64,000 nucleotides of DNA from Isoetes taiwanensis (Eukaryota > Streptophyta > Lycopodiopsida > Isoetales > Isoetaceae), in NCBI GenBank assembly GCA_021234155.1, contig JAJEKV010000010.1:6732871-6796870 (forward strand). Direction: 5' to 3'. Positions 1-64,000 of this stretch are shown here, in pieces (the stretch's first letter is position 1; each line of letters starts with the position of its first letter). The notes under the pieces are model-generated. The model was not told where the DNA came from, made no database searches, and saw nothing but the letters and a program-made list of their open reading frames with translations. The position numbers and the translations under genes are program-made.

Positions 1-624
1 GTCGTGGAAGAAATAGAGGAAGAAGAGGAAGAAGAGGATGAAAACGAGGACGACCCAATACTTGTGGGCCACATTAAGTATGAGCTCCTAACTTCACATA
101 AAGGGAAGCTAAACAAGAACGGGTTCTCTATGGACCTTTCCCAGTACCTCATTGAAGCATTTTGTCCATTGGGAACAACTTGCTGGGAACTTCACGTTGG
201 AGGTTACATCGGTAGAGAAGCTTTGAAGTTAGCAAGGAAATGTCAGAGCGTCGTCTCCGATGATCTCGCCAAGAATTTCTTGGACCTCTTCTTTGAGAAA
301 GTACTAGAGGAAGCACCTAGGGGACCAATCGGCAGTGCAAAAAACAAAGCTTCTAGCTCTAAGGCCGAAATACCTGCAGATTTGCTTAAGGAACGGGAGA
401 ACTTGAGAAAGCTATTTATTGGCCAAAACATGATGGATGAAATCGAAGAGCAGCCAGATCATCATGTACATATCGACATGCCTGTGAACATCCATGACAC
501 TGAAAATATAGATCATGATGAAGCTAACAAGGACGATGATAATAACAATATTGATGATGAAGCAGACTCCAAATCTGAAAACACTAGCCAGGTTAGCGTA
601 AAGAGTAATGAACTAAAAGCATAG
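1..624 (+). CDS. Acidic protein of unknown function, 5' end outside window
   Basis: The frame is open from the left edge of the window to a TAG at 622-624, so about 206 C-terminal residues are visible and the true start is probably upstream. It begins with a run of Glu/Asp (residues 1-17), has a folded-looking middle (about 20-145) with a WELHVGGYIG stretch, and ends with an Asp/Asn/Ser-rich acidic tail. I do not recognise a family. It is followed within 300 bases by two palindromes and then a HAD-like relic on the same strand, an arrangement that resembles the 37-47 kb element. Reading frame is certain; function is unknown. Confidence 0.55.
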   Translation, partial: VVEEIEEEEEEEDENEDDPILVGHIKYELLTSHKGKLNKNGFSMDLSQYLIEAFCPLGTTCWELHVGGYIGREALKLARKCQSVVSDDLAKNFLDLFFEKVLEEAPRGPIGSAKNKASSSKAEIPADLLKERENLRKLFIGQNMMDEIEEQPDHHVHIDMPVNIHDTENIDHDEANKDDDNNNIDDEADSKSENTSQVSVKSNELKA

Positions 625-796
625 TTCATACTGTACAGATCTCAACTGATGTGGTTGGTGCTTCTATCAGACCGGAGACAACTCAGAATAAGGACGCAAC
701 GGAAGAATACACCGCGGGGAATGAAGAAGAAGAAAGGTATCGTAACAATCTTCCTTTTTTTGATATCCATGCATTTTTCAAACTACAAGCATATAG

Positions 797-817
797 AAAT
801 CGCGCCTGGCGCGATTT
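797..817. repeat. Perfect intergenic palindrome, AAATCGCG type
   Basis: Ten-base arms AAATCGCGCC are perfectly inverted around a single central T. It lies between the acidic ORF and the HAD-like relic. The reading frame spanning 651-854 crosses it and is therefore probably not coding. Confidence 0.85.
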
Positions 818-869
818 AGAGTTACCTAGAGATCATATTTTTAAATTATGTTGACGTTCTTCATTCTTG

Positions 870-890
870 AAATCGCGCCTGGCGCGTTTT
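870..890. repeat. Second AAATCGCG-type palindrome
   Basis: Same sequence as the palindrome at 797-817 with one mismatch in the right arm, 73 bases further on and still in the gap before the HAD-like relic. Confidence 0.8.
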
Positions 891-942
891 CCGTTTCCAT
901 TTCTTTTATCTCATACGTTATTGTTCTCCTTCTGAAAATGAT

Positions 943-1510
943 TTGGCTTCCCCAAAAGTACTGGTCTTTGATTTGAATGGTGTGCTATGTAGAACGTTAC
1001 CTAAAGCAACTTTTAAAAAGTCATGGTATGCGCAACAACCATTTGAGACACGTACCAAATATGTTTACCAGCCCCTTATCTCGAAGGAGATGTTGGACCA
1101 GGCCTTGATCTGTTTTAGTTGTGCAATTTGGTCATCTATGGAGCATAGAAATATCTGAGGATGTTTTGAAAGTAGTGCACGAGCTAAATAGAAATTGGGC
1201 GTCCATCCGGGATCAAAGCAAATGTGATTCATTCACAAACCCTAAAAGAACCGAGCGGGTAAAAAGATATTTGTGAAATGCTTGCGCAACATGATGGATG
1301 CCCTAGGTGTTGAGGATAAGGAAGGCATGATCATGGTGGATGATGACGCTCTAAAGTGTTGCTTCAATCAGTCCACGGTCATTGAATCCGCCACCCTATC
1401 ATCCTCAAGATTTTGACAAAGATGACTTCTGCCCGCTTTGTTAGTGTCCTGCGGGAAATAGCTTCAGGAAAAAACGGTCGAAGAGACACAAACACTATAC
1501 CCCAACCTTG
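943..1510 (+). pseudogene. HAD/FCP1-like phosphatase relic, frameshifted
   Basis: The stretch opens with VLVFDLNGVLC, matching HAD motif I in the DLNG form typical of plant NLI/FCP1-like phosphatases. About 35 residues later comes an IWSSM segment like the FCP1 IWSS region. After a frameshift near 1135-1160 the frame continues with SEDVLKVVHELNRNW. A further shift gives MIMVDDDALKCC, which resembles the VDDS-type acidic motif near the end of the domain, and a last shift gives FVSVLREIASG, like the conserved C-terminal Leu-rich helix. Order and spacing fit one FCP1-like domain of about 180 residues. At least three frameshifts separate the pieces, so it is a pseudogene unless they are sequence errors. 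There is no clear ATG start. Confidence 0.6.
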
Positions 1511-1780
1511 ATCGGACGGGGAAATTGACAGGGGACCTTGAGAAAATCGTTCTAGAAAGGGAACTTTTTTATATATATGTATACAGAAATACACTTTCCA
1601 AAAAGTTTTGAATATAAAATATGCTTTACGAAAAGGTTTTGAATATATATTGTGTTCTTATATCAGCATTATTGGTTACATTAATGTTGTTGTTTTTATA
1701 TTATGTGTATGGTTTCTTTGTACTTGCAATAATTTGTATGTATATACTCGTCAATAATTTAGGTCTATAAATAGGTATGC

Positions 1781-2002
1781 ATGAAATTGGCAAACCATCG
1801 GCCGGTCTCCCTATACGCTTGTTATTATGGCAAATTCTATTACCCGCAAGATGAACCATGCGGACCTCTGCGGTGCCGCGAGCTAGAAATAGAACTTCGG
1901 ATCTGGCTTGATGTCGTTGCTATGAATCCCGTCCGCATACGTCCCGATCCCTTTGATGTTGTAATCCATCTTATATGGAATCCGAGCATGGTTTGTTCAT
2001 GA
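1781..2002 (+). pseudogene. Conserved unknown ORF sharing a PDPFDV-IHLIWN motif with 43.2 kb
   Basis: The segment encodes PDPFDVVIHLIWN near residue 56 of a 73-residue frame. A separate ORF at 43,192-43,503 has PDPFDVIIHLIWN in a similar context, and both are preceded by an ITR/ITA-x-MNH segment; at 1.8 kb that segment is in another frame, implying a frameshift at about 1880. The two loci are therefore homologous. No known domain is recognised. The shared motif ties the left-edge element to the 37-47 kb element. Confidence 0.5.
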
Positions 2003-2457
2003 TCGGCGGGGATCTCGGGGACCGCTTTGCATCGCTGGCGGCGATGAATCGGATTAGTTTTTAAGTTTATGTTCTATTATAATCGTTATTTATGTCAAGC
2101 AAATCGCGCCCCGCCTTCGATTTGAACCACGAAAAAATCTACGTTACGTAGCTACTTGCTTGCATTTATTTATTAAGTAAAAAGCATTACAATTTCAATG
2201 TTTAGATTTCGTTGTCGCTCGTGAATGTGCGAATTAATAAGCAATTCCCTGCTTTTTCTATTGCCAACATTCTGTCATAATATGGGTCATTTGCATCGGA
2301 TATTTGAATGCCTTTGCATTTTAACATAAAATGCATCTTCCTAGCCCGAAAATGAACACAGTGCAAAAGTGTGGTTAATTCAATATAATGGTCAATAAAA
2401 TGCTTATACGGCGCGATTTTGGAATAGACATAATCCCAATTTAATTGAATGATGGTT
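2003..2457. other. Non-coding tail of the left-edge element
   Basis: No gene seen. It holds a degenerate AAATCGCG palindrome at 2101-2123 and a half-site GGCGCGATTTT at 2410-2420. The 661-bp repeat R starts at 2458, so the element boundary is at or before that point. Confidence 0.5.
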
Positions 2458-3118
2458 ATTAGATCTGGGTCCTGTTTTCTAATTCCTGAACCTGAAGGAT
2501 CAAGGGCAGAGCTCTGTAGTTCCTGTGTGTCAGCTATCGAAGGTCTAAGAGACGACGTTTGTGTAGAGTGATGCTACTGTGAGAGCTATATTGGGGTTTC
2601 AGCTTTAAATCGAAGCTTGGTTTTGAGTCTCGGCTGGATTCCTGTAGTATAAAGCTTTTTCTCCCCTTTTTTTTGTCGCGAATCTCTGTTGCAGATACTT
2701 ATAACCTTTCATGAAGAAATGTTGCTCTGTTTTAGAGACGCTTTCAGGTAAGCGATTGGAGGTTTAAACTATAGCGAAGTTGCTCGCTGGCTCGGCCGCT
2801 GCTTCTCTTTCGCTAGTATCCTCTTCGTGTAGGTCTTTTTTTCTACTTGGGTTGTTGTTCCACCCCAAATTTGAGTCATAGAGTTCCCTTCTGTTGATTT
2901 GTTGTTAGAGGGGATTTTGGTTGTCTGTTTTATAGTGATGCATGGAGTTTTTGGAGGAAGGGATGCACGTTAGTGTGGATTTCTAATCTTGGTGACGAAG
3001 TTGGTGATTTGGTGGCACTGGCAACGATTCAATTGGTGTTTGTTTATTTAAATCGAACCTCAATTATCTGTTATCAGACAGGTAATTTGCATCTGATTCA
3101 AAATCTTAAGAGTATGGC
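2458..3118 (+). repeat. Repeat R, copy 1 (661 bp)
   Basis: Nearly identical, with identical length, to 7047-7707 and 59,989-60,649. Copies 2 and 3 lie directly upstream of the JmjC exon. Copy 1 instead joins LINE ORF2 DNA at a GGC shared by both parents (3116-3118). The sequence has no long ORF and looks like UTR or promoter DNA, perhaps from the JmjC donor gene, which is inference. Confidence 0.9.
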
Positions 3119-3346
3119 TATAGCTATCCCTGCAGAGGAGTCATTAGCAGGAATAGACCATAAATCATAACCAGGAGGAAGGGTCTTACCAATCATTACC
3201 TGGTGATTGGAGTCGTGAATTTTGTGCTCTTGAAAGAAAATGATATCAGGGAGAAGGGTAGATAAGCAAACCTTTAACCTATCCCTCTTAACACAATTAT
3301 TGATCCCCTGGAGATTCCAGGTAACATAGTTAATTCTTCTATCCAT
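3116..3346 (-). pseudogene. LINE ORF2 N-terminal endonuclease fragment, copy A
   Basis: Starts at the ATG at 3346 with INYVTWNLQGINNCVKRD, then IIFFQEHKI and GYDLWSIPANDSSAGIAIA, the beginning of an apurinic/exonuclease-endonuclease-phosphatase domain. Coding stops at the junction with repeat R near 3118. In this copy the WNLQG codon is intact, whereas copy B has a stop at the Gln. Confidence 0.8.
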
Positions 3347-5269
3347 TAATATTTATACTTTCCTACCACTTGTCCAGCTTGGATAGTGGATTTTCTGGGA
3401 CTAGCTCTGCTGGGGCCTTGATAGAATTTCTTTTTTGCCCTTCCTCTCTTCTTATCCACAATCTTCCAGCCTTGCTCCTCAGTCTCAATCAGACTTTCGA
3501 TTTCCTGGTCGAACTTAGTGTCCTCCCACACTTTTGGGGAATCAGGAAATTTTGGAATGGACAAAAAGATATCTCCTGTATCAATTTTAACAGAAAGGTT
3601 AACATTTTCAATTGTGACCACCATGTTCTCATCAATTTTCAACCTCATTTGCTGGGGTTGATACTTTAAAAAATTGGTGTCATGCAAATCTTGATTATCT
3701 GCCTTGGCCTTCCAATTCGTCGATGTAGAGCCTTTATCCATCTCCATCTCTTTATTGCTCTTTTTGGGAACCCAGGTTTGCTTGATTTCCTCCCGAAACA
3801 TAGGGCCTTTACCCTTTGGGTCCCTGATTATAATAGGAGTTTTGGAATACAGGATCCTGAGATCTATAAAATTGTTAGCACTGATCCTGATCTTGAGGGT
3901 TTTATTCCAGTTGGATTTTATGGGTTTAGATATACAGACTGAGGGGAAATTTGTTTGAGGTAAAATGATTTCAAGAACCTCCCCAAGATTTCTGGAAATG
4001 GTGTTCAGATGAGACCTAGTCCAAAAGGCTGGAGGGAGATTCGGGAAGGTGATCCAAGTCGTAGTGCTAATACTTTCCTCTTTCCCCGAGATGAAATCTG
4101 CCCGCCATCTCATAATGTAGAAGGGAGAGTTAGAAAAGAATGGACACTCTGCTCATCCCTGCAAACAATCTGGTATGTTTTATTATCCATCTTAAGAATA
4201 GACAAAATGGAGACATGCTGACTTTTAGTGATCCAGAGCTTAACATCACCAAGCGAGGGGCACCTGAGCGGGAAGTGGATAAAAAAAGCTTTTCTGGTGA
4301 AAATGTCAGTAGCAGAGGAGTCATGCACTTCAAGGAGATCAATGAAGTCTCTGTCACTATGCTAAAACCAGAAACTTCAGGGGGGGAATTTAGAGACTCA
4401 TTCTTTATTAGAACATTCTTATAAGACAAATGAGAATTCAAACCTTTAGCTTTGTCCCCTTTACCCATCACCGGAATGGCGTTGCTGATCTTGTCTTCTC
4501 CAATCTTGGTTTTCAGAATGTTGAGTCCCGACATTTTGGCGTCCACCGCAATTCTCACATTCGCGAGGAGTCCACCTCCACCGCCCTGAAGAATCCGTTG
4601 CTATCCTTTATGGTACACTTCTTAGCGTTCTTCTTCACCTCATTTGGTAGACTTCGGGGATGTTGCAAGTACTTTGGGTATTTCTTCAACATTCAGCCTT
4701 GATCTAAAGGCTTTTCTGTGTTTTTCAATTACGTGATCTTCAGCATCCTCCCATCTCCTGATTAATCTTATGCTTGCCTTGGTGGTACCCCTCAAACTGT
4801 CCCATTGAATAATAAGGTCCTTGACCTTTGCCAACATCTCATTCATGGATGCCCTGAAAATTCCGTTCTTGAGACTACAGCAGTCCGTCTCCGTATGGCC
4901 CTGCTTCACCGTTATCAGCTTGTAAAGGGATGTGTCCATTTCCTGAGCATATCCCCACATATTCCATACCCAGTCCCTGTCGCTGGCCCTTCCCTCCCAG
5001 TAATCATCGTCAATCTTGATCATTTTTTCATTGCATGCTGTTATCGTTACCTCCTCTTGGATTCCCATGCACACAGCTGCCGCCTTCTGCTGATCTTTGA
5101 TGATTTCCAGCCCTATGTGAATGTCTTTGAGCAATTTCCAGCCCAGATCATTCCCGCTATCAAGCCAGAATATTTGAGTCCATTCTTCGTCTTCAATCTC
5201 CTTCTGCCCCCTTGAAGAGCCAATTCCGCTATTTTTCCTCGACATCTTGCAAACGGAGCTTATAGGCAC
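3346..5269 (-). pseudogene. LINE ORF1 (DUF4283-like), copy A
   Basis: ORF1 runs leftward from about 5245 (MSRKNSGIG) to a stop at 3346. The N-terminal 200 residues are open here. The middle is broken by frame changes near 4640 and 4300 and by the 25-base deletion near 4137. The downstream 255-residue segment has the DUF4283-like pattern of plant LINE ORF1 (a WITFPNLPPAFW stretch, then a basic KPIKSNWNKTLKIRI segment) and ends with a basic Lys/Arg-rich tail. The stop TAA shares its last A with the ORF2 ATG (TAATG), a stop-start overlap consistent with reinitiation. Confidence 0.7.
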
Positions 5270-5954
5270 AAATTGGAAGCACAGGAGGCGGAAAGATCAG
5301 GCAGTTACAAAGAGAAGGGGAAAAATCCAAACTTCCTTTGCTGCCCCAAGAAGTAACTGAAACACCCTTTTCAAAAACTTGGAAACCGTGAAAAGACCGT
5401 ACCCTATGAAGAGGCAATCTAAAGATCCTAAAATTCTGTCCCGTCAGAGGATCCAGCGCAGGCACAGAACCCGATACACCTCGACTGAGATCTAATTTGC
5501 TACAAGAAACCTCCAGACTACTACATCTATGTCCCTAATGTGCTGTGCCGGTTGCAGGTCGAAGAAGGAAGCCCAATGGAATATTGGTTCCACGCCAAAT
5601 TCAGTTGGGGCACTCATAGTGAATAAATTTCTCTCAAATCTGCCTCCAAGAAATGGCTGTGAATTGTGAGCAGCAACCCTGAGAGATCCCGACCTATCGA
5701 AGCACAAGATGCACAGATAAAAGAAGTTGAATCCAATCCTACAAAAACCGATTCTAGAGTTGGTTTCAAAGGCTAATCTAATCAAATTTTCCACTAGGTT
5801 GATAGATTGCTCGAATTCTTCAGAGACATGAGTAATCCCCAAGCCCTGGAGAACAGCTTCAAGCAAAGCCTCATCCATTGGGTTGGGGAGTTCCTCTCCA
5901 AGTTCGGGGCGGTGGCTGGCCTGCGCCCTAACGCTTCATTTTTCTCTCATGTGT

Positions 5955-5969
5955 TGTGTTCGCCTTCTC
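5955..5969. repeat. LINE target-site duplication (right copy) in unit A
   Basis: TGTGTTCGCCTTCTC, identical to the 15-bp duplication flanking the complete LINE at 51,764 and 58,900. Its left partner is absent here because the LINE 3' half is missing. Confidence 0.9.
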
Positions 5970-7046
5970 ATAGTGGGATTTCTACGAGAAGACATTAAGG
6001 ATTCCTTACAGCCTTACCTTATGTCTTGGCCATATTGCTTATTGGTCTAACATGCCAGTGGGAGTTGCATATATTACTGCTTTGCACGACCAATATGCTA
6101 TCACGCATTAAGGACTTTTGCCCAGCAATGTTGGGCACCATTACTAGTGCCTTAACATAGAGTTGTCCAGTGGACCATTTGTGCCCATGGACCAAAATTG
6201 GTCCATCGTACCTCTGCCACTTAAACCCATATATCTAGAGAGAAATTTCTCCATTTTGTAATCTATCACCACCTTTTGAATCTTCAATTGATCCTTTATT
6301 ATCTGCAAGAATTTCATGACCAAAGGATTCACCCATATGTTATTGTGATTGTGTAAATCTCATAGAATTTAGCAGTATTCATACTAGTCCAGAACTGCAT
6401 TCTTCATGTTTTCCAGCACAAAGGGGTCCAAACCTTTCTAAATTCAGAAGTATATAATTTTTTTATAATAAAATATATTGATTTGCATGTTCTCAATTTT
6501 TTTACTATTATATGACATTAGATGAAGTCGCCAAACTCTAATTTGCTCAAAAGGCATGCTTGAAGGTATGAATTATCTCTTTTACTATTATACTTGTTGG
6601 CTTAATTCTTGTGGTTAGTTATTGACTCTAAGAGCTACAGGTCAATGTTTTTTTGAAGTGTTTATCTCTAATATATAATTGTAATATGGAGGATAAGGGG
6701 GCAGCTTGAGATACTTATGGAAAATTGATATTTTTGCTTAGAGTTGTATACGTGTCAGCCTTTAAAATTATTAGGGAGGTGACTACACCTTTCAGAAGTT
6801 GACACATAGATATATTCCAGAAATTTCTTGAAGCTTAATTGTAGGTGTTGGGCTGCGCCGTTCGGGAAGCTTCCGGATTGTCTGCATTATATAAAAGAAG
6901 GAGAGGCAAAAAGTTCAAACCCGATGATGTGTCGAGATAGATCGAACCTCGAGATGTTTGTGAGGAAAGGGTTTGTGGAGGAATCTGATTCCGGATCCTA
7001 CCGATCAGTCCGAAATTCCTATTGGCCGTGAACCCATCGATCCATC
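5970..7046. other. Shared unit DNA between LINE and repeat R, copy A
   Basis: Matches 58,915-59,988. No gene recognised and AT-rich. Differences from copy B are concentrated at 6829-6960 in short CG/CTG-rich patches. Confidence 0.7.
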
Positions 7047-7707
7047 ATTAGATCTGGGTCCTGTTTTCTAATTCCTGAACCTGAAGGATCAAGGGCAGAG
7101 CTCTGTAGTTCCTGTGTGTTAGCTATCGAAGGTCTAAGAGACGACGTTTGTGTAGAGTGATGCTACTGTGAGAGCTATATTGGGGTTTCAGCTTTAAATC
7201 GAAGCTTGGTTTTGAGTCTCGGCTGGATTCCTGTAGTATAAAGCTTTTTCTCCCCTTTTTTTTGTCGCGAATCTCAGTTGCAGATACTTATAACCTTTCA
7301 CGAAGAAATGTTGCTCTGTTTTAGAGACGCTTTCAGGTAAGCGATTGGAGGTTTAAACTATAGCGAAGTTGCTCGCTGGCTCGGCCGCTGCTTCTCTTTC
7401 GCTAGTATCCTCTTCGTGTAGGTCTTTTTTTCTACTTGGGTTGTTGTTCCACCCCAAATTTGAGTCATAGAGTTCCCTTCTGTTGATTTGTTGTTAGAGG
7501 GGATTTTGGTTGTCTGTTTTATAGTGATGCATGGAGTTTTTGGAGGAAGGGATGCACGTTAGTGTGGATTTCTAATCTTGGTGACGAAGTTGGTGATTTG
7601 GTGGCACTGGCAACGATTCAATTGGTGTTTGTTTATTTAAATCGAACCTCAATTATCTGTTATCAGACAGGTAATTTGCATCTGATTCAAAATCTTAAGA
7701 GTATGGC
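7047..7707 (+). repeat. Repeat R, copy 2 (661 bp)
   Basis: Second of three 661-bp copies, here in its presumed original context upstream of the JmjC exon. Several GT/AG-like signals are present but no reading frame is convincing. Confidence 0.9.
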
Positions 7708-8132
7708 CTTTGTGTTTGCAAATTACTGTTTCGGCCTGTAAGTGACCAACATAGACCTGAAGCCAGACTGGAAAAAACACTACGGAGTTTGGGTTCATTA
7801 GCTCTGACTCATCTCCCCATGTCGCCTGTAAATTAAATCGAGATTTGAAAGCTCCCTTTGACGTCTTCCAAGGATGCCATTATTTCTAATTTGAACTCCT
7901 TCCTGAGCGTCATTTCTGATTTCAACAACTCTCCAAGCGTACTTAAAGGAGCTGCAATATCTTCTGCTCATGGTGCTTCCATTCCTCCTGCGCGCTGTAT
8001 GAATGGCCCTCCAAACCAAGGGCGTACTATGAATGCATCTTTGTTGTCATCTAAAATCTCTCTTAGGCACACATAAACATTAAAAACAATGCCACCTGGG
8101 AGCATGTGAAGTACCAAACCCATTTATTGTAG
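7708..8132 (+). other. Intron-like DNA before the JmjC exon, copy A
   Basis: No open frame is supported. It ends with a polypyrimidine-poor TTATTGTAG acceptor immediately before the JmjC exon. Differences from copy B are frequent around 7720-7990, mainly at CG-like positions. Confidence 0.5.
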
Positions 8133-8567
8133 AAAGTTTGTTTTGGAAGGCAGCTATTGACAAGCCCATATCTGTGGAGTATGCAAATGACATACCAGGA
8201 TCGGCATTTCCAGATTATGATAAGTATGGTGGCGATGACCCTGGGACACAAAATGATGGCCTGAAGTTGGATGTAGCAGGGATGGAATTTACTGATATGG
8301 CCTGGAATATAAGCAAGGTGGCACGCTCTTCGGGTTCTCTACTGAAATTTATGCCTGAAGAGGTTCCTGCTGTGACTTCACCAATGGTGTACCTTGGGAT
8401 GCTTTTCAGTTGGTTTGCCTGGCGTGTTGAAGACAATGAACTTCATAGTTTGAACTATTTACACATGGGTGCTCCAAAAACATGGTACGCAGTACCATCA
8501 GACGCAGCATCAACACTTCAGGAAGTCATTCGCGTACATGGCTATGGAGGTTACCTCAGCCCAGGAG
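8133..8567 (+). pseudogene. Single JmjC exon of a REF6/ELF6-like H3K27 demethylase, copy A
   Basis: A 435-bp exon bounded by an AG acceptor (8131-8132) and a GT donor (GGAG/GTAGAT). The translation reads LFWKAAIDKPISVEYANDIP, then SPMVYLGMLFSWFAW, then LHSLNYLHMGAPKTWYAVP, then VIRVHGYGGYLSPGG. This is the first half of the JmjC domain of the plant REF6/ELF6/JMJ13 group. The position expected to be the first Fe(II)-binding His (WHVED in the family) reads WRVED here (codon CGT at 8423-8425). No other exon of the gene is visible in the unit, which ends at the hairpin at 10.19 kb. I infer a captured exon, unable to act as a demethylase. Confidence 0.85.
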
Positions 8568-10149
8568 GTAGATATGCTCTCCACTCCTCCAAAATTTTAT
8601 ACTAAATAAAAACCTTTGCATTGCTCCATGATTTCGTAACTAGTAGTAGAAGAAGGCCAATAGCTTCTTATGATGTGCCAAGACAAAATGTCATGTTTTT
8701 TATATTCTGTTATAGAACACACAGTGAGGGAGAAGGTGCCTAAGGTGCCTACAAACATGTGCCATTCTATTTATTTCTAGGAATGAAGAAGTAGGTGCTT
8801 GCTCTCTTTTTTCCATTTTCTAATAGTTTTTTAAATTAACATGGTCACTTATTACATCAGTTGAAAGGGGCTCCTTAATTTAGAATTTATAGAACTCTTG
8901 CTTGGATATGAAAAAGGTATGAAGGAAAGTAACAAAAAAGTGGAATATATTGAACATTAAAGTTTGTGCTACATATGCAGCTAAGAAAGAAGCCTGGCAA
9001 GTAGATGGAAATTTCGTGAGAGCTGGTAGCATGTTGCAAAGTCTTTGACAAGATCATCCATCATGATGTGGTCTCATGGAATGGAATGTCTGATACTGAA
9101 TTGTATTCAAAAGAAGAAATGTGAATTTCCATTGGTGGAAGCCTCGAAAATGAGTATTTGACATCTGATTGATTCATCGCAAAGAAATGCCACATTGCAT
9201 GCGTGGTTCTAAAGGCCGTACTTTAGGAGCACAATGATAGCAGCCAGCACATGATAGAGGCCATTAAATAGCCTACCAATTTTCCTCATACACTAAAAGT
9301 TAATAAATGCATTGTACATAGGTTTCTAGAGTTGTTTTAGCATCTTTTACTTCACTAAATTTGTTCAACAATTTGGTCTGCTTTTTAGGTAATTTTATTT
9401 TAAAGTATGACTACATGCCATTCTTGAAACATGTTAAATTTTCTTAGCCTGGACGTAGATGAGTTTCTTGAGTCCTCTTTATTTAATCTAGATATATTTG
9501 ACCATCTATTGACAAAGTAGAAGCCCTACTCTTAGTTGCAAGATATATATCAAGATAAATGATCTCACCGAAGATGCAAGGTCTGCAAAATTGATGGTTG
9601 CCACTCTGCATGAACAAGAGAGCTCTTGCAGAGGGAAAACATCTACATGCACAACTTTAAAACATGTTAGTCAATTTGTGCAGATGAACTGGACGTAACT
9701 ATGATTGCATTCAACATGGAGAATGTATCCTTTCTTTTTCTTAAGCAAATTGTTACCACGGCGAAGATTTGTAGACAGTTCGAGTAGCAAAGTGCTTGCA
9801 AAGACATGTTAGCACCATAGGCACGTTGTAAACTTGCTAACTGATTTGTTATATCTACTTAGAAGGTTCAATAGATGTTGCATATTGTTCAAAGTCAAAC
9901 AACATTAGAAAAGTTAAGTTTTTTTATTTTCCCTTCCACGTGCGGTGGTACAGAGATAGAGATATGAAGAACATCATATGTCATCATTCAAACTGAATAG
10001 ACAAAGACAAAAGATTGCTATTCAAGAAATAAAAAATTGTCTTAGATTTCTTCCAAAAATGTACCCCATTACATATAACATATGCTATCTATTTTCTTCC
10101 ATTTGCACAATTCAGTCTCTTGTGTGCATAAGCATGCACTAAAAGAACA
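8568..10149. other. Non-coding 3' part of unit A
   Basis: About 1.6 kb, AT-rich, matching 61,512-63,090 almost base for base. No reading frame or RNA gene recognised. It probably includes intron DNA brought along with the JmjC exon. Confidence 0.6.
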
Positions 10150-10189
10150 AGACAGCAGCGGCGAAAGCCACTGCGACAAATTCTTGTAA
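10150..10189 (+). repeat. Hairpin terminus of unit A (Helitron-like 3' end)
   Basis: Stem GCAGCGGC with loop GAAA and right arm GCCACTGC (one mismatch), then GACAAATTCTTGTAA. Homology with unit B stops exactly after CTTGTAA, so this is a real element end. The layout of a GC-rich hairpin about 10 bases before the end resembles a Helitron 3' terminus, but the end is CTTG or CTTGTA, not CTRR. Confidence 0.7.
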
Positions 10190-11041
10190 TATTAAACGCT
10201 ATATTTTTGGCAAAAGTGTTTGTGATGATGTGCTTAAATTTAAGCCTAATGAGGATAAATCAAAATGATAGGTTTGACATAGTGTCTTTAAAAAATATCT
10301 TTCAAGTGCGCCATATTTTCATCAAGGACTTGCAGTATACTATGCTATATAAGCATTGGAATAATTTAGGCAAATGTAATCTTAAGAAACAATATAAAAT
10401 AATTTGTAAGTCTTATGTACAATTATCTTAACATATATAAACATGTATATACAAGTTTTTGTACTATCAATGGGTCTATGAGAAATGGTTTACTAAGATC
10501 GGCGAGTAAAATTCAAGCGTAAAAAGTTCAGTATCTAGAGTTGAGTGTCAAGAATTCAATGCCAGTGGAAGTGCCATGCTGAAAGCTTGTTTTTCAATCC
10601 ATAATGGTCCTCCTTTTGGAATCTTCAAATTGTTGGAATTGGTAAATTTTTTGCACTCCACATTAATATTTGAGACATGTTGAAACTTATCATTCCACAT
10701 TTAATATTTTGCTAGATTAAATGTAGCTCCAGATATTATTTTTCTCAATAGTAAATTCCATATGGTCCCATCTGGCAACCATTAAATTGGAGACAATAAC
10801 TCTGATACTTTTGCTCTAGCTTTCACTAATTGTGGAACAAATACATGGGAGTATATCTCCATCAAAATACCACTAAACGGAGATCACACTAAGAGGTTCA
10901 TTGCTATTGCCTTTCTTTCTTCAGTCTTAACTTTAGATGCCAATGAGAGAGAGAGATAATATTTTCTTTAATAAATCTGTAAGCTTACCAAAACATCCAA
11001 CCAAGATAGATTTGCATCTGTAAGAACTTCTGTAAGCATGT
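10190..11041. other. Intergenic DNA with a diverged dispersed repeat
   Basis: No gene seen. About 10,440-10,590 is related to 22,058-22,200: both contain ATATACAAGTTTTTGTACTA, then diverged but alignable sequence. Confidence 0.5.
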
Positions 11042-11742
11042 TTAAGCCACATAGAATTGCCTTCTGAACTTCAACATTGGAAGGTGAATCTTCAACTTTA
11101 AGTTGCCTATCTCAAAGATTGGAGGTAATGACTCTTGTCCGATCTTTGCAGCTGAAAGAGAGCTGAAAGAGATCAAAGCTTGACAAAACTTTCCATACAC
11201 CATAATGCTATTTGATGTAGGGCAAGTAAAGCTTGCTTCTATGTGGTCTATTACATGCTTTTTAGTGCATGTCAACAAATTCTTTACTGGATAACCATTC
11301 TTTACATCTTCTGTTTCATCTGTCAATGCTGGACACCAAAGCAGTGGTTTCACTTCAACCATAGCCCTGTGTAGAAAAGAAGCAAACTGCTAAAGAGAGG
11401 ATACCAATTATATGCAAAAAAGTAGAGACTTACGCTTTCAGCAAAGATGAAACTTGCACAAATAAGACAACCATAGACAGAAGCTCTGGTGCAATTCCAA
11501 AATAGTTATGTAATTCCCCTTCTATTTCTCTTCTTTCTTCTGCAGTTGTCATTAAAGACCAGTATATGACAAGAGAAGCTGCATTAGAAGCTAATGTAAT
11601 GCCAAAAGCTTGCGCTACTGCATCACAGTTCTTGAGTGTTGTTGACATCTCACAATGCACCGCCAGAAATCAATACCATTGTTGGAGGATCAAGACCAAG
11701 CTGACCAGCCATATATAATAGATTTCCTTCCAAAGTGGCCTG
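11042..11742 (-). pseudogene. DPH6-like (diphthine-ammonia ligase) C-terminal fragment
   Basis: Minus-strand segments match the RidA/YjgF-like C-terminal half of plant diphthine-ammonia ligase, which completes diphthamide on elongation factor 2. Exon 1 (about 11,657-11,742) encodes NLLYMAGQLGLDPPTM. After a one-base frameshift near 11,660 comes NCDAVAQAFGITLASNAA, ending LLKA. A GT-AG intron (about 11,368-11,421, GTAAGT to ACACAG) joins in phase to MVEVKPLLWCPAL and a further 100 residues ending at 11,042. The N-terminal ATP-pyrophosphatase half was not found. Splice signals are intact, so this may be a recent fragment or a gene with exons elsewhere. The frameshift favours a pseudogene or a sequence error. 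Confidence 0.65.
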
Positions 11743-13896
11743 CAAAGAAGATTATGGAATGAGAGAAGACCTATGTTGATGAACAGCAGCATGAATCTGA
11801 GATCTAAGCTTCCAAACTTGTAGGTTAAGAAAACATATTAAGCATGGCTGAACTTCATAAATGAAGTAGTTCCATGTCTGCACCTGCATGAAGATCACTA
11901 TGGTTAGGCAAGGAGCAATCTCTACCATGCTTGCATGAAAAAAAGAGGGCATGCTTGAATCATACAGAAATTATGGCCCACATCTAGTTGCCAACAAAAT
12001 CTGATTTTGGCTTTGATGCTATGACCTTCTACTGTCACACAGATTTACAACAGCAAATTTGAAGAGCTATAACTTCCCAACTTGTAGCTCTGTTTTTCAA
12101 GTGTAAATACATTTTGGAAACGACACAAGTTGCCCTACAAAGTGTGTTAGAGGCATGTTTTCCAAAATTGAAGCCCAAATCACTTAAAACTTGTATTGAA
12201 CTTCTGTTGTCACAAATTTACAGCAGCAACTTTGAAGATCGATAACTTCCTAACCGTAGCTCTGTTTTTGACGTGTAACTACATTTCGGAAATGGCACAA
12301 GTAGTAGCACTATAAGGACATAGAATAACAGTGGACAAGACAGAAACTTTAGCATCATTAAACGCCCTCTTACAGATTGCGGCCTACAATTCCAGAAGCA
12401 GCAAAGCTTGAGCAAGCTCAACCTCCCTTGCATCATATCAATAAATGCAAGATCCACGATACCTGACTAATAAGCCTATGAAGGTAGTTGACAATTGTAG
12501 TGATAGATAGGCAACGTACCTTAAGGATTTTGGATCTTTGTAACCCTAAACCTCAGCATGTAGCATAACAGGGCAGCTCACAACTAGAAAGAGGTCGAAA
12601 ATGCAAGTCCAGCATAGAAGAATCAGCACAGCTTTACGTACGGGGCAACAAAGAGGAAGATCTGTTTCAGACCTGGAAATGTTGGAATGCAAGCCGGTCA
12701 GAAAAAAATGGAAGTATATAGTTATGCATTCCATAAATTCTATTTTATTCATTAAATCATGTTTGGAGATTACGCACTTCAAGTCCTCCATCATTCCAGT
12801 GTTCATTAGCTGCCATTCTTATTTCTGTAGTTGCAATTTCTCCAATTCCCTACATATGATACCACACAATAAACTTTGCAATCCCTTAGATAGAGGCATA
12901 CAATAAACTTGTGCAACTGTACAACCGTGTGTACAAAAGGAAAACCAAAGCAAAACCAATGCCTTACCATAGCTATCCTTCTTATCCGCTGAACCTTTGC
13001 TCTAGCCTTCATATCAAGCTTTTCAGCATCCTTGGCATGCCCGAGCTAGTTATAGAAATCTATGGAACGTTAGATTCACATCCTGGCATGCCCGAGCCAC
13101 AGCCTTTTGACATCATCGACTCTAAAACCCAGGAATCAGGAAGCATGAAATCATATAAACTATAGAAGGTATGAAGCCAGGAACAATGCACAGAAGAAAA
13201 GGAGTTTTTGGAAAAACAAAGGGATTGACTACTTACATGTTGCTACGAAGGATCTGAGAAAGAATTGGACATGAATAGTGAAGACCAAAACTTGCAGGTC
13301 GAAGATGTCGGCAATGGAAAAAACGCAAACCGCTATTTAACTGCTCCAACATTTTGTGCATTGAACTCCATCGTTGCTTTTAATTACCCTTTTGAATCCC
13401 CAGCTCTGAGTTCCCCCCGGAAAAATTCCACGACACTCTTAAATAATCGACTGTAAAGCACTCTCTAGCCCAGCAAGTCATTAACTCCTTAATGTCTGAT
13501 GCAGAAAGCAGGTTTCAAAAGAAGCCATGAACTTAATATCAGTCGTGATGAACAGCAATGAACCAACGAACAGTAACATGCCAAAACCAGCGGTAAAGCT
13601 CGAGGTAAGATGATTTGAAAGCGGCATGGAAAATACAAAACCTTGAGTTTTTAAGCCAAAAACCTTCGAAACGGCACTCCAATACTGCTAGAAGACAGCC
13701 AAGGTTCAAATAAAAGAAAAGAAACTTTGTACAACTGCAAGAAGATTAAACAAGGCTTACCATATTTTACCTTCAAAAGGGGACCATTTGTGCGAATCCG
13801 ATCATATGGTGGCGAATACCCGTCACAATCCTCCGACAACGGCCCAGCCAGAACGAAACTAAAAGAAACAGCAATGAAAACATGCTAAATAATTTA
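11743..13896 (-). other. Exon-like but unassigned DNA upstream of the DPH6 fragment
   Basis: No complete gene. Short minus-strand frames with plausible splice sites occur at about 12,970-13,010 (DAEKLDMKARAKVQRIRR, followed by GTAAGG), 12,790-12,850 (EIATTEIRMAANEHWNDGG) and 13,770-13,850 (LSEDCDGYSPPYDRIRTNG). I recognise no family. They may be exons of one decayed gene interrupted by the Helitron insertion at 13,896/13,897. Confidence 0.35.
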
Positions 13897-16800
13897 CTAG
13901 TAAACGTGTGCCCGGCGTTGCCGGGCTAATGTCCTGTCATGTGTTTTTACTCGGCCTTTAACGTCCATATGTGCCAACTTCAACAACAGCGCATGTTGAT
14001 GTTGATATGCAACCCCTGTTGTGGCATATATCTCATCCCTTAATTTGTAGCTTTGATGGGTTGGATCTAGACCACGTCGGATGGGGGGCTGTAAAATGAA
14101 AATGTCTCAGAGGAAAGCCTCTGACGGCATATATTGACTTACAACAGAACCCAACGAACCAGCGGTCAGATCTGCAAAGCTGGAACCATCTCAGCAACCT
14201 TTGCCCTTTGCTAGAGCGACAAAGTAAGAGACCTCTGCCACAGTGATGCAGAACCCAGTTGCAGAATTGGTTACATATCAATTAGTATAGTGTTAGCCAC
14301 TATCTGAAGTGGAGAAACTGATTATTTGCCCCGATCTTATATTGTTCATAATCGATATCCGAAATCCCTTTCTATCTCCATATTGCAGATATGATCCAGA
14401 ATTCTTTTCTTATCTTAAAGCCAGTGTAAACTAACTTTAAGCACAGCCTATACTGCAGTGGCGTGTTCCTAAGCCAGTTGTTGTTCATTTGATCGAGGCT
14501 ACATGCAGTAGCGAGATAACACTGATAAGCCAGTTGTATTTTGCCATAACACACTGGATCCAATTGGGTGATTAATTGCACTCCTATATCCATTGTACTT
14601 GAAATACCATCTCTTTTGATCAGTTCTTGTTGTTAAATTGCGATACTGTTAAAATATTGGGCAAGATCATTAAAACATCCCAATTTCAAGGAATCATATC
14701 AGCATCGCTTGGCACACAAAAATAATGGTAGGAAAGAGTTGGCCTTGCACCAAAAACCTCTCACCCCATAAAATGTTGTTTGCTATGGATGAGTTACAAA
14801 GAAGAGATGTGATAATCAATGACGTGCCTAGATATATATTACAACCAAATTGACACACAAATTCTATGTATTTGCAAACCTGGAACTTGGAAGTCCTTTG
14901 ACGGTCTTCTTATGTCTAAAACCCATAGTCTAAGGTCGTGCCGCGCAAGATATTTTTGACTCAACATAGGGATTGGAGCTAAGGCTATCATAAGGGATCT
15001 GCATTGTAGTGCGTAATATAAGATGCATTTTCTCTAAGGGACGCTTCACATGTCACCGGCAAAAACTTGCCGGACGTCAAGCCGTTGAGCCGCTCAGGTG
15101 CAAACTGCTCCAGCAGTTCGGGACGAGCGGCTCGGACGTCAAACCGGCCGTCTCAGTTTTAGCTCATGTGAATACTTACAAATTTACATGTGAGGCGTCT
15201 CTAATTTGGAATAATCTATACAAATATGATTTTGTTTTTCACATTTAGAGCAAAACATGGCAAACATCCGGATTAAATTATCTAAGAATAGCGAAGGTCT
15301 AAATATTAAAAATGAAAATGAAATATTATCCGTGCTATTAAGGTAAGAACGGGTTCAAAAACGTGATTCAAAAACGTAGTTCAAAAGAGAGGCGCGGCCT
15401 TCGGCATAGCTGACGGGGGAGTCAGTAATTATTAGCAACCAACAACGACCACCAGTACTCTACCTGCAGAGCGGTTTAGCAGATCCGGCCCAGGCCGTTA
15501 ACATTACTTCATAGTTTTCTGAGCTTTATAGTTTTCCATTCTTTTCTTGTGATATTCATTCCAGATCCCATCCTCATTCTTTAAGCCCAGCTCTTAAATT
15601 TGGATTGTTTGCTAGAGAGGATTGTTTGCAAATTAACATCGCTTCTAATTCTGATAGCATTATAAACATGGCATGCAATGTAATATCTTGAAACCAGTTC
15701 TTGAGCACAAAAAAATTTGAAATATGATATTTGCAAGGGCTAATGCTTTATGCTTCTGCAAACAGTGAAACTTAATATTGAGAAGTCACATCAATGTTGT
15801 GTTGTAAATGAGCTACTTAGTGCAAACTCGAAAGTAACACTCACAAAGTTCTAATCACTTCTTTTAACTATACTTAGCAAAACAAAGAGACAAACCTGAA
15901 GCTTGATAATAAAAAAAGTCAACCTGAAAGTGCAAGAACACTGTTATAAACGCCTCCCTTTGGCTTAATGACGACCAGAGTAATGCAATGTAAAATGAGA
16001 AGACCTATGATGATATGAGGGACGATTGCTTTACACAACATAAACAAAGCCGCAGCAATATACATGTCCAACCTGACAGAATGTCAAAGCCCTACTTCTA
16101 TTAAGCATGCAGTGTGAGCATTTCAAGCATGCTGCAAAAAAGAAAAGCTAAAACACTGCAATAAATAGGTCCCAAAAGAAAATGATCTTCTGTGCTATAG
16201 GAACAACATTGCAAGAAAGGGATTCCTAGATCAGTTTAAAATTCTTACAACCGTAAACATTTATTAACATACATAAAAAGATAGCTAAACCTTATACTAT
16301 TCCAGAATGATACATAATAAGCAATGCCATTCCTCTCACAAAAAAGTCCAGTTGCCCAATAACATAAAGAAAAGAACAGTAATTTCAGAGGTCATTGTAT
16401 ATGCATGTTCTCATGTATTAGACGAAAGAACAAAAACGATGAGAAGAGTGAAATAGTACCTCCATAGCTTGATCTCCATTGCTCTATAGTTACGCACTTC
16501 AGTACTCTAGAGGATGCTCAAAATATGAGCCTCATATAGTAAAAAAAATGACTAACATGTAACAAAAAAAAAAGCCTTTGGGAAGGAACATCTAACCAGA
16601 ACTATTCAAATAACAACGTCCAGGTATTTCAGAAGATACGAAATGAGAAGACGCAGAGGCTTTCAAGCACAATAGTACCTACATCGATCTCCCCAGGATT
16701 GGCTTCAACCAAGTGCTCTTATGACTGCAGAGATTTTACGATTTCGCCTCCTTTCCAAATTTCTGCTTTACACCATATGATCAGCTATACTCAAATATCA

Positions 16801-17681
16801 CTCATATACAAAAACTTTTTCATCGAGGGATGTGTTCTACCTCCCTATTAAAGAAAAAAGAATTCGTAGGGAGCTGTTGAAGGCACTTGAATCTTGAATC
16901 CTTACAGGGGAGGAATCGGGCCTTTAAAAATAAGAAATAGAAAATCCTTAATAACTGGCAACTTTGTAACTTTCCCAAAATCTGGAGATCATGTAGTCTA
17001 AGCATCTGAATCCAATAAGGGAGAGTGGAAGAGCTGATGATGAAACGCATTACCATATAAAAAGAAGCTGGAAAAACCACGCTGACTAAGCCCCTTACAA
17101 AAAATATACCCGCAAAAGCTTCGAAATAGATCCTTAACCATCCGAAAATAGCCATTCTTCGAAAGGGGAGAACATGCCACCGGCTCTGCAAAATGTTGCC
17201 GCCCGTCCCAAAATCTTCGCTAGCAAAGGACATGCATGTGACTCAAACTCCCGAGCCCGAAGAAAAAAAAAAGCGGTTAAGATAAAAGAGTGGACCGATG
17301 GAGTAAGGAAAAGCAAAAGCAAAGAAATTTACTGACCAAGACACCAGCCCAAATTTCGCCGTCGTCCCGCTTATCCGGGCTTAGCAACAGAGCCCAAATC
17401 GCAAGCAATGCCAACAAAACATGGAAATGGAGGAGGCCTGAAAATCTTTAACATAACGCTCCTAACGCATAACCATAATTAAACGCGGGCATAATGAAAT
17501 GCACAGGGAAAAAACAGAAAAAAAAAAGAACGTACCTAGGCCTAAACCTTGCCCTAAAAATTTTACATGCCGGATTTATATTTTCGGATTCCAAAATTTC
17601 GCTTTTTGGCCGGATTTCGATGTCCACCGGCGGCCGGAAAAAGGAGGACACACCCTCCCCAACACAATTTAAGTAAGTAGA
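13897..17681 (-). mobile_element. Helitron, copy 1 (3' end on the left)
   Basis: Read on the minus strand, the element begins TCTACTTACTT (5' TC at 17,680-17,681) and ends with hairpin GCCCGGC-AAC-GCCGGGC, then ACACGTTTA and CTAG (13,897-13,900), followed by a host T. These are canonical Helitron ends. Length is 3785 bp. No Rep/helicase protein is visible, so it is non-autonomous. Minus-strand frames of up to 137 residues at 16,820-17,233 are present but not recognised. Its 5' TC abuts the CTAG of copy 2 with no spacer. Confidence 0.9.
13910..13926 (-). repeat. Helitron 3' hairpin, copy 1
   Basis: Perfect 7-bp stem GCCCGGC/GCCGGGC with a 3-base loop, located 9 bases before the CTAG terminus. 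Confidence 0.95.
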
Positions 17682-20600
17682 CTAGTAAACGTGTGCCCGG
17701 CGTTGCCGGGCTAATGTCCTGTCATGTGTTTTTACTCGGCCTTTAACGTCCATATGTGCCAACTTCAACAACAGCGCATGTTGATGTTGATATGCAACCC
17801 CTGTTGTGGCATATATCTCATCCCTTAATTTGTAGCTTTGATGGGTTGGATCTAGACCACGTCGGATGGGGGGCTGTAAAATGAAAATGTCTCAGAGGAA
17901 AGCCTCTGACGGCATATATTGACTTACAACAGAACCCAACGAACCAGCGGTCAGATCTGCAAAGCTGGAACCATCTCAGCAACCTTTGCCCTTTGCTAGA
18001 GCGACAAAGTAAGAGACCTCTGCCACAGTGATGCAGAACCCAGTTGCAGAATTGGTTACATATCAATTAGTATAGTGTTAGCCACTATCTGAAGTGGAGA
18101 AACTGATTATTTGCCCCGATCTTATATTGTTCATAATCGATATCCGAAATCCCTTTCTATCTCCATATTGCAGATATGATCCAGAATTCTTTTCTTATCT
18201 TAAAGCCAGTGTAAACTAACTTTAAGCCTGACCTATCTTTAGTTGGCGTGTTCCTAAGCCAGTTGTTGTTCATTTGATCGAGGCTACATGCAGTAGCGAG
18301 ATAACACTGATAAGCCAGTTGTATTTTGCCATAACACACTGGATCCAATTGGGTGATTAATTGCACTCCTATATCCATTGTACTTGAAATACCATCTCTT
18401 TTGATCAGTTCTTGTTGTTAAATTGCGATACTGTTAAAATATTGGGCAAGATCATTAAAACATCCCAATTTCAAGGAATCATATCAGCATCGCTTGGCAC
18501 ACAAAAATAATGGTAGGAAAGAGTTGGCCTTGCACCAAAAACCTCTCACCCCATAAAATGTTGTTTGCTATGGATGAGTTACAAAGAAGAGATGTGATAA
18601 TCAATGACGTGCCTAGATATATATTACAACCAAATTGACACACAAATTCTATGTATTTGCAAACCTGGAACTTGGAAGTCCTTTGACGGTCTTCTTATGT
18701 CTAAAACCCATAGTCTAAGGTCGTGCCGCGCAAGATATTTTTGACTCAACATAGGGATTGGAGCTAAGGCTATCATAAGGGATCTGCATTGTAGTGCGTA
18801 ATATAAGATGCATTTTCTCTAAGGGACGCTTCACATGTCACCGGCAAAAACTTGCCGGACGTCAAGCCGTTGAGCCGCCGAGTGCAAAAGCTTCCAAAGA
18901 GCCGACGAAGGCGGCTTTCGGACGTCCAAACCGCCGCCTCGCTTTTAGCTCATGTGAATACTTACAAATTTACATGTGAGGCGTCTCTAATTTGGAATAA
19001 TCTATACAAATATGATTTTGTTTTTCACATTTAGAGCAAAACATGGCAAACATCCGGATTAAATTATCTAAGAATAGCGAAGGTCTAAATATTAAAAATG
19101 AAAATGAAATATTATCCGTGCTATTAAGGTAAGAACGGGTTCAAAAACGTGATTCAAAAACGTAGTTCAAAAGAGAGGCGCGGCCTTCGGCATAGCTGAC
19201 GGGGGAGTCAGTAATTATTAGCAACCAACAACGACCACCAGTACTCTACCTGCAGAGCGGTTTAGCAGATCCGGCCCAGGCCGTTAACATTACTTCATAG
19301 TTTTCTGAGCTTTATAGTTTTCCATTCTTTTCTTGTGATATTCATTCCAGATCCCATCCTCATTCTTTAAGCCCAGCTCTTAAATTTGGATTGTTTGCTA
19401 GAGAGGATTGTTTGCAAATTAACATCGCTTCTAATTCTGATAGCATTATAAACATGGCATGCAATGTAATATCTTGAAACCAGTTCTTGAGCACAAAAAA
19501 ATTTGAAATATGATATTTGCAAGGGCTAATGCTTTCTGCTTCCGCAAACAGTGAAACTTAATATTGAGAAGTCACATCAATGTTGTGTTGTAAATGAGCT
19601 ACTTAGTGCAAACTCGAAAGTAACACTCACAAAGTTCTAATCACTTCTTTTAACTATACTTAGCAAAACAAAGAGACAAACCTGAAGCTTGATAATAAAA
19701 AAAGTCAACCTGAAAGTGCAAGAACACTGTTATAAACGCCTCCCTTTGGCTTAATGACGACCAGAGTAATGCAATGTAAAATGAGAAGACCTATGATGAT
19801 ATGAGGGACGATTGCTTTACACAACATAAACAAAGCCGCAGCAATATACATGTCCAACCTGACAGAATGTCAAAGCCCTACTTCTATTAAGCATGCAAGC
19901 ATGAGCATTTCAAGCATGCTGCAAAAAAGAAAAGCTAAAACACTGCAATAAATAGGTCCCAAAAGAAAATGATCTTCTGTGCTATAGGAACAACATTGCA
20001 AGAAAGGGATTCCTAGATCAGTTTAAAATTCTTACAACCGTAAACATTTATTAACATACATAAAAAGATAGCTAAACCTTATACTATTCCAGAATGATAC
20101 ATAATAAGCAATGCCATTCCTCTCACAAAAAAGTCCAGTTGCCCAATAACATAAAGAAAAGAACAGTAATTTCAGAGGTCATTGTATATGCATGTTCTCA
20201 TGTATTAGACGAAAGAACAAAAACGATGAGAAGAGTGAAATAGTACCTCCATAGCTTGATCTCCATTGCTCTATAGTTACGCACTTCAGTACTCTAGAGG
20301 ATGCTCAAAATATGAGCCTCATATAGTAAAAAAAATGACTAACATGTAACAAAAAAAAAAGCCTTTGGGAAGGAACATCTAACCAGAACTATTCAAATAA
20401 CAACGTCCAGGTATTTCAGAAGACGAAATGAGAAGACGCAGAGGCTTTCAAGCACAATAGTACCTACATCGATCTCCCCAGGATTGGCTTCAACCAAGTG
20501 CTCTTATGACTGCAGAGATTTTACGATTTCGCCTCCTTTCCAGCTCTGCTTTACACCTGCATATGATCAGCTATACTCAAATATCAGTCATATACAAAAA

Positions 20601-21467
20601 CTTTTTCATCGAGGGATGTGTTCTACCTCCCTATTAAAGAAAAAAGAATTCGTAGGGAGCTGTTGAAGGCACTTGAATCTTGAATCCTTACAGGGAGGAA
20701 TCAGACGCCTTAAAAATAAGAAATAGAAAATCCTTAATAACTGGCAACTTTGTAACTTTCCCAAAATCTGGAGATCATGTAGTCTAAGCATCGGAATCCA
20801 ATAAGGGAGAGTGGAAGAGCTGATGATGAAACGCATTACCATATAAAAAGAAGCTGGAAAAACCACGTTGACGGAAGCCCCCTTACAAAAAATATACCTG
20901 CAAAAAGCTTCAGAAATAGATCCTTAACCATCTGAAAATAGCCATTCTTCGAGCAGGGGAGAACATGCCACCGGCTCTGCAAAATGTTGCCGTCCAGCCA
21001 AAATCTTCTGCTAGCAAAGGACATGCATGTGACTCAAACTCCCGAGCCTGAAGAAAAAAAAAGCGGTTAAGATAAAAGAGTGACTGATGGAGTAAGGAAA
21101 AGCAAAAGCAAGAAATTTACGGCCAAGACACCAGCCCAAATTTCGCTCGTCCTGCTATCTGGGCGCTAGCAACAGAGCCCAAATCTGCAAGCAATGCCAA
21201 CAGAAACATGGAAATGGAGGAGGCCGGAAAATCTTTAACATAACGCTCCTAACGCATAACCATAATTAAACGCGGGCATAATGAAATGCACAGGGAAAAA
21301 ACAGAAAAAAAAAGAACGTACCTAGGCCTAAACCTTGCCCTAAAAATTTTACATGCCGGATTTATATTTTCGGATTCCAAAATTTCGCTTTTTGGCCGGA
21401 TTTCGATGTCCACCGGCGGCCGGAAAAAGGAGGACACACCCTCCCCAACACAATTTAAGTAAGTAGA
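17682..21467 (-). mobile_element. Helitron, copy 2 (tandem with copy 1)
   Basis: Length is 3786 bp and it is nearly identical to copy 1. The 3' CTAG is at 17,682-17,685 with a hairpin at 17,695-17,711; the 5' TC is at 21,466-21,467, preceded on the minus strand by host A. The whole two-element array is therefore inserted between A and T as expected for Helitrons. Patches that differ from copy 1 (for example 18,228-18,245, 18,878-18,945 and 21,140-21,180) are short and GC-rich. Confidence 0.9.
17695..17711 (-). repeat. Helitron 3' hairpin, copy 2
   Basis: Same 7-bp stem and 3-base loop as in copy 1. Confidence 0.95.
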
Positions 21468-21610
21468 TATCTGTAGACAGACAGAGGCAATAGCGTGCCG
21501 GAGCTGGATATGGCGGAATGAAGGAGCAGCCGATTCCGCCAGAGTCGTAATGCAGAGCATTGAATGGAGGTGGGCACCAAAAAAAAAAGTGGGAAGAAAA
21601 AATTAATAAG
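21468..21610. other. Host flank to the right of the Helitron array
   Basis: Begins TATCTGTAGACAG. No feature recognised. Confidence 0.5.
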
Positions 21611-22065
21611 CATCCAATATTTAATAAACAATAACTATAAAATGCCCCCTTTTTTTTTCTTGTTGAAGGAAAATGGCCTAGTTTCAAGGATGGACGGTCT
21701 ACATAAAATGCCCTAATTGAATCCCTAGATCTAACGGGCCACATCAAAAGCCCCAAATAAAGGGGGCTGCTTGGGGTTGATTGAAGTGTCACCGTCTGGA
21801 CCGTCCATCTCAGAGATGGACGGCCGAGATCAATCTTTACTAACAATTTCCTTGCACCTTCCTTAACCTAAAATCAAGGGCCACGATTTCTCACGTGCCC
21901 GATCGACGGCCCAGGGATGGGGTGCATGCCCCATCCATGCCCCATGCATGCCCCCCCCCCATCAAATCCAAGGGCTATTGTCGTGCCACCTCAAAAAATC
22001 GACGGCCAGGATGAATCTCTACACAACTTTCACCCCCCATAGGACCCATAATATAATTGTGTATA
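21611..22065 (+). repeat. Direct repeat D, left copy (about 455 bp)
   Basis: Matches about 26,705-27,124 in the same orientation at high identity. It contains an inverted pair ACCGTCCATCTC/GAGATGGACGG, a CATGCATG-rich stretch with a C run, and ends in TATATATA. No LTR ends (TG...CA) or primer-binding site were seen, so the class is unknown. Confidence 0.75.
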
Positions 22066-23557
22066 TATACAAGTTTTTGTACTATCAATGGGTTTATCAG
22101 ATATTGTTTATAAAGATATGGAGTAGAAATCAAGCCTAAAAAGATCAGTATCTAAACTTAAGTATCAAGAATAAAGTTAAAAGAAGTCATAGTGAAAGTT
22201 AGAGCGATGAACATTGTCATTCGTTTCATATAATTCTCTAGTCTTTCTCCTAACATATAGTCATAGGTAAATTGCAAAATTTTGTTTGTTCAAGTCGAAT
22301 TCAAGTATCATAATTCACTAATTTGTTGTGTTCAAATGGTTTGAGATCTTGTTTGAGATTTTTTCTTCTTATACAACACCAATGACAATTTGTTTAATAT
22401 TGTTCGCCATGCTTTAGAGCTCTATCTTTTTGCTTATTTTGATGCTCCAATGAAGTCTAACCACTCCAACTATGCGTTGTCCTATAAGGATCCGAGTCCT
22501 TCAAAATGGCAGAATGGCAAACTAGTTGTTCTTTCGATACAACATAGAATGTTTGTTGCACCATTTTGAGTGCAGGTAAGAGGAAGTTACAAATCAAACT
22601 TTTACTTATTGTTTACTCTTTCTACAGTAGTTGAATGAAATCGTAAGTGCGGCTTCCATTAGAAGCGGAAAAAAAAAAGACTACCTACCGACAGGAAGCC
22701 AATGCAAAATTGGGTCCAATTCGACAAGAAGCCAATGCAAAATTGGGTCCAATTGAACACAACATTAAAAGTCCAAAATTGGGTCCAATTAAAAAAAGAC
22801 TACCTACTCTATTTAATTGATTCAAAGAGATCTGTGAGGTTGGACTCAGTACAAAGAGATGGTGGCGCATTATGATATTCTATTAGTAAACAATTTCTTG
22901 TGATAAATAGAGAGTGGCATGTGCTAGTTATGATAGTTCGTATTGTTTGGACAACATATGATAAACAATTAAATACCTTGTTAAAGTGACAATGCTTTAT
23001 ACAATCCTATACACTCACTTTCTCAACGAGAGATGCTCCAAGAGTATTGATCCAAGCATTCAAGTAGTAATTAAGCAATCTTCATCTATGCTAGAGAACT
23101 GATGTGGAATTATATTTTCCTAAATGCCAATGTTATGGGCGGTTCATTGTTTATTTTAACAAATTTTGTTTTACCAAATATTTGAGAAAAAAGGCAACGC
23201 ACTATTTCTTTTAACAACTTTGATTTCCTAACAATTTAAGGTATCTATATTATAGGGGAAAAAATTGTTATACAGTTTTATAGGAAAAGAAATGATGAGC
23301 TTGCATTAGAGAAAAACGCCCGATCCAACAGATCTGTCATACAAACCATAAAATAGCAAATGAATTACATGGTCATTAGGCAAAACCCGGAGCTCTGCTT
23401 CATCCGAATCTGCTGGAAGGGGCTCGAGCGCAGCATCTGTTATGGTAGGAAGAATTGCGAGAATGGTCAATTTTCCTATAGCTGCTGGATTTTCAACATA
23501 ATCGCAAGAACCAAGCTTACACATGGCTATGAAGCCACCGCTGGAGCTTATATTGCC
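22066..23557. other. AT-rich DNA with a short tandem repeat
   Basis: No gene seen. A 33-bp unit containing CAATGCAAAATTGGGTCCAA is repeated at 22,690-22,722 and 22,723-22,755, with a partial third copy at 22,774-22,791. The region up to 22,200 is related to 10,440-10,590. Confidence 0.5.
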
Positions 23558-24960
23558 TCAAAAAGAAGCGAAAGGCGAATTAAAGTGGCTAACAGCTGAT
23601 GGTGTAAGGACCCCTAGATCTGTGAACAAGGTGAAATATTGTGGAGGAGTATACTCTCTGGTAGAATTTTCAGTAATAACTGAATGAGGCAAAGAACCAG
23701 AAAAATTCACCCTCCGAGATGCGGGCAACAAATCCCCTTGCTTGACTGGATAAAGACGTGCAAACTGCCACAAACATGAGATATATTTTAAATTCTTATC
23801 CACAGGAAAAAAAATGGACAAATGAATTACTGCAGTAGGCACAAGATCCTAACCTTATAACTTTTGGCGGCAGCATCAAAGTGAAACAGGAATGCCAACT
23901 GCTGCCAGTAGATTAGCTACATCCACCCCAGCATTACCTGGTCTACCCTCTGGAAGAAATCAAGCTCTCAGTGGGTTCTGCAATTGGCAAATCACCAAAG
24001 GACAATAAGTCTCTAGACTAGCTCTATAGAAAATAAAATAAATAAAAAAAAGGAAACCATGTGTCAAACTGAAAAACAGGTATTTACCCATGCAGACAAC
24101 ACTAAAATGCTTTCCATTTGAAACTGCAAGCTTCAGTAGTGCTAAAACTACTCTTGAATAACCACGAACTAAGATTCTGCAGCCGTCTTGGACAAAGTCT
24201 TGCCCAAGCAATGCTATAGTTTGGCGTGCCTGTCAAAACAGCTTATTGAGTCGCGGTGAATGTACCAATCAAAAGTCCATAATTAAGTTATACACGTTAC
24301 AGTTGAAAGAACTGTTAACTGGCATACTTATGGATATAGGCTCGTGAAATACTCTGTCCTCTTAAATAATCCTTTTCATCAAAATATGGGCATTTATAGT
24401 GCAAGTGCTGCATATAACAGCAAACAAAGGACAAGATGCAGATTCCAAGGCTGTGCTACAGAATCAACATTTCAAATGAACTCATGAGCCAGGCATATGG
24501 ATTCCCAAGGAAGATAACAAGACATAGATCTAATGGTTACAATTACCGTGAGAGATGTCACCAAATTTCTCACCATGTTCAATCAAGCGAGCTTTCCCTA
24601 CAGAAATATCCTCATATTCCAGCGCAGAAGTCTGTGTAACATATCGCAGGAAAATATTGCGCCCAGCAAAAAGGGACATAGATGTGGCATCCCATGCCTA
24701 AAAGAATATGAATTTAGTGTTAAAATAAACTTTCAAGAACATAAGGTATACTTCTTGAATGCATTTGGAACTACAATGCTGCACATACCTTAGGCACCTC
24801 AGAAGCTTTCTTTAGATGAATGTCCAGCCCCATCATCGTGGATGCTTCACTACGTTGTATAACTGCCATAAGGGCCTTTATGGCGGCCACAGCAACTGCC
24901 AGTTCGGGCTTCCAACGCCAATAGTTGAATTCATCAATTACGCTGAAGGATGGGCTATTA
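23558..24960 (-). pseudogene. eIF2B alpha subunit gene fragment with internal deletion
   Basis: Five minus-strand exons in correct order match eIF2B alpha, the regulatory subunit of the eIF2 guanine-nucleotide exchange factor. Exon 1 (lower end 24,789) has SEASTMMGLDIHLKKASE. Exon 2 (24,547-24,697) has SMSLFAGRNIFLRYVTQTSA. Exon 3 (24,088-24,229) has GQDFVQDGCRILVRGYSR. Exon 4 (23,854-23,949) has EGRPGNAGVDVANLLAAVG. Exon 5 (upper end 23,764) has FARLYPVKQGDLLPASR and YFTLFTDLGVLTPSAVS. GT-AG signals flank the exons. Exon 4 jumps from the IPVSL segment directly to an AAAKSYK-like end with a stop and frame change. About 50 residues, including the conserved VESGGIIN region, are missing. The extreme N-terminus and normal C-terminus are also absent. 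Confidence 0.85.
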
Positions 24961-25674
24961 GCATAGGCTTGAGATGTGACAGCCAAAGCCAAAGAACGAA
25001 CAGACATAGCAGACATGAGGCATAAGGAACAATCGACAAACAAGCAAAGATGGCCATAAACCCTGCAGAATAAGACAATCAATGCCCAAAACCTAGTAGA
25101 ATTTAACATGGTTATCAAAACGTAGACTATCAATGATTGGAATCATAAGAGATTTGTGACAGCTGCTACCACAGGCAAGGCGACACATTCCAGAAATATG
25201 GTAAAATAGCCAGCTTCATACAGTGCTGCAGCATGCTCCAGAACCTTTAATCATTACGTCAAAATTAAAATGTACAACTTGTTCTTATGAGATTATTATG
25301 CACATCAGGCAAATGTCATGTGATTTGATATTTACCTGAATTGCACCTGTTAAACTTCTTCCTTGTGGCCCGAAGACACCAAGAACACTCATAGATTGTG
25401 CAGCAAAACCAACATGCATTTAAAGGGTGTCTTGGATGCATCACCCTTCATACTTCCCATTGAATAAACACGTATTTAATTCAGGGGTTTTTTGTCTTCC
25501 CAAACCAAATGAATATTTCCATGTACATTGACATCTGTTTTGGAGACGGATAACGCAACCGCATGTCCGAAAAGATGCAGGCCTCATCTTCGAAATGATG
25601 CAGGCTTCATCCCCGCACCGCAGACTCAAAGAAGGAATTAATTGCAAAGACGGCAAGATGAGCTCCCAAAATAG
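24961..25674. other. Non-coding DNA between eIF2B-alpha and cyclin fragments
   Basis: No supported gene. Open frames here are short and match nothing recognisable. Confidence 0.4.
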
Positions 25675-25886
25675 TCAGAAGACGAATCCTGGCAATATAG
25701 AAGAGCCATATAAATCAAAATGTGAACAAAGAATGGATCTAAAGCTATCAATAAAGAATGCACCAGATGGCTGGAATAATGGTGTTAGGGCACTCATTCT
25801 CCAATCCAGAGTACTCAGGACCAATAGCTCCATTCTCTGTATGATTCTTGGTTCAAATAAGTGGCCCACTTCAACCTGCAAAGCCT
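25675..25886 (-). pseudogene. D-type cyclin exon fragment
   Basis: Minus-strand segment after an AG acceptor encodes FEPRIIQRMELLVLSTLDWR followed by MSALTP. This is the conserved cyclin-box segment of plant D cyclins (family pattern IQRMELLVLSTL-WRM--VTP). The frame then runs into a divergent extension with FFIDSF before a stop at 25,675. Only this exon piece is present. It lies about 700 bases upstream of, and on the same strand as, the eIF2B-alpha fragment, suggesting serial capture of unrelated exons. Confidence 0.8.
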
Positions 25887-26704
25887 AGGGCAATCAGTAA
25901 AACGGACAGGTATGTAGAAGCTTAGCTATGGCGACTGGATGTTGGGGGACAGAGAACAGCAACACCACGTCTCAGACCAGGTCCTCATCAGCAACCACAG
26001 GCCAGGGACTCCGACCTCTGCTCTCAGCCTCCTCTCGAATCTGCCTTTACTTGCACTGATGGCGATACGGTTAAGGCATGAGGACAAAGACCGGTCATCG
26101 ACTATTAAACTGACAGAGCGACTTCAGTGGGCACAAGATGGCACAAGATCAAAAGATCAAAAGAAAAATGGCACAAGAAAACATTGAGCCACAGTGGTCT
26201 TGCTTCATCCAGAGCGCAAATGCATTCCGCTAGTGCCCTAAGCAGTCTGGCCGACCCAAGCTTAGAAGCAGATATAGACCCGTCGTCTAAGAATGGATGT
26301 CTGCTCATAGAGTTTTAGAGCCCTCAGCTATGAAGACAATCGCCAGAACAATCGCTCCATTGCCGATTCAATAAGAAAAGGATGAGAAAACCTAAACAAT
26401 ACAACACCAAGCTTTGCCAACTGATGGCTTTCACCGGAGCAAAGCTGCAAAGAAACCATCGTCTAAGGAATTCGGAAGAACTATAAGAATCCTAATCGTA
26501 GAAAAACAAAGGGGAGGTAACGAGGATCTGTAAAGGATAATCGGAAGGCTTTCGGCCTTCCCTTTACTTGCAAGAGGTCGCCATAGCTAGCTAAAACGGG
26601 ACTGAAAACTTGCCACCTAACAATGTAATTAATGATGCTTTATTGCTGCCAGTGCCACCTCACCCCATATTAAATGTAATACAATTTCCTTACATTTCCT
26701 TGCA
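25887..26704. other. Non-coding DNA with a small hairpin
   Basis: No gene seen. A hairpin GGAAGGC-TTTCG-GCCTTCC at 26,543-26,561 is followed by CTTTACTTG, vaguely like the hairpin termini elsewhere in the window, but no supporting second copy exists here. Confidence 0.4.
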
Positions 26705-27124
26705 CATCCAATATTTAATAAACATTAAATATAAAATGCCCTAATTTCAGGATGGACGGTCTACATAAAAAGCCCCAATTGAATCCCTAGATCTAACGGG
26801 CCACATCAAAAGCCCCAAATAAAGGGGGCTGCTTGGGGTTGTTTGAAGTGTCACCGTCTGAACCGTCCATCTCAGAGATGGACGGCCGAGATCAATCTAT
26901 TAACAATTTCCTTGCACCTTCCTTAACCTTAAAATCAAGGGCCACGATTTCTCACGTGCCCGATCGACGGCCCAGGGATGGGGTGCATGCCCCATGCATG
27001 CTCCATGCATGCCCCCCATCAAATCCAAGGGCTATTGTCGCGACACCTCAGAAAATGGACGGCCGAGATGAATCTCTACCCACACTCAACCCCCCATAGG
27101 ACCCATAAAATAATTGTATATATA
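26705..27124 (+). repeat. Direct repeat D, right copy (about 420 bp)
   Basis: Same orientation as 21,611-22,065 with small indels. Together the two copies bracket the eIF2B-alpha and cyclin-D fragments. Confidence 0.75.
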
Positions 27125-27218
27125 TAAGAGATAATAGATAATAGATAAAGCTATATATAAAGCAGTTTATAATTTTTAGCACGTTTGCACATTTTGGAGC
27201 GATTTGAAGGCAGCCAGC

Positions 27219-27302
27219 TGGGATTATTGTGCACGTGGAAAACAAAAGCTCGGTATTTTCTGGGATTATTGTGCACGTGGAAAACAAAAGCTCGGTATTT
27301 TC
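27219..27302 (+). repeat. 42-bp tandem duplication
   Basis: Two adjacent identical 42-base units, each beginning TGGGATTATTGTGCACGTGG. The unit contains a CACGTG box. Confidence 0.9.
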
Positions 27303-30300
27303 TAAACTGCATTTCATATGTTTTATTGTTGCATTCCTCTGTCTGATCTCTTTCTTTGCTTTACGCTATCTTGCACCAGGTTCTTCCCAGGAAAATCTAG
27401 CAGTCGTTTTGTGCTCTTATTATGGCTAATCCTAAGCCACACGATTTCAATCTAACTGCTTCTCTGAATGTTTTAGCAATAGATCAATGTTTTCCAAGAA
27501 TTTGTCCTTGTTCTAGACTTCCGATCAAGCAAGGTATGTCTTTTAAGAACTTTTCTACGTTTAAAGTGCTTTATAGTGCTTTAACGAAATAGTATCTAGC
27601 TGATTATGATCAAGAGGAACCAAGAGTAAGACTAGTTACTAGACTTCTGCTTTATTCAAGTTTGCATGATGATGGCTTGCTTAAATACACATGAAAATCA
27701 AAACGTACTTGGGAGTGTTATTTACATCTTCTAAATATAAAATGCTGGTTATTTGAGAGCAAACGTATTTGCTGCATTCCCTGGTGATTACATACATGCT
27801 ACAAATTTAAATAACTAACTGGATATATCAAAGGCATAAGCTAAGCGAGATAGGAAGATATTCAGGCTTTTGTGTACCCGGCGAGACTCATTTAGCTCTC
27901 TTCCTATCTTGCTTCGATTTATGGCTTTCAGCAGGCTTTGTGATGAGGTTAATGGCATCATAGATTTTGGGGTCTTGCCTTCTTGTCGTTGAAATCTTGT
28001 TTTCAAATGATCTATGCCTCTACTGCATCGCTGGTTATTCAGGATTTCTTTAGCATTCCATATTGTTACAGTTGCGCAACTAGAAAGATAGCGTCAAACT
28101 AGCCCATTCCAGATAAGTGATCTTGCTTGATCTTTTTTCCCTGTGATAATAATGTTTAGATTTCTTTGCCAAGTAAAAGCAGAAGATGCATGGGATGGTT
28201 GGGAGCCAAAGTAGGACGGGAACAATTGGATGCTGTGAAGCCTCTCTTGCATCTTATGGCTGTTGTGTTCATGCATATCACTGCATATTCGAGTCCTGGG
28301 TATTCGAGTCCTGGGTGTTCATTGCATGATTTCGGTGTTTCAAATGGACTAATAATCTTGCTTTGTCGCCATGCTTTGTGTTTGTTTCTTCAGATTTTTT
28401 GCCCTGCTTTGTGTTTGTTGCCGTGATCAGCACCGGTTTAGGTGCTTTCCATGTGGAAAACAGGCTGGAGATAGGAACTTCGAGGACTCTTGCATACCTG
28501 GGTACTGGGTTCTTCCTTCTTATACAAACATAGGTATGAACTGGAAAAGAGTACAGATGTTGAATGTTGCACAACAAATGCTAATCCCTGTTCTTGCTCG
28601 AGTTAACCAGGACGGCTCTGAAGTATGTTTAATGATATAAAGTTGTTCGTGTGTATTCTGCATTAGATGACATATATCCTTTTCCCTTTGTAGATCGTGC
28701 GTCCCAGATTTTCTCCAAGGGCTAGCTTTGAACAATTGCAGAGAAAACTTGGGGGCGCCTTATCCTGACTTACCTGAAATTCATTTAAGGTAACTCATAC
28801 CTTTTTACAGGCTTTTTTCGTATCTCTTTTGAACGCAGCAATTCTTATGTTTTGCTGTTTTTATTAATGAACAAGTGTTGTTGGAGTTTTCCATACTGGA
28901 AAAGGAAAACACATTGTATTGTGCACTTTATAGGCGACTAAGAGGTTCTGCTCTTAACTTTGTTTTAAGGCTTATCAAAAGGCTGTCTACATCACATCCA
29001 AATAAACATTTGTTTTGTCTTGATGTCTTTTGCTTTTTTTTCTTGCTGGTCCACAGCTCTATATCACATGGTTTTTCATGCTCCTTACGTTTGACCATCA
29101 GAGGAGAGTAAACATTTTTTTTTTCTTACTTCTTGCTGGTTCGCAAGCTCTACATTACATGGTTTTCCTTACTCCTTACATTGACAATGAGAGGAGAGTG
29201 AAGATCTTTTGACGTGGGTGACCAGAACATACATTCTGCACATAGTTAGTTGGGATCTAGGCTTTATATGGATCTGTGAAGTAAGAGAAGAATACTAAGC
29301 ATATTTCTGAAAACTTGAGCTGGAGACGCATCAGTTATGGAAGTGGCCTCAAAATGCAACTAAGTAGATGTTTCTGTTGGATTTTACATCTGTTTGAGTG
29401 AAGTGTGTGCTAACCAGCTGTATTGTCTGCAATGAACATGTTTTCCCTTTAGTTTTTTCAAATGATTAAGACACACCATTTTTTCTCATCGTATCACACT
29501 TGTGGTATATTATTTATGAGCATTCTAGTGGCAGAAAGATTTCAGCTAAATTGTAAATGCAACGTTCAAGCTAAAAATAATATGTCTTTAGTGCCGGAGT
29601 AATATAAATGCTTAATTCTGCTGCGCTTTTAAACTTGGCATCTTCCCTTATATTGCAGGCAAGCATCATAAGCCTTTATGCTTTATGAACATTTTTTTCT
29701 TGTATAATATGCTTGGGAACTTCTATAGTGATTATGCCTTTTTCTACGCCTAATTCCAGATGGTGGAAGAATTCCAAAGTGCAAAGCGAAGACTTCTTTG
29801 TTATCTCATAGCAGTCAAACTATTTAATTAGTTTTGGACTCATTCCGGATTGGGGTGGCTCTATTGGCATTAACCTCTTGCAGAACTCGAACAAATGCTA
29901 TGGTCTTTTCTTTAAGAATTGGACAGGAATTTAGACTGGAGGTTCTTGATCTTTCAGACAAAGAGTGGGACTGTTCCAGAAGATTTGGAACGCAAAAACT
30001 ATAATTAGGATTCCAGTGCACATTCTTTCATACTGCATTGGTTTCTTAAGGAAATAAGTTGAGGTAACTGAAAATTGTACCATGAGGGAGACCACTTTTG
30101 AATGGAATTTTATCGTTATGTTGCACCGACATGGATGTTCTTAAGATAATGTTCATCATGTCTAGGAAGGGGCCTCTCAGCTTTTGTTTCAAGCAGCAGG
30201 AGACTGGACTTTGTATGTCCAAGAATGGTGGCAGTGGCAGTAGGGCAAGACTAATCGTGGATAACTGGAGCAGAGAATTATGCTACTAAATTACAAAGAT

Positions 30301-30571
30301 TCTTGCCTCTTGTATTTCTTTGACATGCCGGAAGCAAACAATTTGGTAGTATGCGAGGCAATTTGACGACTTTGATTCACACTAGTTTAACCTAAGTGCA
30401 ACAGTTTCGTTTTCCAAGCAAACCTTCTTCCCCACAAGCATATTTTACCACTTAAAAGATAATGCATAAGATATCAATGGATCATGAGAGCACCATATAT
30501 GTAAAGAAGAATTGTAACCTTACTAGATGTTGGGCTCAAAAAAAAGGAAGTATGTAGATTCGAGAAAGGAA
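27303..30571. other. Long stretch without a recognised gene
   Basis: AT-rich with short open frames on both strands (longest about 99 residues), none matching a family I know. Exon-like pieces with GT/AG signals may exist around 28,430-28,760, but support is too weak to call a gene. Confidence 0.35.
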
Positions 30572-31303
30572 AATTTACTGAAATACCCCAATTGCTGAAC
30601 AAATTCCAAAAAACCCCTTTGTATTTTCAAAGTTCCCAAGAAGCCCAAATTTATTTTCACCCAAATTGCAATTGCTTCATTCTCTTAATAATGCTGCATG
30701 TAAAAATAGTAGACAACCAAAGATAAACAAGAAAATGATAAAACTAACCTACATGCCTCGAAACATGCTATATATGCCCTTTCCAATAATAGTATAAGGG
30801 TGATAAAAAAAGGGGGGGAGACAAAGCGCAATTCCCAAGCTTTTGTTTTATCATGCCTTATGAGTTGGAGGGTAAAAGAAAGCTCTCAGATAAAGCATAT
30901 TTCCAAGGGATTTTGGACTCTGTTTATGAGAAGCTCTCTCAAAATGATCATGTGCATGCAGTTGGAGCCCGAATTGTTGCAATCGGATGGATGGATGGAT
31001 GGATCCATAGATAGAGAGAGAGAGACAGACAGACGGACGAAGGGCGGGCGGGCGGACGGACAGACAGTATTTTTACGTATGCCACATTGGCAGCATCCAT
31101 GAGGACATATGACGGACCCCCAAAGACTCGAATACAAGATCTCTAAGAGCATCTATAGGACCCATTATACAATGTTGATTGATTTTTGAAAAAAAATCCA
31201 CAAATTTGTTTTGTACCCGAAGGGAATTTTGGGCTTTTCAAAATTACAAAGGGCTTTTTGGGAATGTGATCAATAATTAAGAGTATCTTGATAAATTTCT
31301 TAT
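30572..31303. mobile_element. MITE-like element with long imperfect terminal inverted repeats
   Basis: The left segment (about 30,572-30,660) and the reverse complement of the right segment (about 31,205-31,303) align over about 80 bases, sharing AAATTTA, ATACC/ATACT, CAAAAA-CCC and CTTTGTA-TTTT blocks in order. Long AT-rich TIRs suggest a Mutator-type MITE. No clear target duplication was identified. Confidence 0.5.
30985..31068. repeat. Compound microsatellite inside the MITE-like element
   Basis: GGAT repeats, then GA, then GACA/GACG/GGGC tetranucleotide repeats ending in CAGACAG. Confidence 0.9.
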
Positions 31304-33263
31304 TAGAAAAACCAAGCTCTAAAGAATTGATGGCATAAAGGAAGTTTTGTAATGGTGGATAATGACTTCACACACTTGACTTTCTAGACATTCTTGCATT
31401 TCATTTGCAAAATGGACGACCTTCAAGCTTAAGCAATAACACCTAAGAGTACGAGGCTTGTAGATTTGGTGTCAATCGTTAGTTGTACGTAGCATGAGTA
31501 AGGTAGTGGTCTACAATGAGATACAGAGTGAAACCACTTTGTATGTTTACTAGTTCATTTAAGGAAAAGTTCTTTCTGGTGAGGAACTCACAAAGAGCAC
31601 ATAAAACTGCATAGATAGGCTTGTCATTCATCATAGCAGCAATGTACAATGTTTGGGGAAAAGATGAGTGGGGAGCTGACCATAGGAACAACGTCGAGCT
31701 ACCCCAGAAAGTTGAGATAATACAATTGGCAAGAATGAGGCAGTGGCGATAACTTCTCATCGGGATAGAAAACCCCGCCCTTTTGGGTTTTCGAGGAAAA
31801 CCCTAATGAGAAAATGTCGCCAACGGCCTTGAGGATGCCCCGATGATGGAAGACAAACATATGAGAAGATGTTACTGACGACGATAAATTAATATAAGAC
31901 GAAGCCGAAGGTACTATCCAACAGATTCGAGGGATTCGAGGAAGACCTGAAAAAGGTAGAACACATGGAAAAGACATATTAAGTGTATGCGTACTGCGGC
32001 CGAGCGATATATCTGAAGAGTAGGTGGTATATGCGATAATGATTGTAATGATAATTCCCCATGTATTTAGCATTCGCAAATTAGGTTCTAGCCCTCCTGC
32101 TATTATTCTTTCTAAGGATGCTTTGGCTTGAATTTGGTGAAGATTCTATATATAAGTCTTAAAAAACAATCATTGTGATTGCTTGCATCCACCCATTGAT
32201 ATGCACAAGGTTCTACGAAAAAAAAAAATGAAATGTGCTTTTCCTACAATTTGCTATGCAAAGTAATCAAACGTGCTTTTGACTCGTTCTTTTTTGTCCC
32301 TCCTATTTTTTCTGCTTCTTTTTTGTCCCTCTGCGCCGCAATCCTTTTGTTTATTTAGATGCCATGTATAATCTCATCTCAATGCTTCGACGCCTGGCAG
32401 CGGCAGCGGCACATCCTGTTCCTCTGTTCCTCGGTTAGGTATTGCTGCTGCAAGGAAGCAGCGTTCAAGTTTGACAGGCACCCCGTAATTTTCCAATGAC
32501 GGGCACTTTTTTTTTGCCTTTCACATGACAGAAGGTTGATAAGTTCCAACCTTTCAACTGACATACAAAAATTTTAATTGACGGAAGACCATTTTTCAGT
32601 TATAAACGGAAGACGGAAGTCCAGCACCAGCCCGTCCAGCAGCATAGAACATGGTTTTTTTGGCGCAGACCTCCACACAGACGCAGACCTCTGTTTTCTG
32701 TAAAAGGGGGGAAATGGGGAATAGAAAGAACAAAAGAAATTTCAGAGCAGCAGGTTACCCGACCGGATTTTGGCACTGCTCCTGGCCTGGCCTACCGGAA
32801 ACCGGCCCTGCTCCTGGCCTGGGCTACCGGAAACTTGAACGCTGATGCCGCATGCGTGGCAGCAAGCAGCTGGCTGGAGCGGGAGAGCTGAATAATAGGA
32901 GGGACGAGGGAATCGGGATCGGGATTTGTGATTTTTAATATTGTTAGTTTTTTCAATGTTTACCCACCCAATTAATTTTTTATAGGGATATTAAGGTATT
33001 GTATATATGTACATTAACTCTAATATATAATATACCTATAAAAATAACCCTAGTGCACACAAAAATGAAAGGCAATTTTATATTTCGGACCTTTCGAATG
33101 CCATACACTTTTTTTTTTGCCTTCCATGACAGGCAAATTCATATTTGTTACCCTTCATATGCAGGGCACTTTTTTTTCTAGCCTGTTTTGACGGGCAAAA
33201 AAAGCCAAAAACAGGCATGAAAGCCGTCAAACTTGAACCCTGCAAGGAAGACCCTGTTTTGGC
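31304..33263. other. Non-coding DNA with short repeats
   Basis: No gene recognised. A 27-bp unit beginning CTGCTCCTGGCCTGG occurs twice (32,776-32,802 and 32,808-32,834). Related T-rich GGGCACTTTTTTTT blocks occur near 32,502 and 33,165. Confidence 0.4.
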
Positions 33264-34055
33264 TTGATTCGGCGGATCAACCTCTCCTATCTTGGAGCGC
33301 AATACTCCGTTAATACTCCGGCAAGCTCTGCACAACCTCCATGGATGGTGCCTATGCCTTCTACAGCTTCCATGTCAAAGGCTCTGGCAGATTTGGCAGC
33401 AAATCAGCAGCAAATGCCTAAAGAACAGCCTCTTTCTTCATTTCTTGCATCTTCCCCAATGCCATCTTTCGGATGATTTGCACCAATGTCCCGCCCTTTC
33501 CTTTATCTCTAGAAGCCCAGTAGAGCTTTAGACACACAAACCGTGCAGTATGTTGGAAACGAAGGATCTTTAGTTCTTGACAGAGTTTTTGGCGAGCTTA
33601 TTAATCTGTCAAAGATGACACCGCAGGAAATTTTAGATGCTAAGGCCATCGCAACTTCTAAAAGCCATAGTGCGGAGCCTTCTTCCCAGCACAACCAAGG
33701 CAAGTTTCATAAAATTTTCTTCAAAATTTATCTTCTAGGATGAATTTTGTTTTGTTTGCAGATTAGGTTTTCTGACAGATTAAAATTGTTCTTTCTTCTC
33801 AGTCCAATTCTTAAGACCAAATTTTCGTCCTAAACCCTAACAGTTGAGCTCAGTCCTTGCCCTTCCTAGATTGTGATGCAGCAGTACTTGGTATTGATGA
33901 TTCGTGCTTTTGCGTCTGTGGAAAATTCCTGTTTGGCTCAGGATTTGGGAGTACTTTTTGTGTCAGGGATTTGTTATTGGAAGCTTATGTTTGAGTTTCT
34001 TTTCCGCAGACGGACAAGGCATCTCTGCTTGCAGAGGTGATAGATTTTTGCATGA
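33264..34055 (+). pseudogene. bHLH transcription factor fragment lacking its basic region
   Basis: Exon 1 (to 33,699) carries GSLVLDRVFGELINLSKMTP, then DAKAIATSKSHS, then a junction, then (in another frame) RSLLPSTTK. Exon 2 starts at 34,010 after TTCCGCAG with TDKASLLAEVIDF. These are the flanks of the bHLH domain in plant bHLH30/bHLH106-type factors. In intact proteins SKSHS is followed directly by the basic region and helix 1. Here about 20 codons are missing between the S codon and RSLLP, changing the frame. Exon 1 also has two stops near 33,475-33,520, and the donor is GC (AAG/GCAAGT). It cannot encode a DNA-binding factor. Confidence 0.75.
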
Positions 34056-34475
34056 GAGGGGATGCGCATTTCTTGAGGTTGTCACCAGTCTGATTCTGGT
34101 TGCTGGCATCTGGGGCATCCATTCCCAATAATACCAACCCATTGAAAGTGCATTTGTGCAGGAATTCCATCGGGGACGGGAAGGTAAGAAGCAGGACGGT
34201 ATGAAGGGTTGGGGCTGCACTTCGTTCATTTTTTTCATCTATTCTCTCTTATTCTCTCCTTTCTTAGTCATTTCCGAAATGTAAAAGCCTTTCCTTCTTT
34301 CTTTTTGCAGGGAATAATGCTTTTCAAATTGCCCAATGAAAATGATTGCCTGCCCTTTTTTCGATGTGGGCTGCTCCGAAAATTTGCCCCAGGGCGATCT
34401 GGATCAACACTGTCCACAGTTATTTTGAAAAGTTTGAGATGTTATTTTGAATAATGCATAATTTATGTGCTTCAG
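34056..34475 (+). other. Non-coding DNA between bHLH and BTB fragments
   Basis: No recognised coding sequence. It ends in TGTGCTTCAG, the acceptor of the BTB/BACK exon. Confidence 0.4.
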
Positions 34476-34795
34476 GGGAGCATGATACAAATGCCATGAA
34501 AGAGAATGGCATGGCATTGTTGGCAGCTGCTCATAAGTATGACATTCCTGCTTTAAAACGAAAACGGGTATGTGAATCTGCAGTGGCGAGCCAAGTTTAT
34601 CCATTGAATGCTATTGAGATGCTAAATCAAGCTCGATTCTATGATGCACATTATTTGAAAAGGGCATGTATCGAGTGTATTGCAAGGAATTTAAAGCAGG
34701 TTGCCTTTACAGATGAATTGCGCTGCCTTATTTGCAGAAATGAGGATCCAGATGCAGTACTGGAAATTATTCAAAATGTTGCAAATAGATCTTAA
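34476..34795 (+). pseudogene. BTB/BACK protein C-terminal exon
   Basis: After an AG acceptor at 34,474-34,475 the exon reads EHDTNAMKENGMALLAAAHK, YDIPALKRKRVCES, NAIEMLNQARFYDAHYLKRA, and ends DAVLEIIQNVANRS with TAA at 34,793. This is the end of a BTB domain plus BACK-like helices of plant BTB/POZ proteins, which act as substrate adaptors for CUL3 ubiquitin ligases. The open frame is undamaged. The N-terminal BTB exon (dimerisation and CUL3 contact) is not visible upstream, so this looks like a captured last exon. Confidence 0.75.
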
Positions 34796-35670
34796 GAACA
34801 CATGGTCATTTGGTCAAGCACATTGAAAATCAGAATTGTCCTTTAGGCATTATTAGGAGCACTGATTCAACTAGCATATATAATTGTAGGGTGATACGTT
34901 TGTTTTTGGGTGCCACGCATTCTGTAATCTATATAAATCATTGAGAGGTTTTGGTACTTTTCTCTTTGGGAATTTGGTTTGCTACTGTTACTAGCATGAT
35001 AAAGATTTGTGTTGTGCGGACGAATTTGAATTGCAGGTATTAATTCGTCCATCAGTTTTTAAGCAGTCTCCTCATCCAAATCCCCAAGAGTGTAACTCCA
35101 CCGACTGATAGAAATGGTTTATTGTTTTTCCCTATGTAAATTGTGCCAATATTGTCCACATTCCAGCATTTTTAAACTCTTCAAATGGCCAAACTAAAAA
35201 GATGCCAAATTTCATGTAATATTTACTTTAGTCAATCGTCATTCCTAATTTAAAACGAAGTGCATTATGTACTGCATGTGTAATAAGAGAACATAGCAAG
35301 TGTTTTCTTTTTCTTTTTTTGGATGAAAAGGAACTTTTAATTATTCAACAAAAAAAGGTACATATAAGTGTTGAGGCAAGCATGTCACTGCTTAGATAAA
35401 GGGTGTAACTCTGTTACCTTAAAATGTTCTCCAACAATGTTTAAATTGTCATTTATACAGAGACGATACAGAGATAAGCTAGACCCTTGCAAGCTAGAAA
35501 TGGGATAACAAGCAGCTATTTGTAGAGATGGCTACCACTTCCTTTTTGCAAGTAAAAAAGTTCTGTTAACGAATGCTATGGATCCATGATGGGGTTTAAG
35601 GCCCATTTTGCAAGCCCATAGTTGAGATCCTTTTTGACTTGATACAAAAATCTACTTTGTCGTGAGTTGG
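34796..35670. other. Non-coding DNA up to the hairpin terminus
   Basis: No gene recognised. It may include the 3' UTR of the BTB donor gene. Confidence 0.4.
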
Positions 35671-35720
35671 GTAAGAGAAATGTTCGCGGCGTCCTTGGCC
35701 GCCGCGATAAATTTCTTGTA
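35671..35720 (+). repeat. Hairpin terminus ending the bHLH/BTB segment
   Basis: GTAAGAGAAATGTTCGCGGCG, with an imperfect GC-rich stem against GGCCGCCGC, then GATAAATTTCTTGTA. It aligns over about 58 bases with 51,680-51,737 and has the same layout as the ends of units A and B. Confidence 0.75.
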
Positions 35721-35853
35721 TATATAAAGCAAATGCCATTTCTGTTTTATCCTAATATTTTTTCGCCAGCAAAAATTTTGGGGGCATTAGAGGTTTGGTG
35801 GAGTCTATTAACGCCCTTGTAAGCCATTCCCAAATTTGGATTTTAGTTGGTAC

Positions 35854-35925
35854 CCGAACCTGCAGGTATGGGCAAAAAGCCCCTACGAACCTCAACCGAA
35901 CCTCAGCCCTGGAGCAACCGAACCT
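35854..35925 (+). repeat. CCGAACCT motif cluster (three copies)
   Basis: CCGAACCT at 35,854, 35,896 and 35,918. Two further copies occur at 47,692 and 47,725, at the other side of the multigene region. Confidence 0.6.
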
Positions 35926-36038
35926 GGTAAACGTCATTATTACTTGTTGTTTTACTCATTACGCCTAAATCCCTCCTCCCCCCACCTTCCCACCGAACTG
36001 AAACTACAAGGAGTAGCTTCGAGCGGGACGCCTCAAGA

Positions 36039-36767
36039 ATGCCTCAATTGGGCGCCAAAGCTTTGGAGGGCATTTCGAATTTAGTTTTGATGTCAATCCT
36101 CGCCCAAATCCGAAGGAATTCTCTAGTTTTCCTTCGTATTTTGGCGAAGAATTGCATCAATTTGGTTGCTTGGACCGTGGAGCTCGGAAAGCGATCACGC
36201 CGACTCAATTCGATCTATGGCAGAGGTAACTGTTCTATTAATTTCGGCCAATGACAATGAGTAATTCTTTTTTGAATACAGAAACTGAAAGGCCAATTCC
36301 GGGTGGAGGTGCCCAAGAACTGCTTGCCCTACAAAAATCAATATAATCGGAAGGAACAGGTCGATGAGAATGCTCTTCGAGCTTCTGGTGCAATGAATAT
36401 TGATCTCTGGGCGTGGGGGAATCAGATCCCATCGATCCGATCACCAGAAGACATCCTGAATTTCATTCTCCATCGGGGCTTATTCATTTTGCCTGTAAGG
36501 GTAATCAAGGTCTGCTTGGCTATTGCAATAATATTTCAAGTAATTCCGATGTGCATTTGAGAACAATGTACAATCAATTGTGTGGAGTGCATTGCAATAT
36601 GGTAGCACATTGTAATTACCTCCAACAGTGTAACTATTTCTTAACCAACAGGTCTAAGAATACAGAAGAACTGCAAGCTTCCAATCAAAGGTTGCTTATG
36701 GAGGTGGAGTCACTTAAACAAGGATTGAAGAGATGCTCGAGGACAATGACAAACCGGAGAGGAAGTT
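36039..36767 (+). pseudogene. Unknown gene with coiled-coil C-terminus
   Basis: Open frames suggest exon 1 (about 36,030-36,225, donor GTAACT) and exon 2 (from about 36,282) with a segment VEVPKNCLPYKNQYNRKEQ. After a frame change near 36,490 comes a Cys-rich stretch and then a heptad-like helix (EELQASNQRLLMEVESLKQ). The splice junction does not keep frame. I do not recognise the protein. Confidence 0.35.
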
Positions 36768-37034
36768 AAAAAGACTGAAAAATGACACCACTTGGGCATG
36801 AGGGAGAGGAAAAAAAACCGAAGGCCCTAAATATACTTGCCCCTAGTGGTGGGGGCTTCAAGAAGGATCCACGCTATTAAAAATCTGTGGATCCTACTAT
36901 GGCTGAAAAGAAGAAGAGAAAAACCTTGTAATATGGCTAGTTTGTTGAAAAAAAGCTTGTAACTAAAGATGATGTTATAGATATGTTGAAGCTTCCCCGA
37001 GCTAACCATTTAAGAAAAGCTGCTTCTTTGAACA

Positions 37035-38842
37035 GTGCTTATTGAATTGGGAAAGAGTCAAAGTGCTGATAACATGCAAGAATTATGTGACAATGTGGGT
37101 ATCAATGACAAGCTTACATTGCTCTCTTTAGATGTTTGCGGGATGGTATCAAGCAAATGTGGTATTACGAAGACCATACCGCCAAGACTTCGCTTATGTC
37201 GAGCAAGCGTAACAAAGAGGAATGCGTAAGTACCACGAACATTTGGGAGAGATGTACCGATCACCACATCCGCGTGCACTTGGGATCACTAATCACTGGG
37301 AAAAGTAAGAAGAAGGGTGGCTCCGGAAATGATCTATTTGTTCTTAATGAGAAGAATAATTGTTGGATGGATCTCTCTAAAATGCTTCTTCTGTTAGTTC
37401 GCTTCTATGATATGAAAGTGGAAGAATGTGGAGGGAAACTCCAAATTGCTATAAAGTTGGATGAGATGGAACTGATCAAAGGTGAAAAGTATGAGAGGGT
37501 TTCTTTGACATTAATGAACAGTATGTTGTCAAATTCGATAATGAGGAAGGGAAGTTCTCTGTTCAATCGAGGGACCATATTTGGTGGATAGGGATATTTC
37601 AAGTACCGGAAGAAAATCATGGTGTTCTTCGTGGGTCTTTCAAATAGACACCTATTCCTACTATTATTGCTGCTCATGGAGTCCGGGAGAGAAGCTTCCG
37701 TGTTCCCCGGCTACGGAGATTACGAGGTTGAATGACATCCGGCTGATCTAAAGACCATCAAGTGCATGTATAACATGAAACATGGTTCGGTAAGACTACC
37801 CACGCATGTCCTTACTTGTTTGTATGCTAGGGTAGATGATAAGGGGAAGGGAATGAGTACTCTCGAATGTGACCGGATGCTTGAACCAACGCGAGAGAAG
37901 GAGGACAAAACTTTGATCCCCGTACTTGCAATTCCCGTGAAGAGAGTACATATTTGCACTCTCCATGCCTTTCTAAGAATAGTGGATAAGATGGTGTACA
38001 TGAGCATTCTTTTGCTTGGAATAAGTCTCCACAATCAGCCCGAGAAAAAGTGTATGAAAGATGTTGAGAACATGCTTTCCGATCTTGGTCTTCATGGTGG
38101 TGACTATAAAATCCTCGCAAGATCCTAAGAAGGGAGGCAAGGTTCCTTGTAAACCATCTATGGGTGGGGTGAAAGCGAAGAGATTTCTGCCTTGTACTAA
38201 ATTACGTAAGAATGGATCATTGCCAACTGGAAAGTGGGAGGGGTATAAGGACTTGCTGGAAGCAGAAGATGACCGTACTTCACGGGGGAGGGCAAAACTA
38301 AAGAAAATTAAAGCGTGGCGTAATCCGAAAGCAATCCGGTAACTTTGATGGCAGAGAAGAAAATGGTGGGTGGAAAGTTAGATGAATTCAGAGTAGCAGT
38401 AACTGAATTCACGAAGTCGTTTATACAAGCATGGGGAGAATGCAATGTCACACATTACATTCATATACTTCACGCCCATGGCTTGTGGTTTGCCAAAGAG
38501 TACGGGAGCTTGGGAATATGGAATACGCAGGGAATGGAGAAGTCACATAAGCAAGCCAAGAATGCTTTTTTCAGGTTCACACAACATCGAGGTTCGTGTG
38601 GTAACTCATTGCAACAGATGTGCCAATGGTTCTATAGAAGGATTATCTGCAAGCTAGAGAAAAAAGATAAAGCTAAACAAGACACGACGTTGGCTAGAAT
38701 ATTGAGGAGAAAAGTTGAGGAGGAAAAAAAGAAACGTATATGGTGTAGCTCTAGTGCAGCAAGACAAGTTAAAGGCAAAGTGGCGATCCACAAGGATCGG
38801 GGCGAGGGTAGAAGATATACTTACTGGGAATCAATTGTATGA
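37035..38842 (+). pseudogene. Transposase-like multi-piece gene relic
   Basis: Successive plus-strand frames look like one broken protein of about 550 residues: 37,136-37,591 (with KLDEMEL), 37,766-38,110 (with VHICTLHAFLRIVDKM and DLGLHGGDYKI), 38,100-38,340 (with KPSMGGVKAKRFLP) and 38,345-38,842 (with THYIHILHAHGLWFAKEYGS, then NTQGMEKSHKQAKNAF and a basic tail). The last part, a conserved Glu/His helix near the end of a HYIH-HG segment, is reminiscent of the RNase-H-fold end of DDE transposases, but I cannot assign a superfamily. At least three frameshifts are present. Palindromes begin 134 bases after its stop. Confidence 0.4.
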
Positions 38843-38975
38843 ATAAATTCATATTAATGTATAACTATTGACCATGATGTGCAACTATAATGTTTCAAAT
38901 ATGTTAGGTTGGCGGCGTGGGCGCGGTCTGCGAACTTAGTTGGTATTCAATTGCTTGAATGACAAGTATTATTAT

Positions 38976-39002
38976 GCACCGTGGGCCACGGTCGCGCGAA
39001 AT
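38976..39002. repeat. GCACCGTGG-type palindrome (imperfect)
   Basis: GCACCGTGGGCCACGG core with an extended CGCGCGAAAT right side. First of the series downstream of the transposase-like relic. Confidence 0.7.
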
Positions 39003-39034
39003 GAAGTTGGGAATTAGTTATAGATTAACTGCTA

Positions 39035-39058
39035 TTCGCACCGTGGCCACGGTGCGAA
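39035..39058. repeat. Perfect 24-bp palindrome
   Basis: TTCGCACCGTGG followed exactly by its reverse complement, no loop. This is the cleanest member of the family. Confidence 0.95.
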
Positions 39059-39090
39059 AGCATTTGGTTTCCGTGGCTATCTTTTGCCGT

Positions 39091-39112
39091 TTTCGCACGG
39101 TAGCAACGGTAC
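39091..39112. repeat. Degenerate GCACCGTGG-type palindrome
   Basis: TTTCGCACGGTAGCAACGGT, a decayed version 32 bases after the perfect copy. Confidence 0.55.
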
Positions 39113-39229
39113 TCTTTATATAATTATCTTTGTTATCGATGTTGTCTGCTTTTGATATTTGTTCTAAGTCATTACATTGCATATTTATCAATCTTGTCCA
39201 CTCATTTGTTGCATTACAGTTCAGAGACA

Positions 39230-40213
39230 ATGGCGCAGAATAGCGGTAATGCCGGATCTAACAATCCCAACAACCAAAGAACAGAAGAGAAGGCGCCTGC
39301 GGGCGCACATCATGGTGAAGACAAATGAGGGCAGCGCCACTAACTATGTCGGTGCTTCTAACAACCGAACGAGCACCGCCTTCCGAGCCGTAAAACATCC
39401 ATCAAGCGTGTCCGGACGCCGTAGTTCGAAATGTTGCCAATGACGCAGGGAGATTTTTTAGAGACATACCTTCCGAGCCAAGGCGTGTTTACCTTTCTCT
39501 TCTCGCCATTTAGTCGGAGAAGGAACCTTCGTGGTCGGTGCACCGTATGCGTCATGGAGTTCCCGTGTACTCGATGATTGCATCGCCGTTAACGCCGATG
39601 TGGTAGTTGCACCGCATTAACGGCGTTACTGTTCCTTCGATGGGAGCTGACACCTTGCTTGAGGCACTCCATTCCTTCGTTGTGTGGCACAGGTTGATGG
39701 CTTCTTTGACGCCAACTCCTAACTCATTCTCTGTACTGGCTAATGAGATAGATTACATAACCGGACTTCCTCGTAGAGTGCCGGAAGTTGGATTGGTGGA
39801 GATAAACCGGGGGCGGACTTGCTTGGAGCCGACAATGAGAATGCTAAGCCCCATGAGGATGACCATCGATGGATGTGCATGTCCAGATGTTCTGTTGGTG
39901 ATGTGCCCGTCGAAACGTTCCTATTGCTGTTCAAGCAGTTTTTGAACCCCTGAATATTATGTACTCGGGTGTCCCTTTCCAGGTCCCTATGACAGCTCAA
40001 TTAGAAGAAAATATCGTTCTACAAGAGGCAACTGCAGTACCTGTGACGGTTGTGCCTGAAACCATTGTACCGGAATCATGCATGAGTGGTTCCCGCGTGA
40101 TGAGCACTGTAGTCGTGGAATCCAAATAGACGTAAGAGGAAGACTAAGCCTAAGCAGCTGCAGAAGAAACAGGTTCTCTGCAAAGGCCCTCCTAAGTTGA
40201 ATAAGAAGGGCCA
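39230..40213 (+). pseudogene. Unknown nuclear-type protein relic with basic tail
   Basis: Starts ATGGCGCAGAATAGC (MAQNSGNAGSNNPNNQR). Coding-like pieces then follow in different frames: DAGRFFRDIPSEPRRVYL near 39,440, VPVETFLLLFKQFLNP near 39,900, VPFQVPMTAQLEENIVLQE near 39,975, and a Lys/Arg-rich end NPNRRKRKTKPKQLQKKQ at about 40,120-40,213 that would act as a nuclear localisation signal. No family recognised. It ends 20 bases before the histone-like ORF. Confidence 0.35.
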
Positions 40214-40233
40214 CCGCTTAATCAAAAGTTAAG

Positions 40234-40558
40234 ATGGATCGCGAAAAATCCGGCACTTCCGAACCACGTGGAGTGGGTGCTTCCAAGCTCACAATGGCTA
40301 GAATATGTAAGGAGGTGGTTCAGAGAGATACTGATAAGATGAAGAGGGATGGTGCAAGGTACCGGAGAGCTGGTTCTGATTTTCCAATGCCGAATCAGTG
40401 ACTCGATTCACTGCAGATGCCCTTGATGCTCGCGACGAGGGCCACCGAGAATCACATGGTCGTTTCTTCAAGACTGTGTGAAATGTGCTGTGCATTCCAA
40501 GAGAGTGACAATAATGAGGCAGGATATTGCCTTGACAAATTACTTCCGAGGCATGTAA
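40234..40558 (+). pseudogene. Divergent histone H3/CENH3-like gene, frameshifted
   Basis: ATG at 40,234 opens MDREKSGTSEPRGVGASKL, then MARICKEVV (compare the H3 alpha-1 pattern KLPFQRLVREI). The frame stops at 40,399. Immediately after, another frame reads RFTADALDA, a third reads ATENHMVV, and the last reads CAVHSKRVTIM and RQDIALTNYFRG to TAA at 40,556. Together these follow H3 alpha-2/alpha-3 in order: RF--AL-AL-EA-E, then CAIHAKRVTIM-KD--LAR. TADAL and an Arg after VTIM resemble centromeric CENH3 more than canonical H3 (Pro there). The N-terminal tail is short (about 20 residues versus about 45) and the alpha-1/alpha-2 loop is longer. About 108 residues in total. Two or three frameshifts may be real or sequence errors. 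Confidence 0.6.
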
Positions 40559-40650
40559 AGTGTTTTATATTAATGAAACGATCTTTGTTGTATATTTTGT
40601 TTGCTTGCTAAGTTTTTTGATTGTATCTATTCTCTATGTGTACTTACAAT

Positions 40651-40787
40651 GCACCGTTGCCACGGTGCGAAATGGGTATAAATTACTTTGTGAGGGAGGT
40701 ATTTTCGCACCGTGACCATGGTGCGAAATTCCTGTAAGTTACTGTGTGAGGGCATGCAATTTCGCACCGTGGCCACTGTGCGAAATT
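40651..40787. repeat. Tandem array of three palindromes with similar spacers
   Basis: Palindromes at 40,651-40,673, 40,703-40,729 and 40,758-40,787, spaced 52-55 bases. The two spacers are related to each other (TTACT-TGTGAGGG in both), so the repeating unit is about 54 bp. Located 93 bases after the histone-like stop codon. Confidence 0.85.
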
Positions 40788-41177
40788 GAATCATTCCATA
40801 GAAGGTGAACCACAAGATCAAAGTGAGCATATTAACATGTTAGAGAATATATTAACATATTAGAGAACATTTAGAGAACGGCAAGTAATGGAATTATGTC
40901 CAAGTAACCTTCCCCTAGGTTTCTAACCCCTTCCCCTTCCCTCATGAGGTCTAACCCATGCATCTGGGTTAGGAGTCAAGAGCTCACGCTCCTCCCAGCC
41001 TGATTCTTCCCACCATATGGGGTACCTAGTCATTAGAAAAAGTAATTCCACAGGATGATGCAGGGTTGTAGTACACCCTAATAAGGCCATACATCTGTCC
41101 CCGGTTAATTTCATGAATGAACTCTGATATGTATACATCCAGAGAGTGTGCTAAATATCCAGCACGAAGAAGAGGCC
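40788..41177. other. Non-coding DNA
   Basis: No gene or structured repeat seen apart from a small C/T-rich patch near 40,907-41,010. Confidence 0.4.
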
Positions 41178-41474
41178 TCAATTGTTTGTAGCATCTCGTC
41201 CCGGATAAGGAGGGGGTTCAAGAAGTCCCCTCATTGCAAGTCTCCTATAACATTCAGATGGATTAATTTCCATCAGTGGCTCATGACCACAATCAAATCG
41301 CTCCAGAATGAAGTTGATCAACTCCATTGTAAGCTCCTTGGTGGGACTGTGGCGCAACCTCCACTCCAAGAAATGGTCCCATAGCTCATCCATTCCAGGC
41401 CGCACAGAATGCCTGGGGCATGCTTGCAGGCCTTCTGGAGTGGCCCAGGGAGGATTCGGTCCAATCATTTGCAA
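41178..41474 (-). CDS. Unknown ORF, paralog 1
   Basis: A 98-residue minus-strand frame with PPWATPEGLQAC, DELWDHFLEWRLRHSPTKE, NFILERFDCGHEPL and LLEPPPYPGRD. The same motif order appears in decayed form at 42,283-42,735. The family is unknown. Upstream lies a purine-rich low-complexity tract, as in its paralog. Confidence 0.5.
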   Translation of the reverse strand: MQMIGPNPPWATPEGLQACPRHSVRPGMDELWDHFLEWRLRHSPTKELTMELINFILERFDCGHEPLMEINPSECYRRLAMRGLLEPPPYPGRDATNN

Positions 41475-41477
41475 AGA

Positions 41478-41720
41478 GCACGAAGATTAAGTATCAAAGA
41501 ACAAGGAGCACGAAGATCAAGTAGCAAGGAGCATCAAGATCAAGTAGCAAGAAGCAAGGATCAAGGACGATCAAGGAGCAAGAAGTTCAAAAAAGAAGGA
41601 AGATCATGGAGCAAGAAAGTAAGGAACAAGATCAAGTAGCAAGATCAAGAGCAAGGAACAAGATGAAGTAGCGAAGAACAAACATCAAGATCAAGTGGCA
41701 AGGAACAAGGAAGACCAAAG
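41478..41720 (+). repeat. AAG/GATCAAG-rich low-complexity tract
   Basis: Degenerate repeats of units like AAGATCAAGTAGCAAGGAGC upstream (minus-strand sense) of paralog 1. A comparable GGAGCAGACAAGAAATTAGT tract occurs at 42,745-42,940. Confidence 0.8.
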
Positions 41721-41890
41721 ACCAAAGGTGAGAAGTGAAAGCAAGCTGAAAGAATTTATAGCTACGAATCCAATAATGTTGAAGTATAATACTAATACTG
41801 TTGAAGTATAATACCAAGAATGATGAAGAATAATACCAATAATGCTGAAGTATTTTACCATTCGGTGGTTGTAAGAAAACGGGATCTGCG

Positions 41891-41920
41891 TATTTCGCAC
41901 CGTAGCCACGGTGCGAAATA
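41891..41920. repeat. 30-bp near-perfect palindrome
   Basis: TATTTCGCACCGTAG against CCACGGTGCGAAATA; one mismatched pair at the centre. Confidence 0.95.
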
Positions 41921-42282
41921 GGCACTTCAATAATTTGTAAATGAAGCGATTTCAAGACCGCGTGGCTCTGATTGCCAAATATGACCACAAATAGAACAAT
42001 CACATGAAAAAATACAAGGAAAATGGTAGAAGATATTACTTAATTACTTAATTGCACGAAAATCACTTAATTACACGAAGATGTAACTTAATTACACGAA
42101 ACTCACTTGCTTATATATTTAATTTCTATGAAAATCTAGTTTATACACATATTCCAATGGAGTATCTTCACCGTGATATGTATGTATTATGTGTCTTGTG
42201 TGCTATGTAGCCATAGGTCACGTGTATCCCAAGGAATTGTATCCCGTGGGGGAATCTAGACAAGAACCACGGGATGTTGAAG
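41921..42282. other. Non-coding AT-rich DNA
   Basis: Short TTAATTACACGAA-type repeats occur around 42,040-42,110. No gene seen. Confidence 0.4.
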
Positions 42283-42735
42283 TCAAGGAACGGAATAGGA
42301 GCTTACCAATATCCACAAAAGATTTGTAATGGAAGTTGTAAAGTTCAATGAGGATATAAATCCTATTCTTCTCACTAGTAGGAATGACCGGAGGCGATCT
42401 TGATCCGTAGAGTAGGCCATGAAACCATGGAAAAGCATGTCCTTCAACCGTTCTAGCCTATCTTCTAAATCGAGGGGGTTCAAGAAGTCCCAAAGCACTT
42501 AGATTGAACCTTGCCTCGACTTCGAAGTGATCTCCTCCAAAGGAGGGAGATGACGAGTATAGCGATCGATAATGAAGTTGCTCACCTGCCCTTGCAAGCT
42601 CTGCGGGTTGGACCGTGACGCCATCGATGCTCCCAAAAGTTGCTAAAAAAATCATCAAAAGTGCACGTATTTCTGCCGCACGCTTGCAGGTATTCCGGAT
42701 CAGCCCAGCGAGGATGTTCTTGCAAAGTTACCATT
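42283..42735 (-). pseudogene. Unknown ORF, paralog 2 (frameshifted)
   Basis: Minus-strand pieces HPRWADPEYLQACGR, FWEHRWRHGPTR, then SNFIIDRYTRHLPPLEEI and VLWDFLNPLDLEDRLERLKD follow the same order as paralog 1, in two frames with a stop between. This indicates tandem duplication of one gene followed by decay. Confidence 0.5.
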
Positions 42736-42744
42736 TGCAAGAAA

Positions 42745-42940
42745 TTAGTGGAGCAGAAGAGAAATTAGTGGAGCAGACAGGGAGGCAAGGAGCAGACAAG
42801 AAATTAGTGGATCGGACAAGAAATTAGTGGAGCGTATTGGGGAGGCAAGGAGCGGACAAAAGAGGCGCATAAAGAGGGGAAAGAGGCAAAGAAGCGCATA
42901 AGAAGCGGACAAAGAGGCAAGGAGCAAACAAGAAGCAAAG
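42745..42940 (+). repeat. GAAATTAGTGGAGCAGACAAG-type low-complexity tract
   Basis: Imperfect tandem units (AGACAAGAAATTAGTGGA and GGAGGCAAGGAGC) directly upstream of paralog 2 in its own orientation. Confidence 0.8.
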
Positions 42941-43191
42941 ACAATGATAGACAGTGAAGGCATAGATGCCTATTTAAAGAGAAATTAGGTATATATGCCA
43001 TTATACGAGTGCCATACAAGTATGTATATAATCCAATAATTTCTATGTATATCACGATCAATAATTTTGGTGCGTACATACCATCAATAATTTTGGTGGG
43101 TATAAATATACATCAAATTGCCGAAAGTCGCGACAACATTGGCCATGTGGCCTCCTCCTCACAGTCCTGAGCGTGATTCCATCACCGCAAG

Positions 43192-43503
43192 ATGAATCAC
43201 GAAAACTTCAAGCAGTGTCGCGAGCGAGAAATACCAATGGAAGACTGGATGACCACTGCCGCTCTCAATCCTCGCTATTATCCTGATCCCTTCGATGTTA
43301 TCATCCATCTAATATGGAATAGAGAGCATCAAATGTACATGATAGAAAAAAGATCACTGGGGTGCTCGGTGACAATGACTCGAAGAGTCCCCCTAAATCA
43401 ATACTTGTCATCCGGATCATATTGTCAATACTTATTTGAAGAGTTCATGATCGTGTATTTTTTGTACATTATGCTCGTATATATAACCAATAATGCTTTC
43501 TGA
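43192..43503 (+). CDS. Conserved unknown ORF with PDPFDV-IHLIWN motif
   Basis: A 103-residue frame: MNHENFKQ, then MEDWMTTAALNPRYYPDPFD, then VIIHLIWN, then a basic middle and hydrophobic end. Homologous to the relic at 1,781-2,002. A further coding-like frame downstream at about 43,672-43,846 (VIHLHRVPGVHVYEINRI) may be its continuation or a related unit. Family unknown. Confidence 0.45.
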   Translation: MNHENFKQCREREIPMEDWMTTAALNPRYYPDPFDVIIHLIWNREHQMYMIEKRSLGCSVTMTRRVPLNQYLSSGSYCQYLFEEFMIVYFLYIMLVYITNNAF

Positions 43504-44104
43504 TTGCATGTCAATAATTTTGTTCGATATAAGTACAACTCCATTCATTCAATTAGGAGAAGGCATCCATTTGCTATGTCTCGGCACGGTTATTCTTATT
43601 ACTGGGGGGTCTACCTTCCCTATAGACTCCATTACTTGCACTATGAAATATAATGATCTTTATAGATGTTCTCGAGGGGTATCCCCTTGATTCCCGGGCT
43701 GAAAGGGGTAGCGAGAGGGTCGAAATCATTCTTCCAACGGGTTTATCGTGTTGTTATCCACCTTCATCGGGTTCCGGGCGTCCACGTCTATGAGATTAAT
43801 CGCATCACTCAACTTGCTGCTCATGATGATCCCGATTGCGAATGATCTTCTGCATTTATGTATGTTATGCCTCTTATATGAGTTCTAAATTCTGTTACTA
43901 GAATATTTCAGACATTCTCTAGTTATAAGTATGTAACCATAAGAGATAGAAACATATGATCCATCTATTTACCGCACATTTTCAATTTGGAAAGCTCTTG
44001 GCCATTTTCCTTACATGTAGATTCTAAATTCAGATAAGCATTCTCTTCGCAGTGTGTGTAGTCACGGTCTTGAAATTGCACACTCCAAAGACGTTGGAAT
44101 CTGC

Positions 44105-44136
44105 TATTTTTCGCCGGTGGCGGCGGTCGCGAAATA
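44105..44136. repeat. TCGCCGG-variant palindrome
   Basis: TATTTTTCGCCGGTGGCGGC core with a CGCGAAATA right end. It sits between convergent ORFs. Confidence 0.7.
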
Positions 44137-44163
44137 GACCTTTCCACATAATGTGGAATAGTC

Positions 44164-44188
44164 ATTTCGCCGCGTACGCGTGCGAATA
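44164..44188. repeat. CGCGTACGCG palindrome
   Basis: ATTTCGC, then CGCGTACGCG, then TGCGAAT; 28 bases after the preceding palindrome. Confidence 0.75.
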
Positions 44189-44220
44189 TTTGTTAGTTGT
44201 AAGCCGCGGACAACCGGGTC

Positions 44221-44243
44221 TTCGCACCGTGGCCACGGTGCAA
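44221..44243. repeat. GCACCGTGG-type palindrome
   Basis: TTCGCACCGTGG against CCACGGTGCAA, nearly identical to the perfect copy at 39,035. Confidence 0.9.
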
Positions 44244-44354
44244 GTAAAATAGAAGCGTAAAACAAATTAAAATGAAACTGAAGTTTATGTTCGATATAAC
44301 AAGAATAGTTTATGTTCAAACAAGTCTTTGCATTAATTGACAATGGTTACAACT

Positions 44355-45911
44355 TCATTTTCTTAGAAACATGTAAGTCATCGGACACTTCGACTTCTTC
44401 CAATTCGGACTCTGCAGACCAAACCGATCCAACGGTACATAAAGGCGAGGAATGCTGGGCTCCCTCTCTTCCCAAGTCAGTCGAATTGGAGCCTTATCCA
44501 CGCCGGACAAGGCCAATGCAGCTCTACTGGCAGCCATAGAATACATACTAAAGCCACCAAAAATATGCGTGGCGATATCTCTCCTAACAGCCACTACTCG
44601 ATCAGAATTGGCAGATAATGGGATGTGATTACCAATCAACGAGAGGGCCTTGAGTTTCAAGACCTCTTCTGGTCCATATGGGCTGTACTTAGAATGGAAC
44701 ACAACGATCTCTCCCTTATAAAGGTAGCCCATATAGTGGGTGATACTTGCATCTCTGCCAAGGGTAACTCTGTCATGTCTGGCGCAAAAATCATCCACAA
44801 AAATCTCCTGCGCAATAAACAATCGTTCTTAGGCACTTAACAAAATAAGCAAACTTATGGTAGCTTACCTCCACTTCATCAGATGCAATAACCTCTTTGG
44901 TAGAAATGTTGATGGACGACCTTGAAGAGCTTGATTCGCTCTTTGATACTTGTTTTGCACTATCCTTTTTAGCTTCTGATGTACTCGCCTCGAACTTTAC
45001 TTCTGAGACTTCAAGCCCATTTCTGCCATCTCTAGAACTCTATCAAAAGCATTCTCAGGAGCTATTGAAGTTCCATCATAAGTTAAGAGATCGTGCAGGT
45101 CCCTAGGCATTTCAGGCTCGAAGTCAATGAAGTCGTCTAGACCAACAACGAAAGCATAGATTTGTCCAAGGACCTCATCTTCCCTCAAACCAGTAATGGA
45201 AGATATATCGTGGAGAAGAAGATAGTCCTTCCCTCCTATGTTAACTGGCAAGGCTTCCGTGACACCCCATCTATCAAGATTCTCTTCATGCTCGTCTACG
45301 TCTTCATCCTCGTCCTCGTCGAGCTTTTCCACCAGTTCCTTCTCTTTCTCTGCATCAAATACCTCCTCTACAGGTGACTGAGGTTCTGCAATAGCCTTCA
45401 CCTGTGGTTCTTCCCTATCTGTTGGTGGAACCGTATATATCATGTAAGTAGCAAACATGATGTCAACTGGATATAAATTATCCTTCCCATCCTTCTCACA
45501 TAAGTCGGCTGGCAGTCTCTTGAACGACCTTCGAACCTTATCTTGGTCACCTTTGGGAAAAAGCTTCAGAAAGGACTTTAGACTCAATACAATCTTCCCA
45601 GTCGAGGGAGAAGGACGCGCTTCAGTTTCTGCCACGGCCATGAAACCATGAATGTACTGACCATACACGTCACTGTGTTTGTTAGCCTCAGAGATTATAT
45701 CTACCGTTAGGCAGAAGTTATTGTAGACTACAGTGGCGTCTACCGGGTTTTCAGGCTGTTGAGCGAACTCATCTGGGTGTGACGGCCCGATACTCGCTTC
45801 CTTCCCGACGATCCGGTCATACCATGCACGAACTGTTCCCAAGCTTTCTCGACTGCCGTTTGACATTGCGGAATTGTAGCCCTCCTTTAGTGCAATAAAA
45901 ACCTGATCGCC
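44355..45911 (-). pseudogene. Two-exon gene for an acidic-region protein of unknown function
   Basis: Exon 1 runs from an AG acceptor near 45,911 (or an internal ATG at 45,866, MSNGSRESLGTVRAWYDRIV) to a GT donor at 44,868. Exon 2 runs from 44,807 (EIFVDDFCARHDRVTLGRD) to a stop at 44,355. The intron is 61 bp with GTAAGC and GCGCAG ends. Features are a folded N-terminal region with VYGQYIHGFMAVAETEARPS, a Glu/Asp-rich linker around residues 200-225 of exon 1, a Ser-rich segment before the donor, and a compact exon 2 domain with GFSMYSMAASRAALALSG. A single-base frameshift near 45,010 breaks exon 1. The exon structure is convincing; no family recognised. Palindromes lie just beyond both ends. 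Confidence 0.5.
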
Positions 45912-45983
45912 TAAAAGTAAGTGCACATGAAATGACGCGGCCTTGAAACTAAAATGTCTTAAGTGTCCCGGCGAAATATGTAT

Positions 45984-46204
45984 GCGCCGCGGGCTACCGC
46001 GGTGCGAAACAAATATAAACCCCAAAGACAACAATAAGGTATTATTACGGGGCTGGCCCGCGGTCGCGATATTTTGCCGAAAAAAGAAGGCCAAATTTAT
46101 GTTAATCGCAAAACATACTACCGCGGTAGCCCGCGGTCGCGAAAACTACACAACACGACTACACGAACTCCACATATTTCGCCCGACGGTGGCCCGCGGT
46201 GCTA
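45984..46204. repeat. Cluster of four CCGCGG-variant palindromes
   Basis: Palindromes at 45,984-46,009, 46,047-46,070, 46,118-46,144 and 46,177-46,204, spaced 59-71 bases. They carry the shared TTTCGC/GCGAAA shoulders but have CCGCGG-containing cores, a sub-family distinct from the GCACCGTGG type. Confidence 0.75.
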
Positions 46205-46281
46205 TCTTTGCAAAAAGGATATAAGTTATTGGCAAACAACACCGGGATTTGAACCCAAGAACACCATTGTTATTTATTTGT

Positions 46282-47424
46282 TTAACTGTTTTCACTTAAA
46301 GAAAGTACAACAGGGAGGCATCTGAGCTTTGTTGTATACAATTCTTCCCTACGTTTTCCTACCTTGACACCATCCACCAAAAAATGGAAGACGTTTAAGT
46401 CACATTCTGATTCCAAAATAATTCTTACATCAAATAAAGACCATGCTTCTTCGACTTTTAAAGTTTTAAACAATTGACCACTTTTGAAGATAGCAATGTC
46501 AATGACCATGAGAATGGGTACCATCGGCGCATCGCCTTGTTCCACTTTGGAACCCACGTCCATCTGCTCCCTTCTTTTACTTCCCTCCATCTTACGTATT
46601 TGAAGGTAATGTAAATCGTTTGCTTTCGAATACAATACCCGATTCGACGCTTTCTTTCTTTATCACCTTTGTACCTTCTCAACTCCTTCATGCGAGGCGG
46701 GATGACCATTCATCACATAAAATGTCATCCAGAAACAACTGACAATCACTTACAGTAAACATTTTTGAAGTCTTCTTGACATTCTTGACATTCTTAAACA
46801 AGGTAATAAACATATCGATGGGTACATTTACTTTCACGTGTCCACGACTCCACCTTTCTCCTTCAAAGCACCGAAAATTTCTGTGACAATTTCAGCTTGG
46901 CAAGAAACAGAGAACTGGAATCCATTGGGCGGAACTAAGCCGTGATAATGGGGGCAATGGTAAGTCCACAATTTTGCCTTTCAGGATAATACTCATATTT
47001 TAAGAACCAAATCCCCCTTTCCCAAGGTACGCACTTCGTTTGACCTTCAAAAAGCAAGGATCCAATATCATAATAGAAAGCACGGAAGATGCTTGTGATA
47101 GAACTTCGATGGTTCCAGTCCAAAGACATCGAAATCTGAGCCACGAGATACCGAAACCCAATTAGTTGATTTCTTCAAAATATAATGAATGACATTAGCA
47201 CGGATATAATGAAACTCACAATTCACACGAAGCTCAGGGAAATTACGTCGAGATCTTATTTTTTCTTTTCTCATGTCTGTCGGTGTGTATAGGTGTCTGA
47301 CCTTGATATATACTTCCCCTCTCACCTCGAACCCGACAACAATAGCCTTCCAATGGCTTGAAATAACATTTCTCCTGCCTTTGATCACCTGATGAGGACC
47401 TCTGAGTGGCGGTCGGATTGTCAC
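46282..47424 (-). pseudogene. Coding-like relic, possibly BAH-domain related
   Basis: Minus-strand frames from 47,424 leftward: KAIVVGFEVRGEVYIKVRHL, YTPTDMRKEK, ELRVNCEFHYIRANVIH, then after frame changes FEGQTKCVPWERGIWFLKYE, and at 46,282-46,635 FDVRIILESECDLNVFHFL. The VYIKVRHLYTP...EL----HYI-AN-I pattern is similar to BAH domains (VRW-YRPE-T...EL--S-HYD---A-TI), but the match is only by eye. Broken by at least two frameshifts. Confidence 0.3.
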
Positions 47425-49333
47425 GAAGCTCCCAAGAAATATATTGAAGCGGCGAAATCGTTCTCACCGTGGCCAGGTAATCGCCATCTGAAATGAACCG
47501 GCAAATTAATTAGATCAAACAGTTTGAATCAGATGAGCTCGCAGAACTAGAAGGATTGAAAGCATTAGCAAACCTGGATGGAGAGACGCGAAAAGAAGAG
47601 CCGTTGAGGGGGGGGGGGGTACTTATAGACACCCCAACATTTGGGCGGTAATTCAGGGCGGGAATAATTTGTAATTATTACTTCCCGCCCACCGAACCTC
47701 CAGGGCAGGTAGGTAAGGATAATGCCGAACCTGTATCTTGACGACACCTGGCATGGGAAGGGAGGCATGGATGAAGAAAAGCCTGTACCCCCCCGAATTC
47801 TCATTGGTCGCGCGATTTCCATGCTGGCATCGAGCTTGGGACAATAAGTGAACCCAAAAAAACTCTAATGCGACACGTGTCTTTAAAAAATAATAAATGA
47901 AAAAAAAAAAGAAATGACGTCCCTTTCTTGCTCTGCAAGCAATCCGGCCCTGCAGAGAAGCAATCCAGCCCTGCTCAATATGCAGAATCATGTGATAGAT
48001 CTTTGGTAAAGGTCCTGGCTGGACAACGCTGCTGGCTATGGAGAGTCGGAGCTGGGAAGGCCTCTGTAATTTCTCTGCTACATGGAATCTCCGTTTTCAG
48101 GTAAGAAGAGATTACAGAAGTCTAAAATAGCATTTCTATGAGTATATGGGCTTTTGACCCTTAATTTTTGGCAATCTTCTCTTTATCAGCATTGGTTGGA
48201 AACAGATAAAGTTGCATGATCGCATTGCACGATCGCATCAGCACTCTAATTTCGCAGCTTCTTCATGCATTGAAGCAGAGTCACGAAGCTCTCCAGGTAA
48301 CCCGAGTGTCCCACAAAGCAGAAAACGAAGAGAGGAAAAAATGTTCTGTTATGGACTAGACTCGTCTATTATGTCTCATCTAGCCAACCTATCTCACTTT
48401 TTTCTTCCATTATTGAGCCTGATCGAACCATTTCTTCTTCTGTCATAGCCATTCATGCTTCCTGGCTTTGCCTTCTATCTATATCTCTGTATTAATGCAT
48501 CAATCAGTGGGTCTGTCCTTATTTGTAGTTAAAATTGTTAGCAAGGCACCGGTTTCGAGTTTGAATCATTTGGCAAATGACAAGCAAAACGCATTTTCCC
48601 GGCAGAGAGCAACAAGTAAGGAAAACCCAATTCTCCGCTGCTTTATACAGTGAAATAGTACCCTTTTCTGCTTGTGATTCTGCTGGCTATGGTGGGCTCC
48701 AAGCCCAAAGGCCTTAGACCTAAACACGTATCATGATTTGCCTTCTTTTTACTGTGTTTTCTTTGTAGAACCACTGGACGTTGAATACAGTATTGTTATA
48801 TGCATTTAAGTGGTAGAGCCGTCTGTTAACTTCTTCTTCTAATGTAAAGCTTTTGTTTTCTTCCTTTCTTGGGTTTTTCCAGGTCCATCTGGTGCTGAGG
48901 CGACAGTAGGTGGAGCTTTGCCCTGTTTATTCAAATCTTAAAGCCCCATCACTTTTGGCCTCCGTTTTTTCCAAAGTGGGTACTGGCCTTATCCTTTTGC
49001 AAGATGATAGGCCTACCGCCTATCGCATGGAGTTTTACTGGTGGATTTGAGCTTCTTCGTAGTACCCACTTGGTAGTATGAAGACTCATCCTTTTGCTTT
49101 CTTTCAGTTTGGTTTCAAAGCAGATGGTCACGTTTTTCCTGCTGGTTTACAATTGGAATCAGATTATAGCAAAGAAGAGGGATAAACAGTCCAATCAGCG
49201 CCAAATAGAACACAAGAAAGCATTCTCTACATCAACACAGTTTGGACTAAGAAGTTTAACTTGGCAGATGCAGAGATTCTCATACCTTTGAAATAAGGTT
49301 ATATTAGTTGGTGTCATAGTACAAGACTCTGAA
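47425..49333. other. Non-coding DNA at the right end of the multigene element
   Basis: Contains CCGAACCT at 47,692 and 47,725, a G run at 47,608-47,619 and a decayed TCACCGTGGCCAGG half-palindrome near 47,463. From about 47,950 onward no element-specific sequence is seen. No gene recognised. Confidence 0.4.
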
Positions 49334-49570
49334 ATGGACTGCACTGGATTTAAGATACAAGATGAAGAGGCAGTTCATAGGTGCAAGCAAAGAAAGTGTT
49401 TTGTTAAGCAAGCACTTTCTGCAAGGACGAACTTTGCAACTGCACATGTTAACTAGCTGCAGGCACTCAAGAACACAGGTGCTGCCTTTAAGCAATTTGC
49501 CGAGGCAGAGTTTAAAAATCAACAGCAACAACTTCCTGATACTTCTATAACAGCATTGGAAACGAGATAG
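49334..49570 (+). pseudogene. DUF630 (REL2/APSR1-like) N-terminal exon fragment
   Basis: ATG at 49,334 gives MDCTGFKIQDEEAVHRCKQR, then KCFVKQALSARTNFATAHVN, a TAG stop, then LQALKNTGAAFKQFAEAEF. This is the DUF630 domain that starts plant DUF630/DUF632 proteins (family start MGC-S--D-EEAV-RCKERK). Residue 2, normally the myristoylated Gly, is Asp. Only the first domain is present. The frame ends at 49,568 and an acidic open frame follows in another phase (IELEETAEDDDSTELDPTEG). The stop and lost Gly2 indicate a dead fragment. Confidence 0.75.
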
Positions 49571-51689
49571 AACTGGAGGAAACGGCTGAGGATGATGATT
49601 CAACTGAGTTAGATCCAACAGAAGGTTCAACTTTGTCTAGGCCAATTGAAGGTCCCACTTCTAATGGCGAACAAGCCTCATGCCCACTTTATCCGCTCTT
49701 CAAGCTCAACTGATATTTCTCTTTGATTTTCACATCGATTTTGTACCTTAATAGGGTTTGAAACATATGTAACCAGGAAATTAGTAAATAATAGCGTAAA
49801 TATAATGGCGAGGTCTCAAGTTTTACTGACAGAGAAAAGTTCATTACCTTCAGCGGTCTTGGACTACTTCAGATAGAGACTCTATTTAAATTGTGGGGCA
49901 AGCTAAACACTAGTGCCCCAGTATGCGTTCTACTGGTAAACGTGTTTTTTGGGGCAGAGCATATAAAGCTGATGCAATGCTAGAGGTGGGCATTGCAGGG
50001 TCATTGGTTTGTTCTGAACTATTTTCAACACAACATTCATAAGGGGGAATAACTACGAGTCACAAAATCTTGTTGCAAAGGGAATGAATTTTATTTGTCC
50101 AAATGGGAAAGATGTATATGAAAAAATTAAATATTCATATTACGTGCCTATTTTCGAAGCGTAAGAAACTGACAATGTATTCCATTTCAACTGGGGTATC
50201 TGGGGCTTTTGCTTTTGCACTTGAGCGTCTACAGAAGACATGGTAGTTCTCTAGCTGTAGTCTGTAGTCTGTTGTTTCCTTTCCTTTATTCAAATGGATG
50301 ATGTTGAGTCTTTTGCTTCCAAGCTTCAAAAAATCGCTTCCAAACAGGGTTCTTCAAGCCGTTTAGGGTTATCTTAGGCCATCTTCTCACAAACGATGCT
50401 AAACAATGCTATGGCGGCAGGCACTTCTGGGTTATTCTGGGTTCTTCTTCAACTCGCACTTCTGCCATCATAGACATCTGGCCATAGAATTCAAGCCCTT
50501 CCCTGGCCTCTGCCATAGCCAGAAGCTCTCAGTACTAAGTTCTTTCTAAGCTATTATTCTGAGTATATTGTGAACCAGATTTACTGTTGTCTAGAGCAGG
50601 AAGAAGCAAGGCGGTCAGCTCCATGTCTCTTCTAGAAAATGCGGCATCTCCATGTTTCTGAAGGCAACATCTTGATATCACAAACTAGCCGTTAACAAGA
50701 GTCTTTGTGTTGCTTCTCTTATGTCGGATGCAGGTAGCATGTCAGAGCTTTGGACCCTTGGCCAACGGAGGATCTGTAATTGGTGATTTGAAGGTACTAT
50801 AATTTGTTAAAATCTCTTTTTGCTGATATTTGAAGCATAAGCATAAATTTTCTTAGGTGATATCTGAAGCTAATGTCTACTAGTTATGGGCTCCAGTTCC
50901 ACCAAACCATTGTGATCAACGGGTGCAAACAATTTCTGCTGATACCTTGAAAATAAAGAATGCATACCTTGCTTCATTGCCACCATTGGTAATTCTAGTC
51001 CCGATTTCTTATTCTAAGCACGACGATTTGCTACTTTTGTTGCTTATTGAACTTCTCTATAGGGTAGAGGTTATTCTGTCATTCTGTCCGATATGACAAT
51101 AAGATAGCAGGATGACAATAAGATAGAACTTGTGAACATCAATATTCATGTATTTTTTATAGTTGCCAAAATGCCCTAGCGCCCAGCAGTGGACACAAAG
51201 AGAATTACACCGTTGTGTCCCCTTCAGAATTAATTCTTTTGAAGTGAAACACCACTTAGTCTATTATACAAAACATGAAGGCGCTTTCACTGAGAAACTT
51301 TGCTATTGCTCCTATGGCATGCACTTTGTTAATCTCGAAATTGCTTTTGAATGGTCTTGAAAATTGTCTATTACTTGAATAATTTGAGAATTTAAGCCCA
51401 TGCAAGCAGAGAAAGAATTGAACTGCAAGCTCAACAATGCCTTCATTCGGACATCTAAATCATCTCCAGGGTAAAGCGCAGAGCCAGAATCCATCTTTGT
51501 AGTGCAAACATTACTTAGTTTGATCTCAAAAAATGCGATTTCGAAGAAAAATTTGTAACTTTTTCACCTTGGTAGAATAGCAGGGATGTTGCACATTAGG
51601 CCATTTGTTATAAGCAACAGTCCCACATGTTATTGGATTATCTATCAAATGATCCGAATAAGGTTATGAGTGTATACAACAGGTTGGGA
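49571..51689 (+). other. Mostly non-coding DNA with two unassigned exon-like pieces
   Basis: At about 50,735-50,797, between TGCAG and GTACTA, the frame reads VACQSFGPLANGGSVIGDLK. At about 50,884-50,990 it reads WAPVPPNHCDQRVQTISADT and ends before GTAATT. Both look like short exons of one gene, not recognised. The rest shows nothing. Confidence 0.35.
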
Positions 51690-51737
51690 AAGAGAAACGT
51701 TCGCGGCGGCCTTGGCCGCCGCGATAAGTTTCTTGTA
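51690..51737 (+). repeat. Hairpin terminus ending the DUF630 segment
   Basis: AAGAGAAACGTTCGCGGCGGCC, perfect GCGGCGGCC-TT-GGCCGCCGC stem, then GATAAGTTTCTTGTA. It aligns with 35,671-35,720. The LINE of unit B starts only 42 bases to the right. Confidence 0.8.
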
Positions 51738-51763
51738 GTTTTAATGGAAACAAGTGACAACAA

Positions 51764-51773
51764 TGTGTTCGCC

Positions 51774-51778
<5 letters not shown>
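51764..51778. repeat. LINE target-site duplication, left copy
   Basis: TGTGTTCGCCTTCTC, identical to 58,900-58,914 and directly adjacent to the poly(T). Confidence 0.95.
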
Positions 51779-51809
<31 letters not shown>

Positions 51810-52331
51810 GAAGGCCTGTATATTGATGTATAGATAATAATGGTACAAATTTTACTTTTTACAGGGAAGTATAACCCAAAACCTTAATTACTTAAGATCT
51901 TATTTTTTTTTTTTTAAGTTTAAAGATAAAAGCGATCAGATCATGAGTTGCTTTTGTTCAGAAATATCAGATTGTCGGATCCTAGATTTTCATGAAATCA
52001 GAAGGGAGCCCTGAGATTATAGTTTGTGATCTTCCTTCCTCTTCCCCTGACCATAATAGATAGGATACAAAAGGTGCATAAGCAAGATGCCGCTTTGGTC
52101 ATGTTGAATCTTCCCCTGCTGTCTTTGGCCTCACATAATAGGTCTCTTCGAACATTCGGAGGCTGGTTACAACAGCAATTGCATAAACACGGTTCCTCGT
52201 GCCCGTACAGATTTGGCGGTCCAAAAACTTTGAGCCATTCCATGTTGGTAGTGGGATCTGTCTTCTTCCATTTGATTTTCCGCACCAATATGAAAATGAT
52301 CCCTGCACAAGTCAATAATGAAAGTGTAAGA

Positions 52332-55300
52332 TTAGATGGCATCATTAATCCATTTAATATCATATGAAATCTGCCTGATAACTGCCTCAGGGTGAGTGAT
52401 TTCATTGTTAAAGATAAGAGTATTTCTCCCTTTCCACATCCTCCACAGGGGGATATAAATTCTCCAGTCGTTCGGATTATAAGGCATGAAAAAGTCTAGA
52501 GAGCTCATAGAGGAAAGATTATAGCCCAAGAGATTTGAAGCCAGCTCCAAGACCCACTCAGACCAAATACAATCTCTAAAAAGGTGGTTCTCATCTTCTC
52601 TTTGTCCCAAGCACCTTGGACATACATCAGAATCTGCCATCTGCATTCTATATCTCTTATGATTTGTGGCTAAAGCTTTGTGCCATAATTGCCACATAAA
52701 TGATTTGATTTTAGGGTAGATCGGGCTAGACCACATAAACTTCAAGTTCCTTCTACATCTGTCCCTATCTGTTCCCCATTTATCCTGAATGGTCATTGAA
52801 TTATCCCTCATGAGGAACCTGTAGGCCATTCTTACTGTTAGGGTGGTTCTGCCATGACAATTCCAATTATCATCCATTGACCATGTAACAAGGTATTACA
52901 GATGTTGTTGTAGAGAGTTTCACAGGTTTCTCCCTCTTCTGCCAGAGCAGAGTTTTCAAAGGGTATGATCCCATCTTCATTGTACATATCCCTGATTAGG
53001 TATACTCCCTTGTTTCTCCAAAGCTTGGCCTGGTCTGGAAAATGACATGCTAGACATAATAAAGGATCGTTAGTTAGAATGGCAGGGTTCCAGAAAATAG
53101 ATTGATCCATGGATAGGCCATCATCCCAATTGAATAATCCCCTCGTCATATTCCAAGCTTTAATCCATTTCTTGATCAGAGCTGGGGGCGGACTTGGGTA
53201 CAGTAAATGGAAAGTAAATGGCATGAGGAAGGACAATTTTGACCTGCCTCCAACCAAAGGACCAACAGTTGCTCAAATAGTGCCTGATGATAATGGATAC
53301 AGGGTGCCTAATCAAATTATGAGCTGCCTTAAAAAAGTATTTAGCTTCTAAAGCAAGCCCTTGCTTCTCGATATTCATGACCCCCAGTCCTCCATCCTTT
53401 TTCTTTTTGCAGCATTCTGCCATGGCCACCGGAGTCCAGCACCTTCTGTTTTGGCCGCAAGAGATGTACCTGCCAATTATACTTTGCAGTTTGTTAGAAA
53501 CCTTTTTTGGAGCAAGGATAACCGAGGACTGATAAACATGGGAGGAGGAAATAACAGAAGCCCTTCCCTGCTTTGAGATATACTTCGAATTTAGGCTATC
53601 CAACTTTTTTTGAAAATTTTCTATAATGTCAGCTCAAATATCAGAAGGGCTACTTTTTAAAGCAAAGGGGATTCCCAGAATTTTTGAGGGAGAAGTAGGG
53701 GAAATATACTTACATTAGCAATTCGGTAGTGTGCTCTCCTTTTACCTGATCCTTAGCCAAGACTTTTGATTTGATAGGATTGATCCTGCAACCTGAAGCA
53801 TCTCCAAAGGCTTCCAGAATGATCTGGGTGTTGGTAATAGACTGATGATCCATTGATAGCATAATAAAAGTGTCGTCTGCAAAGTGACCATTCAGGAATT
53901 GATCAACTCCCTCTTGGTTTTCTGGAAGACTTAACCCTTGAATTAAATTGGAATTCTTAGCATCCTCCAATTTGCAATGGAGGCTCCATAATGATTAGGA
54001 AAAGGAAGGGAGCAAGGGGACATCCTTGTTTTACCCCTCTCTTCAAAGGAAAAAAGGGGCTGCAGTCACCATTGATCAGAACAGAGGATCTTGAGTTGGT
54101 AAGAATAGCCTTAAAGATTTGAGTCACGTCCTCAGAAAAACCCATTGCCCTGCAGCATTTACAGAGGAAACTCCAGCTGATTGTGTCGAATGCCTTGGTG
54201 AAATCCAGCTTTAATAGGGCTATATCCTGCTTGGAGTCCTTAGCCCAGTTGAGGCCGAGGATAGCTGTCACAACATTATCCAAAATGAATCTGTCCTTGA
54301 GATATGCAGCCTGAGAGGAGCTAATTATTTTATCGAGAATAGGCTTGAGCCTCCTTGCAATCGTCCCTGAAATTAACTTGTAAACTACGTTTGATAGGGA
54401 GATTGGCCTATAGTCTGAGAAGGATGCCGGCATGTCCACCTTAGGAATCAATGCTATCAGACTAGTGTTTATCCTGGCATCCAGACATTTCCTTTCCCTG
54501 AACTCATTAGCAATACTTGTTATACTATCCCCAAGTAAAGGCCAAGCCTTGAGGAAGAATTCCACTGGGAGACCATCTGGTCCGGGAGTTTTCCCCTTAT
54601 CCATTTCTTTGGCAGTTTGGAAAATCTCATTGTTTGTGAATGACCTGTGGATAGTGAGATTATCTTCCACTGTCACTCTAGGCTGGATATTAATGAAACC
54701 GTCCATCCTATTATGCAAACAGTCAGCATTGGTCCCCATAATATTGGTGAAATGCTCAGTGGCTGCTCGCTTAATTTGGTCTTCCTCCACAATTACCTCA
54801 TCTCCAACTTTTATATCGAAGATGTGATTTCTTTTAATTCTCCCTTTGGCCTTGGCGAAGAAGAACTTTGAACTACACCTCTCATCATCCTTGATTTCTC
54901 TTATTTTGGCCTTAAGCCTCCACCCTTGTGCAATTTTGATCTCCTCCTTCTCAATATCTGCTCTAATGTTGTCCTTCAGAGCCTCTGGAGCAGTAGGGAG
55001 AGAATCTCTCAGGTTATTGAGCGTAGCCATTTTCTGCTGATGAATGATCTTCCCCCATTCTTTTAGCCAGTTTTTTATGGCCTTGGAGACCACTATCCAC
55101 CAGAACATCCAACCCGAGGGGCCCTCAGGCTTGGGAAATCTGGATATAACCTGCTCCAACCTGTCTAAAAAATCTTCCTGATCCAGCAAGTTAGTGTTCA
55201 ATTTGAAGTATGTTTTCTTCTTCCTAATTACATTCCTATCCGAGATAACTAACTGCTGGGGGTAATGATCAGAGAGAGTATAACCCTCCAGATTAACAAC

Positions 55301-56267
55301 TCTATTACTAAAATTCCAAAGATTTTTGGATAAATAAAACCTGTCATGAAGGCAAAGGGTGGGATCACTTCTCTTGTCCGTCCAGCTATAGGAGTTGGGC
55401 TTGGTTCTGGCCAAGGTGAGATTATAACTGTTGATAAGATTACCCCATGCTTTCTTTTCTTGAGCTCCCAAAGGCCTGTAATTCTTATTTTTCATAAATT
55501 CATTAGTAACCATGTTGAGGTCTCCCCCAAGAATGCACTCATCAAATTCAATATTATCTAGACTATTCTTAACTCTATTCCAAATACCTATCCTATCACC
55601 TGGATTGTTAAAGGCATAAATATTAACTAAGGCAATCCTAATACCAAGCAAGGTACATAATAAAATCTGCCATCTTCCTTCCCTGCCATTAACCATGTAT
55701 TTATCGGAAAAATTAAGGTTGTCCTTCCAGGCTATAGCTATCCCTGCAGAGGAGTCATTAGCAGGAATAGACCATAAATCATAACCAGGAGGAAGGGTCT
55801 TACCAATCATTATCTGGTGATTGGAGTCGTGAATTTTGTGCTCTTGAAAGAAAATGATATCAGGGAGAAGGGTAGATAAGCAAACCTTTAACCTATCCCT
55901 CTTAACACAATTATTGATCCCCTGGAGATTCCAGTAAGGCAATCCTAATACCAAGCAAGGTACATAATAAAATCTGCCATCTTCCTTCCCTGCCATTAAC
56001 CATGTATTTATCGGAAAAATTAAGGTTGTCCTTCCAGGCTATAGCTATCCCTGCAGAGGAGTCATTAGCAGGAATAGACCATAAATCATAACCAGGAGGA
56101 AGGGTCTTACCAATCATTACCTGGTGATTGGAGTCGTGAATTTTGTGCTCTTGAAAGAAAATGATATCAGGGAGAAGGGTAGATAAGCAAACCTTTAACC
56201 TATCCCTCTTAACACAATTATTGATCCCCTAGAGATTCCAGGTAACATAGTTAATTCTTCTATCCAT
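52332..56267 (-). pseudogene. LINE ORF2: endonuclease, reverse transcriptase, zinc knuckle (broken)
   Basis: The endonuclease begins near 56,267 but the first copy of the duplicated segment has a stop (WNL-stop-GIN). The intact copy restarts at about 55,940 and shows FFQEHKIHDSNHQ, LGGDLNMV and SDHYPQQLVIS. Reverse transcriptase motifs follow: KTPGPDGLPVEFF, LIALIPKVDMPASFSDYRP, SQAAYLKDRFILDN, LLKLDFTKAFDTISW and GVKQGCPLAPFLF. The frame shifts near 53,960, after which FADDTFIML (catalytic F-A-D-D) appears in the 53,710-53,970 frame. A CPRC...H....C zinc-binding segment (zf-RVT) lies at about 52,600. Later pieces are in three frames. Plant L1-type architecture. Confidence 0.9.
55628..56241. 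repeat. 307-bp tandem duplication inside LINE ORF2
   Basis: 55,628-55,934 and 55,935-56,241 are near-identical adjacent copies covering the start of the endonuclease domain. The whole of unit A's remaining ORF2 lies within this repeat unit, so whether A ever had the duplication cannot be told. Confidence 0.9.
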
Positions 56268-58214
56268 TAATATTTATACTTTCCTACCACTTGTCCAGCT
56301 TGGATAGTGGATTTTCTGGGACTAGCTCTGCTGGGGCCTTGATAGAATTTCTTTTTTGCCCTTCCTCTCTTCTTATCCACAATCTTCCAGCCTTGCTCCT
56401 CAGTCTCAATCAGACTTTCGATTTCCTGGTCGAACTTAGTGTCCTCCCACACTTTTGGGGAATCAGGAAATTTTGGAATGGACAAAAAGATATCTCCTGT
56501 ATCAATTTTAACAGAAAGGTTAACATTTTCAATTGTGACCACCATGTTCTCATCAATTTTCAACCTCATTTGCTGGGGTTGATACTTTAAAAAATTGGTG
56601 TCATGCAAATCTTGATTATCTGCCTTGGCCTTCCAATTCGTCGATGTAGAGCCTTTATCCATCTCCATCTCTTTATTGCTCTTTTTGGGAACCCAGGTTT
56701 GCTTGATTTCCTCCCGAAACATAGGGCCTTTACCCTTTGGGTCCCTGATTATAATAGGAGTTTTGGAATACAGGATCCTGAGATCTATAAAATTGTTAGC
56801 ACTGATCCTGATCTTGAGGGTTTTATTCCAGTTGGATTTTATGGGTTTAGATATACAGACTGAGGGGAAATTTGTTTGAGGTAAAATGATTTCAAGAACC
56901 TCCCCAAGATTTCTGGAAATGGTGTTCAGATGAGACCTAGTCCAAAAGGCTGGAGGGAGATTCGGGAAGGTGATCCAAGTCGTAGTGCTAATACTTTCCT
57001 CTTTCCCCGAGATGAAATCTGCCCGCCATCTCATAATGTAGAAGGGAGAGTTAGAAATGAATTCATGTTTCCTTCTAAGAATAGAATGGACACTCTGCTC
57101 ATCCCTGCAAACAATCTGGTATGTTTTATTATCCATCTTAAGAATAGACAAAATGGGGACATGCTGACTTTTAGTGATCCAGAGCTTAACATCACCAAGC
57201 GAGGGGCACCTGAGCGGGAAGTGGATAAAAAAAGCTTTTCTGGTGAAAATGTCAGTAGCAGAGGAGTCATGCACTTCAAGGAGATCAATGAAGTCTCTGT
57301 CACTATGCTAAAACCAGAAACTTCAGGGGGGGAATTTAGAGACTCATTCTTTATTAGAACATTCTTATAAGACAAATGAGAATTCAAACCTTTAGCTTTG
57401 TCCCCTTTACCCATCACCGGAATGGCGTTGCTGATCTTGTCTTCTCCAATCTTGGTTTTCAGAATGTTGAGTCCCGACATTTTGACGTCACTGCAATTCT
57501 CACATTCGCAGGAGTCCACCTCCACCGGCCTGAAGAATCCGTTGCTATCCTTTATGGTACACTTCTTCGCGTTCTTCTTCAGCCTCATTTGGTAGACTTC
57601 CAGGGATGTTGCAAGTACTTTGGGTATTTCTTCAACATTCAGCCTTGATCTAAAGGCTTTTCTGTGTTTTTCAATTACGTGATCTTCAGCATCCTCCCAT
57701 CTCCTGATTAATCTTATGCTTGCCTTGGTGGTACCCCTCAAACTGTCCCATTGAATAATAAGGTCCTTGACCTTTGCCAACATCTCATTCATGGATGCCC
57801 TGAAAATTCCGTTCTTGAGACTACAGCAGTCCGTCTCCGTATGGCCCTGCTTCACCGTTATCAGCTTGTAAAGGGATGTGTCCATTTCCTGAGCATATCC
57901 CCACATATTCCATACCCAGTCCCTGTCGCTGGCCCTTCCCTCCCAGTAATCATCGTCAATCTTGATCATTTTTTCATTGCATGCTGTTATCGTTACCTCC
58001 TCTTGGATTCCCATGCACCGCAGTTCGCCGCCTGGCGATCTTTGATGATTTCCAGCCCTATGTGAATGTCTTTGAGCAATTTCCAGCCCAGATCATTCCG
58101 GCTATCAAGCCAGAATATTTGAGTCCATTCTTCGTCTTCAATCTCCTTCTGCCCCCTTGAAGAGCCAATTCCACTATTTTTCCTCGACATCTTGCAAACG
58201 GAGCTTATAGGCAC
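56267..58214 (-). pseudogene. LINE ORF1 (DUF4283-like), copy B
   Basis: Starts near 58,190 (MSRKNSGIG). A local difference from copy A at 58,018-58,040 disrupts the frame; a 327-residue frame then continues (58,014-57,031) and shifts near 57,300 into the 335-residue frame ending at 56,267. The second part carries the DUF4283-like region (LGDVKLWITKSQHVPILSIL, WITFPNLPPAFW) and the basic C-terminal tail. It contains the 25 bases missing from copy A. The stop overlaps the ORF2 ATG as TAATG. Confidence 0.8.
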
Positions 58215-58436
58215 AAATTGGAAGCACAGGAGGCGGAAAGATCAGGCAGTTACAAAGAGAAGGGGAAAAATCCAAACTTCCTTTGCTGCCCCAAGAAGTA
58301 ACTGAAACACCCTTTTCAAAAACTTGGAAACCGTGAAAAGACCGTACCCTATGAAGAGGCAATCTAAAGATCCTAAAATTCTGTCCCGTCAGAGGATCCA
58401 GCGCAGGCACAGAACCCGATACACCTCGACTGAGAC

Positions 58437-58823
58437 CTAATTTGCTACAAGAAACCTCCAGACTACTACATCTATGTCCCTAATGTGCTGTGCCGGTTGC
58501 AGGTCGAAGAAGGAAGCCCAATGGAATATTGGTTCCACGCCAAATTCAGTTGGGGCACTCATAGTGAATAAATTTCTCTCAAATCTGCCTCCAAGAAATG
58601 GCTGTGAATTGTGAGCAGCAACCCTGAGAGATCCCGACCTATCGAAGCACAAGATGCACAGATAAAAGAAGTTGAATCCAATCCTACAAAAACCGATTCT
58701 AGAGTTGGTTTCAAAGGCTAATCTAATCAAATTTTCCACTAGGTTGATAGATTGCTCGAATTCTTCAGAGACATGAGTAATCCCCAAGCCCTGGAGAACA
58801 GCTTCAAGCAAAGCCTCATCCAT
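58437..58823 (-). other. Open frame in LINE 5' region (also at 5,492-5,878)
   Basis: A 128-residue minus-strand frame starting MDEALLEAVLQGLGITHVSE is unbroken in both LINE copies, upstream of ORF1. No family recognised. It could be a 5' UTR frame or an additional upstream ORF. Confidence 0.35.
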
Positions 58824-58899
58824 TGGGTTGGGGAGTTCCTCTCCAAGTTCGGGCGGTGGCGCGCCTGTAGCGCCTAACGTTCATTTTTCTCTCATGTGT

Positions 58900-58914
58900 T
58901 GTGTTCGCCTTCTC
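58900..58914. repeat. LINE target-site duplication, right copy
   Basis: TGTGTTCGCCTTCTC next to the LINE 5' end. Confidence 0.95.
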
Positions 58915-59988
58915 ATAGTGGGATTTCTACGAGAAGACATTAAGGATTCCTTACAGCCTTACCTTATGTCTTGGCCATATTGCTTATTGGTCTAACATGC
59001 CAGTGGGAGTTGCATATATTACTGCTTTGCACGACCAATATGCTATCACGCATTAAGGACTTTTGCCCAGCAATGTTGGGCACCATTACTAGTGCCTTAA
59101 CATAGAGTTGTCCAGTGGACCATTTGTGCCCATGGACCAAAATTGGTCCATCGTACCTCTGCCACTTAAACCCATATATCTAGAGAGAAATTTCTCCATT
59201 TTGTAATCTATCACCACCTTTTGAATCTTCAATTGATCCTTTATTATCTGCAAGAATTTCATGACCAAAGGATTCACCCATATGTTATTGTGATTGTGTA
59301 AATCTCATAGAATTTAGCAGTATTCATACTAGTCCAGAACTGCATTCTTCATGTTTTCCAGCACAAAGGGGTCCAAACCTTTCTAAATTCAGAAGTATAT
59401 AATTTTTTTATAATAAAATATATTGATTTGCATGTTCTCAATTTTTTTACTATTATATGACATTAGATGAAGTCGCCAAACTCTAATTTGCTCAAAAGGC
59501 ATGCTTGAAGGTATGAATTATCTCTTTTACTATTATACTTGTTGGCTTAATTCTTGTGGTTAGTTATTGACTCTAAGAGCTACAGGTCAATGTTTTTTTG
59601 AAGTGTTTATCTCTAATATATAATTGTAATATGGAGGATAAGGGGGCAGCTTGAGATACTTATGGAAAATTGATATTTTTGCTTAGAGTTGTATACGTGT
59701 CAGCCTTTAAAATTATTAGGGAGGTGACTACACCTTTCAGAAGTTGACACATAGATATATTCCAGAAATTTCTTGAAGCTTCGTGTAGGTGTTGGGCCTG
59801 CCGTTCCAGAAGCTTCTGGATTGTCCTGCATTATATAAAAGAAGGAGAGGCAAAAAGTTCAAACCCAGATGTGTCGAGATAGATCGGGCACTGAGATGTT
59901 TGTGAGGAAAGGGTTTGTGGAGGAATCTGATTCCGGATCCTACCGATCAGTCCGAAATTCCTATTGGCCGTGAACCCATCGATCCGTC
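58915..59988. other. Shared unit DNA between LINE and repeat R, copy B
   Basis: Same as 5,970-7,046. No gene seen. Confidence 0.7.
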
Positions 59989-60649
59989 ATTAGATCTGGG
60001 TCCTGTTTTCTAATTCCTGAACCTGAAGGATCAAGGGCAGAGCTCTGTAGTTCCTGTGTGTTAGCTATCGAAGGTCTAAGAGACGACGTTTGTGTAGAGT
60101 GATGCTACTGTGAGAGCTATATTGGGGTTTCAGCTTTAAATCGAAGCTTGGTTTTGAGTCTCGGCTGGATTCCTGTAGTATAAAGCTTTTTCTCCCCTTT
60201 TTTTTGTCGCGAATCTCTGTTGCAGATACTTATAACCTTTCACGAAGAAATGTTGCTCTGTTTTAGAGACGCTTTCAGGTAAGCGATTGGAGGTTTAAAC
60301 TATAGCGAAGTTGCTCGCTGGCTCGGCCGCTGCTTCTCTTTCGCTAGTATCCTCTTCGTGTAGGTCTTTTTTTCTACTTGGGTTGTTGTTCCACCCCAAA
60401 TTTGAGTCATAGAGTTCCCTTCTGTTGATTTGTTGTTAGAGGGGATTTTGGTTGTCTGTTTTATAGTGATGCATGGAGTTTTTGGAGGAAGGGATGCACG
60501 TTAGTGTGGATTTCTAATCTTGGTGACGAAGTTGGTGATTTGGTGGCACTGGCAACGATTCAATTGGTGTTTGTTTATTTAAATCGAACCTCAATTATCT
60601 GTTATCAGACAGGTAATTTGCATCTGATTCAAAATCTTAAGAGTATGGC
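59989..60649 (+). repeat. Repeat R, copy 3 (661 bp)
   Basis: Same length as copies 1 and 2, upstream of the JmjC exon as in unit A. Confidence 0.9.
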
Positions 60650-61076
60650 CTTTGTGTTTGCAAATTCTTGTTTTCGGCCGTAAGTGACCAACATAGACAC
60701 GAAGCGGTTGGAAAAAACACTACGGAGTTTGGGTTCATTAGCTCGACTCATCTCCCCATGTCGCTGTAAATTAAATCGAGATTTGAAAGCTCCCTTTGAC
60801 GCGTCTTCCAAGGATGCCATTATTTCTAATTTGAACTCCTTCCCGAAAGGTCATTTCTGATTTCAACAACTCTCCAAAGCGTTTTAAAGGAGCTGCAATA
60901 TCTTCTCTCTCATGGTGCTTCCATTCCTCCTAGCTTGTTTGTATGAATGGCCCTCAAACCAAGGGGCGTACTATGAATGCATCTTTGTTGTCATCTAAAA
61001 TCTCTCTTAGGCACACATAAACATTAAAAACAATGCCACCTGGGAGCATGTGAAGTACCAAACCCATTTATTGTAG
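60650..61076 (+). other. Intron-like DNA before the JmjC exon, copy B
   Basis: Matches 7,708-8,132 with many small differences at CG-like positions. Ends in the same TTATTGTAG acceptor. Confidence 0.5.
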
Positions 61077-61511
61077 AAAGTTTGTTTTGGAAGGCAGCTA
61101 TTGACAAGCCCATATCTGTGGAGTATGCAAATGACATACCAGGATCGGCATTTCCAGATTATGATAAGTATGGTGGCGATGACCCTGGGACACAAAATGA
61201 TGGCCTGAAGTTGGATGTAGCAGGGATGGAATTTACTGATATGGCCTGGAATATAAGCAAGGTGGCACGCTCTTCGGGTTCTCTACTGAAATTTATGCCT
61301 GAAGAGGTTCCTGCTGTGACTTCACCAATGGTGTACCTTGGGATGCTTTTCAGTTGGTTTGCCTGGCGTGTTGAAGACAATGAACTTCATAGTTTGAACT
61401 ATTTACACATGGGTGCTCCAAAAACATGGTACGCAGTACCATCAGACGCAGCATCAACACTTCAGGAAGTCATTCGCGTACATGGCTATGGAGGTTACCT
61501 CAGCCCAGGAG
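61077..61511 (+). pseudogene. Single JmjC exon of a REF6/ELF6-like demethylase, copy B
   Basis: Same 435-bp exon as at 8,133, with an identical protein and the same splice signals. It has the same His-to-Arg change at the first expected iron ligand (WRVED, codon at 61,367-61,369), so that change preceded duplication of the unit. No neighbouring exons of the donor gene are present. Confidence 0.85.
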
Positions 61512-63089
61512 GTAGATATGCTCTCCACTCCTCCAAAATTTTATACTAAATAAAAACCTTTGCATTGCTCCATGATTTCGTAACTAGTAGTAGAAGAAGG
61601 CCAATAGCTTCTTATGATGTGCCAAGACAAAATGTCATGTTTTTTATATTCTGTTATAGAACACACAGTGAGGGAGAAGGTGCCTAAGGTGCCTACAAAC
61701 ATGTGCCATTCTATTTATTTCTAGGAATGAAGAAGTAGGTGCTTGCTCTCTTTTTTCCATTTTCTAATAGTTTTTTAAATTAACATGGTCACTTATTACA
61801 TCAGTTGAAAGGGGCTCCTTAATTTAGAATTTATAGAACTCTTGCTTGGATATGAAAAAGGTATGAAGGAAAGTAACAAAAAAGTGGAATATATTGAACA
61901 TTAAAGTTTGTGCTACATATGCAGCTAAGAAAGAAGCCTGGCAAGTAGATGGAAATTTCGTGAGAGCTGGTAGCATGTTGCAAAGTCTTTGACAAGATCA
62001 TCCATCATGATGTGGTCTCATGGAATGGAATGTCTGATACTGAATTGTATTCAAAAGAAGAAATGTGAATTTCCATTGGTGGAAGCCTCGAAAATGAGTA
62101 TTTGACATCTGATTGATTCATCGCAAGAAATGCCACATTGCATGCGTGGTTCTAAAGGCCGTACTTTAGGAGCACAATGATAGCAGCCAGCACATGATAG
62201 AGGCCATTAAATAGCCTACCAATTTTCCTCATACACTAAAAGTTAATAAATGCATTGTACATAGGTTTCTAGAGTTGTTTTAGCATCTTTTACTTCACTA
62301 AATTTGTTCAACAATTTGGTCTGCTTTTTAGGTAATTTTATTTTAAAGTATGACTACATGCCATTCTTGAAACATGTTAAATTTTCTTAGCCTGGACGTA
62401 GATGAGTTTCTTGAGTCCTCTTTATTTAATCTAGATATATTTGACCATCTATTGACAAAGTAGAAGCCCTACTCTTAGTTGCAAGATATATATCAAGATA
62501 AATGATCTCACCGAAGATGCAAGGTCTGCAAAATTGATGGTTGCCACTCTGCATGAACAAGAGAGCTCTTGCAGAGGGAAAACATCTACATGCACAACTT
62601 TAAAACATGTTAGTCAATTTGTGCAGATGAACTGGACGTAACTATGATTGCATTCAACATGGAGAATGTATCCTTTCTTTTTCTTAAGCAAATTGTTACC
62701 ACGGCGAAGATTTGTAGACAGTTCGAGTAGCAAAGTGCTTGCAAAGACATGTTAGCACCATAGGCACGTTGTAAACTTGCTAACTGATTTGTTATATCTA
62801 CTTAGAAGGTTCAATAGATGTTGCATATTGTTCAAAGTCAAACAACATTAGAAAAGTTAAGTTTTTTTATTTTCCCTTCCACGTGCGGTGGTACAGAGAT
62901 AGAGATATGAAGAACATCATATGTCATCATTCAAACTGAATAGACAAAGACAAAAGATTGCTATTCAAGAAATAAAAAATTGTCTTAGATTTCTTCCAAA
63001 AATGTACCCCATTACATATAACATATGCTATCTATTTTCTTCCATTTGCACAATTCAGTCTCTTGTGTGCATAAGCATGCACTAAAAGA
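61512..63089. other. Non-coding 3' part of unit B
   Basis: Same as 8,568-10,149. No gene recognised. Confidence 0.6.
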
Positions 63090-63132
63090 ACAAGACAGCA
63101 GCGGCGAAAGCCGCTGCGACAAATTCTTGTAA
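63090..63132 (+). repeat. Hairpin terminus of unit B
   Basis: Perfect stem GCAGCGGC-GAAA-GCCGCTGC, then GACAAATTCTTGTAA. An outer pair ACAAG/CTTGT can extend the structure. Sequence diverges from unit A immediately afterwards. Confidence 0.75.
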
Positions 63133-64000
63133 GTTATAAATGATCTCAATGTTGACTAAAGAATCTCTTATCTAGAATTCAAGACAAAAGTAAATCTAAA
63201 ATGCTTTTATAAAACCCATATATCATCTTTACACGGGTAATAAAAGATGGATGCCATGCACTACACTTATATCTACAAAGAATATAATTTTATCAACCTA
63301 TGAGACTCGTCGCACTAGTTAGGTTTCAATGGTTGTAATGGATTAGATTAGATGAAGTTAATGGTACTTTTTTGGGCATTAATGTTGGTATAAAATGACA
63401 AAGACTAAAAAAGAAAATACAATGATATAAGATGGCATTAATTATAAGAAAATGCAGAATGATATAAGAATCTGTTTACATACAGCAGAAGTAACATGTC
63501 TATGATGAGTATAAAAAAAAGACCACGATATAAGATGACATTTATTGCAAAAAAAAAATGAAGAATTTCAGATGATGATGAGTTAGTTTATGTACATTGG
63601 AAATAAGAATCTACTTACATATAACAGAAGTGACTGTAAAAAATTGGACAATTTCAGATCATGATGAGCTAATTTATGTACATTGGAAATAAGAATCTAT
63701 TTAGATACAACAAAAATGATATGCTTATGTAAGAGTGGGATCGTGTATTTGGTGCAAGATTGTATCTAGTATGTAATATAGTTGTGCACTCAGTTTTCCA
63801 ATCTATTGGAGCGGTCTGTCGAATAGTTATCTTTTGCCTCTTGTCTTGTTCGCGCATTACTATTTTGTAATTATGGGGAATTGTGCTCTTAAGTGCACGG
63901 AACATGGCAACCCTATCTTAAGGGTGGATGGAAATGCATTTAATACAGTCTTAGGGAGAAAAGCTATTCAATCTAAGAAAATGCATCTATGTGTTTTAGG
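63133..64000. other. AT-rich right flank with a short tandem repeat
   Basis: No gene seen. Two related units of about 70 bp containing TTTATGTACATTGGAAATAA occur at about 63,566-63,634 and 63,650-63,720. Confidence 0.5.

What the first reader, a model, noticed from the sequence alone, without database searches (positions are those of the whole stretch)
38976..46204. Family of GC-rich palindromes punctuating a multigene element
At least 14 palindromes of 22-32 bp share TTTCGC/GCGAAA shoulders around cores such as GCACCGTGGCCACGGTGC. They occur at 38,976, 39,035 (perfect 24 bp), 39,091, 40,651, 40,703, 40,758, 41,891, 44,105, 44,164, 44,221, 45,984, 46,047, 46,118 and 46,177. All fall outside the reading frames I consider plausible: after the transposase-like relic, after the histone-like gene, between convergent ORFs, and beyond the start of the acidic-protein gene. 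Large DNA viruses (Mimivirus and relatives, Pandoravirus) are known to use palindromic hairpins as transcript 3'-end signals. Plant transposons can instead use repeated palindromes as transposase-binding sites. Which applies here is open.
Basis: partly seen in the sequence, partly recalled or inferred. Interest (0 to 1): 0.85.

Follow-up and report, generated by a model that had tools for sequence, protein, structure and literature searches.

The report
Palindrome arrays between transposon genes
A 12-kilobase jumping gene in what looks like a plant genome carries seven gene regions, among them relics of a RAG1-like transposase and a histone H3, and separates most of them with clusters of one palindrome at a fixed 57-base spacing, which look like docking sites for a protein rather than random hairpins.

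Summary
The palindromes are real, but only 6 of the 14 listed are close to the core in this copy; the other 8 are degenerate here, and 7 of those align with intact palindromes in sister copies. They belong to a 12.1-kb DNA transposon (35,785-47,870) with many copies in a 1.66-Gb genome. It has seven gene regions: a transposase relic whose predicted fold matches RAG1/Transib, an H3-like gene and five unknown genes. The core has 377 exact copies. Neighbours sit exactly 57 bp apart (76 of 104 pairs) although spacers are nearly unrelated. Clusters fill 48 of 52 gaps that contain a gene 3' end, 0 of 11 divergent gaps and 0 of 16 terminal stretches, across rearranged gene orders. Arms show no excess of compensatory changes; palindromic CpGs decay at half the usual rate; a related family has its own palindrome, partly in an intron, without one ruler. 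Best reading: phased docking arrays for a dimeric DNA-binding protein that insulate genes and/or counter silencing, working like VANC targets. The binder is unknown; nothing was tested at the bench. A transcript-end role remains possible.

The parts
35785..47870 (+). whole element, 12.1 kb, short terminal inverted repeat CATTAGAG...CTCTAATG
   Evidence: sharp borders of homology in sister copies; no convincing target duplication in 7 copies
36791..38842 (+). RAG1/Transib-like transposase, broken relic in this copy
   Evidence: tblastn; fold of a sister copy
38911..39112 (.). palindrome cluster s1 (one good and three degenerate members here)
39230..40558 (+). histone H3-like gene with long N-terminal part, frames broken in this copy
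   Evidence: tblastn; Pfam Histone in sister copies
40647..40788 (.). palindrome cluster s2, three members
40947..41405 (-). g3, unknown protein, paralogue of g4 (range of the match)
41891..41920 (.). palindrome cluster s3, one member here, two in several sisters
42173..42764 (-). g4, unknown protein (range of the match)
43192..43503 (+). g5, unknown protein; the gap g4-g5 is divergent and has no palindrome
44104..44245 (.). palindrome cluster s4, one good and two degenerate members here
44355..45866 (-). g6, acidic unknown protein, frame broken here
45984..46204 (.). palindrome cluster s5, four degenerate members here, intact in sisters
46282..47424 (-). g7, unknown protein, broken here

Best explanation
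The palindromes are cis-acting docking sites, in phased arrays, for a dimeric sequence-specific DNA-binding protein, most likely encoded by the transposon family. Each palindrome binds one dimer. The 57-bp ruler sets neighbouring dimers at a fixed distance and rotation. The arrays stand wherever a transcription unit ends inside the element; there they probably insulate or terminate transcription between tightly packed genes on both strands and keep noncoding DNA free of methylation, as VANC proteins do in Arabidopsis VANDAL elements. Shown here: membership of a multicopy element, the ruler, the gap rule, no excess of arm covariation, slower CpG decay. Inferred: protein binding, the dimer, who encodes it, insulation and anti-silencing.
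For: 57 bp in 76 of 104 adjacent pairs and in 36 of 50 listed exact pairs genome-wide, with spacers in 12 families of near-random mutual identity, 0.320 against 0.301 +- 0.009 shuffled. Palindromes in 24 of 27 tandem and 24 of 25 convergent gaps, 0 of 11 divergent gaps and 0 of 16 terminal stretches, in at least three gene orders. 370 one-arm changes and 13 complementary double changes against 20.2 expected. CpG transitions between copies 84/560 in palindromes, 978/3086 in coding matches, 146/473 nearby, 430/1252 elsewhere, while other substitutions are not lower. A related element family has a different palindrome, three to six of them in an intron in three loci.
Against: No binder is known and no gene of the element has a recognised DNA-binding domain other than the histone fold and the transposase. 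Copies are related, so counts overstate independence. The related family has no single ruler: 34 bp in 6, 73 in 4, 42 and 55 in 2 each of 20 pairs. One homologous spacer of this family keeps 68 bp (12 of 50). Spacers are slightly more alike than shuffles. The set was found by similarity to the core, which under-samples doubly changed arms. The strict 3'-end rule fits termination as well as docking.
Confidence: 0.6

Rival explanations
1. The palindromes act in RNA: a transcript hairpin at each gene end directs 3' cleavage or termination, usable from both strands, as in Mimiviridae.
For: Clusters lie at gene 3' ends in 48 of 52 non-divergent gaps and 0 of 11 divergent ones; one palindrome folds at -16.5 kcal/mol as RNA, three cluster stretches fold 6 to 10 standard deviations below shuffles.
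Against: Base-exact 57-bp spacing has no role in this reading; no excess of compensatory arm changes; the related family has palindromes in an intron.
Confidence: 0.17
2. They are binding sites through which the transposase recognises the element for movement.
For: They are kept in a short 4.4-kb copy (C222) that has 16 of them and mere gene fragments.
Against: 0 of 16 terminal stretches hold one; no likeness to the terminal repeats was seen by eye.
Confidence: 0.08
3. An independent tiny foldback repeat or a neutral tandem repeat that spread within the elements.
For: Cluster size varies from 1 to 16; one cluster scores as a tandem repeat; gapped single linkage merged 88 of 104 spacers.
Against: 20 of 20 non-window places mapped are in element copies or fragments; the same gaps are filled in rearranged elements; spacing kept while spacer sequence is not.
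Confidence: 0.07
4. They are recombination joints by which gene modules are inverted and moved between elements.
For: The H3-like gene changes place and orientation between gene orders, always with clusters beside it; g4 is 97% identical between subfamilies whose H3 is 40% identical.
Against: Could be a side effect of any repeat; explains neither the ruler nor the CpG pattern.
Confidence: 0.05

Closest known systems
VANC target motifs of Arabidopsis VANDAL (MULE) transposons (PMC5735166: abstract, part 1 of Results and section 9 read; PMC10398659: abstract)
   Same: Short motifs, often in tandem repeats, in noncoding DNA (introns, intergenic, terminal) of multigene plant DNA transposons, diverging between families; bound by an element-encoded protein that removes silencing.
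   Different: VANC21 motif is a 9-base non-palindrome without a described ruler; VANDAL transposases are MULE type (recalled); here terminal stretches are free of sites and no VANC homologue was seen.
Hairpin 3'-end signals of Mimiviridae (PMC4402537: abstract and outline)
   Same: Palindromes at gene ends.
   Different: Those work in the RNA of cytoplasmic viruses with viral enzymes; here base-exact spacing, no arm covariation, and intronic sites in the related family.
Inverted repeats at yeast poly(A) sites with low nucleosome occupancy (PMC6420913: abstract and outline)
   Same: Inverted repeats near transcript ends.
   Different: Those are AT-rich, diverse host sequences; here one GC-rich sequence of one element family in arrays.
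Subterminal repeats of CACTA/En-Spm elements (recalled)
   Same: Repeated short protein-binding sites in a plant DNA transposon.
   Different: Those cluster next to the ends; these are internal and absent from the terminal stretches.
RAG-like and Transib transposons (PMC9435367: main text read)
   Same: Fold of the transposase.
   Different: TIR starts CATTAGAG, no 5-bp target duplication seen, seven gene regions including an H3-like one, no RAG2-like gene recognised.

Membership tests
RAG1/Transib transposase superfamily | RAG1-type catalytic fold | tested here: met
RAG1/Transib transposase superfamily | three catalytic acidic residues | tested here: inconclusive
   Conserved D, D and a later E in GMEKSH in the alignment; not mapped residue by residue on RAG1, and the folded row is frame-shifted at the last site
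RAG1/Transib transposase superfamily | recognisable by sequence | tested here: inconclusive
   Pfam RAG1 E 0.0019, 16.8 bits below the cut-off of 25, in one relative only; profile against PDB gave no hit to E 10
RAG1/Transib transposase superfamily | 5-bp target duplication | tested here: not met
   0 of 7 copies with both ends has more than 3 of 5 bases alike
VANDAL/VANC anti-silencing system | motif arrays in noncoding parts of the element | tested here: met
VANDAL/VANC anti-silencing system | VANC protein homologue | tested here: inconclusive
   no VANC-type domain reported by Pfam in the ORF pieces scanned; genes are fragmentary
VANDAL/VANC anti-silencing system | loss of methylation on binding | not testable with these tools
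   only an indirect sign, slower CpG decay
Giant-virus 3'-end hairpin signals | palindrome at gene 3' ends | tested here: met
   48 of 52 non-divergent gaps, 0 of 11 divergent
Giant-virus 3'-end hairpin signals | stem kept by compensatory changes, as an RNA function would favour | tested here: not met
   13 complementary double changes against 20.2 expected; outside the search core (positions 1-4) 12 against 13.1
CACTA subterminal repeats | sites next to the element ends | tested here: not met
   0 of 16 terminal stretches
Histone H3 | H3-type histone fold by sequence | tested here: met
   Pfam Histone 1.3e-18 and 2.6e-14; best solved relatives are named H3

The most novel reading that the evidence does not exclude
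Several lineages of plant multigene transposons with unrelated transposases (a RAG1-like one here, a DUF7869-bearing one next door) share an operating kit: family-specific palindromes set in arrays in their noncoding DNA, and shuffled helper genes. In the RAG1-like lineage the transposon's own histone H3 is loaded at these arrays to build element-private chromatin that insulates its genes and escapes host silencing.
Probability: 0.12. Interest if true: 0.93.

Novelty: new variant of a known kind. Interest (0 to 1): 0.77.

Why it matters
Transposon-encoded proteins that dock on private motif arrays to undo silencing are described for Arabidopsis VANDAL elements. An unrelated element with palindromic arrays on a base-exact ruler, placed by gene ends, would suggest that such systems arose more than once. 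It would also give a testable link between insulation, termination and silencing. A histone H3-like gene together with a RAG1-like transposase in one multigene transposon is surprising in itself and raises the question of element-private chromatin and of RAG relatives in plants.

Tried and rejected
Chance: rejected. Prokaryote matches: the 18-mer occurs in 112 stretches of the prokaryote collection, 80 of them listed, in many unrelated genomes; taken as chance and not followed. Foldback repeat: disfavoured. RNA stem: tested by arm changes, not supported. Gapped single-linkage clustering merged 88 of 104 spacers into one family, which looked like common descent; ungapped average linkage on the 76 spacers at 57 bp gave 12 families with mutual identity only 0.02 above shuffles. 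I trust the second, but a faint common origin is not excluded. Fold of g3/g4: failed, pLDDT 38.7. Protein searches for the H3-like fusion: no hit at E 1e-8 or 1e-3; normal H3 is too short to be a candidate there. dN/dS of the H3-like gene within the window's own subfamily is 0.70-1.05 in three pairs, so current copies look little constrained; only the comparison between subfamilies is low. Papers: ten searches were made; the listed titles and abstracts showed nothing on transposon-encoded H3 or such arrays; lists were cut at 20 or fewer rows, and subscription papers and most preprints are not held. Scrambled palindromes in some copies (window, C3, C268, C479) may be base-calling errors at hairpins or real decay; not resolved. 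A genome census of terminal repeats did not complete by the tool.
Full report
Observation. The window lies in a 1.66-Gb genome (G000, contig 908). The core GCACCGTGGCCACGGTGC has 6 matches with up to 3 mismatches in the window and none in 100 shuffles. Alignments of the five clusters with 6 to 9 sister loci each show a palindrome with 0-1 mismatch in some sister at 7 of the 8 degenerate places; at 39,091 most sisters share the degenerate form. Genome-wide there are 377 exact copies, the reversed control 0.

The element. Twenty stretches around other copies were fetched. Homology to the window starts sharply at 35,785 and stops at about 47,870. The ends form a short inverted repeat, CATTAGAG...CTCTAATG. 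A divergent copy of about 4.4 kb (L020) has longer terminal repeats of the same type. Seven copies with both ends show no convincing target duplication; one sits in a TGG repeat and one has 3 of 3 bases, which chance can give.

The ruler. In 21 loci, window included, there are 164 palindromes with up to 4 mismatches; of 104 adjacent pairs up to 130 bp apart, 76 are exactly 57 bp; 68 bp (5) and 56 bp (4) come next. A genome-wide search for exact pairs with free gap 22-52 (spacing 38-68) found 116 pairs, control 0; of the 50 distinct places listed, 36 have 57, 12 have 68 (the limit of the search) and 2 have 56 bp (counted by hand). All 12 at 68 bp share one spacer. The 57-bp spacers fall into 12 families barely more alike than shuffles (0.320 against 0.301 +- 0.009). 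A distance kept while the sequence between is free points to proteins bound on DNA.

The gap rule. Genes and palindromes were mapped in 21 loci: the window and 20 places taken from the roughly 50 listed sites of 377. Counting gaps of 20-1500 bp between adjacent genes with matches of at least 150 bp (others dropped), 24 of 27 tandem and 24 of 25 convergent gaps hold a recognisable palindrome, and 0 of 11 divergent gaps do. In the four exceptions (C479 transposase-H3, C3 g6-g7, window g6-g7, C590 H3-g3) the alignments show degraded palindromes. None of 16 terminal stretches between an element end and the first gene match or fetched border holds one (7 left, 9 right). The rule survives rearrangement: the H3-like gene stands between transposase and g3 in one gene order and inverted between g5 and g6 in another; in a third the transposase meets g4 directly, with palindromes between. 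Copies are related, so counts overstate independence. By junction type, 11 non-divergent types have palindromes in at least one copy, and the single divergent type has none.

RNA or DNA. One palindrome can fold strongly as RNA (-16.5 kcal/mol). But among 116 distinct 26-mers changes are mostly one-armed (370), with 13 complementary double changes against 20.2 expected by independence and 10 other double changes. The search by core under-samples double changes in the core; at the four positions outside it the count is 12 against 13.1. CpG transitions between seven copies are 0.150 in palindromes against 0.31-0.34 elsewhere, while other substitutions are 0.064 against 0.046-0.058. So it is the CpGs that are kept or protected. 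This suits occupancy or low methylation, with the caveat that recognisable palindromes were chosen in one member of each pair and the pairs are not independent.

A second family. The window starts inside another multigene element whose upstream part was fetched. It carries a DUF7869 gene (Pfam 1.1e-10), a g5 homologue (47% identity, E 1e-11) and a different palindrome, AAATCGCGCCTGGCGCGATTT, found 302 times forward and 311 reverse genome-wide. In three loci of this family (L148; L150, which overlaps L151; L157) three, five and six palindromes lie between two coding pieces that are contiguous in the protein, in L148 bounded by GT and AG; that this is an intron is inferred without RNA. Its spacings vary (34 bp in 6, 73 in 4, others 1-2 each of 20), so it has no single ruler. 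A family-specific palindrome with a similar half-site (TCGCGCC against TCGCACC, by eye) thus recurs, and not only at 3' ends.

Reading. I take the palindromes as phased docking sites of a dimeric protein. What bound arrays do is inferred from position: between packed genes they may stop or insulate transcription, which would also reduce double-stranded RNA from convergent genes, and they may keep DNA unmethylated. The nearest working parallel is VANC in VANDAL elements, which binds motif arrays in noncoding DNA and removes silencing (PMC5735166, parts read; PMC10398659, abstract). This is a likeness of working, not membership: transposase and motif differ and no VANC homologue was seen. The transcript-end reading keeps 0.17.

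Novelty. None of the listed results of the paper searches describes a transposon-encoded H3 or such arrays; the held library is partial and lists were capped. I score it a new variant of a known kind, with a bolder reading given separately.

Noticed in passing
window 1-2420 and L148: Second multigene element with a DUF7869 gene, its own palindrome AAATCGCGCCTGGCGCGATTT (302+311 genome hits), a g5 homologue and palindromes in a likely intron; an ORF piece at about 943-1158 resembles a HAD/FCP1-type phosphatase (by eye, no Pfam hit).
   Followed up: partly
window 39230-40558; L019:8488-9890; L147:2-1063: A transposon-borne histone H3-like gene with a long N-terminal part, in two different places and orientations between subfamilies.
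   Followed up: partly
window 35666-35733 and 51683-51750: 68-bp direct repeat pair (87% identical) with the palindrome TCGCGGCGGCCTTGGCCGCCGCGA; the left copy ends about 50 bp before the element.
   Followed up: no
window 21801-21823 and 26863-26885: Two identical perfect palindromes CCGTCCATCTCAGAGATGGACGG about 5 kb apart.
   Followed up: no
window 55628-56241: Tandem pair of 307 bp, 99% identical.
   Followed up: no
window 44104-46204; L014; L021; L011: Short indels and GC-rich scrambling confined to palindromes in some copies while flanks are clean: base-calling artefact at hairpins or real hypermutation.
   Followed up: partly
L019 against L005 (g4) and L008 (H3): g4 is 97% identical between subfamilies whose H3 is only 40% identical, a sign of gene exchange between elements.
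   Followed up: no
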